Positions 1 to 39,145 of a DNA stretch of 39,145 bases are shown piece by piece. Position numbers and translations under genes: made by a program. The notes under the pieces are model-generated. The model was not told the origin of the DNA. It was given only the letters and a program-made list of their open reading frames with translations, and did not search any database. Location of the stretch: assembly GCA_021789495.1 (NCBI GenBank), contig JAJYJM010000006.1, forward strand, positions 1-39,145, read 5' to 3'. This DNA is from Nitrospirota bacterium (GTDB lineage: Bacteria > Nitrospirota > JACRHJ01). How positions within the stretch are numbered: position 1 is the stretch's first letter; each line of letters opens with the position of its first letter.

Positions 1-119
1 CCGAAGTAGTCCTCCATCGTCCTGCCGTTTATGCTGAATTTCCCCTCGCCCGCCGAGAGCCAGACGCGCGCGATGGAATTTTTTCTCTTGCCGGTGGCGT
101 AATAAGTCGTTGCTGCCAT
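1..119 (-). CDS. rpsI: 30S ribosomal protein S9 (N-terminal part, cut by the window edge)
   Basis: Only the first 39 codons are present; the gene runs off the left edge. The translation starts [20 protein letters not shown], which is the characteristic S9 N-terminus (a YYATGKRK-type motif followed by the start of the S9 fold). S9 is a small-subunit protein whose C-terminal tail reaches the P-site tRNA, but that part is not visible. The ATG at 117-119 lies 16 bases after the rplM stop, with a GGGAG Shine-Dalgarno before it. The rplM-rpsI order is the usual bacterial operon, so the two are almost certainly co-transcribed from the promoter at 636-664. Confidence 0.95.
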
Positions 120-135
120 TGAATTTTTTCTCCCT

Positions 136-570
136 TTATCCTTCTATTTTCATGGGTTCGGGCTTCTGCGCCTCGTGCGGGTGCACCGAACCGGGATAAA
201 CCTTCATTTTCAGTATCATGTCCCGGCCCATCGGGTTCTTCGGGAGCATGCCCTTTACAGCCGACTTTATGACCTCTTCCGGCCTCGTCTTGAGGAGCTT
301 CTCGGCGGTGATGGCTTTCAGTCCGCCCGGATAGCCGGAGTGGTGATAGTACTGCTTGTCGTCGAGCTTCCTGCCTGTAAGCTTCACCTTTTCCGCATTA
401 ATGACGACGACGAAATCCCCGGTGTCAACGTGCGGCGTGTATATCGTTTTGTGCTTCCCCTTGAGGACGGAGGCGACCTTCGTGGCAAGCCTCCCCAGGA
501 CGACCCCGGAGGCGTCCACGATGAACCATTGCCTCGCCACCTCGTTCTTTTTTGCAGATACTGTGCTCAT
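136..570 (-). CDS. rplM: 50S ribosomal protein L13
   Basis: This 144-residue protein matches the length and motifs of L13, an early-assembly protein of the large subunit. Visible family features are the [16 protein letters not shown] block near the N-terminus, the [18 protein letters not shown]-type core (here with DTGDF), the [12 protein letters not shown] segment, and the [15 protein letters not shown] segment near residues 105-118. The N-terminus carries a short extension ([13 protein letters not shown]) before the conserved part. It is the first gene of the rplM-rpsI operon and is preceded by a strong sigma70-type promoter in the short gap shared with the divergent RqcH-like gene. Confidence 0.97.
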
Positions 571-635
571 TTATCCCACCTTTTATAAATTCGCCCGAAA
601 TCCGGGCATTGCATTAAGCGCCAAGCGAAGCTGAA

Positions 636-664
636 AATATATGAAATTTCTAATTGTTTGTCAA
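636..664 (-). promoter_or_regulatory. Sigma70-type promoter of rplM-rpsI
   Basis: Read on the minus strand, TTGACA (659-664) is followed by a 17-base spacer and TATATT (636-641). This is close to consensus and sits about 65 bases upstream of the rplM ATG. The -35 box overlaps a possible TTG start (658) of the divergent gene, which argues against that upstream start. Confidence 0.75.
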
Positions 665-675
665 GAGAAAAAGTT

Positions 676-2340
676 ATGGTAGAATACGCCCTCATGGACA
701 TCTCCGTATTCAAGGCCGTCATATCCGAGCTTGCCCTATGCCTTCCCGGCAGAAAACTTGCGGAAATCGCCGAGAGCCGCGCGGGCGGGTTTTACCTCGT
801 TTTCCGGGGCGAGGGCGCGAAAACGCTATTGGTTTCCCCTCGTCCGCAGGCCCCCAAGATACATTTGATTACCGTAAAGCCTAGGGATTTGCGGGAGTTG
901 ACCCCGTTCGGCCAGGGGCTTTTGAACCTGCTGGTTTCCTCCCGCCTCTTGTCCGTCGAACAGAACGGCCTGGAGCGGGCCGTGCGGTTTAATTTTAGCA
1001 GAAAAAGCGGCAAAAGCGAAGAGCGTCCTACGCTGATCTTCGAGATGGCCGGGAAGAAGCCTGAGCTTATCGCCCTGGACGGGGGCGGGAAAATACTGCT
1101 TGCGCAGTCGTATTCGTCGCTGGATGATGGGGCAAGGGCAATCCTGCCTGGGCTTCGCTACGAGCCGCCGCCCGTGCCGGAAAAGCTTGACCCGCATGGC
1201 TTAACTATCGGCGACATAACGGAAATCATCCGCAATAAGCCGGCGGACAAGGCGCTTTTCGAACATGTCGGGGGCTTAAGCCCGATGCTTGCGCGCGAGG
1301 TTGCGGCGGCAGGAAATCACGACCCGCAGGGACTCCTGGCCGCGCTGAAAAACGTCCTTAGGATGCTCGCTTCGGGCGGCTTCGCGCCCCGGATTTACGA
1401 GACGGAAAGAGGGCAGGTTCTCGCGGCATTACCGATGATGCAGTTCGGCGATGCGCCGTACCGGGAATTTCCTTCCATGAACGAGGCGGCGGAGGCGTTC
1501 TACGGGGAAGCTGAGGCTCGGCGGGAATTTCAGTCGGCAAAGGCTGGGATTATCCGGAAAATAAGGGCGGAGCTTGCAAGCGCGAGCCGGAAGGCTGAGG
1601 CAATCGAGGCGGACATTAAGAAGGCTGAAAAGGCCGATTATTACCGGCTTTGCGGCCAGACGCTGATGGCATCTTTGAGCCGCGTCCCTGAGAGAACGGA
1701 GCAGGTTTTATTGACGGATTACGAGACCGGGAACAAGGTTGGAATCCTTCTGGACCCGAAGCTCACCGCGGTAGATAACGCCGAGGAATATTTCAGGAAG
1801 GCGAAGAAGGCGCGCCTGGGCGCAAAACTCCTCCGGGAGCGCCTCGAAGCGGCGCGGGCGGAGATAGATGGTCTTGAAGCTCAGTTACAGGCGGCGGAAG
1901 CGGCCAGTGAAGGCTCCGGGCTTTTCCCTAACGTCCCGGAGCAAGCTGCCCCCGGCAGGCAAAAACCCGCCCGGAATGCGCCGGAATTCCCGTCGTTTGT
2001 CACCTCCGACGGATACTCCGTGCTTGTAGGAAGGAACGCGAAGATGAACGACCTCCTAACCTTCAAGGCCGCCTCTCCGATGGACCTATGGCTTCACGCG
2101 CAGGGATACCGGGGTTCGCACGTGGTCGTCAAAAATCCCGCCCGCCGCCCGGACATCCCGCTCGCTACTATACTCCAGGCCGCCGAGGCCGCGGCGTATT
2201 ACTCCGATGGGAAAAAGGAGGGAGCAGTCCCGGTGGATTATACCTTTGTGAAATATGTCCGGAAGATGAAGGACGGCCCGCCCGGCGCGGTGATTTTCAC
2301 GGGCAACAAGACGGTATTCGTGGAGCCGAAGAGGCGCTAA
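676..2340 (+). CDS. NFACT-family protein (RqcH/Rqc2-like ribosome quality control factor)
   Basis: The protein has 554 residues from this start. An NFACT-N domain lies at the N-terminus, long charged helices with coiled-coil character lie around residues 270-420, and an NFACT-R (DUF814) domain starts near residue 450 at DGYSVLVGRNAKMNDLLTF and continues through LWLHAQGYRGSHVV. Bacterial RqcH binds split 50S subunits carrying a stalled peptidyl-tRNA and directs alanine tailing. The conserved Asp-Arg pair needed in Bacillus RqcH appears here as Glu100-Arg101 (GLERAVRF). The ATG at 676 has only a weak AGAG-like ribosome site; an ATG at 694 (MDISVFKAV) is equally plausible by homology. A TTG at 658 is unlikely because it overlaps the rplM -35 box. 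This is the only plus-strand gene in the window and it converges on the nucleotidyltransferase gene, with only 5 bases between them. Confidence 0.88.
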   Translation: MVEYALMDISVFKAVISELALCLPGRKLAEIAESRAGGFYLVFRGEGAKTLLVSPRPQAPKIHLITVKPRDLRELTPFGQGLLNLLVSSRLLSVEQNGLERAVRFNFSRKSGKSEERPTLIFEMAGKKPELIALDGGGKILLAQSYSSLDDGARAILPGLRYEPPPVPEKLDPHGLTIGDITEIIRNKPADKALFEHVGGLSPMLAREVAAAGNHDPQGLLAALKNVLRMLASGGFAPRIYETERGQVLAALPMMQFGDAPYREFPSMNEAAEAFYGEAEARREFQSAKAGIIRKIRAELASASRKAEAIEADIKKAEKADYYRLCGQTLMASLSRVPERTEQVLLTDYETGNKVGILLDPKLTAVDNAEEYFRKAKKARLGAKLLRERLEAARAEIDGLEAQLQAAEAASEGSGLFPNVPEQAAPGRQKPARNAPEFPSFVTSDGYSVLVGRNAKMNDLLTFKAASPMDLWLHAQGYRGSHVVVKNPARRPDIPLATILQAAEAAAYYSDGKKEGAVPVDYTFVKYVRKMKDGPPGAVIFTGNKTVFVEPKRR

Positions 2341-2345
2341 TGTCT

Positions 2346-2630
2346 CTACGCATACTGGACTTCGTGCAGTATGGAATCCTTGAGCTGCGGCTTGAGGGCC
2401 TGGATGGTTACCAAATCCACGCTGCGTCCAAATAGATCCTCAAGGAAGAATTTGAGTTCGATAAAGTTGTCGAAGGTCTTGCGACCTTGCTCAAACTCAA
2501 CAAGCACATCGACATCGCTTGAGGAAGTTTCCTCTCCTCGCGCGTAAGAGCCGAAAATGCCTATCCTTTCCACGCCGAATCTCTCTTTGATGAAATTCTC
2601 GCTGGTTTTTAATTTTTCTATGGCATTCAT
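2346..2630 (-). CDS. Minimal nucleotidyltransferase domain protein (MntA/COG1669-like)
   Basis: This 94-residue protein consists of one minimal nucleotidyltransferase domain. The signature is GSYARGE (residues 27-33) followed by SSSDVDVLVEF, where Asp39 and Asp41 are the expected metal ligands; a third acidic position is Asp72 in GRSVDLV. Small proteins of this family usually act as the antitoxin of a HEPN toxin, transferring AMP from ATP onto it (MntA-HepT type). No HEPN gene lies next to it: the neighbours are a rhodanese and the convergent RqcH-like gene. It has its own strong promoter, with the -10 box only 6 bases from the ATG, so the mRNA is probably leaderless. It could be a solitary antitoxin, a remnant of a lost pair, or a protein modifier with another target. 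Confidence 0.85.
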   Translation of the reverse strand: MNAIEKLKTSENFIKERFGVERIGIFGSYARGEETSSSDVDVLVEFEQGRKTFDNFIELKFFLEDLFGRSVDLVTIQALKPQLKDSILHEVQYA

Positions 2631-2636
2631 GTTCTA

Positions 2637-2665
2637 ATTATCGGCCCTGGGAGCGACGGTGTCAA
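2637..2665 (-). promoter_or_regulatory. Promoter of the nucleotidyltransferase gene, likely leaderless
   Basis: On the minus strand TTGACA (2660-2665), a 17-base spacer and GATAAT (2637-2642) form a near-consensus promoter. Only six bases separate the -10 box from the ATG at 2630, so transcription should begin at or next to the start codon. No Shine-Dalgarno is visible. Confidence 0.65.
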
Positions 2666-2687
2666 CTCTTTCTTCATTCTTTCCTCA

Positions 2688-3002
2688 TCACCACTGGCTG
2701 ATGCCGCCGGCAAGGTTCTTTACGCGGAAGCCGAGGCTCTTGAGCTTGCGGCAGGCGAACGCGCTCCTAAGCCCGGTCGCGCAATATACCACCACGTCTT
2801 TATTCTTCGGCACTTCCTTTACGCGCGCGTCGAGCTCGCCAAGCGGGATGAGCTTCGCGCCGTCTATCTTGCGTCTCTGAAATTCCGACGGCGTGCGCAC
2901 GTCCAGGAGGAAGAAGTCCTCTTTCCTGCCCTTTTTTTCCTTGAGTTCCGTTGTGTCTATGCTCTCGCAGCCCAGTCCCATCAGCAGAGAAAAAAGTCCC
3001 AT
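2688..3002 (-). CDS. Rhodanese-like domain protein
   Basis: This 104-residue protein is a single rhodanese domain. It contains LLDVRTPSEFQRRKIDGAKLIPLGEL, the catalytic loop VVYCATGLRS with Cys74 as the persulfide-carrying residue, and the C-terminal LKSLGFRVKNLAGGISQW typical of the family. The first dozen residues are hydrophobic (MGLFSLLMGLG) but too short to be called a signal peptide. Members carry sulfur from a donor to a thiol or cyanide acceptor; the partner here is unknown. The ATG is preceded by AAGGAG at good spacing. It is the third gene of a likely run from the hotdog gene through the RNA methyltransferase, with 70 bases between it and the methyltransferase. Confidence 0.9.
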   Translation of the reverse strand: MGLFSLLMGLGCESIDTTELKEKKGRKEDFFLLDVRTPSEFQRRKIDGAKLIPLGELDARVKEVPKNKDVVVYCATGLRSAFACRKLKSLGFRVKNLAGGISQW

Positions 3003-3072
3003 CGTCTTGCTCCTTGTTTCTACGAAGTTATTCGGAAGCAGTGATTATACCAGAAAGCGGCGGCGGTTCAAA

Positions 3073-3912
3073 TTAATTTTTAGGAGGTGCGCCAGGGGAG
3101 ATGTTCTGGCGGACGGCCTCGTAGAGGATTATGGACGCCGCCGACGCCACGTTAAGCGAATCTATCATCGTTGCCATGGGGATGGATACCCTGTAGTCCG
3201 CAAGCTTGCCCGCCTCCGGCGGAAGGCCGGCGCCTTCCTGGCCAAGGAGCAGGACGGTCGGTTTCGTATAGTCGATGTCGAAATATTTCGTTCTCGCGGA
3301 GACCATCGCGGCCACGGTCTGATAGTCTCTGGATTTGAATCTCTTGATAAAATCCTCCAGGGATTGCGTCTTGAGCGTCGGGAGCCGGAAGATGCTTCCC
3401 ATCGTCGCCCGGAGCGTCTTCGGGTTATAGAAATCCACCGTCCCCGGCGTCGCTACGACACCGCCCGCGCCCGCCGCCTCCGCTACCCTGATGATAGTGC
3501 CCAAATTCCCTGGATCCTGAAGGAGATGGGCGACGACTATCATAGGCATCTGGCCCTTCAGAAGGTCGTCTTCCGAAAATTCCTGCGGCTCCACAAGGGC
3601 AAGAACGCCCTGGCTCGTCTTCGTCTCGGAGAGGTAGTCCACCACCCGTTCGGCCACCCACATCACCTCGATTCCCTGCCCGCGGGCGGATTCCACAAGC
3701 ATCGCCGCCCTTTCGTTTTCGGCGGCAAGCGGCGAGATTATAAGCTTTTTTACGCTCCGACCCTGCTCCAGTATCTCTTCCGTTATCCTGATGCCCTCGA
3801 CCATGAACCGGCCCTCTTTCTGGCGGTTACGCGGAAGTGCCAGGGATTTCAGGTACTTAACCGTCCTGTTACTCCTGCTGTTTATGATTTCAGTCGGGGC
3901 CTGGCAATTCAT
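3073..3912 (-). CDS. TrmH/SpoU-family RNA 2'-O-methyltransferase
   Basis: The protein has 279 residues. An N-terminal substrate-binding region (SRSNRTVKYLKSLALPRNR, then FMVEGIRITEEIL) is followed by the SpoU knot domain. Its three motifs are visible: DPGNLGTIIRVAEAAG near residue 133 (with the conserved Asn and the catalytic Arg), LLLGQEGAGL near residue 220, and MIDSLNVASAASIILYE near residue 248. The family methylates ribose 2'-OH groups in rRNA or tRNA using S-adenosylmethionine; the exact target cannot be read from sequence. I chose the ATG at 3910-3912 because it overlaps the stop of the upstream hotdog gene by four bases (ATGA) and gives the normal family N-terminus. A longer frame upstream is only overlap with that gene. 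Confidence 0.92.
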   Translation of the reverse strand: MNCQAPTEIINSRSNRTVKYLKSLALPRNRQKEGRFMVEGIRITEEILEQGRSVKKLIISPLAAENERAAMLVESARGQGIEVMWVAERVVDYLSETKTSQGVLALVEPQEFSEDDLLKGQMPMIVVAHLLQDPGNLGTIIRVAEAAGAGGVVATPGTVDFYNPKTLRATMGSIFRLPTLKTQSLEDFIKRFKSRDYQTVAAMVSARTKYFDIDYTKPTVLLLGQEGAGLPPEAGKLADYRVSIPMATMIDSLNVASAASIILYEAVRQNISPGAPPKN

Positions 3913-4340
3913 TCCGCGGCCTTTCCGGGGACGCTGAAAGTCAATACCCCTTCGGCGGCGGGCTCTCCGTCGATTTCGGCCCTGCCCCTGAAACGCGCCA
4001 TGCCCACCCACGCGGCCTCGAACTCCACGAAGTATCGTATCTCATTGCCGGATATGGCTTTTTTATGGAACTGGAAATCCGTCACGGCGGCAAGGAAACC
4101 GGATTTCGGGCGTGCGGAGTCCTGAGGCGCTTCAGGCGCGGCGGCCACTGCTGCAAGCTGGGCCATGCCCTCAATCAGGAAGACCTGCGGGTATGCCTTT
4201 GCCGGGGCAAAGGAGGAGTCTGCGGCGAGATTCTTTATTGCTGACGCGGACTTACCGGGCTTTAGCTCGACAACCCTGTCAATCATAACGAAAGGATACG
4301 AATGCGGTAATGCCTTGGTCAGGTCCAGAGGATCTTTCAT
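3909..4340 (-). CDS. FabZ/ApeP-like hotdog-fold protein, atypical active site
   Basis: This 143-residue protein has a FabZ-type start (LPHSYPFVMIDRVVELKPG) and the central helix motif FLIEGMAQLAAVAA containing the expected catalytic Glu (Glu57). In true FabZ dehydratases the catalytic His lies in a GHFPG segment just before that helix. Here the segment reads ADSSFAPAKAYPQVF, about five residues shorter and without any His. That pattern resembles the ApeP/COG4706 group linked to aryl polyene and unusual lipid pathways, as far as I recall. The neighbours are translationally coupled to an RNA methyltransferase and give no lipid context. It may bind acyl chains without being a classical 3-hydroxyacyl-ACP dehydratase. 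A GGAG ribosome site and a strong promoter at 4389-4417 support the start. Confidence 0.78.
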   Translation of the reverse strand: MKDPLDLTKALPHSYPFVMIDRVVELKPGKSASAIKNLAADSSFAPAKAYPQVFLIEGMAQLAAVAAAPEAPQDSARPKSGFLAAVTDFQFHKKAISGNEIRYFVEFEAAWVGMARFRGRAEIDGEPAAEGVLTFSVPGKAAE

Positions 4341-4388
4341 TTGTGAGTCTCCGCGTGAATTTATGGGGCTGCAGACTCAAAATAATTT

Positions 4389-4417
4389 ATTGTAACCGGA
4401 AGCATCTAAATAATCAA
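4389..4417 (-). promoter_or_regulatory. Sigma70-type promoter of the hotdog-methyltransferase-rhodanese run
   Basis: On the minus strand TTGATT (4412-4417), a 17-base spacer and TACAAT (4389-4394) precede the ATG at 4340. Predicted transcription starts near 4381, giving a leader of about 40 bases that contains the GGAG site. Confidence 0.65.
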
Positions 4418-4549
4418 GCGTTTTTATTCGCGGCGCGTTCAGGATGTTTAATATAAATAACTATTGATTAATTTACCGCAGACCCCGAAAATCCGGCGGA
4501 AACGCAAAATTGGATTTCAATATTTTCAATGGGTTACGAGGGCCAAAAC

Positions 4550-4575
4550 CGGATTCTTCACTTCGTTCGGAATGA
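4550..4575. repeat. Half-copy of a dispersed palindromic repeat
   Basis: The segment CGGATTCTTCACTTCGTTC followed by GGAATGAC resembles the right half of the longer repeats at 4893-4969 and 9679-9747, which end in CGCAATGAC or GGGAATGAC. The left half is absent or too diverged to see. Confidence 0.45.
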
Positions 4576-4892
4576 CAGTGTTTTTGTGCGTAAGCGTCTA
4601 TAAATAAAGATAAAATCGCCCGATAAACCGGGCAGCTGCAACGCTTTCCCAGCGCCCGTTTTTGGCCCGAAACCCGCCCGCAGAGGCCAAATTTTACCCC
4701 GTTTCCGATGCCGTGGGAAATTCGTGCTTATTGCACTTTTTTACTTTAATAATCGGCAGGTTTCAAAAGCAATCCGGAATTGCTATTGACAATGAACTTT
4801 CCCGACCGATTAGGTTTACTATTGAGGTTTGAGTGCTAATATGAGTAAATTCCCAACCACCGCGTCAGGCGTGGAGTGACAGGAATCTGTTT

Positions 4893-4969
4893 GTCATTGC
4901 GAGGAACGGATGCAACGCGGGAATCCCGGATTTTAAAACCTGGGATTGCTTCACTTCGTTCGCAATGAC
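4893..4969. repeat. 77-bp dispersed palindromic repeat, family A, copy 1
   Basis: The element starts GTCATTGCGA and ends TCGCAATGAC, a perfect 10-base terminal inverted repeat. A second inner inverted pair (AATCCCGG and CTGGGATT) flanks a TTTTAAAA-like centre. A second copy of exactly the same length, about 80 percent identical by eye, lies at 18706-18782. Transcribed, it would form a long hairpin. It is intergenic, downstream of the TPR lipoprotein gene. Confidence 0.8.
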
Positions 4970-5014
4970 GGGCGGCGCGACATGATGCGGGGCGGGGAAT
5001 GACGGGCATGGGGT

Positions 5015-5037
5015 GGGGGCGCAATGAATCGCACCCC
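5015..5037. repeat. Imperfect palindrome, possible hairpin after the TPR gene
   Basis: GGGGGCGCAATGAATCGCA followed by CCCC reads similarly on both strands. It lies about 40 bases past the stop of the TPR lipoprotein gene and could fold in its mRNA, but it has no U-tract, so I do not call it a terminator. Confidence 0.4.
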
Positions 5038-5077
5038 TGCAATGCGGGGATGGCGGGCTGATAGACCGGGGACTGCC

Positions 5078-6901
5078 TCAAAACGAGCCGGGAACGATAT
5101 GCTGCTTCCCGGTGTCGTGGATGACTTTCGTGCCGGAAGGTTTTACCTTGTGATTCGCCCCCGCGGACGGCGGTTCGCCGAAACCGGCATCCCTGAACTT
5201 CTTCGCCAGGGCGGTATTTTTCGGGTCGAGCTCAAGGGATTTACTCCACTGCTCCTTTGCCGCGTCCTTCCTGCCCGCCTTGAAATACGCGTCTCCCAGG
5301 TGCTCGCGGAGCACGGCGTCGTCCGGCACGGCGTCAACGGCCTTCCTGCACCACTTCTCCGCCTGCGGCATCTTGCCCTGCTTGTAATATACCCAGCCCA
5401 GGCTGTCGAGATAAAAACCGTTGTCCGGCTTCAAATTTACCGCCCTGCGGGCAAGCTTCAGAGCCTCGTCAAGGTTTACTCCCTTTTCCGCGTAGCTGTA
5501 TGCGAGGTAGTTCAACGCCTCGGCGTTATGCGGGTTTATGGAGATGGCCTTTTTTATCATGGAGACCATCTTGTCCCAGTCCTTCAGCTTGTCGTATGTG
5601 ACGCCGAGGTTGAAATACACCTCGTCGTTGCCGGATTCGAGCTTCAGAGCCTTGTCGAGGTATGGGAGCGCCTGTTTGGGCTTGTCCGCGGAATCGAGCG
5701 TTATGCCGGCGTAGAGGTATAGCTCGTAGCGCCCCGGATTTTCCTTCATGGCGCTATTGAGGTATGTCATGGCGGCTTTCAGCCCGCTTATCTTTTCCTT
5801 GAGGTAGGCGAGGTGCATTATGGAGTCTATGTCCTTCGGGTTCTTCCCAAGCACCTGCTCATACTGAGCGGCGGCCTTCTTGTATTTGCCCTGCTCTTCG
5901 TAGACCTGGGCGATATAGAACCTCGGCTTCGGGTCGTTCGGGTGCCGCGCGGCCAGGATCTCGAACTGTTCGATTGCCTTTTTGTAGTCTTTCTGCTCGA
6001 TGTATATGTACGCCATGTTTGTTATGGCGTCGGAGTTGTCGGGGTTTGTCTTGAGCAGGTTCTTATACTGCTCGATAGCGCTCTTGTAGGACTTGTTGTG
6101 TATGTACAACTGCGCGAGGCGGGTGCGGACTTCCTGGTTGTCGGGGTCCTGCTTAAGTATCTTCTCGTATTCCTTGCGGGCGGAGGCCGTGTCTCCTTTT
6201 ATCTCATCGACTATGGCAATGCTCGTGAGGGCCATCTCCAGGTCCGGCTTCAGGAACGCGGCCTTTTTGAACGCGGCTATGGCCTTGTCGTATTCATTCG
6301 CGTCGGAATAGATCCTGCCCATGTAGAAGTAGGCCATTGCCGAGGCCGGTTTCACCTTCACGAGGGACTTAAGCGTGGCGATGGCTTTGTCGGATTTTCC
6401 CTCGGTAGCGTAGATAATGGCGAGGTAGACGTACGGGTCTTCCTTTTTCGGGTTTACGGCTACGGCCTTTTCATATTCCGCCACGGCCTTGTCGTTCGTC
6501 CCGGAAGCGGAATAGAGCGCGCCCAGGAAGAGGTATGCGGGCTGGTATTCCGGGTCTTTCCGCACGGCCTTTTCCGCATCCGTCCGGGCCTCGGAGAGCC
6601 TGCCGAGCTTCATGAGCGTCTTGGCCGTTGCGACATAAAGCGGGGCGGAGTCCGGGTCGTATGTCAGGGCCGCCGAATACTCGTTCAGGGCCGTCTCGTA
6701 ATCCCCCTTTCCATCGGCCATGTAGCCGTTAAGGAAATGCAGATACGCCTCGCCCACGTGCGCGGGGAGCGGTTTTCCCTTATTGACGGCGCTCGTATTT
6801 CCGGGGAAGTTCTTTACCGAGGAGTTTACCGCCGCGCATGACGTAAGGACAAAAAGCGCGAGCGGGACAATGACGACTTTTAATACTCTGTTCAGATACA
6901 T
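5078..6901 (-). CDS. Large TPR-repeat lipoprotein
   Basis: From the ATG at 6899-6901 the protein has 607 residues. It opens with a lipoprotein signal (MYLNRVLKVVIVPLALFVLTSC, with Cys22 as the lipidation site), so the mature protein is anchored to a membrane, probably on the periplasmic side. The rest is almost entirely 34-residue tetratricopeptide repeats; I see about fifteen, with typical W/L/G/Y/A/P positions such as AYFYMGRIYSDANEYDKAI and LDSLGWVYYKQGKMPQA. The C-terminal 30 residues are non-repetitive and basic. TPR lipoproteins scaffold secretion, pilus or exopolysaccharide machines, but nothing nearby fixes the role. The reading frame stays open 28 codons upstream, but that stretch is made of two copies of the GCCGGTC palindrome, so the lipoprotein start is preferred. 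Confidence 0.88.
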   Translation of the reverse strand: MYLNRVLKVVIVPLALFVLTSCAAVNSSVKNFPGNTSAVNKGKPLPAHVGEAYLHFLNGYMADGKGDYETALNEYSAALTYDPDSAPLYVATAKTLMKLGRLSEARTDAEKAVRKDPEYQPAYLFLGALYSASGTNDKAVAEYEKAVAVNPKKEDPYVYLAIIYATEGKSDKAIATLKSLVKVKPASAMAYFYMGRIYSDANEYDKAIAAFKKAAFLKPDLEMALTSIAIVDEIKGDTASARKEYEKILKQDPDNQEVRTRLAQLYIHNKSYKSAIEQYKNLLKTNPDNSDAITNMAYIYIEQKDYKKAIEQFEILAARHPNDPKPRFYIAQVYEEQGKYKKAAAQYEQVLGKNPKDIDSIMHLAYLKEKISGLKAAMTYLNSAMKENPGRYELYLYAGITLDSADKPKQALPYLDKALKLESGNDEVYFNLGVTYDKLKDWDKMVSMIKKAISINPHNAEALNYLAYSYAEKGVNLDEALKLARRAVNLKPDNGFYLDSLGWVYYKQGKMPQAEKWCRKAVDAVPDDAVLREHLGDAYFKAGRKDAAKEQWSKSLELDPKNTALAKKFRDAGFGEPPSAGANHKVKPSGTKVIHDTGKQHIVPGSF

Positions 6902-6915
6902 CTCTTTAAACCTTT

Positions 6916-6954
6916 CCGAAGCCGGTCTGCCGACCGAAGCCGGTCTACCGGCCT
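6916..6954. repeat. Tandem copies of the GAAGCCGGTCGACCGGCTTC palindrome, supplying the mobA stop
   Basis: Two units run in tandem: GAAGCCGGTCTGCCGAC and GAAGCCGGTCTACCGGCC. The TAG stop codon of mobA (6945-6947) lies inside the second unit. Related copies occur inside the tolC-like gene, rsmB and dnaJ. Confidence 0.65.
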
Positions 6955-7568
6955 TTTTGCCGCCGCCTCGCCAGGTCTTCGGCAATTTTCAGTTCTTCCG
7001 GGGTGTTCACGTTAACGAAGGAGAGAAGCTCCGGGTCATGGACTCTGAGTTCTTCCTCGGATACATACAGCACGTTCAAATCTTCAAAAAGCCTGTGAAG
7101 CCCAAGCCTTTCGCCCCTGAGCGCCTCACCGGCCCGCGACAGGGCCGTCTTTGAATACAGCGTGAAAAGCGGCTCCCTGTATCCGCCTATAACCGGGACT
7201 ACCGCGTCATGCCCATGCCTGAGATCGGCAAGCCTTCGGGCCAGCCCCCCGGATATAAATGGCATGTCGCAGGCGACGGCGAATATATAGTCGTTTCCTG
7301 CCGCCTTAAGCCCGGTGTAGATGCCTGCGAGCGGGACACTCAGTTGCGAGAACTCAGGGTCGTCCGGCAGGGCCGTAAACCCCAAGGCTTCGTACGGGGC
7401 CGGGTCCTTGGCTATTACGAGAAGCTCGTCGAAAAAGGCCAGGGCCGCCGCCTGCCGCTCTATTATCGGGATTCCCCCGATTTTTATGAATGCCTTCAGG
7501 CGGTTCATGCGGCGGTTCTCACCGCCCGCGAGTATCACGGCACTAACGGCGACAGGGCTTTCAGGCAC
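6945..7568 (-). CDS. mobA: Molybdenum cofactor guanylyltransferase
   Basis: This 207-residue protein carries the nucleotidyltransferase signature LAGGENRRMNRLKAF at residues 13-27 and the metal-binding AVACDMPFIS segment near residue 100, followed by VVPVIGGYREPLFTLYSK and the closing VNVNTPEEL. MobA attaches GMP to molybdopterin, giving the bis-MGD cofactor of DMSO-reductase-type enzymes, and implies that the organism has such enzymes. The start is a GTG at 7566-7568, ten residues before the signature. It follows mqnA by 49 bases on the same strand. Its stop codon lies within a palindromic repeat, so the original C-terminus may have been different. The protein could also be a related MobA-like NTP transferase, but the motif fit is good. 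Confidence 0.88.
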   Translation of the reverse strand: MPESPVAVSAVILAGGENRRMNRLKAFIKIGGIPIIERQAAALAFFDELLVIAKDPAPYEALGFTALPDDPEFSQLSVPLAGIYTGLKAAGNDYIFAVACDMPFISGGLARRLADLRHGHDAVVPVIGGYREPLFTLYSKTALSRAGEALRGERLGLHRLFEDLNVLYVSEEELRVHDPELLSFVNVNTPEELKIAEDLARRRQKGR

Positions 7569-7617
7569 AATGTAAATTTAACAGGAAATCGCGCAGAAAG
7601 TCAATAAAATACGGTTG

Positions 7618-8451
7618 CTACAGGAACCTTAATACCGGCATCTCCGCAACCTCGCCAAGCTCCCTGGCAAAACCGTAGAACTTCATAAGCCCCGCGATAT
7701 GCTCGTCCGTGAGGTCGTAGGACATAGTCTCCCAGTAGTCCACAAGACCGGGCACACCCATCCACGCGGATTCCGGGGAACCCGCCGCGATTTCCCCGTA
7801 TCTCGACTCTGCGGCCTCCCTGGCGGCTATTATACCGGTCTTGAAACGCCCGGCAAGCGAAGGCTCGCGCATCGAGGAGTCCTCGCGCATCATCCACAGC
7901 GCGTAAACGAATGGAAGCCCCGTGAACTCCTGCCAGATAGTCCCCAGGTCATATACCTCAAGCCCAAGCGAGGAATCGAGCGCGAGGTTCTCCTTGAGGG
8001 CCTCGTCCCCGATAATCAGCGCCGCCTGCCGCCCTTCGAGCATATCCTTAAGGACAGGCTTCTCCGGAATGAGCTTCGCCTGAAGACCGTATCTGAATTT
8101 CAGAAGCGACTTGAGCAATACGACGGACGTCGCCGAAGCGGCGGACACGGCTACAACCGCGCCGGAGAGCTCTTCTATCGGTCTCCTCGAGAAGAGCAGT
8201 ATGCTCCCCACCCTGCCGCGCGAGCTTATGGATACGCCGGGCACGGCGAGGTATTCCCGCCAGCGCCTCGCGTATTCGATGGAGGAAGACGAGCTTATGT
8301 CTATCTCGCCCCTGGCCAGAAGCAGGTTAAGCTTCGCCGGCTCTCCGGGGACGAACTCGAAACCGGAGCAGTCCGAGAGCCTCTTAAGCATAGTATACAG
8401 CGGCGTGCAGTTCGCGTATCTTATCTCGCCGATTTTGAGTTTTCCGTTCAT
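7618..8451 (-). CDS. mqnA: Chorismate dehydratase of the futalosine menaquinone pathway
   Basis: The protein has 277 residues and matches the MqnA/MqnD periplasmic-binding-protein-like fold. Typical features are IGEIRYANCTPLYTML at the N-terminus, LLARGEIDISSSSSIEYAR (the substrate-pocket Ser run), and FVYALWMMRED in the second half. MqnA converts chorismate to 3-[(1-carboxyvinyl)oxy]benzoic acid in the cytoplasm, the first step of menaquinone synthesis by the futalosine route. Its ATG directly abuts the stop codon of the MacB-like permease upstream, so it is translated from the efflux operon message, an arrangement without obvious functional logic. MqnD is the nearest alternative, but the pattern near the N-terminus (the NCTPLY part) is that of MqnA. 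Confidence 0.88.
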   Translation of the reverse strand: MNGKLKIGEIRYANCTPLYTMLKRLSDCSGFEFVPGEPAKLNLLLARGEIDISSSSSIEYARRWREYLAVPGVSISSRGRVGSILLFSRRPIEELSGAVVAVSAASATSVVLLKSLLKFRYGLQAKLIPEKPVLKDMLEGRQAALIIGDEALKENLALDSSLGLEVYDLGTIWQEFTGLPFVYALWMMREDSSMREPSLAGRFKTGIIAAREAAESRYGEIAAGSPESAWMGVPGLVDYWETMSYDLTDEHIAGLMKFYGFARELGEVAEMPVLRFL

Positions 8452-9666
8452 TTACTCGTATCTCAGCGCCGATATCGGGTCCATCCCCGCGGCCTTCCTT
8501 GCGGGATAGAACCCGAAGAATATCCCAACCGCAGCCGAGAAGGCAAACGACAAAAGCACGCTGAAGAGCGACACGCTCGTCTGGAAGCGCGAGAACTCCG
8601 ATATGGCCGTCGAGAACCCTACGCCAAGCAGTATTCCGATTACTCCGCCGGTAAGGGAGAGCACAACCGCCTCCACGAGGAACTGGAGCAGTATGTCCCG
8701 TTCCCTCGCGCCGACGGCCATCCGGATGCCAATCTCCCTCGTCCTCTCGGTTACGGAGACGAGCATTATGTTCATGATGCCTATGCCGCCCACAAGCAGG
8801 GATACCGACGCCACGGCTCCAAGGAGCATCGTCATGATCTTCGTCTGCGCCTCGGCGGCGGCGAGCATCTCGGAGAGGTTCATTACGGAGAAGTCGTCAT
8901 CCCCGCCTTCCGGTATCCTGTGCCTCTGCCGAAGGAGCGTCTTCACCTGCTCCACGGCGTGGTTCATCAGACTGTCGCTTTTCCCTTTCACCATTATCGC
9001 GTTCACGGAGGTCTTCCCGAAGAGCCTCGACATCGCCGTGGAAAGCGGCGTGATTATTATGTCGTCCTGGTCCTGGCCCATAAGGGACTGCCCCTTCTTC
9101 TGGAGCACGCCGACGACGGTAAACGGCACCTGGTTTATGCGTATTATCCTGCCCAGCGGGTCTTCGTCTCCGAAAATCTCCTGGACGACGGTCGTCCCGA
9201 CAAGGCAGTCCTTCGTCATGCCGTCTACGTCCTGGCGGTTTATGAACCTGCCCTCGGACACGGGCCAGTCCCTTATTCTCTCGTAGGAACCGGTCGTGCC
9301 CATCACGGCCGTATTCCAGTTCCTGTCCTGGAACACAACCTGCCCGACTCCGCGCACCATGGGCGCGGCGGCGTCTATGGCGCTCTCGCCCTCCAGCGCC
9401 TGGGCGTCGGAGGGCACAAGGGTATTGGTGTTACCCGTGCCCATCCTGGCCCCGCCGGAGGTCGTGCTGCCCGGTATTACGAGGATCAGGTTGCTCCCAA
9501 GCGACGCTATGGACTTCGCCAGATACTCCCTCGCCCCTTCGCCGACGGCGAGCATGGTTATAACCGCCGCCACGCCGATTATTATGCCGAGCATGGTAAG
9601 CCCGGAGCGCATCTTGTTTACCCTGAGGCCCCGGAAGGCGATTTTTATTGTGGGTAAAATAAACAT
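8452..9666 (-). CDS. MacB-type ABC transporter permease
   Basis: This 404-residue protein has the MacB/FtsX permease layout. One transmembrane segment near residues 15-40 follows the GLRVNKMRSGLTMLGIIIGVAAVIT start. A periplasmic MacB_PCD domain spans about 45-270. Three transmembrane segments near the C-terminus surround the signature TERTREIGIRMAVGARERDIL, and the protein ends with PARKAAGMDPISALRYE. Such permeases are mechanotransmitters: ATP hydrolysis drives periplasmic movements that push substrate through a TolC channel. The ATPase is encoded separately just upstream, unlike in E. coli MacB where it is fused. The gap to the ATPase gene contains a dispersed repeat. Confidence 0.93.
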   Translation of the reverse strand: MFILPTIKIAFRGLRVNKMRSGLTMLGIIIGVAAVITMLAVGEGAREYLAKSIASLGSNLILVIPGSTTSGGARMGTGNTNTLVPSDAQALEGESAIDAAAPMVRGVGQVVFQDRNWNTAVMGTTGSYERIRDWPVSEGRFINRQDVDGMTKDCLVGTTVVQEIFGDEDPLGRIIRINQVPFTVVGVLQKKGQSLMGQDQDDIIITPLSTAMSRLFGKTSVNAIMVKGKSDSLMNHAVEQVKTLLRQRHRIPEGGDDDFSVMNLSEMLAAAEAQTKIMTMLLGAVASVSLLVGGIGIMNIMLVSVTERTREIGIRMAVGARERDILLQFLVEAVVLSLTGGVIGILLGVGFSTAISEFSRFQTSVSLFSVLLSFAFSAAVGIFFGFYPARKAAGMDPISALRYE

Positions 9667-9678
9667 TTATCCATGCCT

Positions 9679-9747
9679 GTCACCCCCGTGAAAACGGGGG
9701 CCCGGCGACTTTAAAAGTCACTGGATTCCCGCCTTCGCGGGAATGAC
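9679..9747. repeat. 69-bp dispersed palindromic repeat, family B, inside the efflux operon
   Basis: The element runs from GTCACCCCCGTGAAAACGGG to CGCGGGAATGAC. It contains two local stems (CCCCCGTGAAAACGGGGG and ATTCCCGCCTTCGCGGGAAT) and the centre GACTTTAAAAGTC. Diverged copies lie at 21448-21503 and 38839-38913. Here it lies between the ATPase and permease genes and would form a strong hairpin in the mRNA. Confidence 0.75.
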
Positions 9748-9752
9748 GGTTT

Positions 9753-10430
9753 TCAGTTTGTCCTCTCGTCCGAAACAATCTTCCCGTCCCTGAAGTGTAT
9801 CCGCCTTTTGGCGAAGCTTGCTATGTCCGGCTCGTGCGTGACGAGGACGATGGTTATGCCCTTCTCCCCGTTAAGTTTCGTGAATATGTCCATTATCTCG
9901 ATGCTCGTTTTGCTGTCGAGGTTCCCTGTCGGCTCGTCCGCGAGTATGACGGACGGGTCGTTTATGAGAGCGCGCGCGATGGCCACCCTCTGCTGCTGGC
10001 CGCCGGAGAGCTGGCTTGAGAAATGCCTCTCGCGGCCAGAGAGCCCGACGGACTTGAGCGCCGCATAGGCCCTTTCTTCCATGTCCTCTTCGTGTCCGTT
10101 ATAATACATCGGGAGCTCGACGTTCTCAAGAGCCGTCGTGCGTGGGAGGAGGTTGAAGCCCTGGAAGACGAATCCGAGCATCCTGTTTCTTATGCCCGCG
10201 AGGGCGTCCCCGGAGAGCGTCTCGACCGGCGTTCCGTCGAGTATGTAGCTCCCGGAGGTCGGACGGTCGAGGCAGCCGACGATGTTCATGAAGGTGGATT
10301 TTCCGGAGCCGGACGGCCCCATGATGGCCGCGAATTCCCCGCGCCCTATGTGCAAGTTTACGCCGTCCAGCGCGCGCAGCGTCGTGTCTCCTATGACATA
10401 TTCCTTTACGAGATCCATAGCCTCTATCAT
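9753..10430 (-). CDS. ABC transporter ATP-binding protein (MacB/LolD type)
   Basis: From the ATG at 10428-10430 the protein has 225 residues, a normal LolD/MacB ATPase length. It shows the Walker A motif GPSGSGKST, the Q-loop region FQGFNLLPR, the signature LSGGQQQRVAIARAL and the Walker B with following residues VILADEPTGNLD, plus the H-loop in VTHEPDI. It powers the permease encoded next. The chosen start lies one base after the stop of the adaptor gene; a longer frame from 10469 would overlap that gene and lacks homology. It is part of a TolC-adaptor-ATPase-permease operon. Confidence 0.94.
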   Translation of the reverse strand: MIEAMDLVKEYVIGDTTLRALDGVNLHIGRGEFAAIMGPSGSGKSTFMNIVGCLDRPTSGSYILDGTPVETLSGDALAGIRNRMLGFVFQGFNLLPRTTALENVELPMYYNGHEEDMEERAYAALKSVGLSGRERHFSSQLSGGQQQRVAIARALINDPSVILADEPTGNLDSKTSIEIMDIFTKLNGEKGITIVLVTHEPDIASFAKRRIHFRDGKIVSDERTN

Positions 10431-10431
10431 G

Positions 10432-11730
10432 CTACATCCTGAAGAAACCGTGCGGGCCGCGGGCAGCATTACCCTGGCCGAAATAGTCCGTAATCACCGG
10501 CTCGCCCGCTTTGAGGCCGGAGGTGATTTCCGTGTTTACGAGGTCGGTAAGCCCGGTCTTGACCTGCACGGGATGAGGACCGTCCTTCTGCATCACCCAT
10601 ACGGTATGCCGGCCTTTGCGCTCTTTGCCTTTTTTGCCCTTTTCCGTTTTCGCTTTCATGCCGGGAAGCCTGACCCGGAGCGCGGAGGAAGGTATCAAAA
10701 GGACGTGTCTTCTCCGCCCGGTAATTATCGTTATGTTCGCCGTCATTCCGGGGCGCAGAAGCCCGCCCCTGTTTTTCACTTCGACAATGCCGGTATACGT
10801 GACGACGTTCGAGACTGTTACGGGCGAATAATATATCTGGGAGAGCGTCCCCTTGAAGACCACGTTCGGGAACGCGTCAACGGTAAACCTCACCTTCTGT
10901 CCGACCTTCGTCCGGCCGACGTCCGCCTCGTCTATCGAGATTGCCACCTGCATGACGGAGAGGTCGCCGATGGTAAGGAGGTTCGGCGTGGCGAAGCTCG
11001 CGGCGACGGTCTGGCCCACCTCCACCTGCTTGTCTATCACGACGCCGTCCATCGGGGATATGATTACGGTCTTCGAGAGGTTCGTCTCGGCGGTATCAAG
11101 GCTCGCTTTCGCCTGGCTGACCTGCGCTCTTGCCTCGGCTATCTGCGCGCCGAGGACGAGGTTCTTGTCCGTATTCGCCTTCGCGTCTGCATACTGCGCG
11201 CCGGCGTTCTGGTACGCCTCCCGCGCCGCGTCGAGGTCGGAGTGCGAGACGGAGCCGGTCTTTATGAGTATCTCGTCGCGTCTTAAGTCCGCGCTTGTCT
11301 TGTCGAGCGTGGCCTTTGCCTGGTCTATCGATGTCTGAACGCCGCTCTTTGTCATGCCGCGGTTGGACTCCATCTCGGTAAGCTTGGACTGGGCGTTCTC
11401 CAGGTTCGCGCGCGCCTGGTTCACCTGCGCCCGGAAGAGCTCCTGGTCGAGCTTTAAGAGCACCTCTCCCTTTTTTACCGGGGAGTTGTAGTCTACCATT
11501 ATTCTGCGTATCGTCCCGGAGACCTCCGTGCCCACGAGGACGGTCGTCTTCGCCTGGAGCTTGCCGGTTGCCGAGACGGAAGCCGTTACGTCTCCGATAT
11601 GCGCCTTTGCGACTGAGTAGTCCTTCGGGTTGAACGTCTTTTTCTTTTTGTATATAACCCCGAATACAAGCGCGCACGCCGCAAGGACGGCCAGGGTTAA
11701 TATGATTTTTTTCTTACTGCTCTTTTTCAT
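10432..11730 (-). CDS. MacA/HlyD-family periplasmic adaptor protein
   Basis: The protein has 432 residues. A single N-terminal membrane anchor (residues about 7-25) is followed by a lipoyl-like half motif (GTEVSGTIRRIMVDYNSPVKKGEVLLKLD), a long alpha-hairpin with coiled-coil heptads (about residues 100-200), the second lipoyl half (VIISPMDGVVIDKQVEVGQTV) and beta-barrel and membrane-proximal domains. A Lys-rich insert (about residues 356-371, MKAKTEKGKKGKERKGRHTV) is unusual for the family. Adaptors of this kind connect the inner-membrane ABC permease to the outer-membrane channel. The ATG directly abuts the stop codon of the upstream tolC-like gene. Confidence 0.93.
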   Translation of the reverse strand: MKKSSKKKIILTLAVLAACALVFGVIYKKKKTFNPKDYSVAKAHIGDVTASVSATGKLQAKTTVLVGTEVSGTIRRIMVDYNSPVKKGEVLLKLDQELFRAQVNQARANLENAQSKLTEMESNRGMTKSGVQTSIDQAKATLDKTSADLRRDEILIKTGSVSHSDLDAAREAYQNAGAQYADAKANTDKNLVLGAQIAEARAQVSQAKASLDTAETNLSKTVIISPMDGVVIDKQVEVGQTVAASFATPNLLTIGDLSVMQVAISIDEADVGRTKVGQKVRFTVDAFPNVVFKGTLSQIYYSPVTVSNVVTYTGIVEVKNRGGLLRPGMTANITIITGRRRHVLLIPSSALRVRLPGMKAKTEKGKKGKERKGRHTVWVMQKDGPHPVQVKTGLTDLVNTEITSGLKAGEPVITDYFGQGNAARGPHGFFRM

Positions 11731-13188
11731 TTATTGCTCTTTCATTACTCCCGCGCCCGTGCTCCGCAGTAACCTTGAATAAGCGAGATGATAATCGTAA
11801 TACGCCTGGGCCTCGTCCGTCCTGGCCTGCGTAAGCTGCACCTGCGCGTCGGTTACGTCTATGATATTCCCGACTCCGGCCTCGTACCGGCCCTGGGCGA
11901 TGTCGAGGTTCTCTTTTGCCTTCCTGACGGAGACCTTGAGCGCCGCAATGCGCGCGCTTGCGTCCTGCGCCGCAAGATATGCCGAGGCCACGTCGTTTTC
12001 CACGCCGAGCTTCGAGTCCTCCACGCGGTATTTCGCGGAGAGCGCCGCCGCCCGCGCCTGGCCGACTTCGGCCACGGTCCGGAATCCCTGGAACAGGGGC
12101 ACGGTGATGCCGACCGCGTAGTTGGATGTGCCGAAGACGCCCGGCTGATCCGGATAGACGAGCCTGTTCCAGTCATATGCGCCGCTTGCGCTGATTACCG
12201 GCATGAACCCGGCCAGCGCCCCCTTCACTGCCAACCCGTACGCCTTTCTCTGTGACTCAAGCGCCTTTATGTCCGGGCGGTTCTCTATCGCAAGCGCGAG
12301 ATACTGCTCAAGGGTCTTGTCGAGCGGCTCAAGCTCCGGCCTGTCCACGACGATCGTCCTGGTCATCGGGTCAACCGTCATCGTCGTGTTAAGGTTTATT
12401 CTTGCCTGCGTTACGGCGTCGTAGGCCTGTATGACCTGCACCTTCGCGTTGTTTACGCCGACTTCCGCCTGCGTTACGTCGTAGCGCGGCTTTACACCGG
12501 TATCGTAGAACCCTTTTGCCTCCCGCAGGTGTTCGTTCGCCTGGGCGAGCGTGTCCCCGGCCACTTTCACGAGCGTCTGCGCCCGGAGGAGGCTGTAGTA
12601 TGCGTCCCGGACGTCGTAGACGACGTTCTGCTGGACGGAGCTCAAGGTCTTGTAGAGGGCCTTGTCAAGCTCCGCGTAGCTCCTCACGGAGTAATACGTC
12701 CGCCCGAAGTCAAAGAGCGTCCAGCTCCCGTTGAAGCCCCATGTGATGTCGTCGTAGCTGAAAGTCGTGTTGTGGCCGCCGATTGGGAAGAACGATGCCA
12801 GCCCGTTTGCGTTCAGGCCGAAATCTATTATCGGAAAATAAACAGACGCAGCGCCCAGAGTCCTGAAACGTCCGGCGACAACATCCTGCCGCGCGCCCTT
12901 TATCCTGGGATGCTTCCTCAGGGCGACGGCTATGCAGTCCTCAAGCGTCAGGGCCTTTGCCGAAGCCGGTCGACCGGCAACGGGCTTGCCGGCGGGCGCG
13001 ACGGCCTCGGGCCGAGGCGGGAGCGTGACAAGGCCGGACGAGGACGCCGAGGACGCATTGGAAAACGTGAAGCCTGAGACCGGGCTTGGGGCCGGTTTGC
13101 CGGGTGCGGGACTGCCGGCGCCCGCAAACGCAGGGGTTGCGGCAAACGCCGCAATGATTATCAGAACAAATCTCGATGCTGATGACAT
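11731..13188 (-). CDS. TolC-family outer membrane efflux channel protein
   Basis: This 485-residue protein starts with a signal peptide (SSASRFVLIIIAAFAATPAFA) followed by a Pro/Ala/Ser-rich linker of about 45 residues. The conserved outer-membrane-factor domain begins at KALTLEDCIAVALRKHPRIKGARQDV. Two structural repeats are visible, each with long helices (for example YYSLLRAQTLVKVAGDTLAQ and DASARIAALKVSVRKAKENL) and a conserved ending GVGNIIDVTDAQVQLTQAR. Trimers form the outer-membrane duct of the pump. The linker contains the palindrome-derived residues AGRPAS (12965-12978). It is the first gene of the efflux operon and has an excellent ribosome site (GGAGG). Confidence 0.94.
   Translation of the reverse strand: MSSASRFVLIIIAAFAATPAFAGAGSPAPGKPAPSPVSGFTFSNASSASSSGLVTLPPRPEAVAPAGKPVAGRPASAKALTLEDCIAVALRKHPRIKGARQDVVAGRFRTLGAASVYFPIIDFGLNANGLASFFPIGGHNTTFSYDDITWGFNGSWTLFDFGRTYYSVRSYAELDKALYKTLSSVQQNVVYDVRDAYYSLLRAQTLVKVAGDTLAQANEHLREAKGFYDTGVKPRYDVTQAEVGVNNAKVQVIQAYDAVTQARINLNTTMTVDPMTRTIVVDRPELEPLDKTLEQYLALAIENRPDIKALESQRKAYGLAVKGALAGFMPVISASGAYDWNRLVYPDQPGVFGTSNYAVGITVPLFQGFRTVAEVGQARAAALSAKYRVEDSKLGVENDVASAYLAAQDASARIAALKVSVRKAKENLDIAQGRYEAGVGNIIDVTDAQVQLTQARTDEAQAYYDYHLAYSRLLRSTGAGVMKEQ
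12962..12978. repeat. GCCGGTCGACCGGC palindrome inside the tolC-like gene
   Basis: GAAGCCGGTCGACCGGC sits in the Pro/Ala-rich linker of the efflux protein, read as Ala-Gly-Arg-Pro-Ala-Ser. The arms match the copies in rsmB, but the reading phase differs from two of them. Confidence 0.65.
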
Positions 13189-13513
13189 GTTTCTATCCCT
13201 CCGGTTAGACCCGATATGAATTCACGACATCTTAAGAATATGCCGGGTATAACCGGTCTATGTCAACAGAAAAGTTATTTCCTTTTCATAAGAAAAGAAA
13301 GCGGCGCCACCACTGCTTGTCGAGGGTAGTTCCCAGGATTAGCGCGGGGCGGCACAAAGAAAAGCCGTGCAGTTTCGCTTTTTATATAAAGACAGCAGGC
13401 GGGACGAAAAGGTTACAGAATGATATTCGTTGAATTTCCCGCTTGGAACATAACCGTCTGCAAATGCGCCGAGGCAATCCGCGGCCTGCCGACCTCTTAA
13501 ACCGGCCGGCCGG
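13189..13513. other. Gap between rpe and the efflux operon
   Basis: The right part of the promoter region lies at 13237-13266. I see no open frame with coding character. The segment next to the rpe stop is CCGGCCGGCCGGC (about 13502-13514), a small palindrome related to the GCCGGTC repeat. No convincing terminator for rpe is visible. Confidence 0.5.
13237..13266 (-). promoter_or_regulatory. Promoter of the tolC-like efflux operon
   Basis: On the minus strand TTGACA (13261-13266), an 18-base spacer and CATATT (13237-13242) precede the start codon. A GGAGG ribosome site (about 13198-13202) follows. The remaining bases of the gap to 13513 hold no gene that I can support. Confidence 0.55.
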
Positions 13514-14182
13514 CTACTCCTCGCGCACGCCTTTAACTGCGTCCTTGAACTGTTTTATCGTTTTTTTGTAATCGGTTACGCCGAATATCGCGCTCCCGGC
13601 GACGAGTATGTCCGCTCCGGAAAGGGCCGCTTCCTTCGCGTTCTGCACCTTAATCCCGCCGTCCACCTCCAGGAGCACGTCCAGACCCCTCATGTCTATT
13701 TCAACCCTTGCGCCGGATAGCTTGTCCATGCAGTTCGGGATGAACTCCTGCCCGCCGAAGCCGGGGTTCACGGACATTATCAGAAGCAGGTCGATATGCT
13801 CCCATACCCAGTCCAGAGAACTTAATGATGTCGAGGGGTTAAGCGCGACTCCGGCCTTCACCCCCTGCTCGCGTATGGCCGCAAGGGTGCGGTTCAGATG
13901 CACGGACGCCTCGGCGTGGACGGTGAGGTAATCCGCGCCGGCATGGGCGAAATCATGGATATATCTCTCCGGCTCCACTATCATCAGGTGGACGTCTATC
14001 GGGAGCGACGTGGCCTTTCTTGCCGCCTGGACGACCTTCGGGCCGATGGTAATATTCGGCACAAACCGCCCGTCCATCACGTCCACGTGTATGATGTCAG
14101 CCCCCGCCTTCTCAACCGCTTTTATCTCCTCCGTGAGCCTGCCGAAATCCGCCGACAGTATGGACGGCGCAATGCTTATCAA
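13514..14182 (-). CDS. rpe: Ribulose-phosphate 3-epimerase
   Basis: This 222-residue TIM-barrel enzyme shows the full set of family motifs: IAPSILSADFGRL at the N-terminus, IIHVDVMDGRFVPNITIGP (metal-binding His and Asp), DVHLMIVEPERYI, MSVNPGFGGQEF, and VDGGIKVQNAKEAALSGADILVAGSAIF. It interconverts D-ribulose 5-phosphate and D-xylulose 5-phosphate in the pentose phosphate pathway. The start is a TTG at 14180-14182, supported by an AAAGGAGG ribosome site at ideal spacing and by the conserved N-terminus. It is the last gene of the def-fmt-DUF116-rsmB-PASTA-rpe run, 24 bases after the PASTA gene; rsmB-rpe neighbourhood is common in bacteria. Confidence 0.96.
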   Translation of the reverse strand: MISIAPSILSADFGRLTEEIKAVEKAGADIIHVDVMDGRFVPNITIGPKVVQAARKATSLPIDVHLMIVEPERYIHDFAHAGADYLTVHAEASVHLNRTLAAIREQGVKAGVALNPSTSLSSLDWVWEHIDLLLIMSVNPGFGGQEFIPNCMDKLSGARVEIDMRGLDVLLEVDGGIKVQNAKEAALSGADILVAGSAIFGVTDYKKTIKQFKDAVKGVREE

Positions 14183-14206
14183 TTGTATAACCTCCTTTAA
14201 AACCTG

Positions 14207-15019
14207 TTAAAAACCCTGTGTCGCGCCTCCGGCCTTCCGGCCCGCGGCCCCCGATGACTGATTCCCCGCAGCAGGCTTTTGCGGCGGCGCGGGAGCCTTG
14301 CCCGCCTTGGGCGCAGGCGTCTTGACCGGCTGGGGCGCCCCAAGCGCGACGATTATCTGCCCGTTCGCGGGCAGCCGGAATCCGGCCTTCGGCTGCTGCG
14401 ATGCAATCACGGCGCCCTTCCCGTAAAAGAGCACCTTTCCGCCCATCGGCCTCACCGCATCCCCGGCCTGGGGCAGCGTCATTCCCCTCAAATCCGGCGT
14501 TACGTAACGAATCCCCCTCGCGCCGTCGCTCACGAGCATATCCACCGCCGAATCCTTCTGCGCCACGGCTCCCTGCGGCGGAGACTGCAATATTACCGTC
14601 TCGACAGGGGACGGCGAATTGACACGCGCCAGTTCGCCCAGGTTCAGCCCGGCCTGTCTGAGCGTAACCTGCGCAAGCCGGAACACCTCGCCCGTCACCT
14701 GCGGCACGGTCACCGCCTGCGAGCCGAGGCTTACGACGACCATGACGTCCCTGCCGCTCTTCACGCGCTCGCCCGGCGCGGGGTTCTGGCCGATTATATA
14801 GTTCTGCGGCACGGTCGGATGATGCTCCTCGCGCTCCACCTTTATGTTCAGGCCCGCGTTTCTTATGAGGTTTATGGCCACGGGCAGGTTCATGTCCCGC
14901 ACGTCCGGGACAGCCACGGTCCTGCTCCAGGTAACGGCCTTCATGGTGATGAACGCCGAGACGATCGCCAGGCCCAGGAATACGAAGGCGACAAGGGCTA
15001 TCTGAAAGATTTTTTTCAT
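14207..15019 (-). CDS. Membrane-anchored PASTA-domain protein without kinase
   Basis: The protein has 270 residues. A single N-terminal transmembrane anchor (KKIFQIALVAFVFLGLAIVSAFITM) is followed by three PASTA domains: about residues 35-100 (VPDVRDMNLPVAINLIRNAGL ... NPAPGERVKSG), 102-170 (VPQVTGEVFRLAQVTLRQAGL ... SPPQGAVAQKDS) and 175-230 (TPDLRGMTLPQAGDAVRPMG). The C-terminal 40 residues are Pro/Ala/Lys-rich and disordered. PASTA domains usually bind cell-wall muropeptides or beta-lactams in Ser/Thr kinases and penicillin-binding proteins; no kinase or transpeptidase domain is present here. Its ATG overlaps the rsmB stop by four bases, so the two are translationally coupled. Confidence 0.88.
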   Translation of the reverse strand: MKKIFQIALVAFVFLGLAIVSAFITMKAVTWSRTVAVPDVRDMNLPVAINLIRNAGLNIKVEREEHHPTVPQNYIIGQNPAPGERVKSGRDVMVVVSLGSQAVTVPQVTGEVFRLAQVTLRQAGLNLGELARVNSPSPVETVILQSPPQGAVAQKDSAVDMLVSDGARGIRYVTPDLRGMTLPQAGDAVRPMGGKVLFYGKGAVIASQQPKAGFRLPANGQIIVALGAPQPVKTPAPKAGKAPAPPQKPAAGNQSSGAAGRKAGGATQGF

Positions 15020-16419
15020 CGTTGCCGGCGCACCATTCTTGCCATGAAAAACCCGTCCGTCCCGTGCGGTATCGGAAACGTGCGGACGATGTCGTCAATT
15101 GCCGAATCCCGCGCGGCCTCAGGGAGGAACGGGCGCGGGTCTTCGAGCGCAAACTCCGCATGGCGCGAAAGGAATGTTTCCACGACACCTTCGCCCTCCT
15201 CCGGCTCCGTGGAGCAGACGGAATATACCAGCGTTCCGCCCGGCTTCAGAAGCCCGGAGACGTTCTCAAGCATCGATAGCTGCATCGCCGCCATACGCGC
15301 GATGGCGGCGGGCTTCCTCGTATATTTTATCTCAGGCCGCCGCCTTATTATGCCGAGCGCGGTGCAGGGCGCGTCCAGGAGTATGCGGTCGAAACAACCG
15401 GCCCGAAACGGCAGTTCCCCCGCCGCGTCCGCAGCGACGGGAAATATGTTCGGCGCTTTAAGCCGTAGACTATTTTCTTTCAGAAGCGCGAGTTTGTCAA
15501 GGGAGATGTCCATTGAGACGATACGCGCGGAATTCCCGGAGCCGGTCGACCGGCTTCCTATGGACGACAGGTGCGCGCTCTTGCCGCCGGGTGCGGCGCA
15601 GGCGTCGAGGACAAGCTCGCCCGGTTCCGGAGCGACAAGCAGTGATACGAGCTGCGCCGCCTCGTCCTGCACGGAAAACAGACCCTCGTCATATCCCGGA
15701 AGCTCCGTAACCGGCCTGTGAGACTTTAATATAAGCGCGTCCGGCGCGTATCTTCCGGGAGCGGTTTGAATCCCTGCTTCTCCGAATATCTCCGCCAGGG
15801 CCTCCCTGCTCGTGCCCGGCGCATTCGCCCTGACGACGAGCGGGGGCCTTTCGTTCCCCGCCTCCATAAGGGCCTTCGCGCCTTCAAAACCGAAACGCCC
15901 CGTCCACCTCTTCACCAGCCATTTCGGATATGAGAGCCTAAGCGACAGGTAATCGAGAGGATTTTTATCCGGGTCGGGAAATATAACCTTCCCAGGCTCC
16001 CTAAGCATGTTCCTGAGCACGGCGTTCACGAAGCCGCCGGTGGACCGGCTTCGGACATTGCCCGACCGGCCCTCTCCCCTGTCCTCAACTCTTTTTGCCT
16101 GCTCCACCGCCTCGTCCACAGCCGCGCGCGGCGGGATTTTGTCCAGGTAAAGTATCTGATAGGCCGCAAGCCTCAGGATATTGCGTATCTCCGGCTGAAC
16201 CTTCCGTGGGTCTTTTATATAGAACGAAAGCGAATAATCGAGCGCGATGAGGTTTCTTATGACGCCGTAGACGAGCTCTGTCGCAAGACGCCTGTCCCGG
16301 CTGTCGAGGGAGTATTTACGGAACGATTCATGGAGCAGGGTTTCAGCGCGTGACGGTCGACCGGCTTCGGGCCGCACGCGGGAGATGACATATAAAGCGG
16401 CGTCGCGCGCACTATGCAT
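15016..16419 (-). CDS. rsmB: 16S rRNA (cytosine967-C5)-methyltransferase
   Basis: The protein has 467 residues, slightly long for RsmB. An N-terminal NusB-like RNA-binding domain covers roughly residues 1-150 (LATELVYGVIRNLIALDYSL). The C-terminal Rossmann methyltransferase domain has motif I LDACAAPGGKSAHL, motif IV LLDAPCTALGIIRRRPE with the release Cys, and motif VI YSVCSTEPEEGEGV with the catalytic Cys. It methylates C967 of 16S rRNA. Three copies of a GCCGGTC palindrome lie inside the frame, contributing AGRPS near residue 18, SRSTG near 125 and SRSTG near 290; all are plausible surface loops. The gene overlaps the DUF116 gene by eight bases upstream and the PASTA gene by four downstream. 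Confidence 0.94.
   Translation of the reverse strand: MHSARDAALYVISRVRPEAGRPSRAETLLHESFRKYSLDSRDRRLATELVYGVIRNLIALDYSLSFYIKDPRKVQPEIRNILRLAAYQILYLDKIPPRAAVDEAVEQAKRVEDRGEGRSGNVRSRSTGGFVNAVLRNMLREPGKVIFPDPDKNPLDYLSLRLSYPKWLVKRWTGRFGFEGAKALMEAGNERPPLVVRANAPGTSREALAEIFGEAGIQTAPGRYAPDALILKSHRPVTELPGYDEGLFSVQDEAAQLVSLLVAPEPGELVLDACAAPGGKSAHLSSIGSRSTGSGNSARIVSMDISLDKLALLKENSLRLKAPNIFPVAADAAGELPFRAGCFDRILLDAPCTALGIIRRRPEIKYTRKPAAIARMAAMQLSMLENVSGLLKPGGTLVYSVCSTEPEEGEGVVETFLSRHAEFALEDPRPFLPEAARDSAIDDIVRTFPIPHGTDGFFMARMVRRQR
15539..15557. repeat. GCCGGTCGACCGGC palindrome inside rsmB, copy 1
   Basis: GGAGCCGGTCGACCGGCTTC lies between SAM-binding motif I and motif IV and is read as Ser-Arg-Ser-Thr-Gly. 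It differs from a perfect 20-base palindrome only in the left arm. Confidence 0.65.
16031..16054. repeat. GCCGGTGGACCGGC palindrome inside rsmB, copy 2
   Basis: GCCGGTGGACCGGCTTCGG, preceded by GAAGCC, sits at the end of the NusB-like domain and is read as Arg-Ser-Arg-Ser-Thr-Gly-Gly. Confidence 0.6.
16354..16372. repeat. CGGTCGACCGGCTTCGG palindrome inside rsmB, copy 3
   Basis: This copy lies near the start of rsmB. It is read in another phase than the other two copies, as Pro-Glu-Ala-Gly-Arg-Pro-Ser, which shows that the conserved unit is the DNA and not the peptide. Confidence 0.6.
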
Positions 16420-17173
16420 TGGCGGGCGAGATGAAGGTTTCGAGCGCCTCCTTTACGTCGTCCATGTCCACGCGCGTGTTCATGCACGGCCCGAACGGGC
16501 GGTCGTTCAATATCCCTATCACGGGCAGGGGATAGCTGTCCACTATGCCGCTCGTCAGGTCTCTCTCGCAGGCGACGGCTATTATGGCCTTCGGGCGCTT
16601 CTCCTTGATTATCCTCCGGGCCAGCGTCCCGCCCGTGGCGACGGAGAGGTCTACGTTATACCTGTCCGCGACGGCGACAAGTTCTTTTATCTCGCATTTC
16701 CCGCAGCCCTTGCACCGGTGCACGTCGCCGGTAATCTTTATGTTGCACTCGTTTATCTGTATGCAGTGCGGCAGTAGTATCAGGAGCCTGTCGGGCTTCA
16801 CCTTCCCGACGTTCGAGCGGACGAGCTGGTTGTTGACGGCTATGAACGACTGCTGTACCCTGTCGCGGGATATTCCCAGGAGCTTTCCCACGAGCACCAT
16901 GAGCGGGAAGAGCACCTTTATAACCACAAACCGAAGCCTCTGGGCGAGGAATATCTCGTGCCCCCGGATGAGCGTGATAATGAGGAGCAATACGCCGGAG
17001 GCGACAATCCCTACGGCCCCGAAGATAATAACCGTCAGGACAGCCGGGAGCAGCGGATTGATATTCCGTAGGCCCACCTGCGGGATATACCACAGGAGCC
17101 ATCCGGTACCGCCGACGAGGCCCATGGTAACTATCAGCAGGGTTATGAATACCCTTTTTTTCGGCTCTTTCAT
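16412..17173 (-). CDS. DUF116 domain membrane protein
   Basis: The protein has 253 residues. Two or three hydrophobic segments fill the first 110 residues (FITLLIVTMGLVGGTGWLLWYI, ILPAVLTVIIFGAVGIVASGVLLLIITLI and VVIKVLFPLMVLVGKLLG). The C-terminal soluble part is a typical DUF116 domain, with LLPHCIQINECNIKIT, the Cys cluster HRCKGCGKCEIKEL, VATGGTLARRIIKEKRPKAIIAVACERDL and DRPFGPCMNT. The conserved Cys residues suggest an Fe-S or zinc site; the function is not known to me. It overlaps fmt by four bases (ATGA) and rsmB by eight, so it is tightly coupled to translation genes. Confidence 0.9.
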   Translation of the reverse strand: MKEPKKRVFITLLIVTMGLVGGTGWLLWYIPQVGLRNINPLLPAVLTVIIFGAVGIVASGVLLLIITLIRGHEIFLAQRLRFVVIKVLFPLMVLVGKLLGISRDRVQQSFIAVNNQLVRSNVGKVKPDRLLILLPHCIQINECNIKITGDVHRCKGCGKCEIKELVAVADRYNVDLSVATGGTLARRIIKEKRPKAIIAVACERDLTSGIVDSYPLPVIGILNDRPFGPCMNTRVDMDDVKEALETFISPANA

Positions 17174-18168
17174 CCCAAACGCTCGCCCGGCGATATTTTA
17201 TGCCCCGCGAGGTACTCCGACGCCTTCATCCTGCGCCCGCCCTCCGGCTGAAGCTCATGAATTACGACCGCGCCTTCCCCTGCGGCGACGACTATGCCGC
17301 CCTTATCGGCTGAAATAATCTCACCCTCTCCCGGCGTTGTGCGCCACCCTCTCCCACTATGGGGCGAGGGTAAAGAGGTTTCACCCTCTCCTTTGATGGG
17401 AGAGGGCCGGGGAGAGGGTGAAACTCCCGCCTTCCAAATCCTCAGCATCTTTCCCGCACGGTATGTATATGCGCCAGGCCAGGGGTCGAGTCCGCGCACC
17501 ATTCTCTCTATCCCGCGCGCCGTCTTCGTCCAGTCAATCTTCCCCGTTTCTTTTTTGAGGATCGGCGCACAGGTCGCCCGCGTATCGTCCTGGGGAACCG
17601 GCTTGAGCCGCCCGGCCCCGAACTCCTCAAGGGTCTTCACTATAAGCCCGGCCCCGATGCGGGAGAGCCGCTCCGTAAGCGTCCCCGCAGTGTCATCCGG
17701 CAGTATCGGCTCTTCCCCGGCCATCAATATCGCCCCGGTATCCATCCCCTCGTCCATCAGCATTATGGTGATGCCGGTCCTCTCGTCGCCGTTTATGATC
17801 GCCCGGTTAATCGGCGCGGCCCCCCTGTATGCCGGGAGCAGGGATGCGTGGATGTTGAAACAGCCGAGCCTTGGTATGTCGAGGATGGCCTTGGGGAGTA
17901 TCTGCCCGAATGCGGCTACGACAAGCGCGTCCGGGCCGCACTTTCTTATTTTCTCTATCGCCTCCGGTTTCTTTACTCTCTCAGGCTGGAAAACCGGCAG
18001 ATTCAGAGATTCCGCCAGTTCCTTTACCGGCGGCGGGACGGGCTTTTTGCTCCGGCCCTTCGGCCTGTCCGGCTGGGTTACCACGAGCGGGATTTCATGC
18101 CCTGCCTTCACAAGGGCATCCAGCGCAGGCACGGCGAAGCCGGGCGTCCCCATGAAGACTATCCTCAA
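17170..18168 (-). CDS. fmt: Methionyl-tRNA formyltransferase
   Basis: The protein has 332 residues against about 310-315 for typical Fmt. The N-terminal formyltransferase domain has IVFMGTPGFAVPALDAL, the catalytic Asn-His region CFNIHASLLPAYRGAAPINRAI and the Asp of MLMDEGMDTGAIL. The C-terminal domain ends ELQPEGGRRMKASEYLAGHKI. It formylates initiator Met-tRNA using 10-formyl-tetrahydrofolate. Residues about 249-283 (beginning GVSPSPRPSPIKGEGE) are translated from a repeat element at 17321-17421, inserted in frame in a loop of the C-terminal domain, and account for the extra length. The start is a TTG at 18166-18168, overlapping the def stop (TTGA). Confidence 0.95.
   Translation of the reverse strand: MRIVFMGTPGFAVPALDALVKAGHEIPLVVTQPDRPKGRSKKPVPPPVKELAESLNLPVFQPERVKKPEAIEKIRKCGPDALVVAAFGQILPKAILDIPRLGCFNIHASLLPAYRGAAPINRAIINGDERTGITIMLMDEGMDTGAILMAGEEPILPDDTAGTLTERLSRIGAGLIVKTLEEFGAGRLKPVPQDDTRATCAPILKKETGKIDWTKTARGIERMVRGLDPWPGAYTYRAGKMLRIWKAGVSPSPRPSPIKGEGETSLPSPHSGRGWRTTPGEGEIISADKGGIVVAAGEGAVVIHELQPEGGRRMKASEYLAGHKISPGERLG
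17321..17421. repeat. TCACCCTCTCC/GGAGAGGGTGA palindromic repeat inside fmt
   Basis: The element starts TCACCCTCTCC and ends GGAGAGGGTGA, and contains at least three CACCCTCTCC units and their inverted partners. The rightmost 46 bases (about 17378-17423) form a neat hairpin with arms TTTCACCCTCTCC and GGAGAGGGTGAAA. It stays free of stop codons in the fmt frame. Repeats of this SPSPRPSPIKGEGE-encoding kind are widespread in proteobacterial genomes as far as I recall. Confidence 0.8.
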
Positions 18169-18683
18169 ATGGCCGCCTTGTCTTCTTTCAGGTTCTTTCT
18201 GACCCTGCGCTTGAATAGGCCGCGCTTCAGGGGGCTTATCCGGTCTATGAAGAGCACGCCGTTCAAGTGATCTATCTCGTGCTGGAAGGCGCGGGCAAGA
18301 AGCCCCTCGCCTGATACCTCGTATGGCTTGCCCTCCCTGTCCGTCGCCTTCACGCGGACTTTGGCAAAGCGCGTAACGACGGATTGGAAGTCCGAGACGC
18401 TAAGGCACCCTTCCTCTCCGTTCTGTTCGCCTTCCGTGGAGATTATTTCCGGGTTCACAAGCACCATAAGCGGAGACTCCTCGTCCTTCGTGGACACGTC
18501 GATAACCGCAAGCCTGAGCGGTATCCCTACCTGCGGGGCGGCCAGGCCCACGCCCGGCGCGGCGTACATCGTCTCTATCATGTCGTCTATAAGCTTCCGG
18601 ATTTCCGGGGTTATTTCGGCCACCGGCCTCGATTTCCTCCGGAGAGTAGGGTCGGGATATTTTCTTATTTCAAGAACAGCCAA
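18165..18683 (-). CDS. def: Peptide deformylase
   Basis: From the TTG at 18681-18683 the protein has 172 residues, the usual length. The three metal-site motifs are present: GVGLAAPQVG, EGCLSVSD (Cys ligand) and QHEIDHLNG (two His ligands and the catalytic Glu). It removes the formyl group from nascent N-formylmethionine, so it works with fmt downstream, which it overlaps by four bases. I prefer this TTG because a GGGAGG ribosome site (18690-18695) lies six bases before it and the product begins LAVLEIRKYPDP, the standard start. An ATG at 18710 lies inside a dispersed repeat, and a longer frame from 18806 is translated repeat, so both look spurious. Confidence 0.95.
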   Translation of the reverse strand: MAVLEIRKYPDPTLRRKSRPVAEITPEIRKLIDDMIETMYAAPGVGLAAPQVGIPLRLAVIDVSTKDEESPLMVLVNPEIISTEGEQNGEEGCLSVSDFQSVVTRFAKVRVKATDREGKPYEVSGEGLLARAFQHEIDHLNGVLFIDRISPLKRGLFKRRVRKNLKEDKAAI

Positions 18684-18705
18684 AACCTGCCTCCCGGCTG
18701 AAGAT

Positions 18706-18782
18706 GTCATTAGCGAGGAGCAAATGCGACGCGGCAATCCCGGCCTTAAAACCTGGGATTGCTTCGCCACGCTCGCAATGAC
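18706..18782. repeat. 77-bp dispersed palindromic repeat, family A, copy 2 (def leader)
   Basis: This element begins GTCATTAGCGAG and ends CTCGCAATGAC, and its inner part shares the AAAACCTGGGATTGCTTC block with copy 1 at 4893-4969, at identical length. It lies between the predicted def promoter and the TTG start, so it would form a long hairpin in the def leader, close to but not covering the ribosome site. Confidence 0.8.
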
Positions 18783-18796
18783 ACTAATATATTGTA

Positions 18797-18825
18797 TTTG
18801 TATCACTTCCGGCGCGAAAATTCAA
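18797..18825 (-). promoter_or_regulatory. Possible promoter of the def-fmt operon
   Basis: On the minus strand TTGAAT (18820-18825), a 17-base spacer and TACAAA (18797-18802) are present. The match is moderate, and clpB readthrough could also transcribe def. Confidence 0.4.
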
Positions 18826-18844
18826 GATAAAGGCGCCGGTCAAT

Positions 18845-21445
18845 TTACGCCGCCTCGGCCTCAACCATCCGGCGGAATACGAGCCGCCCGCCCTCCACGT
18901 CCGCCTGAACCGTATCGCCCTCCTTGAACTGCCCTTCGAGTATCTTCATGGCGAGCGGGTTCAGTATTTCGCGCTGTATCGTGCGCTTGAGGGGCCTTGC
19001 GCCGTATGCCGGGTCGTATCCCATCGTCACCAGCATCTCCCTTGCCGCCGGGGTCAATACGATGTTCAGCCTCTTCCGGGCGATATGCTTTTGCAGGAGC
19101 TTAAGCTGAATATCCACTATTCTCTTCAACTGCTCCTCGGAGAGCGGGTGGAATATTATTATGTCGTCTATGCGGTTTAAAAACTCCGGCTTGAAATGGT
19201 CCTTCAAGGCCTCGGACACGAGCCCTCGCATCTCGTCTTCGGTCTTCGCCTCCTGTATGAACCGGCTCCCGATGTTGGACGTCATGATGACTACGGTATT
19301 CCTGCAGTCAACCGTGCGCCCGTGGCCGTCGGTCAGCCTGCCATCCTCAAGAAGCTGCAACAGCACATTGAAGACCTCCGGATGCGCCTTCTCTATCTCG
19401 TCGAAGAGTATCACGGAATAAGGCCTTCTGCGCACCGCCTCTGTCAGCTGGCCGCCCTCCTCGAAGCCCACGTATCCCGGAGGCGCGCCTATAAGCCTCG
19501 ACACCGTATGCTTCTCCTGGTATTCGGACATGTCTATCCTGACCATCGCCTTCTCGTCGTCGAAGAGAAACTCCGACAGCGCCCGCGCAAGCTCCGTTTT
19601 TCCTACACCCGTAGGCCCAAGGAATATGAAGGAGCCTATCGGCCTCTGAGGGTCCTGAATCCCCGCCCTCGCGCGGCGCACGGCGTCCGATACCGCCTGC
19701 ACGGCCTCTTCCTGCCCGACAATCCTCTCGCCGAGCCGCTCTTCCATCTTCGTGAGCTTTGCGGCCTCGCCTTCGAGCATTTTCGATACCGGCACGCCCG
19801 TCCATTTCGAGACAATCCCGGCGATGTCCTCGTCGTCCACTTCTTCCTTCAGAAGCGACCCCTGCGCCTGAAGGGAAGCCAGGGCCTCGTTCCGTCCCTG
19901 AAGACCCTTGTTCAGTTCCACGATAGTCCCGTAGCGAAGCTCCGCCGCGCGGCCCAGGTTCCCCTCGCGTTCGGCGCGTTCCGCATCGGCCTTTGCCTGC
20001 TCCAGTTTCTCCTTAAGCTCGCGTATCTTTTTTATCGCCTCTTTCTCGTTCATCCATCGGGCGTGAAGTCCGGAGCGTTTTTCGGAAAGCTCCGAAATCT
20101 CTTTCTCTATACCGCTTAACCGCTCCCTGGATGCCTTGTCTTTTTCCTTTTTTACCGCCTGCTGCTCTATCTGTAGACGTCTTAACGTCCTGCCCAGCTC
20201 GTCGAGCTCCGTGGGCATGGAGTCTATCTCCATGCGGAGTTTCGACGCCGCCTCGTCGATTAGGTCTATGGCCTTGTCCGGGAGGAAACGGTCGGTTATG
20301 TAGCGGCTGGAAAGCATCGCCGCCGCGATGAGTGCGGAATCCTTTATCCGCACGCCGTGGTGGACTTCGTAGCGCTCCTTGAGGCCGCGCAGTATAGAGA
20401 CCGTATCGTCCACGTCAGGCTCCTGCACCATCACAGGCTGGAAACGCCGCTCAAGGGCCGGGTCTTTCTCTATGTGTTTCCTGTATTCGTCTATGGTCGT
20501 CGCGCCGACGCACCGAAGCTCGCCCCTGGCAAGGGCGGGCTTTAGCATGTTCGAGGCGTCCACAGCCCCTTCCGCCGCGCCCGCTCCGACAAGCGTATGC
20601 ATCTCGTCGATAAAAAGGACAATCTTCCCCTGGGACTCATCCACGGCCTTGAGCACCGCCTTCAGCCTGTCCTCGAACTCGCCCCGGAACTTTGCACCCG
20701 CGATAAGCGCGCCCATGTCGAGTGCGACGACACGCTTGTCCTTAAGACCTTCCGGCACGTCCCCGGCGATTATCCTCTGGGCGAGGCCCTCGACTATCGC
20801 CGTCTTGCCGACGCCCGGCTCGCCTATCAATACCGGGTTGTTCTTCGTCCTTCGGGAGAGCACCTGTATCACCCGGCGGACCTCCTCGTCCCGGCCTATC
20901 ACCGGGTCGAGTTTCCCCTTGCGCGCGAGGTCGGTCAGGTCTCGTCCATATTTAGTAAGGGCCTCGTATTTCCCTTCCGGGTTCTGGTCGGTAACCCGCT
21001 CCGAACCCCGTATTTCCTTCAATGCCGAGAGTATACTCTCCCTCTTTGCGCCCGCCTCCTTAAGGAGTCTGCCCGCCGCGCCGTCGTCTTCCGCCATAGC
21101 CAGAAGAAGGTGCTCCGTGGAGACGTACTCGTCCTTCAAGCCGTCCATCTCCCGCGCCGCCCGGTCAAGAATCTTGTTCAGCCTCGGCGTTACATATACC
21201 TGCCACATCGCACCGGAACCGGATACTTTCGGCATCCGCTCAAGCTCCGAGATAACGCCGCCTTCGAGCACCCTTAAGTCCGCGCCGAGCCTCTTTAAAA
21301 TCGGCGGCACAACGCCCTCTTCCTGCCTCAGGAGGGCCAGCAACAGATGCTCCGCGTCCACCTGCTGGTAACCGCGCCTGCCCGCCTCGTCCTGAGCGGC
21401 CATCACCGCTTCCTGCGCCTTTACCGTAAATTTATCGAGCCGCAT
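18845..21445 (-). CDS. clpB: ATP-dependent disaggregase ClpB
   Basis: The 866-residue protein has the full ClpB plan. An N-domain ([21 protein letters not shown]) precedes the first AAA domain with Walker A GEPGVGKT near residue 205 and Walker [16 protein letters not shown]. The coiled-coil M domain spans about residues 400-530 ([21 protein letters not shown] and following Lys/Glu-rich helices). The second AAA domain has Walker A GPTGVGKT near residue 602 and [10 protein letters not shown]. There is no ClpP-binding IGF loop that I can see, as expected for ClpB. It extracts proteins from aggregates together with DnaK. It is the last gene of the hsp20-dnaJ-hspR-clpB run, 63 bases after hspR, a gap that contains a family B repeat. 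Confidence 0.96.
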
Positions 21446-21447
21446 AA

Positions 21448-21503
21448 AACCCCCGTCTTACTTGCTCCGAAAGTCTCCGGATTCCCGCCCGCGCGGGAAT
21501 GAC
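21448..21503. repeat. Dispersed palindromic repeat, family B, diverged copy between hspR and clpB
   Basis: The right half (21470-21503) reads AAAGTCTCCGGATTCCCGCC followed by CGCGCGGGAATGAC, with a GC-rich stem. The left half is weak (CCCCCGTC). It lies in the 63-bp gap just before the clpB start codon. Confidence 0.6.
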
Positions 21504-21508
21504 GCCCG

Positions 21509-21898
21509 TTACCCTTTATTCACTTTCACCTTTATAATCTCCCCCTCCGGCAACTTCGCCAGGGGGTGCTTCATCTCCTCCTCGCGGCGCGAAAGCTCAC
21601 GCATAAACTCCTCGCGCATCTCGAACACCATGTGCTCCATTTCGTCCTGGAGCTTCTGCATCCTCTCGCGCATCGAGAGTATGACTTCCACACCGGCGAG
21701 GTTCACACCCATGTCGCGGGTAAGATTAATTATCGCCCGGATGCGCTCGACGTCTTCTTCGGAATACATCCTGACGCCCGCGCGCCGGAATGGATGCACG
21801 AAACCCTCGCGTTCATAAAGCCTTAGCGTCTGCGGGTGCACGCCGAGCATCTCGGAAACAACGCTTATCATGTATACGGCAGTCTGTCTTTTAACCAT
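21509..21898 (-). CDS. hspR: MerR-family heat-shock repressor HspR
   Basis: This 129-residue protein has a winged-helix MerR DNA-binding domain at the N-terminus (YMISVVSEMLGVHPQTLRLYEREGFVHPFRRAGVRMYSEEDVERI) followed by a long dimerization helix rich in Glu/Met/Arg. It lacks a metal or drug binding domain, which is the HspR pattern. HspR represses heat-shock operons by binding HAIR elements (CTTGAGT-N7-ACTCAAG) and in actinobacteria uses DnaK as co-repressor. A HAIR-like site lies on the promoter of this operon (23646-23666), so the protein most likely represses its own operon. It follows dnaJ by 60 bases and precedes clpB. Confidence 0.9.
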   Translation of the reverse strand: MVKRQTAVYMISVVSEMLGVHPQTLRLYEREGFVHPFRRAGVRMYSEEDVERIRAIINLTRDMGVNLAGVEVILSMRERMQKLQDEMEHMVFEMREEFMRELSRREEEMKHPLAKLPEGEIIKVKVNKG

Positions 21899-21958
21899 TC
21901 CGCAACCCCGTCCCCGGCGCCGTAAACCGCGCCCCCGCTAAGTAAAAAATGCTTGTAA

Positions 21959-23170
21959 TCACGCCGCGCCTTTCCCGCGCCTGAAACCGCTGAAGCCGAT
22001 TCCCGCGCGCGGGTTCTGCGGGGCATGGCTCATAAAATCCCTGAGGGCGGACTTCGCATGTTCGCTCAAGGAAGACGGCACGGCCACCTTCACGCGCACG
22101 TATTGGTCGCCCGCTCCGGCCTTGCCGAGGTGCGGCGCGCCCTTTCCCCGGAGGCGGAATTCCTGGCCGGACTGGGTCCCCGGCGGGATGGTCATGGTTA
22201 CAATCCCGTCCTTTGTCGGCACGTCCACCTTCGCGCCCAGCGCGGCCTCGGAAAAGGTTATCGGTATTTCGCTGTAGAGGTCGTCGTCGCGTCTTTCAAA
22301 GTATGGATGCCTGCGGACCCTGGTTACGATATACAAATCGCCCGGAGGCCCGCCGTTCACTCCCGGGCCGCCCATGCCGGGGAGCCTGACTTTCGAACCG
22401 TTATCCACCCCCGGCGGTATCTTTACCGTAAGGTTCTCGGCCTTGGGGACATAACCGCTGCCGCCGCATGTCCTGCACGCCTCCTTCACGTTCCCCGCTC
22501 CGCCGCAGCGCGGGCACGTCCTGTTTATACTGAACATACCGCGCCCGCCCTTTATCTGGCCAGTGCCGCCGCAGTCCGGACAGTTCCTTGGCGCGGTCCC
22601 GGGCTGTGTCCCCGTGCCGCCGCAGGAGGCGCAGGGAACTTCGCGCCGCAGGTTAAGCTGGGCGGTCGTCCCGAAAAGGGCGTCCTCGAAATTCACTTCC
22701 ATTGTGGTGGACGTATCCTCGCCCTTCATCGGGCCGGAAGGCCCGAAACCGGCAGACCGGCCTCCAAACAGGCCGGACAATATATCATCAAACCCTCCGG
22801 CCCCGAAACCGGCAGCCCCGCCATGCGCGAATCCTTCAAAATCTTCCGGCCTGAAACCGGCGGACCGGCCCCCGCCGGGCCCGTATTCATACCGGAATCC
22901 CCCTGCGCCTGCCCCCGGCCTGAAGCCGTCAGATTGGCCTTGGTCGAAGGCGGCGTGGCCGAACTGGTCGTACATCCCGCGTTTTTTGACGTCGGAGAGA
23001 ACATCGTAGGCCTCGCCTATTTCCTTGAACTTGCGCTCCGCATCCTTGTCGCCGGGGTTGACGTCCGGATGAAATTTACGGGCAAGCTTCCTGTACGCCT
23101 TTTTTATTTCCTTTTCGTCCGAGGTCTTCGGGACTCCAAGCACCTCGTAATAATCCCTTTTCCCGGCCAT
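21959..23170 (-). CDS. dnaJ: Molecular chaperone DnaJ (J-domain, zinc-finger type)
   Basis: The 403-residue protein is a class A J-protein, somewhat longer than the usual 375-380. The J-domain covers residues 5-70 with the HPD triad in [21 protein letters not shown] Gly/Phe-rich linker of unusual length and composition (about 78-150) contains GRSAGF twice. The zinc region has four CxxCxGxG motifs ([32 protein letters not shown]). It delivers substrates to DnaK and stimulates its ATPase; dnaK and grpE are not in this window. The linker is built partly from degenerate palindrome copies (22744-22939). Its start abuts the hsp20 stop. Confidence 0.95.
22744..22939. repeat. Four degenerate GCCGGTC-type palindrome copies in the dnaJ linker
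   Basis: Copies lie at about 22744-22765 (GAAACCGGCAGACCGGCC), 22803-22820, 22853-22870 (GAAACCGGCGGACCGGCC) and 22922-22939, spaced 50-69 bases apart. They translate to GRSAGF and similar runs. The match to the clean palindrome is partial and the region is GC- and Gly-rich, so some similarity may be coding bias. Confidence 0.4.
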
Positions 23171-23593
23171 TTATCTTTCCACCTTGACATGCACCTTCTT
23201 GACCTTGTTTTTCTTCGGTATTACTACCCTCAGCAATCCGTCGTTGAAATTGGCGGAGGTATTGTCCGTGTCAACGTCGCAGGGCATGGAAAACTTCCTG
23301 TTGAAGTGGCCGTAGTTCCTCTCTATGCGGTAGAAATTCTCATGCTTCACGTCCCGCTCGAAAAGCCTGTCTCCCTTAAGCGCCAGGACGTTGTCGTGGA
23401 CGGTAAGCGTTATGTCTTCCTGGTTCATTCCCGGAAGCTCCGCCGTCAGGACTATCTCGTTCTCCGTCTCATAAACATCAACCGCAGGCGACCAGGTGGA
23501 GGGCTTGTCAACTCCTCGCAGGCGCTTCGCAGGGTCAAAGAACTCCTCCACCATCATCATATCCTTAAACGGATCCCATTTGATTATCTTCAT
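23171..23593 (-). CDS. Small heat-shock protein Hsp20
   Basis: This 140-residue protein carries an alpha-crystallin domain: WSPAVDVYETENEIVLTAELPGMNQEDITLTVHDNVLALKGDR, then RIERNYGHFNRKFSMPCDVDTDNTSANFNDGLLRVVIPK. The conserved A/GxLxxxxP-like motif appears as DGLLRVVIPK. The N-terminal arm is short and Met-rich (WDPFKDMMMVEEFF) and the C-terminal tail is basic without a clear I-x-I motif. Members bind unfolding proteins without ATP and hand them to DnaK and ClpB. It is the first gene of the heat-shock operon and is preceded by a strong, HAIR-overlapped promoter and a GGAGG ribosome site. Confidence 0.93.
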   Translation of the reverse strand: MKIIKWDPFKDMMMVEEFFDPAKRLRGVDKPSTWSPAVDVYETENEIVLTAELPGMNQEDITLTVHDNVLALKGDRLFERDVKHENFYRIERNYGHFNRKFSMPCDVDTDNTSANFNDGLLRVVIPKKNKVKKVHVKVER

Positions 23594-23636
23594 TTTCCGA
23601 GTCCCTCCGGTGGTAGTATAATGTTTCGTTGTTCTG

Positions 23637-23665
23637 ATTATGTTACTTTAGTGTATTATTGTCAA
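23637..23665 (-). promoter_or_regulatory. Promoter of the hsp20-dnaJ-hspR-clpB operon
   Basis: On the minus strand TTGACA (23660-23665), a 17-base spacer and CATAAT (23637-23642) form a near-consensus sigma70 promoter about 45 bases upstream of the hsp20 ATG. The -35 box and spacer are covered by the HAIR-like operator. Confidence 0.7.
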
Positions 23666-23666
23666 G
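23646..23666 (-). promoter_or_regulatory. HAIR-like HspR operator
   Basis: The minus strand reads CTTGACA-ATAATAC-ACTAAAG. It has the 7-7-7 layout of the actinobacterial HAIR element (CTTGAGT-N7-ACTCAAG) and matches it at 11 of 14 arm positions. It covers the -35 box, where a repressor would block polymerase. The regulator gene hspR is in the same operon. Confidence 0.7.
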
Positions 23667-23835
23667 TCTTTTTATAGCATAAAAGTCAATAAACAGCGCA
23701 ACCATTTAATAAGGTTATATTTTTTGGTGCTTGCCGTGGCTGTAACGGCCTTTGCCGGAAACCCGGGGCGGGCTGTATTGTAAAACCTGGGGAACTGTTG
23801 CCAAGGACAGATACGCTGTGATTATCGGAGGGTTA

Positions 23836-23872
23836 TATAAGGACATCCCTTGTTTAAGGCATGAGTCCTATA
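23836..23872. other. Nested inverted repeat downstream of arsM
   Basis: Outer arms TATAAGGAC and GTCCTATA surround an inner CCTTGTTTAAGG hairpin. It lies 27-63 bases past the arsM stop and could act as a transcript end structure. Confidence 0.35.
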
Positions 23873-23898
23873 AGGAATAATCCTTTTATTTTAACATA

Positions 23899-24732
23899 TC
23901 AATCGCCGCAACAGTCCCCGCCGCAGTATTCCGGTCTGCCGGAGCCGTCCGGAACGCCCTTCTTTGCAAGCAGTTTTATGCTACGAAGGCCAAGGTCGCT
24001 GACGTTGTCCTTTGTGACAATCCCGCAGCCGCATGTAGTCTCCGCGAGGAAAGAGGCGTCGTCGAGCGAGAGGACGGTAATGTCGTCGAAACCGGCGCGC
24101 CTGACAGCAGCGATGTAGTCGTCGTGTTTGACCGCACCGGAGACGCACCCGGTATACGCCTCGACATTCTCCACGACCGCGCGCGGCAGGTCTTTGGTAA
24201 GCACGATGTCCGACACCATAAGCCGTCCGCCGCCCTTCAGGACGCGAAACGCCTCGGAAAATGTCCTATCCTTGTCCACGGAGAGGTTTATGACACAGTT
24301 GCTTATCACGCAGTCTACGGAAGAATCCGCCACGGGCAGATTTTCCACTTCGCCCTGCCGGAACTCGACGTTCGTGAACTTTCCCTCCCCGGCGTTCTTC
24401 CTTGCGCGCGCGAGCATCTCCGGCGTCATGTCCACGCCTATTACCCTGCCGGAAGGCCCTACCCTGCCTGCGGCCAGGAATACGTCTATCCCCGCGCCTG
24501 AGCCTAAGTCCAGCACCACTTCACCCTCCTTCAGGGAGGCAAGGGCGACAGGGTTGCCGCAGCCGACGCCGAGTATTGCTCCCTCCGGCAGGCTCATGAG
24601 TTCTTTTACGTCATAGCCGATATTTTCCTCGTGCGCGAACTTCGGCTTACTCGAACCGCAGCAGCCTCCGGAGGCGCCTTTTGCGATACCGGAGTAAGTC
24701 TTCTGCACGCTTAATTTTATCTTCCTGTCCAT
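23899..24732 (-). CDS. arsM: Arsenite S-adenosylmethionine methyltransferase
   Basis: From the ATG at 24730-24732 the protein has 277 residues. The Rossmann SAM domain shows VLDLGSGAGIDVFLAAGRVG and VIGVDMTPEMLARARKNA. ArsM hallmarks are present: LGVGCGNPVALASLKEGE, SNCVINLSVDKDRTFSEAFRVLKGGG and YTGCVSGAVKHDDY, which supply the Cys residues expected to bind As(III). An extra Cys pair occurs near the N-terminus (GGCCGSSKP), and the C-terminus ends in a Cys-rich tail (PEYCGGDCCGD). The enzyme methylates arsenite, giving volatile or excretable products. It lies four bases after arsR, with its own GGAGG site, so the two form one arsenic-response operon. Confidence 0.93.
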   Translation of the reverse strand: MDRKIKLSVQKTYSGIAKGASGGCCGSSKPKFAHEENIGYDVKELMSLPEGAILGVGCGNPVALASLKEGEVVLDLGSGAGIDVFLAAGRVGPSGRVIGVDMTPEMLARARKNAGEGKFTNVEFRQGEVENLPVADSSVDCVISNCVINLSVDKDRTFSEAFRVLKGGGRLMVSDIVLTKDLPRAVVENVEAYTGCVSGAVKHDDYIAAVRRAGFDDITVLSLDDASFLAETTCGCGIVTKDNVSDLGLRSIKLLAKKGVPDGSGRPEYCGGDCCGD

Positions 24733-24736
24733 AACG

Positions 24737-25195
24737 TCAAACCTCCGCAGGCCGTCTTTTCGGCGCGGATTTCGTCCCCGCGACGCCCGGTTTGCGGCCT
24801 TTTTTAAGCCTCGTTTTATCGGCTTTCGCCTTTGCCGCCTTTGCGGTTTCCTTTGCCTTCCGCGCAGTCTCCAGGCGCTTTTTGTCGCCGTCGAGTTTCC
24901 TGCCGGTAACCCTCTCAAGTGAAGTCGGGACCAGCACGCGGTTCAGCATGTCGCCCGTGTCGAGCTGGTAAAAGCTCCAGCGCCCCTCGCGCCTGTCTTT
25001 TATGAGTCCCGCTTCCCTGAGTATGCCCAGGTGGAACGAGATATTCGGCTGCGTCATCTCCAGGGCCTCCGTGAGGTCGCACACGCATATCTCGTCTCCA
25101 CAGGAAAGGAGCTTTAATATCCTGAGCCTCGTTTCGTCCGCCATCGCCTTGAATACCGGTATAAGCTTTTCCACTTCCTTGCCCTCCCTTTTCAT
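24737..25195 (-). CDS. arsR: ArsR-family arsenic-responsive repressor with basic tail
   Basis: This 152-residue protein has a winged-helix ArsR domain in residues about 8-95 (PVFKAMADETRLRILKLLSCGDEICVCDLTEALEMTQPNISFHLGILREAGLIKDRREGRWSFY). The As(III) site ICVCDL (Cys-Val-Cys) matches classical ArsR, with a third Cys just before (SCGDE). The last 45 residues are an Ala/Lys/Arg-rich tail (KAKETAKAAKAKADKTRLKK and more), like histone H1 tails, absent from ordinary ArsR of about 100-120 residues. It should repress arsRM until arsenite binds. The promoter at 25263-25291 and a 24-bp palindrome at 25237-25260 fit this model. Confidence 0.92.
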   Translation of the reverse strand: MKREGKEVEKLIPVFKAMADETRLRILKLLSCGDEICVCDLTEALEMTQPNISFHLGILREAGLIKDRREGRWSFYQLDTGDMLNRVLVPTSLERVTGRKLDGDKKRLETARKAKETAKAAKAKADKTRLKKGRKPGVAGTKSAPKRRPAEV

Positions 25196-25236
25196 GCAAA
25201 AACAACCCCGACGACTGCCCCTTATTCCCGGCCATG

Positions 25237-25260
25237 ATAAAGATATTTAAATACCTTTAT
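25237..25260 (-). promoter_or_regulatory. Probable ArsR operator palindrome
   Basis: ATAAAGATATTT followed by AAATACCTTTAT is a 24-bp near-perfect palindrome (11 of 12 paired positions). It lies 2 bases downstream of the -10 box, over the expected transcription start of arsRM, a normal place for an ArsR operator. Confidence 0.7.
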
Positions 25261-25262
25261 GA

Positions 25263-25291
25263 ATAATATCGGGCCGCTCCGCACCTGTCAA
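25263..25291 (-). promoter_or_regulatory. Promoter of arsRM
   Basis: On the minus strand TTGACA (25286-25291), a 17-base spacer and TATTAT (25263-25268) form a near-consensus promoter. The operator palindrome follows directly. Confidence 0.75.
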
Positions 25292-25317
25292 GCCGAATCT
25301 GCAAAAAAGATTTTCAA

Positions 25318-26388
25318 TCAAAAAAGAGCGGCGTCCGGTGGCGGGGACTGCGCCTGCTCAGCCGCGACCAAGTTCGACACCCGAAGCCCCACGAGCCGCA
25401 CCGGACGCTCCCACGGGAACTTGTGCAGAAGCCCCAGCCCCGCGCGCATTATAGGCTCGCGCTCAGCCGTGGGACGCTCCATCGTCTTCGCACGCGTTAG
25501 GGTGGTGAAGTCCGAATAACGAAGCTTCACCGTAACCGTCCTGGCCAGGAAATTCCGCTTCTTCAGCCTGTGTTCCAGGTCTTCCGACATCCACTCGAAC
25601 TCTTTTTTTATTTCAAGCATCTTCGCGGTGTCTTTCTCGAACGTCGTCTCTCTCGACAGAGATCGCGGCTCCCACTCCGTAACAAGCTCGGAGTCGTCTA
25701 TCCCGCGCGCGCGCTCTTTAAGGCTTCGACCCCAGTTCTCTCCGAACTCTGCGGCAAGCTTCCCTTCGTCCGCTTCGGCAAGGTCGCCCAGGGTTTTAAT
25801 CCCCATCTTGAGGAGCCTGGCATATGTTACCTCGCCCACGCCCCAGACTCTGTCCGCCCTAAGCGGCGCGAGCCTCCACTGCACCTTGTCCTCAGGGATT
25901 ATCGTAAGTCCGTCAGGCTTCTCAAGGTCGGATGCAATCTTAGCAACGAGCTTGTTCGGCGCGATACCGACAGACGCGGTCAGGCCGGCTTTCTCCTTAA
26001 TGCGCTCCTTCAGCTTCCTGCCGATTTCTTCGGGCGTTCCGAGCGGGCTGTCCGTTATGTCCATGAACGCCTCGTCGATGCCGACCTCCTCGATTGTGCA
26101 GCCGAACTCCCTCAAGACCTCCATCATCTCTTTCGAGATGCGGGAATATTCGGCGTAGTCCACGGGCAAAAAGACGCACGAAGGACACCGGCGATAGGCC
26201 TCCTTGAGCGGCATCGCGGAATGGATGCCGAACTTCCTCGCGGCGTAGTTCGCCGTGGACACAACACCTCGCGTGTTCGGGTCTCCGTTCCCGCCGACGA
26301 CGAGCGGTTTCCCTCTTAGCTCCGGATGCCGTAGCTCCTCTACGCCCGCGAAAAAGGCGTCCATGTCTATATGCAGGATTGTGCGCAT
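25318..26388 (-). CDS. dinB: DNA polymerase IV (Y-family translesion polymerase)
   Basis: The 356-residue protein has the Y-family signature: the first catalytic Asp pair in ILHIDMDAFFAGVE, the NYAARKFGIHSAMPLKEA fingers segment, and the second acidic cluster VGIDEAFMD (SIDEA in most relatives, so Gly replaces Ser here). Helix-hairpin-helix residues lie near VWGVGEVTYARLLKMGIKTLGDLA, and the little-finger domain fills the rest (RETTFEKDT). The C-terminus ends PDAALF, a possible weak clamp-binding motif. It copies damaged DNA, without proofreading. The ATG is only five bases after a TATAAT-like box, and no ribosome site is visible, so a leaderless transcript is possible. Confidence 0.94.
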   Translation of the reverse strand: MRTILHIDMDAFFAGVEELRHPELRGKPLVVGGNGDPNTRGVVSTANYAARKFGIHSAMPLKEAYRRCPSCVFLPVDYAEYSRISKEMMEVLREFGCTIEEVGIDEAFMDITDSPLGTPEEIGRKLKERIKEKAGLTASVGIAPNKLVAKIASDLEKPDGLTIIPEDKVQWRLAPLRADRVWGVGEVTYARLLKMGIKTLGDLAEADEGKLAAEFGENWGRSLKERARGIDDSELVTEWEPRSLSRETTFEKDTAKMLEIKKEFEWMSEDLEHRLKKRNFLARTVTVKLRYSDFTTLTRAKTMERPTAEREPIMRAGLGLLHKFPWERPVRLVGLRVSNLVAAEQAQSPPPDAALF

Positions 26389-26393
26389 AATTT

Positions 26394-26399
26394 ATTATA
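26394..26399 (-). promoter_or_regulatory. Possible -10 box just before dinB
   Basis: The minus strand reads TATAAT at 26394-26399, five bases before the dinB ATG. No good -35 box is present at the right distance (TTCAGG at best). If used, the mRNA would be leaderless. Confidence 0.3.
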
Positions 26400-26421
26400 G
26401 AACTAAAAAATAAAACCTGAA

Positions 26422-27420
26422 CTATTTCGCTACCCAGCAGTGGGGGTCGGGGGAGTTGAAGTCGCCGGTGGTGGCGTAGGCGCGGGCGGTGCAGCCGCCG
26501 AGGCAGTCCTCGTAGTGCTTGCAGGTGAGGCATTTCTCCTTGGGTTTTTTGTTCCGCATCTTTTCAAGGACATTCGAGTGATCCCAGAGGTCTTTCAGGT
26601 CGTCCGTAAGCAGGTTCCCTATGACAACCGGGATGAAACCGCATGGTGTAACGTCGCCGTTCGCGCGGATATTCAGGGACAGCTTTCCGCATGTGCTCCC
26701 TTTGACAATCGCCTGCTCCGGGGCCTTGTGTATCGTCGCCGTGATGGGGTCGTCCATCGATATTCTTATATCCGTTGCCTTCTCCCTGAGCGCTATGGCC
26801 TTCAGGTAAAATTCCTTCCATTCCGCAGGAGAGAGGTCGAGCTCGTCTTTATTTGTGAAACCCATCCCGGCGCATTTGTAGTTATGCAGCGAAATCTGCT
26901 CCGCGCCGAGGTCTCTCGCCTGGCGCACCAGATCCTCGAACTCCGTGTGGTTAATCCGGCATATGACGGAGGATATTGTAAGGCGCACGCCCTGCTCTTT
27001 TAAGAATTTCGCCGCGCTCACGGCTTTCTTGTGGCTTCCTTTAATGTTGCGGAAGTCGTCGTGCACCTCCGGCCTCGTGCTGTCTATGGATATGCCGACG
27101 GTTTTAAAACCGGATTCCCCGGCAAGGGCCGCCTTCTCCCGGGTCATTAAAAATCCGTTGGTGTTCATGGAGACATTGAAGCCGAGGCATGTCGCGTATG
27201 AGGTCAACTCGAAGAGGTCGCTCCGGAGGAGCGGCTCTCCGCCGCCGTAATTAATAAACGGTACTTTATATTTTGCCACCTTCGCCATTATCTCCTTCAC
27301 CTGCTCCGTCGGCAGCTCGGGCGCTTTTTCCGGCCTGGAGTAGCAGTGGCGGCAGTTAAAATTGCACCTGAAGGTAAGGGTCCAGTTGATTGTTACGGGT
27401 GAAAACGGTATCCTACTCAT
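26422..27420 (-). CDS. Radical SAM/SPASM domain protein
   Basis: From the ATG at 27418-27420 the protein has 332 residues. The N-terminus is TINWTLTFRCNFNCRHCYSRP with the CxxxCxxC cluster, followed by the GGGEPLLRSD and GISIDSTRPEVHDDFRNI motifs of the TIM-barrel. The C-terminal SPASM region has Cys in CGKLSLNIRANGDVTPCGF and CLTCKHYEDCLGGCTARAYATTGDFNSPDPHC, enough for two further [4Fe-4S] clusters. Such proteins modify ribosomal peptides (PqqE, MftC) or heme precursors (AhbD, NirJ); the C-terminal Cys pattern resembles both. It overlaps the PqqD-like gene by eight bases, so a peptide-modifying role is favoured. I recall the GeoRSP family as the closest match; not verified. Confidence 0.88.
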   Translation of the reverse strand: MSRIPFSPVTINWTLTFRCNFNCRHCYSRPEKAPELPTEQVKEIMAKVAKYKVPFINYGGGEPLLRSDLFELTSYATCLGFNVSMNTNGFLMTREKAALAGESGFKTVGISIDSTRPEVHDDFRNIKGSHKKAVSAAKFLKEQGVRLTISSVICRINHTEFEDLVRQARDLGAEQISLHNYKCAGMGFTNKDELDLSPAEWKEFYLKAIALREKATDIRISMDDPITATIHKAPEQAIVKGSTCGKLSLNIRANGDVTPCGFIPVVIGNLLTDDLKDLWDHSNVLEKMRNKKPKEKCLTCKHYEDCLGGCTARAYATTGDFNSPDPHCWVAK

Positions 27421-27724
27421 GAACCAGCCAACCCCTTCCGTCAATATCGATAAGAAAATCCCGGACGTCCATCGAAAGCGTCTCCCTGTCTATGTCGAAG
27501 GTCATGGCGAGGGTATCCACAAGGCGCTCCTCGTCGATACCGTCGAGAAGCTTCCATATCTCGCCGCCGAGGAGGTTAAGCTGGTGCATCATACCTGACT
27601 CCACCAGCAGCACCGTTCCCTCGCCGGATGCGTCGTCGCCGCGTTCCATAGCCCTGAGGGCTTCATCTCTGGCCTCTTCCTCTTCGCGCCAGATTATGTC
27701 CGGGTTCCGCCTAATATTGCGCAT
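27413..27724 (-). CDS. PqqD-like peptide-binding protein
   Basis: This 103-residue protein starts at the ATG 27722-27724, with a GGGAG site. Its last 65 residues match the PqqD/RRE fold (GTVLLVESGMMHQLNLLGGEIWKLLDGIDEERLVDTLAMTFDI and DVRDFLIDIDGRGWLVHE). The first 35 residues are acidic (WREEEEARDEALRAMERGDD) where PqqD normally has a short strand. In RiPP pathways this fold presents the leader peptide to the radical SAM enzyme. It directly precedes the radical SAM gene and overlaps it. I found no obvious precursor peptide gene beside it. Confidence 0.8.
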   Translation of the reverse strand: MRNIRRNPDIIWREEEEARDEALRAMERGDDASGEGTVLLVESGMMHQLNLLGGEIWKLLDGIDEERLVDTLAMTFDIDRETLSMDVRDFLIDIDGRGWLVHE

Positions 27725-27738
27725 TGCAGTCTCCCGCC

Positions 27739-28539
27739 TCAGTTTATCTTTACCCTGGCCGAAAGCGCCGGTTCCGTAATGACCCTGCCGATATAGCTCT
27801 CGCGGTGGCGGTCGAAGAGCTTCGGTCTTTCGTCTCCCCACCAGTTCAGGCGGGCGTCTATATCTCCGGCCTGACCTTCGCCGAGCTTTATGTCGTAGTC
27901 CCTGTTTCCCTGGAAGTTATTATATTTGATCCTTGCGCCCTCGCATCCCTGGCGCCAGAATATCCCGGTGCTGTCGTCCGTTATATCGCTGTTGTGGATA
28001 TACGGCGCGCCCTTCCAGTAGCGCATACCAATCTGCATACCCTTGAGGACGCAGCCTGCAATCTCGACTCTGCCGCCCTTTCCGCGGATGCCTCCGAAGC
28101 TGTTGCGCATGAAGGTGCAGTCCGAAATCTTTATCTTCGTATGATGGATATGAAGTCCCCAGCCTCCGTAGCGGAAGTCGCAGTCCGCAAAGGAGCTCCC
28201 CTTGCTCCTTATAATCTGTATCTCTCCCCAGTCTCCCGGCCTGGGCCTTTGCGCCGCCGAGGTAAATCTTATCCTCGCGCCGGGCAGGCCGTCCGCTATT
28301 ATCGTCCCAAGTATCAGCATCCCGCACTGCGCAAGCCCGGTATCGTCCTGCTTCGCCGGGACGAACTTAACGACTGTCCCAGGCTCGATTTTGAGGGTCA
28401 CTCCGGGCTTCACCAATAACCGGCCTGACACCTTTACCGTCCCGGTCCAGACGGCGTCAGTCCTGAGCGTAGCGGCGAAGGCCTGCGCGGAAAACAATAC
28501 GGCGACAATAACGACCGGTAAGATTGCAATTTTTTTCAT
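27739..28539 (-). CDS. Secreted right-handed beta-helix protein (paralog 1)
   Basis: This 266-residue protein starts with a signal peptide (MKKIAILPVVIVAVLFSAQAFA). The mature part begins with a cap (VWTGTVKVSGRLLVKPGVTLKIEPGTVVKFVP) shared with the three other paralogs, then PRPGDWGEIQIIRSKG and short beta-strand coils such as IKISDCTFMRNSFGGIRGKGGRVEIAGC, as in NosD/CASH-type helices. It ends with ARLNWWGDERPKLF, the Asn-Trp-Trp-Gly motif common to the family. It overlaps paralog 2 by four bases (ATGA) upstream and precedes the PqqD-like gene by 14 bases. The function is unknown; NosD relatives help metal delivery, others bind carbohydrate. Confidence 0.85.
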   Translation of the reverse strand: MKKIAILPVVIVAVLFSAQAFAATLRTDAVWTGTVKVSGRLLVKPGVTLKIEPGTVVKFVPAKQDDTGLAQCGMLILGTIIADGLPGARIRFTSAAQRPRPGDWGEIQIIRSKGSSFADCDFRYGGWGLHIHHTKIKISDCTFMRNSFGGIRGKGGRVEIAGCVLKGMQIGMRYWKGAPYIHNSDITDDSTGIFWRQGCEGARIKYNNFQGNRDYDIKLGEGQAGDIDARLNWWGDERPKLFDRHRESYIGRVITEPALSARVKIN

Positions 28540-29534
28540 TTAACCGTGCCGGGCACTTTTGTTTTGAGGAACGGCCTGAAATTGACCAGCCCAAGGCTGT
28601 CGTCCGTTCTTTTATCGTAAAACTTTGCCTTGATCTTCAAAGGGTCGGTGGTGCCCCACCAGTTGTTTGAGGCGTCAACGTCCACCGGGGTCTCCACGGC
28701 CAGCGCGATATTGTATTCCTTGTTGTATGCAATGTTGTTTAAGTGTATCTTGAGCGGCGCCGCCCTGAAAAGGAAAACGCCCTTGCCGTTTTTCTCTATG
28801 TCGTTGTAGGCGATTCTGCCTTTATCGCCCTCGTGCAGCCAGATTCCATAGAACTTGTTGTTCGATATGTCGTTGTGGAGGATTGTTATCATGGCGTACC
28901 TTGCGGAAATGCCGGAGAGGTTGCCCACGATTGTGTTGTCCTCTATGTCCATTACGCAGGTGTTGTTGAAATTCGCCTTTATAAACGAAAGCGCCGTCCC
29001 GTTGTCATGGAATATGCACTTCGTAACCTTCGCATGGGAGGCGTGGTTGTGTATGCCGTTGTAGGCGTAGGATATACGGCAGTATTTGAACACGTCGCCG
29101 TTCGAGCCCAGGAGGTTTACCGCTCCCCATATGCCGGGATGCGGAGCCGGGTCCGCGGAAGTGAAGATTATCGGCCTGTCCTTCGTGCCAACGGCGATTA
29201 TCCTTCCCCGAATGATTATCTCCGCGCCCGGGAAGTACGGGATTCCGGGGCCGCCGATGCTGAACATGTTCCTCCCGCCCTGGGACTCCAGTTTCGGCGC
29301 AATCGTGTCGAACCTTATTACTGTCCCCGGCTTTATGGTGAGCGTAACTCCTTTCTTAACGTACACGTCGCCGGTTATCCTTATCCGGCCTTCCCACGTC
29401 GTATCCTTGACCATGGTATACAGTCCGAGTTTAGTCTCCCTTAACTCGGATTTCGTAATCGGCTTTACCTCAGCGCACGACGCAAGACCGGACAGCATAA
29501 CCAGAAGAATCGATGAAAATAATATCTTTTTCAA
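28536..29534 (-). CDS. Beta-helix lipoprotein (paralog 2)
   Basis: From the TTG at 29532-29534 the protein has 332 residues. The start is preferred because an AAGGAGG site lies 6 bases before it and it yields a lipoprotein signal (MKKILFSSILLVMLSGLASC, Cys20). The cap TTWEGRIRITGDVYVKKGVTLTIKPGTVIRF and IIFTSADPAPHPGIWGAVNLLG match the other paralogs. About ten beta-helix coils follow (DIEDNTIVGNLSGISAR, ILHNDISNNKFYGIWLHEG, RIAYNDIEKNGKGVFLF), closing with DASNNWWGTTDPLKIK. Anchoring to a membrane makes it the probable hub of the group. It sits between a small TPR gene and paralog 1. Confidence 0.86.
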   Translation of the reverse strand: MKKILFSSILLVMLSGLASCAEVKPITKSELRETKLGLYTMVKDTTWEGRIRITGDVYVKKGVTLTIKPGTVIRFDTIAPKLESQGGRNMFSIGGPGIPYFPGAEIIIRGRIIAVGTKDRPIIFTSADPAPHPGIWGAVNLLGSNGDVFKYCRISYAYNGIHNHASHAKVTKCIFHDNGTALSFIKANFNNTCVMDIEDNTIVGNLSGISARYAMITILHNDISNNKFYGIWLHEGDKGRIAYNDIEKNGKGVFLFRAAPLKIHLNNIAYNKEYNIALAVETPVDVDASNNWWGTTDPLKIKAKFYDKRTDDSLGLVNFRPFLKTKVPGTVK

Positions 29535-29545
29535 TAATAGCCTCC

Positions 29546-29941
29546 TTATTTTTTCGCCTTCAACAAAGCCTTTTCCGCCATAAACCGCTGTCTGCAACCA
29601 TTGTCGTTCTTTATCTTTAGCGCCCTTTCGTACCAGGCCGCCGCCTGCGAAGGATCTCCAAGCCTGCTTTCCACAATCCCAAGGCTGTCCAACGCGTCGA
29701 AATTCCTTGCATCGATTTTCAATATATCAAGGAACTGCGCGCGCGCCTTATCCAGTTTGTTCTGCCGGAGATAGACCATCCCAAGCTTGTTGCGGGTCAG
29801 CGTGTCGCTCGGCTGCATGCTGATGATCATCTGATATTCCATAACCGCGACCGAATCCGGCAGAAGCTCGCCCGTGTAATGCGCGAATGCCGGAACAGGC
29901 GCCAAAATCAAAATAAAAAACAGCGCAAGAATTAATTTCAT
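29546..29941 (-). CDS. Small exported TPR protein
   Basis: This 131-residue protein has a signal peptide (MKLILALFFILILAPVPAFA), followed by three TPR units: about SVAVMEYQMIISMQPSDTLT, RNKLGMVYLRQNKLDKARA and ALDSLGIVESRLGDPSQAAAWYERALKI. I chose the ATG at 29939-29941; a TTG one codon upstream is possible. It probably acts as a periplasmic adaptor for the beta-helix proteins around it. It lies 27 bases after paralog 3 and 11 before the start of paralog 2. Confidence 0.82.
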   Translation of the reverse strand: MKLILALFFILILAPVPAFAHYTGELLPDSVAVMEYQMIISMQPSDTLTRNKLGMVYLRQNKLDKARAQFLDILKIDARNFDALDSLGIVESRLGDPSQAAAWYERALKIKNDNGCRQRFMAEKALLKAKK

Positions 29942-29968
29942 CAAGACCCTATATCAATCCCTGTTTAT

Positions 29969-31084
29969 TTATTCCTGTCCGCCGGCGGCAGAAACGACAG
30001 GTTCGATTTTAAAGGGCCGGTTCGCCTGAGGGAGCATGGTCACCTTCCCCAGGGCAGCATCCTTGCCTTTGTCGTATAAAAGCTTCGCCGGGTCCACCCT
30101 GTAGGGAGGCCCGAACCAGTTCCCGGTCGCATCCACGTCCTTTTTGCCGCCGTTGTCTATCGCCCAGACGCCGTTTGCCCGTATGTTGTTTCCGGCTATT
30201 TTCACGTCCGAATCCGTGATGGATATCCCGGTATAGCCGTTCCCGGTAATCTGGTTGCCGGTAACGGCGCCATTCGAGCGTTTAAGGTATAGTCCGCTTT
30301 CGTAGTTGTCCGCCAGCACGTTGCCGGTTATCTCAACCTGCGATTTGTCCGCCGAAATCCCCTTCCTGTTATCGCGCAGGATATTGCCGGACACCTTGAC
30401 CTTCGTCTCGCTGAACGTAATCCCGTTTATGAGGTTGCCGGCCAGCATATTGCCGGTAATCTCCGCCCTGCCGTACAGGAACCTTATCCCCCAGAGATTA
30501 TCGTGTATGTTGCAGTTTTTAATTTTGAGCCTGGAGTCCCTGAAAACTATTGCCCCGCATTTATTATCGTTTATCTCGCAGCGCTCGACGTCGAGATCCG
30601 AGTCCTGGCATTGAATGCCCATGTAATTGTGCCTGAGCTTTGAATCGGTTATGGAGGCCTTCGAGAAATGCATGTGAAAGCCGCGATAACCATACTCGAT
30701 TATGCAGTGGGAGAGCCTGTTTATCCTGCCCTGGCTCACCATGATATTCACCGCGCCCCAGTCCCCCGGCCTCTTGATTTTTTCAGCCGAAGTGAACACT
30801 ATCGGTTTATCCGCAGTCCCCTTTGCGACAAGCCTGCCCTGGATGTATATCTCGTTCTCGCCGATGCCGTCGCCGTCCGCGTCGTTTCTTGTGAACTCGA
30901 CTTTTGTCCCCGGCAGGACCGTAAGGGTCGCCTTCGGCCCGAACTGAATCACTCCGTCGATTATAACCGTCCCGCTCCAGGTTTGGTCGATATTATACGT
31001 CTGGTCGTGCAGGCGCAGGATGCCGCCGCTTGCGAATGCAACACCGGGAAATATCAAAATCAGTATAAATAAAACTTTATTCAT
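29969..31084 (-). CDS. Secreted right-handed beta-helix protein (paralog 3)
   Basis: At 371 residues this is the longest of the four. A signal peptide (MNKVLFILILIFPGVAFA) is followed by TWSGTVIIDGVIQFGPKATLTVLPGTKVEF, IVFTSAEKIKRPGDWGAVNI and about a dozen very regular coils: RNYMGIQCQDSDLDVERCEI-like, KIKNCNIHDNLWGIRFLYGRAEITGNMLAGNLINGITFSETKVKVSGNILRDNRKGIS. Each coil is 22-23 residues with Asn/Gly turns, as in NosD. It ends DATGNWFGPPYRVDPAKLLYDKG. It lies 19 bases after the NicO transporter gene. No catalytic motif of pectate lyases or other beta-helix enzymes is apparent. Confidence 0.86.
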   Translation of the reverse strand: MNKVLFILILIFPGVAFASGGILRLHDQTYNIDQTWSGTVIIDGVIQFGPKATLTVLPGTKVEFTRNDADGDGIGENEIYIQGRLVAKGTADKPIVFTSAEKIKRPGDWGAVNIMVSQGRINRLSHCIIEYGYRGFHMHFSKASITDSKLRHNYMGIQCQDSDLDVERCEINDNKCGAIVFRDSRLKIKNCNIHDNLWGIRFLYGRAEITGNMLAGNLINGITFSETKVKVSGNILRDNRKGISADKSQVEITGNVLADNYESGLYLKRSNGAVTGNQITGNGYTGISITDSDVKIAGNNIRANGVWAIDNGGKKDVDATGNWFGPPYRVDPAKLLYDKGKDAALGKVTMLPQANRPFKIEPVVSAAGGQE

Positions 31085-31103
31085 AATCGCGGGTGCGGTT
31101 TCT

Positions 31104-31970
31104 TTAAATTACATGCATTATCGAGCCGTATAGGGTAGCAACGCCGATAAGCGTTACAAGCACGGCGCTCGCAAGCGATATGTACGGCGCCGCCTTTTCC
31201 ATGTCCATGAACCTGCCGGCAAATCCTGCCGTCTTGACAACGCCTACGCCGATGGCAATCAGCGCAAATGCCAGGCCGAGCGAGAAGACTATCACGAGGC
31301 TCAAGCCTTTGGCAACGGCGCCTGCGGAAACCGCCGCGAGAAGAAGTGCAAATGCAGCGGGACAGGGCACTATGCCGCCCGATATGCCGAGCAGGAAAAG
31401 TTTCCATAACGAGGGTTCCTCGCCCGGCCCCGGCGCGTAATGGGTATGGGAAAACCCTCCGTGGGAATGCGTATGATGATGGTCATGCTCATGCTCATGG
31501 TCATGGCCGACATGCAGATGAGAATGTTCATCGTGTATGTGCTCGTGCGGGAGTTCGTGTTCATGTTCGTGGTCATGATCGTGGGAATGGTCGTCGTGCC
31601 CATGTCCGTGATTGTGATGTCTGAGTCTTTGCAGGGCCCCGAAACGCTTCCATATCATGGAGATGCCGACGCCAAGGATAAGCGCCGCCGCGACAAAACC
31701 GAGATAAATATGCAGTTGCAGGCCGGTGAACCTTTCCGCGAAAAACCTCGCCAGTACCGCCAGGACTATGATGCTGAAGGTATGCGTGAAGGTTACGATA
31801 ATGCCGAGCAGAAACGCCTCGTAAACCTTTGCTTTCGAGCCGACAAGATATGCCGCGACGACCGTTTTCCCGTGCCCGGGTTCAAGCGCGTGGAATGCGC
31901 CCAGGATAAACGCCGCGATATAAAACCCGGTCAAGCCGCTGCCCTGCAAGTTGCTTAAGAAATCCTGCAT
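31104..31970 (-). CDS. NicO/RcnA-family metal transporter with His-rich loop
   Basis: The protein has 288 residues and six or seven transmembrane segments. The NicO signature GAFHALEPGHGKTVVAAYLVGSKAK is at residues 24-48, and a second conserved segment GGIVPCPAAFALLLAAVSAG follows the loop. The loop after the third segment carries 28 His residues in about 60, with Asp/Glu, as in RcnA nickel/cobalt efflux proteins. It probably exports Ni2+ or Co2+, though other divalent metals fit. It overlaps the stop of paralog 4 (TAATG) and is followed by paralog 3, so its place among periplasmic helix proteins is unusual. Confidence 0.88.
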   Translation of the reverse strand: MQDFLSNLQGSGLTGFYIAAFILGAFHALEPGHGKTVVAAYLVGSKAKVYEAFLLGIIVTFTHTFSIIVLAVLARFFAERFTGLQLHIYLGFVAAALILGVGISMIWKRFGALQRLRHHNHGHGHDDHSHDHDHEHEHELPHEHIHDEHSHLHVGHDHEHEHDHHHTHSHGGFSHTHYAPGPGEEPSLWKLFLLGISGGIVPCPAAFALLLAAVSAGAVAKGLSLVIVFSLGLAFALIAIGVGVVKTAGFAGRFMDMEKAAPYISLASAVLVTLIGVATLYGSIMHVI

Positions 31971-32638
31971 TATAGCCTCGTAATAAAATCCACTTTGTTA
32001 TTCGCCACCTTCGTATGATCAATTCCCGCTTCGGATCCCTTCCCAGACAACACCCCGAAGTCGTTCCCGGCAATGTCGCAGGAGTATACCATGGGCCATG
32101 ATTCGCCGAGGCATACGACCCCGTAATTGCCGCCCGTGAGGTCGCAGAAATTAAAGACGGGCGAGGAATTTATTGTCGTAATCGCCGAATCCGCAAAGCT
32201 TATGGAAGCATGAGAGACAACGCTGTCGGACGAGTCGGGGCCGTCGAATATCAGGCCGGCCCAGCAGCCCTTTTTGGGGTTTATCCTGTTTCCGTCCTCG
32301 TCTTTGCCTGCGGAGCCGAAGATTATCGGCTCTTTCTCCGTGCCCTTCGCCAGGAGTTTGCCCCGGACAAGCAGCTCGGTCTGCATGGAAAGATACAAGG
32401 GTTCGATCTTCGAGCTCTCGCTTGATACGAACAGGACTTTTGTGCCCGGATCTATCTTCAGCGTTACGCCGTCCGGCACAAGCACGTCGCCTGTCACCAG
32501 CACCGTCCCGGACCATTCGGCGCTCTTTTTTATCACGCCCTCCACCTGTTTTGGCCCATCACCGCCCAGGGCGCGCGAGGAGATAATAAGGGCAAGAATA
32601 AAGCCGATTGTAAAAAATTTAATGGGTTTCATCCGCAT
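31970..32638 (-). CDS. Exported beta-helix-like protein (paralog 4)
   Basis: From the ATG at 32636-32638 the protein has 222 residues; the ATG at 32632 is an equal candidate. The N-terminus has a signal peptide (MKPIKFFTIGFILALIISSRALGG). The cap AEWSGTVLVTGDVLVPDGVTLKIDPGTKVLF and LLAKGTEKEPIIFGSAGKDEDG match the other three paralogs. The C-terminal half is a short beta-helix (ASISFADSAITTINSSPVFNFCDLTGGNYGVVCLG) lacking the NWWG end, so it is the shortest and possibly truncated version. It shares the TAATG overlap with the NicO gene and follows the response-regulator gene by 24 bases. Confidence 0.82.
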   Translation of the reverse strand: MRMKPIKFFTIGFILALIISSRALGGDGPKQVEGVIKKSAEWSGTVLVTGDVLVPDGVTLKIDPGTKVLFVSSESSKIEPLYLSMQTELLVRGKLLAKGTEKEPIIFGSAGKDEDGNRINPKKGCWAGLIFDGPDSSDSVVSHASISFADSAITTINSSPVFNFCDLTGGNYGVVCLGESWPMVYSCDIAGNDFGVLSGKGSEAGIDHTKVANNKVDFITRL

Positions 32639-32662
32639 TTGATTAAAATGCAATTTCCGTTC

Positions 32663-34048
32663 CTACTCAGAGAGTTCCGCCGATACAAGCCCGTATTTTT
32701 CCAGTTTATACCGAAGCGTGCTGCGTTTAAGGCCCAGGGCCGCCGCCGCCGCGGTCTGCGAGCCGCCCTTTTCCTTCAGGGCCTTGACAATAAGTTGTCT
32801 TTCCAGTTCCTCCAGGACGTCCGTCAAGGTCCCGCCGCCTTCCGGAAGCTTTACAACGTCCGCGTCCTCGGCCTCATGGCGCAGGGAAAGAGGCAGGCTC
32901 GAAGGGGTAATAGTCTCGCTCTTTTCGAGCACCACCGCGCGCTCGATTATGTTCTCCAGTTCCCGGACGTTTCCGGGCCAGTCGTAGCGCGTCAGCATGT
33001 CCATCGCGGCGGGTTCTATGCCCTCCACTTTCTTGCCCGTCTCCCCGGAAAACTTAAAAAGAAAGTGCTCCGCAAGGCCTGGAATATCGTCTTTTCTTTC
33101 CCTGAGCGGCGGGATGCTTATGTTTACGACGTTCAGGCGGTAGTACAGGTCTTCCCGGAAACGCCCCTCCTTTACGGCCTCCATGAGGTCTTTGTTTGTT
33201 GCGGCTATAATCCGCACGTCCACCTTTATCGTCTTTTCTCCGCCGACCCGCTCGAACTCGTGCTCCTGTAAGACCCTCAGGAGCTTAAGCTGCGTCGATA
33301 CCGGTATCTCGCCTATCTCGTCCAGAAAAATCGTCCCCTCGTCCGCAAGTTCAAAACGCCCGGCCTTTCGCTTTATCGCTCCCGTAAATGCGCCCTTTTC
33401 GTGGCCGAAAAGCTCGGATTCCAGGACTCCTTCGGCGAGCGCGGCGCAGTTAAGTATCACGAGCGGCTTGCCTTTCCGCCTGCTGTTGTAATGTATGGAG
33501 CGGGCCACGAGCTCCTTGCCGGTGCCGGATTCGCCCTGTATCAGGACGCTGGCGTTCGTCGCCGCCACCTGGCTCACAAGTTCGTAGACCTCTTCCATTT
33601 TGCGGCTTTTGCCCACGATGCCGGTAAAGCGGTATTGTTCCTCCAGCTCCTTGTGAAGCTCCCGGTTCTCTCTTATCAGTCGTTCGCGTTCCAGAGCCTT
33701 CCCGACGACGTGCTTTATCTCTTCCATCTCGAAGGGCTTGCTCAAGTAATCGTACGCCCCAAGGCGCATTGCCTCCACGGCGGACTGTAGCGAGCCGTAT
33801 GCGGTTATCATCACGACGGAGAGGGAGGGATCTTTTATCTTGATTTTCTTTAAAAGCTCAATGCCGTTCATGGACGGCATCTCGATGTCGAGGATTGCAA
33901 GGTCGTAGTCTTCCGAGTTCATGGATTCGATCGCGTCGGCCCCCTTCTCGAACGCGTTAACGGAATATCCGCTCTTGGCCAGCACCCGGCCAAGCAGGCT
34001 CCGCATCCCAGGCTCGTCATCTACAACCAGTATCCTCTCGTCCGGCAT
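32663..34048 (-). CDS. NtrC-family sigma54-dependent response regulator
   Basis: The 461-residue protein has a receiver domain (phospho-acceptor Asp in LAILDIEMPSMNG, near residue 54; VVMITAYGSLQSAVEAM), a central sigma54 activation AAA domain (Walker A GESGTGKE; GHEKGAFTGAIKRKAG with the sigma54-contact GAFTGA loop; FLDEIGEIP) and a Fis-type DNA-binding helix-turn-helix at the end (SQTAAAAALGLKRSTLRYKLEKYG). It activates sigma54 promoters after phosphorylation, probably by the kinase encoded just upstream. A separate promoter (34154-34182) also lies before it. I see no -24/-12 site in the gaps of this cluster, so its targets may be elsewhere. Confidence 0.94.
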   Translation of the reverse strand: MPDERILVVDDEPGMRSLLGRVLAKSGYSVNAFEKGADAIESMNSEDYDLAILDIEMPSMNGIELLKKIKIKDPSLSVVMITAYGSLQSAVEAMRLGAYDYLSKPFEMEEIKHVVGKALERERLIRENRELHKELEEQYRFTGIVGKSRKMEEVYELVSQVAATNASVLIQGESGTGKELVARSIHYNSRRKGKPLVILNCAALAEGVLESELFGHEKGAFTGAIKRKAGRFELADEGTIFLDEIGEIPVSTQLKLLRVLQEHEFERVGGEKTIKVDVRIIAATNKDLMEAVKEGRFREDLYYRLNVVNISIPPLRERKDDIPGLAEHFLFKFSGETGKKVEGIEPAAMDMLTRYDWPGNVRELENIIERAVVLEKSETITPSSLPLSLRHEAEDADVVKLPEGGGTLTDVLEELERQLIVKALKEKGGSQTAAAAALGLKRSTLRYKLEKYGLVSAELSE

Positions 34049-34153
34049 TTATAATTTAGCTTTCTCGTTTTGCGCGGGTAAAAACAAATTGCAAGCACAT
34101 ATTCCGTAAATGCAACGACAGGTTTTATAACTACAGAACCTTAAAGCTTTTTC

Positions 34154-34182
34154 ATTATATTTCAATTCCGGGCTATGCTCAA
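34154..34182 (-). promoter_or_regulatory. Sigma70-type promoter of the response-regulator gene
   Basis: On the minus strand TTGAGC (34177-34182), a 17-base spacer and a perfect TATAAT (34154-34159) are present. The -35 box overlaps the end of the kinase gene. The leader to the regulator start is about 100 bases long. Confidence 0.65.
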
Positions 34183-35717
34183 GAAATTTCGGGTTTCCCG
34201 GATGTCCCGGCGGCGGCTATACCGGTCTTCAGCTCGTCCGGGAGTGAAACGGTGAATGTCGCGCCTGCTCCGGGGGCGCTTTCCACCCACACCTTGCCTC
34301 CATGCTCCTCCAGGAGCCTGACACATATCGGAAGCCCCAGCCCTGTTCCCTCGCCCGGGCGTTTGGTGGTGTAGAAAGGGTCAAAAATCCTTCCCATGTT
34401 TTCAAGGCTTATCCCGGGGCCGGTATCGCTGAAAGATATCCGCACCTCCCCGGCTGTCTCTTCATGCCTGAGTTTTATGTCTATATTACCCCCATCCGGC
34501 ATCGCCTGGGCGGAATTTATCATGAGGTTCATAAATACCTGCCTGAGCCTGTCCGGGTCAGCCATTATCTTCGGGACGGGTGAAGTATCAAGGTTTATCT
34601 TTACGTCCCGAAAAAGCCGCTGCGTCTTTGCGGCCTCGACCGTCTGGCCCAGCGACTCCGTGAGGTCGGTCGGCGCGACTCCGAGGGCCGGAGGGCGCGA
34701 GAAATCGAGCAGCCCCCTGACAATGCGCTTGCAGCGCCTGCTCTCGTCCAGTATCCTGGTAAGGTCTTCGCGTCTTGGGTCGCCGGGAGGCGCGTCTTCC
34801 AGCAAAAGCTCCGCAAAGCCCATTATCACACCGATGGGGTTGTCTATCTCGTGGGAAAGCCCCGCCGCAAGCTGGCCCACCGCGGCCATCCTCTCGGAAC
34901 GCACAAGTTCCGTCTGCAGAAGCCTAAGCTCCTCGTTTGCGGCAACCAGGCTCCCGTTGGCCTCTTCCAGATCCCGCCTGTGTCCCTTCAGCGCACTCGC
35001 CATGGAATTAAACGACCGTCCAAGTTCGCCAAGCTCGTCCTCGCGGTCAAGTTCCACCACCTGGTCGAGGTCGCCTCCCTCTATCGCGCGGGCGCTCTCC
35101 TTCAGGGCGAGTATCGGGTTTATAAGCTTGGCTGCGAAGACTGCCGCCGTAACCACACCCACGAACATGAAAATAACGGTCAGAAGCAGGAACTGCTTCC
35201 TGATGCCTACAAGCCTCTGTTTAAGTGAGTGGTAGGATATTATATACCTGACCTTCAGAAACTGCGGCCCGCCGTTTTCTGCGGCGGGAGCCAGAATGTC
35301 AATGTATTCCTGGCCGTCCGGCCCGTAGTATTTTTTTACGTCGATGGTATTCAGGGGCAGCCTCTCGGAGAGCGACCGGTCGGTAACGGGCATATGCCCC
35401 GGAGTGCCGCCCGAATCCCAGAGTATAAGCCCGGACTGGCTGATAATCGTGAGCCGGACAAGGTCGGGATAGTATCTGAAGAACTTCAGCATCTGCGTCC
35501 GGACGTCCTGTTTTCCGCCGGATTCCCATGACAGCGAACCGTAGGTATGGACGACTTCCGTGGCGGTAAGCCTGGCGAAAAGCTTTCCCTGCTCCACAAG
35601 CTGTTTTTTGCTGTCGGCCTTCTCGGTATGGAGCATGACAGCCGCGTTTATCCCGATTATCGCGACAACCAGGCAGGATGCGAACGTTATTACCTTGGTC
35701 CTGAGGCCGAAGTGCAT
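34179..35717 (-). CDS. Two-component sensor histidine kinase
   Basis: The 512-residue protein has an N-terminal membrane segment (residues about 8-28), a periplasmic sensor region of about 130 residues, a second membrane segment (QFLLLTVIFMFVGVVTAAVFAAKL), a HAMP linker (INPILALKESARAIEGGDL ... ELGRSFNSMASAL), a HisKA domain with H-box GLSHEIDNPIGVIMGF, and a HATPase domain with N box MINSAQAMPDGG and G boxes DTGPGIS and GTGLGLPI. It autophosphorylates on His and passes phosphate to the NtrC-type regulator downstream. Its ATG overlaps the ResB stop by one base (TGATG). The signal sensed is unknown. Confidence 0.94.
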   Translation of the reverse strand: MHFGLRTKVITFASCLVVAIIGINAAVMLHTEKADSKKQLVEQGKLFARLTATEVVHTYGSLSWESGGKQDVRTQMLKFFRYYPDLVRLTIISQSGLILWDSGGTPGHMPVTDRSLSERLPLNTIDVKKYYGPDGQEYIDILAPAAENGGPQFLKVRYIISYHSLKQRLVGIRKQFLLLTVIFMFVGVVTAAVFAAKLINPILALKESARAIEGGDLDQVVELDREDELGELGRSFNSMASALKGHRRDLEEANGSLVAANEELRLLQTELVRSERMAAVGQLAAGLSHEIDNPIGVIMGFAELLLEDAPPGDPRREDLTRILDESRRCKRIVRGLLDFSRPPALGVAPTDLTESLGQTVEAAKTQRLFRDVKINLDTSPVPKIMADPDRLRQVFMNLMINSAQAMPDGGNIDIKLRHEETAGEVRISFSDTGPGISLENMGRIFDPFYTTKRPGEGTGLGLPICVRLLEEHGGKVWVESAPGAGATFTVSLPDELKTGIAAAGTSGKPEIS

Positions 35718-37027
35718 CAGACCGGCTCCACTTCCTGCATAAAGCTCTTGATTATCCCGCCGTATTCACGCATGAAGCCCTGCATGTCCTTGTTGGAAGT
35801 CCCGCCTATGAATATCCGCCCGTCCTCGACGGTTATCCATATCTGCCTGTGATAAAAGAAAAACGAGAGGAACAATCCCGCCATGAGAAGAATAAATCCG
35901 GCCCAGACGACCGGGACCCCCGGATCCTCAACCAATTGGAAACCGGAATAATATCTGCCGAGCGCATCGCGGGCGTACGACGTCAGGTATACGGTCATGC
36001 CGTCGTATTCCATCGGGTTGTTTATCTCGATTACGGCCCGCTTCGCATCCATCCCGTTCTTCACAATCCGGACGCTGCTCGCTATGTTCTTAAGTATCGG
36101 CCCGTTGAAAGATCCCACGGTAAAGATATACCCCAGACTCGGTGGGGCGGCGAGTCCGCCGTCGGGCGCGCCGGTATTGTAGGAGCCCAGAAAGTTTTCC
36201 CCGTCGTAGATGTCAAGAACGGCCTCGCGGCTCTCCATATCGACATTCTTCGGCTTTATCTTCAGCTTCGTGCCGGGTATGGAGAAGAACTTCCCTTCCA
36301 TAGCGCTGAACGTACCGAGCATGGCGCCGGTATTGCCGTCCCGCACGTTGACCTTCATCTCCACCGGGTAATGTTCCAGCGTGAATTTATCCACATAAAG
36401 CCTGAAATTCAGAGGCCTTTCTTTTCCCGCGCTCCAGTCGTAGAATCTGTCCGCGTAATCACCTTGATAAATATTGACCGTGCCCACCATCCCCATGCTG
36501 CCGATAAGGCCGCCAAGGAGCACAAGCAGGATGCTCGCATGTGTTATCATGTCTCCCCAGGGACCGAGCTTCCCCTTGAAGCCGTAAATACAGTGCCCGC
36601 GCTTGATTACGCTGTATTTTCTGTCCTTAAGCGAGCGTTCAAGTATATCCGCCCCGGACGTTACGGGCAGTTCGTTATGTATCCTGAGATTTTTTATGTC
36701 GTTGCCGGTTTTTTCGGCATTTGGCCTGAGCGTCCTTTGCATAAGCCTTTTAAACCTGCCCATGCTGCACACCACCAGGTTCAGGGCAAGCATGGCCATA
36801 ATCGCGCGGAAGCCCCAGGAGTGATAGAGGTCTATTACGCCAAGGAGTTTCAGGTATTTGTAATCGAGTACGCCGTATTTGCCGATATAAAAAGACGGCT
36901 CCTGCCCCTGCGGCAGAAATGTCCCGAAAACGGACACCGCCGCAAGCATGATGAGCAGGAATACCGCCAGGCGAAGCGAAGAAAAAAACCTCCTCCCCGC
37001 GCCCCATATGCGGGTTATGGGTTTCAT
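35717..37027 (-). CDS. ResB-family cytochrome c biogenesis protein
   Basis: The 436-residue protein has four membrane segments: FFSSLRLAVFLLIMLAAVSVFGTFLPQG, SWGFRAIMAMLALNLVVCSMGRFK, MITHASILLVLLGGLIGSMGMVGTVN and a last one (VVWAGFILLMAGLFLSFFF). A large extracytoplasmic domain spans about residues 180-370. This is the ResB (Ccs1) layout; ResB acts with a ResC/CcsA-type heme handler to attach heme to c-type cytochromes. No CcsA/ResC gene is present here. Its ATG directly abuts the stop of the lipoprotein gene before it and it overlaps the kinase gene, so it sits inside the operon. Confidence 0.93.
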   Translation of the reverse strand: MKPITRIWGAGRRFFSSLRLAVFLLIMLAAVSVFGTFLPQGQEPSFYIGKYGVLDYKYLKLLGVIDLYHSWGFRAIMAMLALNLVVCSMGRFKRLMQRTLRPNAEKTGNDIKNLRIHNELPVTSGADILERSLKDRKYSVIKRGHCIYGFKGKLGPWGDMITHASILLVLLGGLIGSMGMVGTVNIYQGDYADRFYDWSAGKERPLNFRLYVDKFTLEHYPVEMKVNVRDGNTGAMLGTFSAMEGKFFSIPGTKLKIKPKNVDMESREAVLDIYDGENFLGSYNTGAPDGGLAAPPSLGYIFTVGSFNGPILKNIASSVRIVKNGMDAKRAVIEINNPMEYDGMTVYLTSYARDALGRYYSGFQLVEDPGVPVVWAGFILLMAGLFLSFFFYHRQIWITVEDGRIFIGGTSNKDMQGFMREYGGIIKSFMQEVEPV

Positions 37028-37780
37028 CTATCTCTCATCCGAAAACCTGCCAAGCCTTATATTTATCCCGTCCGTGAAAGCGCCGTCCCTGACTGTCACG
37101 GAGTGGTCGCGGCTTCCCCTGTATTTCCCGTAAGGCTCATCCGGCCCCGGCGCGCCCATCAGGCCGGTGCGAGCGCCGATATAATATTTTCCGGGCTTGT
37201 CCACATATATCACGAACTTCCCGTCCTTCCTGCTCCACCCGGAGACAAAATCCGGCCTGCCCACCATCCTTCCGTCCTTGTACGCAAAGGCATACGCCTG
37301 TTTGAACGGCCTCCCGCTCCTGTCCATTATCACGCCGCGTATGCCCTGCCGCCCGACGCTGCCGGAGAAGAGCATATTGCCGGAAAAAACATACAGGGAG
37401 AGATCCATCTTGTAGGTCTTTCCCTGTTCGATTTTCATCCGGACTGCGTCCGGGGTGTATAAATCTCCCTTTTTGAGGTTCCCGGAAATGCTCCCGGACA
37501 TGCGCTTCCTGGCAACGACATAATACTTTCCCGGAGGCACCTCCGTGTAATATCTGCCGTCCGGCCCCGTCGGTTCCGCCATGAAATCAGCCGGGCTTCT
37601 GAACTTGCGCTCGGAACTGACATAGAAATAAACCTCGGCGTCCTTCAGGGGCTTTCCGGCCTCGTCCGTAAGCCGGCCTTCCACAACCCCCGGACGAATA
37701 TTTCCATAGAAATCATTCTTGTGCGCGCAGGCGGAAACGAGAAGTAAAACCACGGCTGCCGGGAACAGATATTTTTTCAT
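37028..37780 (-). CDS. Carboxypeptidase-regulatory-like (Ig-fold) lipoprotein
   Basis: From the ATG at 37778-37780 the protein has 250 residues. It has a lipoprotein signal (MKKYLFPAAVVLLLVSAC, Cys18) and two Ig-like carboxypeptidase-regulatory repeats: VVEGRLTDEAGKPLKDAEVYFYV ... DGRYYTEVPPGKYYVVARKR and GIRGVIMDRSGRPFKQAYAFAYK ... DGKFVIYVDKPGKYYIGAR. Such folds bind partner proteins or surface polymers. An AAGGGG ribosome site precedes the start. A strong hairpin with U-tract ends the HEAT gene only 20 bases before this start. It is the first gene of the ResB-kinase run. Confidence 0.88.
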   Translation of the reverse strand: MKKYLFPAAVVLLLVSACAHKNDFYGNIRPGVVEGRLTDEAGKPLKDAEVYFYVSSERKFRSPADFMAEPTGPDGRYYTEVPPGKYYVVARKRMSGSISGNLKKGDLYTPDAVRMKIEQGKTYKMDLSLYVFSGNMLFSGSVGRQGIRGVIMDRSGRPFKQAYAFAYKDGRMVGRPDFVSGWSRKDGKFVIYVDKPGKYYIGARTGLMGAPGPDEPYGKYRGSRDHSVTVRDGAFTDGINIRLGRFSDER

Positions 37781-37800
37781 ATTTCCCCTTGAGGCTTGCA

Positions 37801-37836
37801 AAAAGAGGCAGATGGAACCTCCCCCACCTGCCTCCG
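37801..37836 (-). terminator. Rho-independent terminator (or attenuator) after the HEAT lipoprotein gene
   Basis: On the minus strand GAGGCAGGTGG pairs with CCATCTGCCTC (11 bp with one G-U pair) around an eight-base loop and is followed by five U residues (37801-37805). It lies 26 bases past the HEAT stop and about 20 bases before the next start codon. Confidence 0.75.
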
Positions 37837-37861
37837 AAAAATCTTACAGCAAAAATACCTA

Positions 37862-38770
37862 TTACCTGTAGAGGTTATAGGGAAAGACCATGACGCCATT
37901 TTCGTTTTTGTACTTGTATTTCCTGCCGGTAATGTTTTCAAGTGCCCTCGCGCACCACTGCCGCACATAGGAATCCTTGTCTGTCTTCATCATCGCCGTC
38001 AGCATGGGGATCGCAGCCTTCGCGCCCAATTGTCCCAGTGAAATCGAGGCGTTAACCTTTGTCGTAACGTCTCTGGAATCCAGGGTTTTGATGAGCGGCG
38101 GTATGGATTTTCCAGTCCCTACACTCCCAAGAGCGAGCGCCGCGACCTCCGTGACCCCGCTATTTTTATCGTTTAGGAGCCCTATAATCGGCTCCTCGGC
38201 CCGCTTGTCCTCTATCTCCCCGAGCGCCCTGATTGAGAACTCTCGCGTATCCGTATCGGGGCTTTTGAGGGCCGCAATAAGCGCGGGCACGGCATCCGGC
38301 CCCAAGTTAATCAGCGCGCGCGTGGCCTCCTTCCGGATTGCGTCGTTCTTCACGGACAGGGCGTCTACGAGCGGCCCTATAGCCTGTTTTGCCCTCATCA
38401 TTCCCAGCGCCCAGGCCGCTATATATCGCCTCCGCCTGTGCCCCTGGAGCATCGCGATGAGTGGTTTTACCGCCCGTTTATCGCCGATGGAGCCGAGAAT
38501 CGCGGCGGCATATTCGCGCATGTCCGGGTCGTCGCTGTTTAAGAGCTTCAGCAGTTTCGGAACCGCAGGTTCGCCTATCTCTATAAGTCTCTTGTACGCC
38601 ATGTCCCTCTGGGGACGCGGGGATTTCAACTGCTCTATCAGCAGGTCAACCGTCTTTGTGTTCGTCGGCAGTCCCTGAATCCGGCTGCCGGTAAGCACGG
38701 TTCTTTGCGTAGAGCAGGCAGAGAAAGAGAGCAGGAACAACGCAAGGAAAATCGGCAGGGTTTTCTTCAT
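37862..38770 (-). CDS. HEAT-repeat lipoprotein
   Basis: The 302-residue protein has a lipoprotein signal (MKKTLPIFLALFLLSFSAC, Cys19). The rest consists of about eight HEAT repeats with regular helices, such as AVPKLLKLLNSDDPDMREYAAAILGSIGDKRAVKPLIAML and KSIPPLIKTLDSRDVTTKVNASISLGQLGAKAAIPML. The last 20 residues are basic and aromatic (ITGRKYKYKNENGVMVFPYN). HEAT repeats of this type act as scaffolds; related proteins are often found with cytochrome or phycobilin lyases, which fits ResB next door. A GGAGG site lies before the ATG, a possible promoter at 38796-38825, and a terminator after it. Confidence 0.9.
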   Translation of the reverse strand: MKKTLPIFLALFLLSFSACSTQRTVLTGSRIQGLPTNTKTVDLLIEQLKSPRPQRDMAYKRLIEIGEPAVPKLLKLLNSDDPDMREYAAAILGSIGDKRAVKPLIAMLQGHRRRRYIAAWALGMMRAKQAIGPLVDALSVKNDAIRKEATRALINLGPDAVPALIAALKSPDTDTREFSIRALGEIEDKRAEEPIIGLLNDKNSGVTEVAALALGSVGTGKSIPPLIKTLDSRDVTTKVNASISLGQLGAKAAIPMLTAMMKTDKDSYVRQWCARALENITGRKYKYKNENGVMVFPYNLYR

Positions 38771-38795
38771 CAGGCGTCCTCCGGGTGGCGCATAT

Positions 38796-38825
38796 AAAAT
38801 AACATATAGGCACTCATTATTTCAA
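38796..38825 (-). promoter_or_regulatory. Possible promoter of the HEAT lipoprotein gene
   Basis: On the minus strand TTGAAA (38820-38825), an 18-base spacer and TATTTT (38796-38801) are found 26 bases before the start codon. The -10 is only a partial match. Confidence 0.35.
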
Positions 38826-38838
38826 GATTTATAAACCG

Positions 38839-38913
38839 TCGTACCCTGCTTTTAAAAGTCTCCGGATTCCCGCTGGAACCTGCCCTGAGCGAAGCCGAAT
38901 GGGCGGGAATGAC
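38839..38913. repeat. Dispersed palindromic repeat, family B, diverged copy
   Basis: The element contains TTTTAAAAGTCTCCGGATTCC and ends GGGCGGGAATGAC. It resembles the copy at 9679-9747 in its core and right arm, with a roughly 25-bp insertion (CTGGAACCTGCCCTGAGCG and neighbours) in the loop. It lies between the polyferredoxin and HEAT genes. Confidence 0.6.
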
Positions 38914-38947
38914 GTTCATCACTTGATTTTCTTAGCAGGAGTGAATC

Positions 38948-39145
38948 CTATCCTTCGTCCGTGGTCAGAAGTTCCGCGCCCTGGGCGCGGGATTCGCCGC
39001 GTGACGTGCATTTTATCCCCGGATACCCCGTAAGGGGGCATTTATTCTCACATATCCCGCATCCAACGCAGAGATTCTCGTCCACGTACGGCCTTTTTAT
39101 CCTGATGACCTCGCCCGATAATGTCGTTACCTGCTCCTCCCGGAG
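38948..39145 (-). CDS. 4Fe-4S ferredoxin-type protein (C-terminal part, cut by the window edge)
   Basis: Only the last 65 codons are present; the gene continues past the right edge. It contains one complete 4Fe-4S motif, ENLCVGCGICENKCPL, followed by GIKCTSRGESR and a short acidic tail ending in TAG at 38948-38950. The ending resembles polyferredoxin-type membrane proteins of anaerobes (NapH/NosR-like), but the part that would show this is outside the window. Electron transfer is likely. It precedes the HEAT lipoprotein gene on the same strand, with a family B repeat between them. Confidence 0.85.
   Translation of the reverse strand, partial: LREEQVTTLSGEVIRIKRPYVDENLCVGCGICENKCPLTGYPGIKCTSRGESRAQGAELLTTDEG

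Follow-up and report, generated by a model that had tools for sequence, protein, structure and literature searches.

Small precursor peptides that are handled by a PqqD-type domain and a radical SAM enzyme with a SPASM extension are known from PQQ biosynthesis (PqqA/PqqD/PqqE), where PqqA carries a Glu-x3-Tyr core, and from the mycofactocin system (MftA/B/C), where a PqqD-like protein and a SPASM radical SAM enzyme likewise accompany a small precursor. The GeoRSP families (TIGR04302, TIGR04303 and TIGR04304) have already been named by NCBI, with their function listed as unknown. Our literature search found no paper on the GeoRSP system, its substrate or its function. Neither SaoE nor the pairing of YedE with SPASM enzymes yielded useful papers, and two Geobacteraceae genome papers contain nothing on the GeoRSP/beta-helix cluster. 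The three named families cover neither the precursor peptide nor the accompanying beta-helix, CpReg, YedE and cytochrome genes that are described below.

A GeoRSP-type enzyme pair

The stretch of DNA analyzed here (the window; 39,145 nucleotides from a Nitrospirota bacterium) encodes a radical SAM/SPASM enzyme (rSAM) that passes TIGR04303 (461.1 bits against a cut-off of 400) and a PqqD-type protein that narrowly passes TIGR04302 (101.7 bits against 100). A preliminary description of this DNA had suggested an undescribed envelope system; as NCBIfam already includes GeoRSP, this wording goes too far where the enzyme pair is concerned. For TIGR04304, the second SPASM protein of GeoRSP, no match above 300 bits was obtained in the window's own genome (97% complete), the best score there (55.9 bits) being that of the rSAM protein itself, and we therefore file the window system as a GeoRSP variant rather than a full member. 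The CxxxCxxC motif and the seven SPASM cysteines are kept in 13 of 14 rSAM orthologs, to phylum level; the fourteenth ends at a contig edge before the last SPASM cysteine.

The nearest solved structure to rSAM is PqqE (6c8v), and that to PqqD in the PDB is the lasso-peptide leader-binding protein TbiB1 (5v1u). With PQQ biosynthesis the system shares a tiny precursor, a PqqD-type domain, a SPASM radical SAM enzyme and a periplasmic redox context, but it misses the family cut-offs (PqqE, 143.8 of 381 bits; PqqD, 27.2 of 46 bits), no other PQQ genes were seen in the cluster, and its precursor lacks the Glu-x3-Tyr core and ends in His-Pro-Cys (HPC). The mycofactocin enzyme family is similarly missed (172.9 of 265 bits), and both the precursor and the neighborhood are unlike those of mycofactocin.

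The envelope gene block and its conservation

The genes of the block attributed to this region were all found in place, all on the minus strand (Table 1), and the stop/start overlaps of bh3/bh4, bh1/NicO and PqqD/rSAM were likewise verified. The PqqD start is very probably at 27724 rather than at 27841 (relatives are 102-110 aa long), that of bh1 is probably at 32632, and the true start of bh3, which has a Cys near the signal end, possibly lies 3' of the TTG at 29597. The cluster continues past the window on the same strand to about 60.5 kb of the contig (C34), and this larger cluster also holds a polyferredoxin and a ResB-like protein. Several of these neighbors recur elsewhere: the ResB-like protein is common to GeoRSP loci of other families, the HEAT-repeat lipoprotein is present in Desulfuromonas-type loci too, the TPR protein also adjoins NicO in relatives, and CpReg is present in 46 of 57 fully flanked GeoRSP loci.

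Table 1. Genes of the window that belong to the envelope cluster
Feature	Coordinates	Strand	Basis
GeoRSP-type radical SAM/SPASM enzyme (rSAM), 340 aa	26422..27444	-	TIGR04303; Pfam Radical_SAM + SPASM
GeoRSP-type PqqD peptide chaperone (RRE domain), 103 aa	27413..27724	-	TIGR04302; start probable
bh4, beta-helix protein, 266 aa, signal peptide	27739..28539	-	Pfam Beta_helix
bh3, beta-helix protein, <=353 aa, exported	28536..29597	-	Pfam Beta_helix + NosD
Small exported TPR protein	29546..29944	-	Pfam TPR
bh2, beta-helix protein, 371 aa	29969..31084	-	Pfam Beta_helix; AlphaFold2 model
NicO-family permease, 28-His loop	31104..31970	-	PF03824
bh1, exported beta-helix protein	31970..32653	-	Homology to bh2-bh4; AlphaFold2 model
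NtrC-type sigma-54 response regulator	32663..34048	-	Synteny in loci L033, L034 (same genus)
Membrane sensor histidine kinase	34179..35717	-	Synteny in loci L033, L034
ResB-like membrane protein	35717..37027	-	Matches short ResB of relatives; Pfam ResB in one relative
CpReg, exported carboxypeptidase-regulatory-like domain protein	37028..37801	-	PF13620
HEAT-repeat lipoprotein	37862..38770	-	Pfam HEAT_2

The four beta-helix proteins are indeed paralogs (pairwise BLASTP E 1e-12 to 1e-31). All four carry the cap W(S/T/E)G(T/R)...TLxIxPGTxVxF, which reads ATLTVLPGTKVEF in bh2, and an NW(W/F)G motif lies close to the C-terminus of bh2, bh3 and bh4 and is absent from bh1. The Pfam/NCBIfam scan recovered Beta_helix matches in bh2, bh3 and bh4; bh1 has no Pfam match, yet it is homologous to the other three and forms a beta-helix in its AlphaFold2 model (pLDDT 88.3), while that of bh2 is a right-handed beta-helix (pLDDT 91.6, pTM 0.87). 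In relatives bh1, bh2 and bh4 are fused, in that order, in 28 of 28 large beta-helix proteins, with bh1 corresponding to the N-terminal part, bh2 to the middle and bh4 to the C-terminal third; bh3 orthologs occur in NicO-type loci.

Among the GeoRSP loci of Nitrospirota and Desulfuromonadia, 57 have their upstream sequence complete, and 53 of these hold the same beta-helix proteins. In a sample of 296 Nitrospirota genomes, 16 with GeoRSP and 280 without, the beta-helix family is present in all 16 of the former against 2 of the latter, and in both exceptions the contig stops just before the PqqD/rSAM position. These counts rule out a random pairing of beta-helix and enzyme genes and bear out the proposal of one conserved envelope system: the radical SAM/PqqD homologs do not regularly occur without the beta-helix genes, and the paralogs do not reside mainly in unrelated contexts, the family in the Nitrospirota sample being confined to GeoRSP genomes.

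A small peptide that co-occurs with the enzyme

A comparison of small ORFs across 80 loci uncovered a peptide of 17-20 aa with the consensus MKKxKYVKPRVVGSSNVHPC. A pattern scan recovered it in 74 of 77 GeoRSP genomes as against 4 of 414 others, a count that partly overlaps the discovery loci and is thus not wholly independent, while the reversed pattern gave 0 hits in 491 genomes. Co-occurrence with the enzyme is near-perfect in both groups: 1) in Nitrospirota the peptide is present in 16/16 genomes with GeoRSP and 2/280 without (Fisher p 1e-24); 2) in the Geobacter class it is present in 58/61 genomes with GeoRSP and 2/134 others (p 3e-43), the 58 including 30 of 31 newly searched genomes, and a 59th case (locus L074) has a one-residue variant that falls outside the pattern. 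Genomes G364 (40 kb around the locus) and G332 possess the enzyme and no peptide by the patterns used.

That the ORF is coding is indicated by a Shine-Dalgarno sequence at 76 of 78 sites, a third-position excess, and the use of both Ser codon boxes at position -7. A riboswitch or other RNA reading of this conserved short stretch was rejected, as no Rfam family lies nearby (20 loci) and the codon pattern is that of a coding sequence. No model in the NCBIfam scan matches the peptide. Although the search pattern did not require it, a Tyr at position -15 is invariant and yields a YxxP motif. Lasso-peptide RREs bind YxxP, and PqqD-type RREs bind W/Y/LxxP (PMC13381572; PMC12710340). The invariant YxxPx[VI] of the leader, together with the structural proximity of PqqD to TbiB1, recalls lasso leader recognition (YxxPx[LVI], B1/RRE), but the enzyme here is a radical SAM protein and neither a lasso cyclase nor a B2 protease was identified. 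The peptide has the features of the precursor of a radical SAM RiPP, being small, with an invariant YxxP leader, and co-occurring with the enzyme.

As the peptide is encoded almost only in genomes that hold the enzyme, it is very probably the missing substrate of rSAM, and we consider it probable that the peptide is modified by the PqqD/rSAM pair and that the system serves the envelope. The preliminary description suggested that the exported beta-helix proteins are what the pair modifies. This draws on their being immediate neighbors in the window and on the strong genome-level co-occurrence of that family with the enzyme, but it is weakened by the discovery of a separate YxxP peptide whose distribution over the genomes follows that of the enzyme equally closely. 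Further, enzyme loci L071, L107 and L114 and that of genome G385 have no nearby beta-helix gene, while the peptide is present in G385 and in G263, which holds L114; and no common YxxP leader was noticed in an unsystematic look at alignments of the beta-helix N-termini. We accordingly regard modification of the beta-helix proteins as unlikely.

The placement of the peptide gene varies among lineages. In Desulfuromonas-type loci it adjoins rSAM/SPASM, and in Geobacter and canonical Nitrospirota loci it lies near CpReg and bh2, not beside PqqD. Neither strict nor loose patterns detect it in the window or on its contig; the genome instead has two copies, on contigs C52 and C8, which are kept in a sister species, and in this genus the peptide is connected to the enzyme by co-occurrence only. 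Because this genus lacks the second SPASM protein and its peptide genes are unlinked to the enzyme, it may carry out a different or a reduced reaction. The scattered copies, their distance from the enzyme in this genus, and four genomes with the peptide but no detected enzyme would fit an independent small regulatory or signaling product that is merely common to the lifestyle of these bacteria. Two of the four (G013 and G083) are, however, fragmented or incomplete assemblies, and this reading, which leaves unaccounted for both the YxxP motif and the adjoining genes of the Desulfuromonas-type loci, appears quite unlikely.

One copy in the window's genome comes after a giant multiheme cytochrome gene, and of 77 peptide sites overall, 16 have a multiheme cytochrome gene ahead of the peptide. 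Given that heme b synthase AhbD (196 bits) and NirJ2 (183 bits) rank next after GeoRSP for rSAM, the enzyme might instead act on haem or another tetrapyrrole for these cytochromes, with the peptide incidental. Both scores are far below the cut-offs of 500 bits, and the dedicated PqqD partner and the co-occurring peptide also argue against such an activity, making it very unlikely.

Possible metal handling and a proposed envelope role

The preliminary observation of 28 His in one loop of the NicO-family permease holds: all lie within a single 75-residue stretch (33 His in the whole protein). The permease matches PF03824 at 86.5 bits (cut-off 27.7) and is below the cut-off of the RcnA subfamily PRK10019 (140 of 195 bits). 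NicO fills the permease slot in 11 loci and an ArsP-type permease in 31, the two never occurring together, and a cupin with a conserved His adjoins ArsP. On the beta-helix proteins an HxH is invariant in bh2, where the motif around it is RGFHxHF, and in bh3; only the last His is invariant in bh4 (His132), and the motif is absent from bh1. Foldseek searches with bh2 matched AlgE4, AlgG and NosD (7osf).

These features raise the alternative of a metal-handling system, in which NicO or ArsP would export a metal or metalloid, the HxH beta-helices would bind it in the manner of NosD, and the modified peptide, with His and Cys at its end, would be a metallophore or metal ligand; the invariant HxH is only a hint of this. 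A loading of the beta-helix proteins by a metal exporter, also put forward in the preliminary description, is conceivable. The resemblance to NosDFYL copper delivery extends to His-motif beta-helix proteins of the envelope and to the polyferredoxin and ResB-like protein of the cluster. However, the NosD family model TIGR04247 is missed (19.3 and 22.4 bits against 300), alginate epimerases outscore NosD in Foldseek, there are several beta-helix paralogs here, no NosF, NosY or NosL was identified and no NosFY-type ABC genes were seen, and 18 Desulfuromonas-type loci have neither permease in the stretch read. A metal-handling function is rather unlikely; it is compatible with the peptide as the substrate. 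A requirement for selenium metabolism, suggested by YedE, was rejected because the genome holds YedE yet no selD over the cut-off.

With the HPC peptide as the substrate, we infer that a GeoRSP-type peptide-modifying system lies at the center of a large, conserved envelope gene cluster, of which the block forms the maturation end. PqqD would bind the YxxP leader of the precursor and would offer the last few precursor residues, among them the invariant HPC, to the radical SAM/SPASM enzyme for modification. The finished peptide might then be exported, or used in the periplasm, together with the co-encoded exported proteins, its partners being the bh1-bh2-bh4 scaffold, CpReg, and giant multiheme cytochromes encoded elsewhere; neither a protease nor a dedicated peptide exporter was identified. 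The most likely use of the peptide would be in an outer-surface electron-transfer apparatus, where it would act as a cofactor or anchor with a redox or metal-binding function. Such a role in electron transfer, taken alone, is tentatively proposed. More tentative still, and perhaps unlikely as a whole, is the full scheme, in which PqqD and radical SAM/SPASM convert a dispersed HPC-peptide family to a new redox or metal cofactor and this cofactor, along with beta-helix scaffolds, becomes part of an extracellular electron-transfer apparatus of giant multiheme cytochromes in Nitrospirota and relatives of Geobacter.

A gene of 20 codons can go unnoticed, as the absence of a model for this peptide from the scanned family library illustrates, and the near genome-by-genome tracking of the GeoRSP enzyme by the peptide makes the question of the substrate directly testable. 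Should the connection with multiheme cytochromes be borne out, peptide maturation would be added to the components of outer-surface electron transfer in these environmentally important metal- and sulfur-cycling bacteria.

The gene block and its enzyme pair

Every gene listed in the preliminary description of this block was confirmed on the minus strand of the window, and Pfam and NCBIfam profiles agreed with the families named there; homology among the four exported beta-helix paralogs (bh1-bh4) and the 28 histidines in the loop of the NicO permease were likewise upheld. The PqqD gene most likely starts at 27724. The radical SAM/SPASM enzyme scores 461 bits against TIGR04303 (cut-off 400) and the peptide chaperone PqqD 101.7 bits against TIGR04302 (cut-off 100), both models of the GeoRSP set, while the third named member, TIGR04304, was not found in the window's genome (97% complete). 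The enzyme is kept in all five genomes searched of the window's genus, and its CxxxCxxC and SPASM cysteines are complete in orthologs across phyla, bar one that ends early at a contig edge. The closest PDB structures are PqqE and SkfB for the enzyme and TbiB1 for PqqD. The predicted structures of bh1 (pLDDT 88.3) and bh2 (pLDDT 91.6) are beta-helices, Foldseek with bh2 retrieved AlgE4/AlgG epimerases and NosD, and bh2 and bh3 share an invariant HxH.

Conserved neighbourhood of GeoRSP loci

Using profiles made from the cluster, we annotated 80 named loci, drawn from both Nitrospirota and Desulfuromonadia. Among the 57 whose upstream flank reaches at least 9.5 kb, 53 bear out the suggested co-occurrence of beta-helix genes with the enzyme pair; of the same 57, 48 encode PhnD-like, 47 YedE, 46 carboxypeptidase-regulatory-like (CpReg) and 45 OpuAC-like proteins. 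Of 670 genes annotated, 661 share the strand of the enzyme gene. The permease slot holds either ArsP (31 loci, nearly always alongside a cupin gene) or NicO with a TPR gene and bh3 (11 loci), the two permeases never occurring together. Each of the 28 large beta-helix proteins is built as bh1-bh2-bh4, in agreement with the succession of the separate genes in the window. A bh2-ortholog profile (E 1e-30) matched 18 of 296 Nitrospirota genomes, namely all 16 with the enzyme and two (G013 and G062) in which a contig end falls within the cluster, just ahead of PqqD and the enzyme. One GeoRSP locus (L220; G385:C1:2046420) carries OpuAC-PqqD-radical SAM-SPASM, yet the 20 kb examined there contain no gene for a beta-helix protein; its genome has the peptide described below at another site.

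Coordinates of features
Feature	Location	Strand	Remarks
bh1	window 31970-32653	-	beta-helix protein
bh2	window 29969-31084	-	beta-helix protein
bh3	window 28536-29597	-	beta-helix protein
bh4	window 27739-28539	-	beta-helix protein
Arsenite-methyltransferase-like gene, ArsR-like regulator gene ahead	window 23899-25195		putative, by reading sequence
Cluster beyond window (L123, L124)	G000:C34 about 38001-60500 (some 22 kb)	enzyme's strand	PhnD-like, TPR, YedE, cysteine desulfurase-like, Se/S-carrier, AAA ATPase; four CpReg, two FG-GAP, three more beta-helix, OpuAC, DUF362 Tat protein, polyferredoxin
Peptide MRKIKYSKPQVVGSSSVHPC	G000:C52 about 29277-29339	-	GTG start; conserved in sister species
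Peptide MKIKYTAPKVVASSSVHPC	G000:C8 about 931-990	+	conserved in sister species
Giant multiheme cytochromes	L174:952-9654; L134:12480-19352; L133:13131-18200		by/near peptide genes
Giant repeat proteins	L134:3930-12380; L133:5797-13155		2452-2816 aa
6S RNA gene	L172:7978-8156; L174:16858-17037		window's genus

A short peptide as probable substrate

Comparison of small ORFs over the 80 loci yielded a single family of 18-20 codons, present in 28 and often flanked by the radical SAM gene on one side and the SPASM gene on the other. The DNA pattern encoding PxVVGxxxVHPC-stop occurs in 16/16 GeoRSP-positive Nitrospirota genomes versus 2/280 others, in 58/61 positive genomes of the Geobacter class versus 2/134 others, and in 46 of the 50 genomes behind named loci, many of the sampled genomes being incomplete assemblies. 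Outside those 50, it was recovered in 30 of 31 positive Geobacter-class genomes, at most one of which (behind L052) was possibly among the discovery loci. The reversed pattern gave no match in 491 genomes, and one miss (L074) is a variant differing by one residue. A Shine-Dalgarno sequence is present at 76 of 78 sites, third codon positions are the most variable, and Ser -7 is drawn from both codon boxes; an NCBIfam scan of two peptides matched no model. The window's genome (G000) encodes two of these peptides, on contigs C52 and C8, as listed in the table. One genome (G263) carries 15 copies (contigs C29, C15 and C44; L175 and others), those read having a variant core with an extra cysteine (VCVHPC or similar) and mostly adjoining CpReg genes.

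An invariant tyrosine, outside the search pattern, creates a YxxP motif in all 59 distinct peptides. Lasso RREs bind leaders through YxxP (PMC13381572); RREs of the PqqD type are placed among groups that bind W/Y/LxxP (PMC12710340). Given the co-occurrence and this motif, the peptide is probably the substrate of the enzyme system.

Peptide gene settings and multiheme cytochromes

In Desulfuromonas-type loci the peptide gene comes after that of the radical SAM enzyme; in Geobacter and Nitrospirota it precedes CpReg or bh2, and in the window's genus it follows an HK-NtrC pair. Most cytochromes preceding peptide genes end in WNxxT(P/Q/N)W, and the one in the sister species has 2900 residues, 24 CxxCH and CxxxxCH/CxxCH domains. 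The giant cytochromes of three loci share a WNxxT(P/Q)W tail; in two of these, giant repeat proteins with a short Cys-containing tail, one with delta-60 repeats, lie between cytochrome and peptide. In the window's genus, a 6S RNA gene lies downstream of the peptide gene linked to the cytochrome, at a distance of about 7 kb. Multiheme cytochrome genes precede 16 of the 77 peptide sites as a raw count, and we offer only as a proposal that the system may have a role in electron transfer.

Follow-up and report, generated by a model that had tools for sequence, protein, structure and literature searches.

A PqqD-like protein and a radical SAM/SPASM protein that are encoded side by side in a Nitrospirota genome can be classified as a GeoRSP pair by NCBI's own models. 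We propose that the substrate of this pair is a peptide of 18-20 amino acids that is encoded by a separate tiny gene (we estimate the probability of this at roughly 80%). To judge by the sequences, the pair and the peptide are a candidate for radical SAM RiPP-like maturation with a very short precursor, which has a lasso-type recognition motif and is multiplied and scattered among envelope genes. A defined candidate substrate with an RRE motif would make the GeoRSP enzyme testable at once, with synthetic peptides. Annotation misses such precursors because most gene finders do not accept genes this short. Also, the link to giant multiheme cytochrome genes and surface genes is suggestive of a role in bacteria that respire metals or sulfur.

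The GeoRSP gene pair

The pair lies within what we will call the window, which is the stretch of 39,145 nucleotides that we analyzed (positions 1 to 39,145 of contig JAJYJM010000006.1, GenBank assembly GCA_021789495.1). The two genes and their upstream neighbor are:

26422-27420 (-): putative GeoRSP radical SAM/SPASM maturase, 332 aa; TIGR04303 461.1 bits (equivalog cut-off 400); PF04055, PF13186
27413-27724 (-): putative GeoRSP PqqD-family peptide chaperone (predicted RRE domain), 103 aa; TIGR04302 103.2 bits (equivalog cut-off 100); PF05402 51 bits; model pLDDT 93.2, TbiB1 fold match
27739-28539 (-): beta-helix protein, 266 aa, in the same operon as pqqD by spacing; PF13229 31.8 bits

Both proteins of the pair exceed the NCBIfam equivalog cut-offs, which agrees with the initial annotation of the pair as GeoRSP-like, and the anatomy of the pair bears out its description as a peptide-modifying unit. 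The PqqD-like protein is the single match to PF05402 in the genome. As read from its sequence, the radical SAM/SPASM protein contains a CNFNCRHC motif and, in its SPASM domain, C...C, CLTCKHYEDCLGGC, and C.

The stop side of the radical SAM/SPASM ORF is at 26422, and the mechanical ORF begins at TTG 27444, which is the first possible start. Our gene call instead begins at ATG 27420; at this position, the N terminus MSRIPFSP is common to all five genomes of the genus that we compared. Given this start, the two genes overlap by 8 bases (27413-27420), as had been noted. The dinB gene (25318-26388) follows the radical SAM gene after 33 bases, and 14 bases separate pqqD from the beta-helix gene. 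Gaps are at most 130 bases throughout 25318-38770, which confirms that no short precursor-like gene lies beside the pair, and we rejected a precursor at that site.

Both genes of the pair are under purifying selection in the genus: dN/dS ranged from 0.034 to 0.076 for the radical SAM gene and from 0.076 to 0.146 for pqqD (10 pairs each). Given these values and the scores against TIGR04302 and TIGR04303, this is no chance pair of ORFs.

The next-best models for the radical SAM protein are from the heme branch, but its scores are far below their cut-offs: AhbD (196.2 of 500 bits), NirJ2 (182.9 of 500), NirJ (164.8 of 515.45), AhbC (146.5 of 650), and NirJ1 (141.4 of 650). The profile searches thus place it outside the AhbD/NirJ branch, which the initial annotation had weighed as an alternative. 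A separate protein, on contig C17 of the same genome, has AhbD as its best family (432.6 bits, below the cut-off of 500). A tree that we built from 44 radical SAM sequences placed 25 GeoRSP proteins in one group (support 92/96) apart from this AhbD-like protein; the tree had no NirJ, and it left out the GeoRSP proteins of loci L120 and L141, which lacked a suitable gene call. We know of no PqqD partner for AhbD or NirJ.

When we searched the open-access literature for GeoRSP by name, by family number, or by the ending of the peptide, we found nothing; in that literature, GeoRSP seems to be an orphan system.

The PqqD-like protein is predicted to have an RRE fold

We modeled the PqqD-like protein using AlphaFold2 with 26 relatives (mean pLDDT 93.2). 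The top matches from Foldseek were complexes of the lasso peptide protein TbiB1 with a leader (5v1u, E = 1.3e-4). Using VIA-align 2, the model matched 5v1v (lasso TbiB1 with leader) with Z = 12.2, an rmsd of 1.8, and 83 aligned residues, followed by 6jx3 (Z = 11.0) and PqqD itself (5sxy, Z = 9.2); non-RRE chains (8hkr, 5dpl) appear at Z = 8-9.5 in the same list. As modeled, the protein has the RRE fold, so the initial doubt as to whether its domain lies within that fold is not borne out.

The acidic N-terminal extension of this protein, which had been suggested to act as a tether, is real. It is predicted to be ordered (strand, strand, helix; ten-residue blocks with pLDDT of 87-96), and the TIGR04302 model (102 positions) covers residues 1-101. 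The extension is thus, in the predicted structure, a part of the family and of the RRE domain, and a free tether is not supported.

The SPASM partner

GeoRSP is also represented by a third family, the SPASM protein TIGR04304. The initial annotation held that this partner is missing here. None is encoded beside the pair, where dinB comes next, and the best match to TIGR04304 in the assembly (97.3% complete) is the pair's own radical SAM protein, at 55.9 bits. But the partner was not simply lost from the lineage: four members of the genus encode a diverged and unlinked TIGR04304-like protein (89.8-97.9 bits; cut-off 300). For the TIGR04304-like protein of genome G003, TIGR04304 is the best family. 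Three other genomes with the pair (G280, G298, and G300) had no match to TIGR04304 at 1e-20, so this partner is not constant in the family.

A family of tiny peptides near GeoRSP genes

We collected GeoRSP neighborhoods from 16 Nitrospirota genomes (those with TIGR04302 at 85 bits or above, among 295) and from genomes that belong to the same phylum as a deltaproteobacterial contig. We compared 412 small intergenic ORFs from 38 loci, all within 4 kb of pqqD, to each other. This unsupervised comparison yielded one family, which was present in 10 loci. With a profile of 23 distinct 18-mers, all members had E values of 2e-5 or better and the next hit had E = 1.1 (43,611 segments). In a wider set, members had E values of 4.9e-5 or better and the next hit had E = 2.3; the best hit among 92,140 segments of a shuffled control had E = 2.5. 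Altogether, 25 of the 42 GeoRSP genomes that we examined in part contain the peptide, with 35 copies in total. (Some of these copies served to build the profile; nine are not in it.)

The peptides have the form M[KR]x(1-3)YxxP[RKS][VI]x[GA]xxx[VI]HPC-stop and are 18-20 amino acids long. The Y, P, [VI], H, P, and C are invariant in all 35 copies. Each of the 35 genes has a start codon (31 ATG, 2 GTG, and 2 TTG) and a Shine-Dalgarno-like site, where we took the nearest start that is preceded by one. By codon position, the entropy of the gene is 0.71 bits (first), 0.73 bits (second), and 1.50 bits (third). Such variation, greatest at the third base, is expected for a translated gene rather than for a DNA signal. 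Ten of the peptides were compared to NCBIfam and Pfam models, and none had a match up to E = 10.

We did not find the peptide in the partial stretches (3.7-60 kb each) of the other 17 GeoRSP genomes, in three further GeoRSP loci (L009-L011), or in 48 loci that lack a GeoRSP radical SAM gene (569,640 bases, comprising loci rather than whole genomes).

Several other candidate precursors were considered and rejected. Among the conserved small ORFs of the genus, only a known 72-aa Se/S-carrier-like protein emerged. A permissive motif scan of stretches from the genus returned only ORFs within larger genes. Long ORFs at L140 and L142 suggested a PqqD fused to an upstream protein, but what precedes PqqD there has no relatives and is a GC-rich open frame, not a fusion partner. 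A cupin of about 106 aa that is encoded upstream of pqqD (PF07883) occurs in just 9 of 39 loci. Finally, an ORF of 54-85 aa that separates the radical SAM gene from the SPASM gene in L133 and L134 is not an oddity of that lineage, as its C-terminal part is the peptide.

Locations of the peptide genes

In 12 genomes, the peptide gene and the radical SAM gene share a strand, and the former is directly 3' of the latter; in two of these genomes it overlaps the end of the radical SAM gene. Of the remaining 23 copies, 20 are directly before a CarboxypepD_reg or beta-helix gene, again on the same strand. For instance, genome G262 has eight copies, and all of them are before genes of these two types. 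Three copies (in G280, G587, and G000) follow a multiheme cytochrome gene or a fragment of one, and three others (in G197, G661, and G157) follow a gene for a protein of 2,297-2,773 aa without CXXCH. Gene calls and the labels beta-helix, CarboxypepD_reg, PhnD, and YedE come from a simple caller and from BLAST to our own clusters, of which only representatives were checked with Pfam or NCBIfam; the caller fails on some GC-rich loci (L139, L140, and L142).

In the genome that contains the window, our scan covered about 22% of the sequence and found one copy, MKIKYTAPKVVASSSVHPC (19 codons; contig C8, 931-990, + strand). It has E = 1.8e-9, and the next hit has E = 1.9. Its ATG is preceded by GGAGG, and the gene is 274 bases behind a fragment at the contig end that is similar to the 27-heme protein of G661 (2.1e-9). 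The complete contig of the window (C34; 86,830 bases) has no copy. So, a precursor had rightly been reported as lacking beside the pair, but there is a candidate elsewhere in the genome, and in 12 relatives it lies beside the radical SAM gene. The initial annotation had also expected that a substrate would show itself as a conserved small peptide or as a conserved tail on a beta-helix protein. The peptide was found, often directly before a beta-helix gene, but it is encoded by a separate tiny gene.

In G031 and G039, the gap that follows the radical SAM gene does not contain the peptide. The roughly 300 bases behind the gene in these two genomes (L110, 1394-1711, and the opposite stretch of L111) contain a conserved inverted repeat, GCAGCCTCCGGGCC...GGCCCGGAGGCTGC, which is possibly a structured RNA or a terminator.

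Proposed mechanism and similarity to known systems

The motif [Y/W]xxPx[L/V/I/F/A] is described in PMC13381572 as being recognized by discrete lasso-peptide RREs, and a YxxP motif also appears in PMC12710340. The YxxPx[VI] of all 35 peptides fits the lasso motif. Because of this motif, and because lasso RREs are the structural neighbors of the PqqD-like protein, we interpret the N-terminal half of the peptide as its leader and the seven C-terminal residues as the part that would be modified. We predict that the PqqD-like RRE binds the N-terminal YxxPx[VI], by analogy with lasso RREs, and that the SAM radical and the SPASM clusters of its partner would modify the C-terminal xxx[VI]HPC. The modified site would most likely be at or near the invariant cysteine. 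Our first guess for the modification is a thioether or similar cross-link, at somewhat less than even odds.

The proposed system resembles the lasso peptide pair TbiB1-TbiA (5v1u/5v1v) in the predicted RRE fold and in the YxxPx[VI] of the peptide. In contrast to that system, the linked enzyme is a radical SAM/SPASM protein and not a cyclase. Also, only about seven residues follow the conserved Gly/Ala of the peptide, which is too few for a lasso ring with a threaded tail.

With PqqA-PqqD-PqqE, the proposed system shares a small peptide, a PqqD-type chaperone, and a SPASM radical SAM enzyme, and the best match in PDB by sequence is PqqE (6c8v, 8.2e-23). However, the pair scores just 143.8 of 381.35 bits against PqqE and 28.3 of 46 bits against PqqD, and the GeoRSP peptide has another sequence and is present in several copies in some genomes.

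Alternatives to the peptide as substrate

The tiny ORF might instead regulate the envelope genes downstream of it, as a leader (an attenuator or uORF), rather than encode the substrate of an enzyme. This would account for the 20 of 23 copies away from the radical SAM gene that directly precede CarboxypepD_reg or beta-helix genes on the same strand. But 12 genomes have the peptide gene after the radical SAM gene, and for at least five of them (L138, L141, L246, L248, and L249) the next called gene has the opposite orientation, which leaves no gene to be attenuated. Furthermore, the amino acid motif matches one that RREs bind, for which a uORF would have no need. We consider a regulatory leader to be improbable.

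Another potential substrate is the C-terminal Gly-Cys tail (such as LAGGCE or IAGSCG) of a TPR protein of about 130-190 aa. In all 47 of the TPR proteins that we checked, the chain ends with Gly-Cys and one or two more residues (in one, as AGGCGG), and little else is invariant. In the 295 Nitrospirota genomes, 18 have this protein at 172 bits or above (the next match has 52 bits), and 15 of the 18 are GeoRSP-positive. Put another way, it is in 15 of 16 GeoRSP genomes versus 3 of 279 others (Fisher's exact test, P = 2e-21, where relatives are not independent). It is also in all 26 of the radical-SAM-positive genomes of our second phylum sample, which we picked ourselves. On the other hand, six genomes without a GeoRSP match (G013, G062, G072, G549, G664, and G683; those from Nitrospirota are 83-93% complete) keep the tail, which shows that it is independent of GeoRSP. 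The TPR protein has no YxxP motif at the leader positions that we tested, and, by analogy, its tail has more resemblance to the arm of a sulfur carrier, for example that of SoxY with its GGCGG (PMC6067878). The tail is thus a quite unlikely substrate.

Last, a tetrapyrrole or other small molecule as the substrate, as for AhbD/NirJ, with PqqD as a relic or adaptor, is hardly credible: although AhbD and NirJ2 are the next-best models and several of the clusters contain multiheme cytochrome genes, the scores fall far short of the cut-offs, the genome encodes a separate AhbD-like protein, the GeoRSP proteins form a tree group apart, and PqqD is maintained by selection.

The surrounding envelope and transport genes

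If the tiny peptide is the substrate, we predict that its product serves a large envelope cluster, which includes beta-helix and CarboxypepD_reg proteins, multiheme cytochromes, and a module with a YedE-type transporter. Many of the copies of the peptide lie among genes of this cluster. Genes that are common to GeoRSP loci encode a PhnD-like binding protein, the small TPR protein, a YedE-family transporter, ResB-like and OpuAC-like proteins, and the CarboxypepD_reg and beta-helix proteins.

The YedE-family transporter of G015 matches TIGR04112 with 380.5 bits (cut-off 200). Among the 295 Nitrospirota genomes, YedE proteins with 371-403 bits are found in 16, of which 15 have GeoRSP. Another 16 genomes have YedE proteins with 474-497 bits, and none of these has GeoRSP; three more genomes contain fragments. 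Since the six GeoRSP-negative genomes keep the TPR/YedE module wholly or partly, we consider it to be a partner of GeoRSP and not a proven target. In the genome of the window, the TPR protein (L148, 2058-2576, - strand; on C34 but outside the window) is encoded beside PhnD-like and YedE-type genes, as are 46 relatives. A TsuA-like thiosulfate transporter (L148, 3877-4998, + strand; 244.9 bits, cut-off 400) is divergent from these genes.

The nearby YedE-family transporter raised the possibility of a role in selenium metabolism, which we rejected. A search for SelD (TIGR00476 at 1e-30) found no match in the five members of the genus or in G013, while 32 of the 34 other genomes that we searched had one. 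The lack of SelD in the genus points toward sulfur rather than selenium. (All but one of the SelD matches have one in-frame TGA, as expected for SelD that contains selenocysteine.) In the genus, the module includes a cysteine desulfurase of the TIGR01977 type (by BLAST to our own cluster; the representative of this cluster has 416.9 bits) as well as a Se/S-carrier-like protein (PF11823). All 28 of the PhnD-like proteins have two invariant cysteines. SoxT1A, a relative of YeeE/YedE, is proposed to receive sulfur from SoxYZ (PMC11582611).

In cluster stretches from six genomes (G157, G197, G232, G268, G587, and G661), we identified proteins with 27-34 CXXCH motifs; the multi-CXXCH protein of G661 has cytochrome domains from Pfam. 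At L256, L257, L260, L261, L263, and L267, cytochromes with 27-34 CXXCH (1,471-2,256 aa) adjoin proteins of 2,297-2,773 aa without CXXCH. The GeoRSP cluster at L266 contains an ORF of 5,404 aa.

Under the reading that the pair modifies the tiny peptide, a possible though tentative function is that of a miniature Cys/His peptide (a core of about seven residues that ends with VHPC, with 1-8 copies per genome) for an envelope machine that would carry out extracellular electron transfer or the handling of sulfur. Its parts would be giant multiheme cytochromes, proteins of the beta-helix and CarboxypepD_reg types, and an import module with a thiol relay. The import module would be formed by the PhnD-like protein with its two invariant cysteines, the TPR protein with its Gly-Cys tail, and the YedE-type transporter.

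The rest of the cluster in the window includes:

28536-29534 (-): beta-helix (NosD-like) protein, 332 aa by gene call, with the ORF from 29597; PF13229 60.8 bits, PF05048 54 bits
29546-29941 (-): small TPR protein with a signal-like N terminus; TPR families
29969-31084 (-): beta-helix (NosD-like) protein, 371 aa; PF13229 72.1 bits, PF05048 63.7 bits
31104-31970 (-): NicO-type nickel/cobalt transport protein; PF03824 86.5 bits
32663-34048 (-): sigma-54 response regulator, recurs in related clusters; PF00158, PF00072; BLAST cluster
35717-37027 (-): ResB-like protein, recurs in related clusters; PF05140 226.7 bits; BLAST cluster in 16 of 39 loci
37028-37801 (-): CarboxypepD_reg lipoprotein-like protein, recurs in related clusters; PF13620 32.7 bits (cut-off 32.3)

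In relatives, the transporters that are encoded near pqqD are of types other than the NicO type. Three loci from genomes without a GeoRSP radical SAM gene at 1e-60 (L143, L145, and L146) encode PqqD-like proteins with 60-66 bits for TIGR04302, which possibly belong to another RRE system. On the other side of the pair, genes for an ArsR-type regulator and a methyltransferase adjoin dinB (23899-25195 of the window, - strand). Pfam gives only methyltransferase families for the latter, which we take to be ArsM from its sequence.
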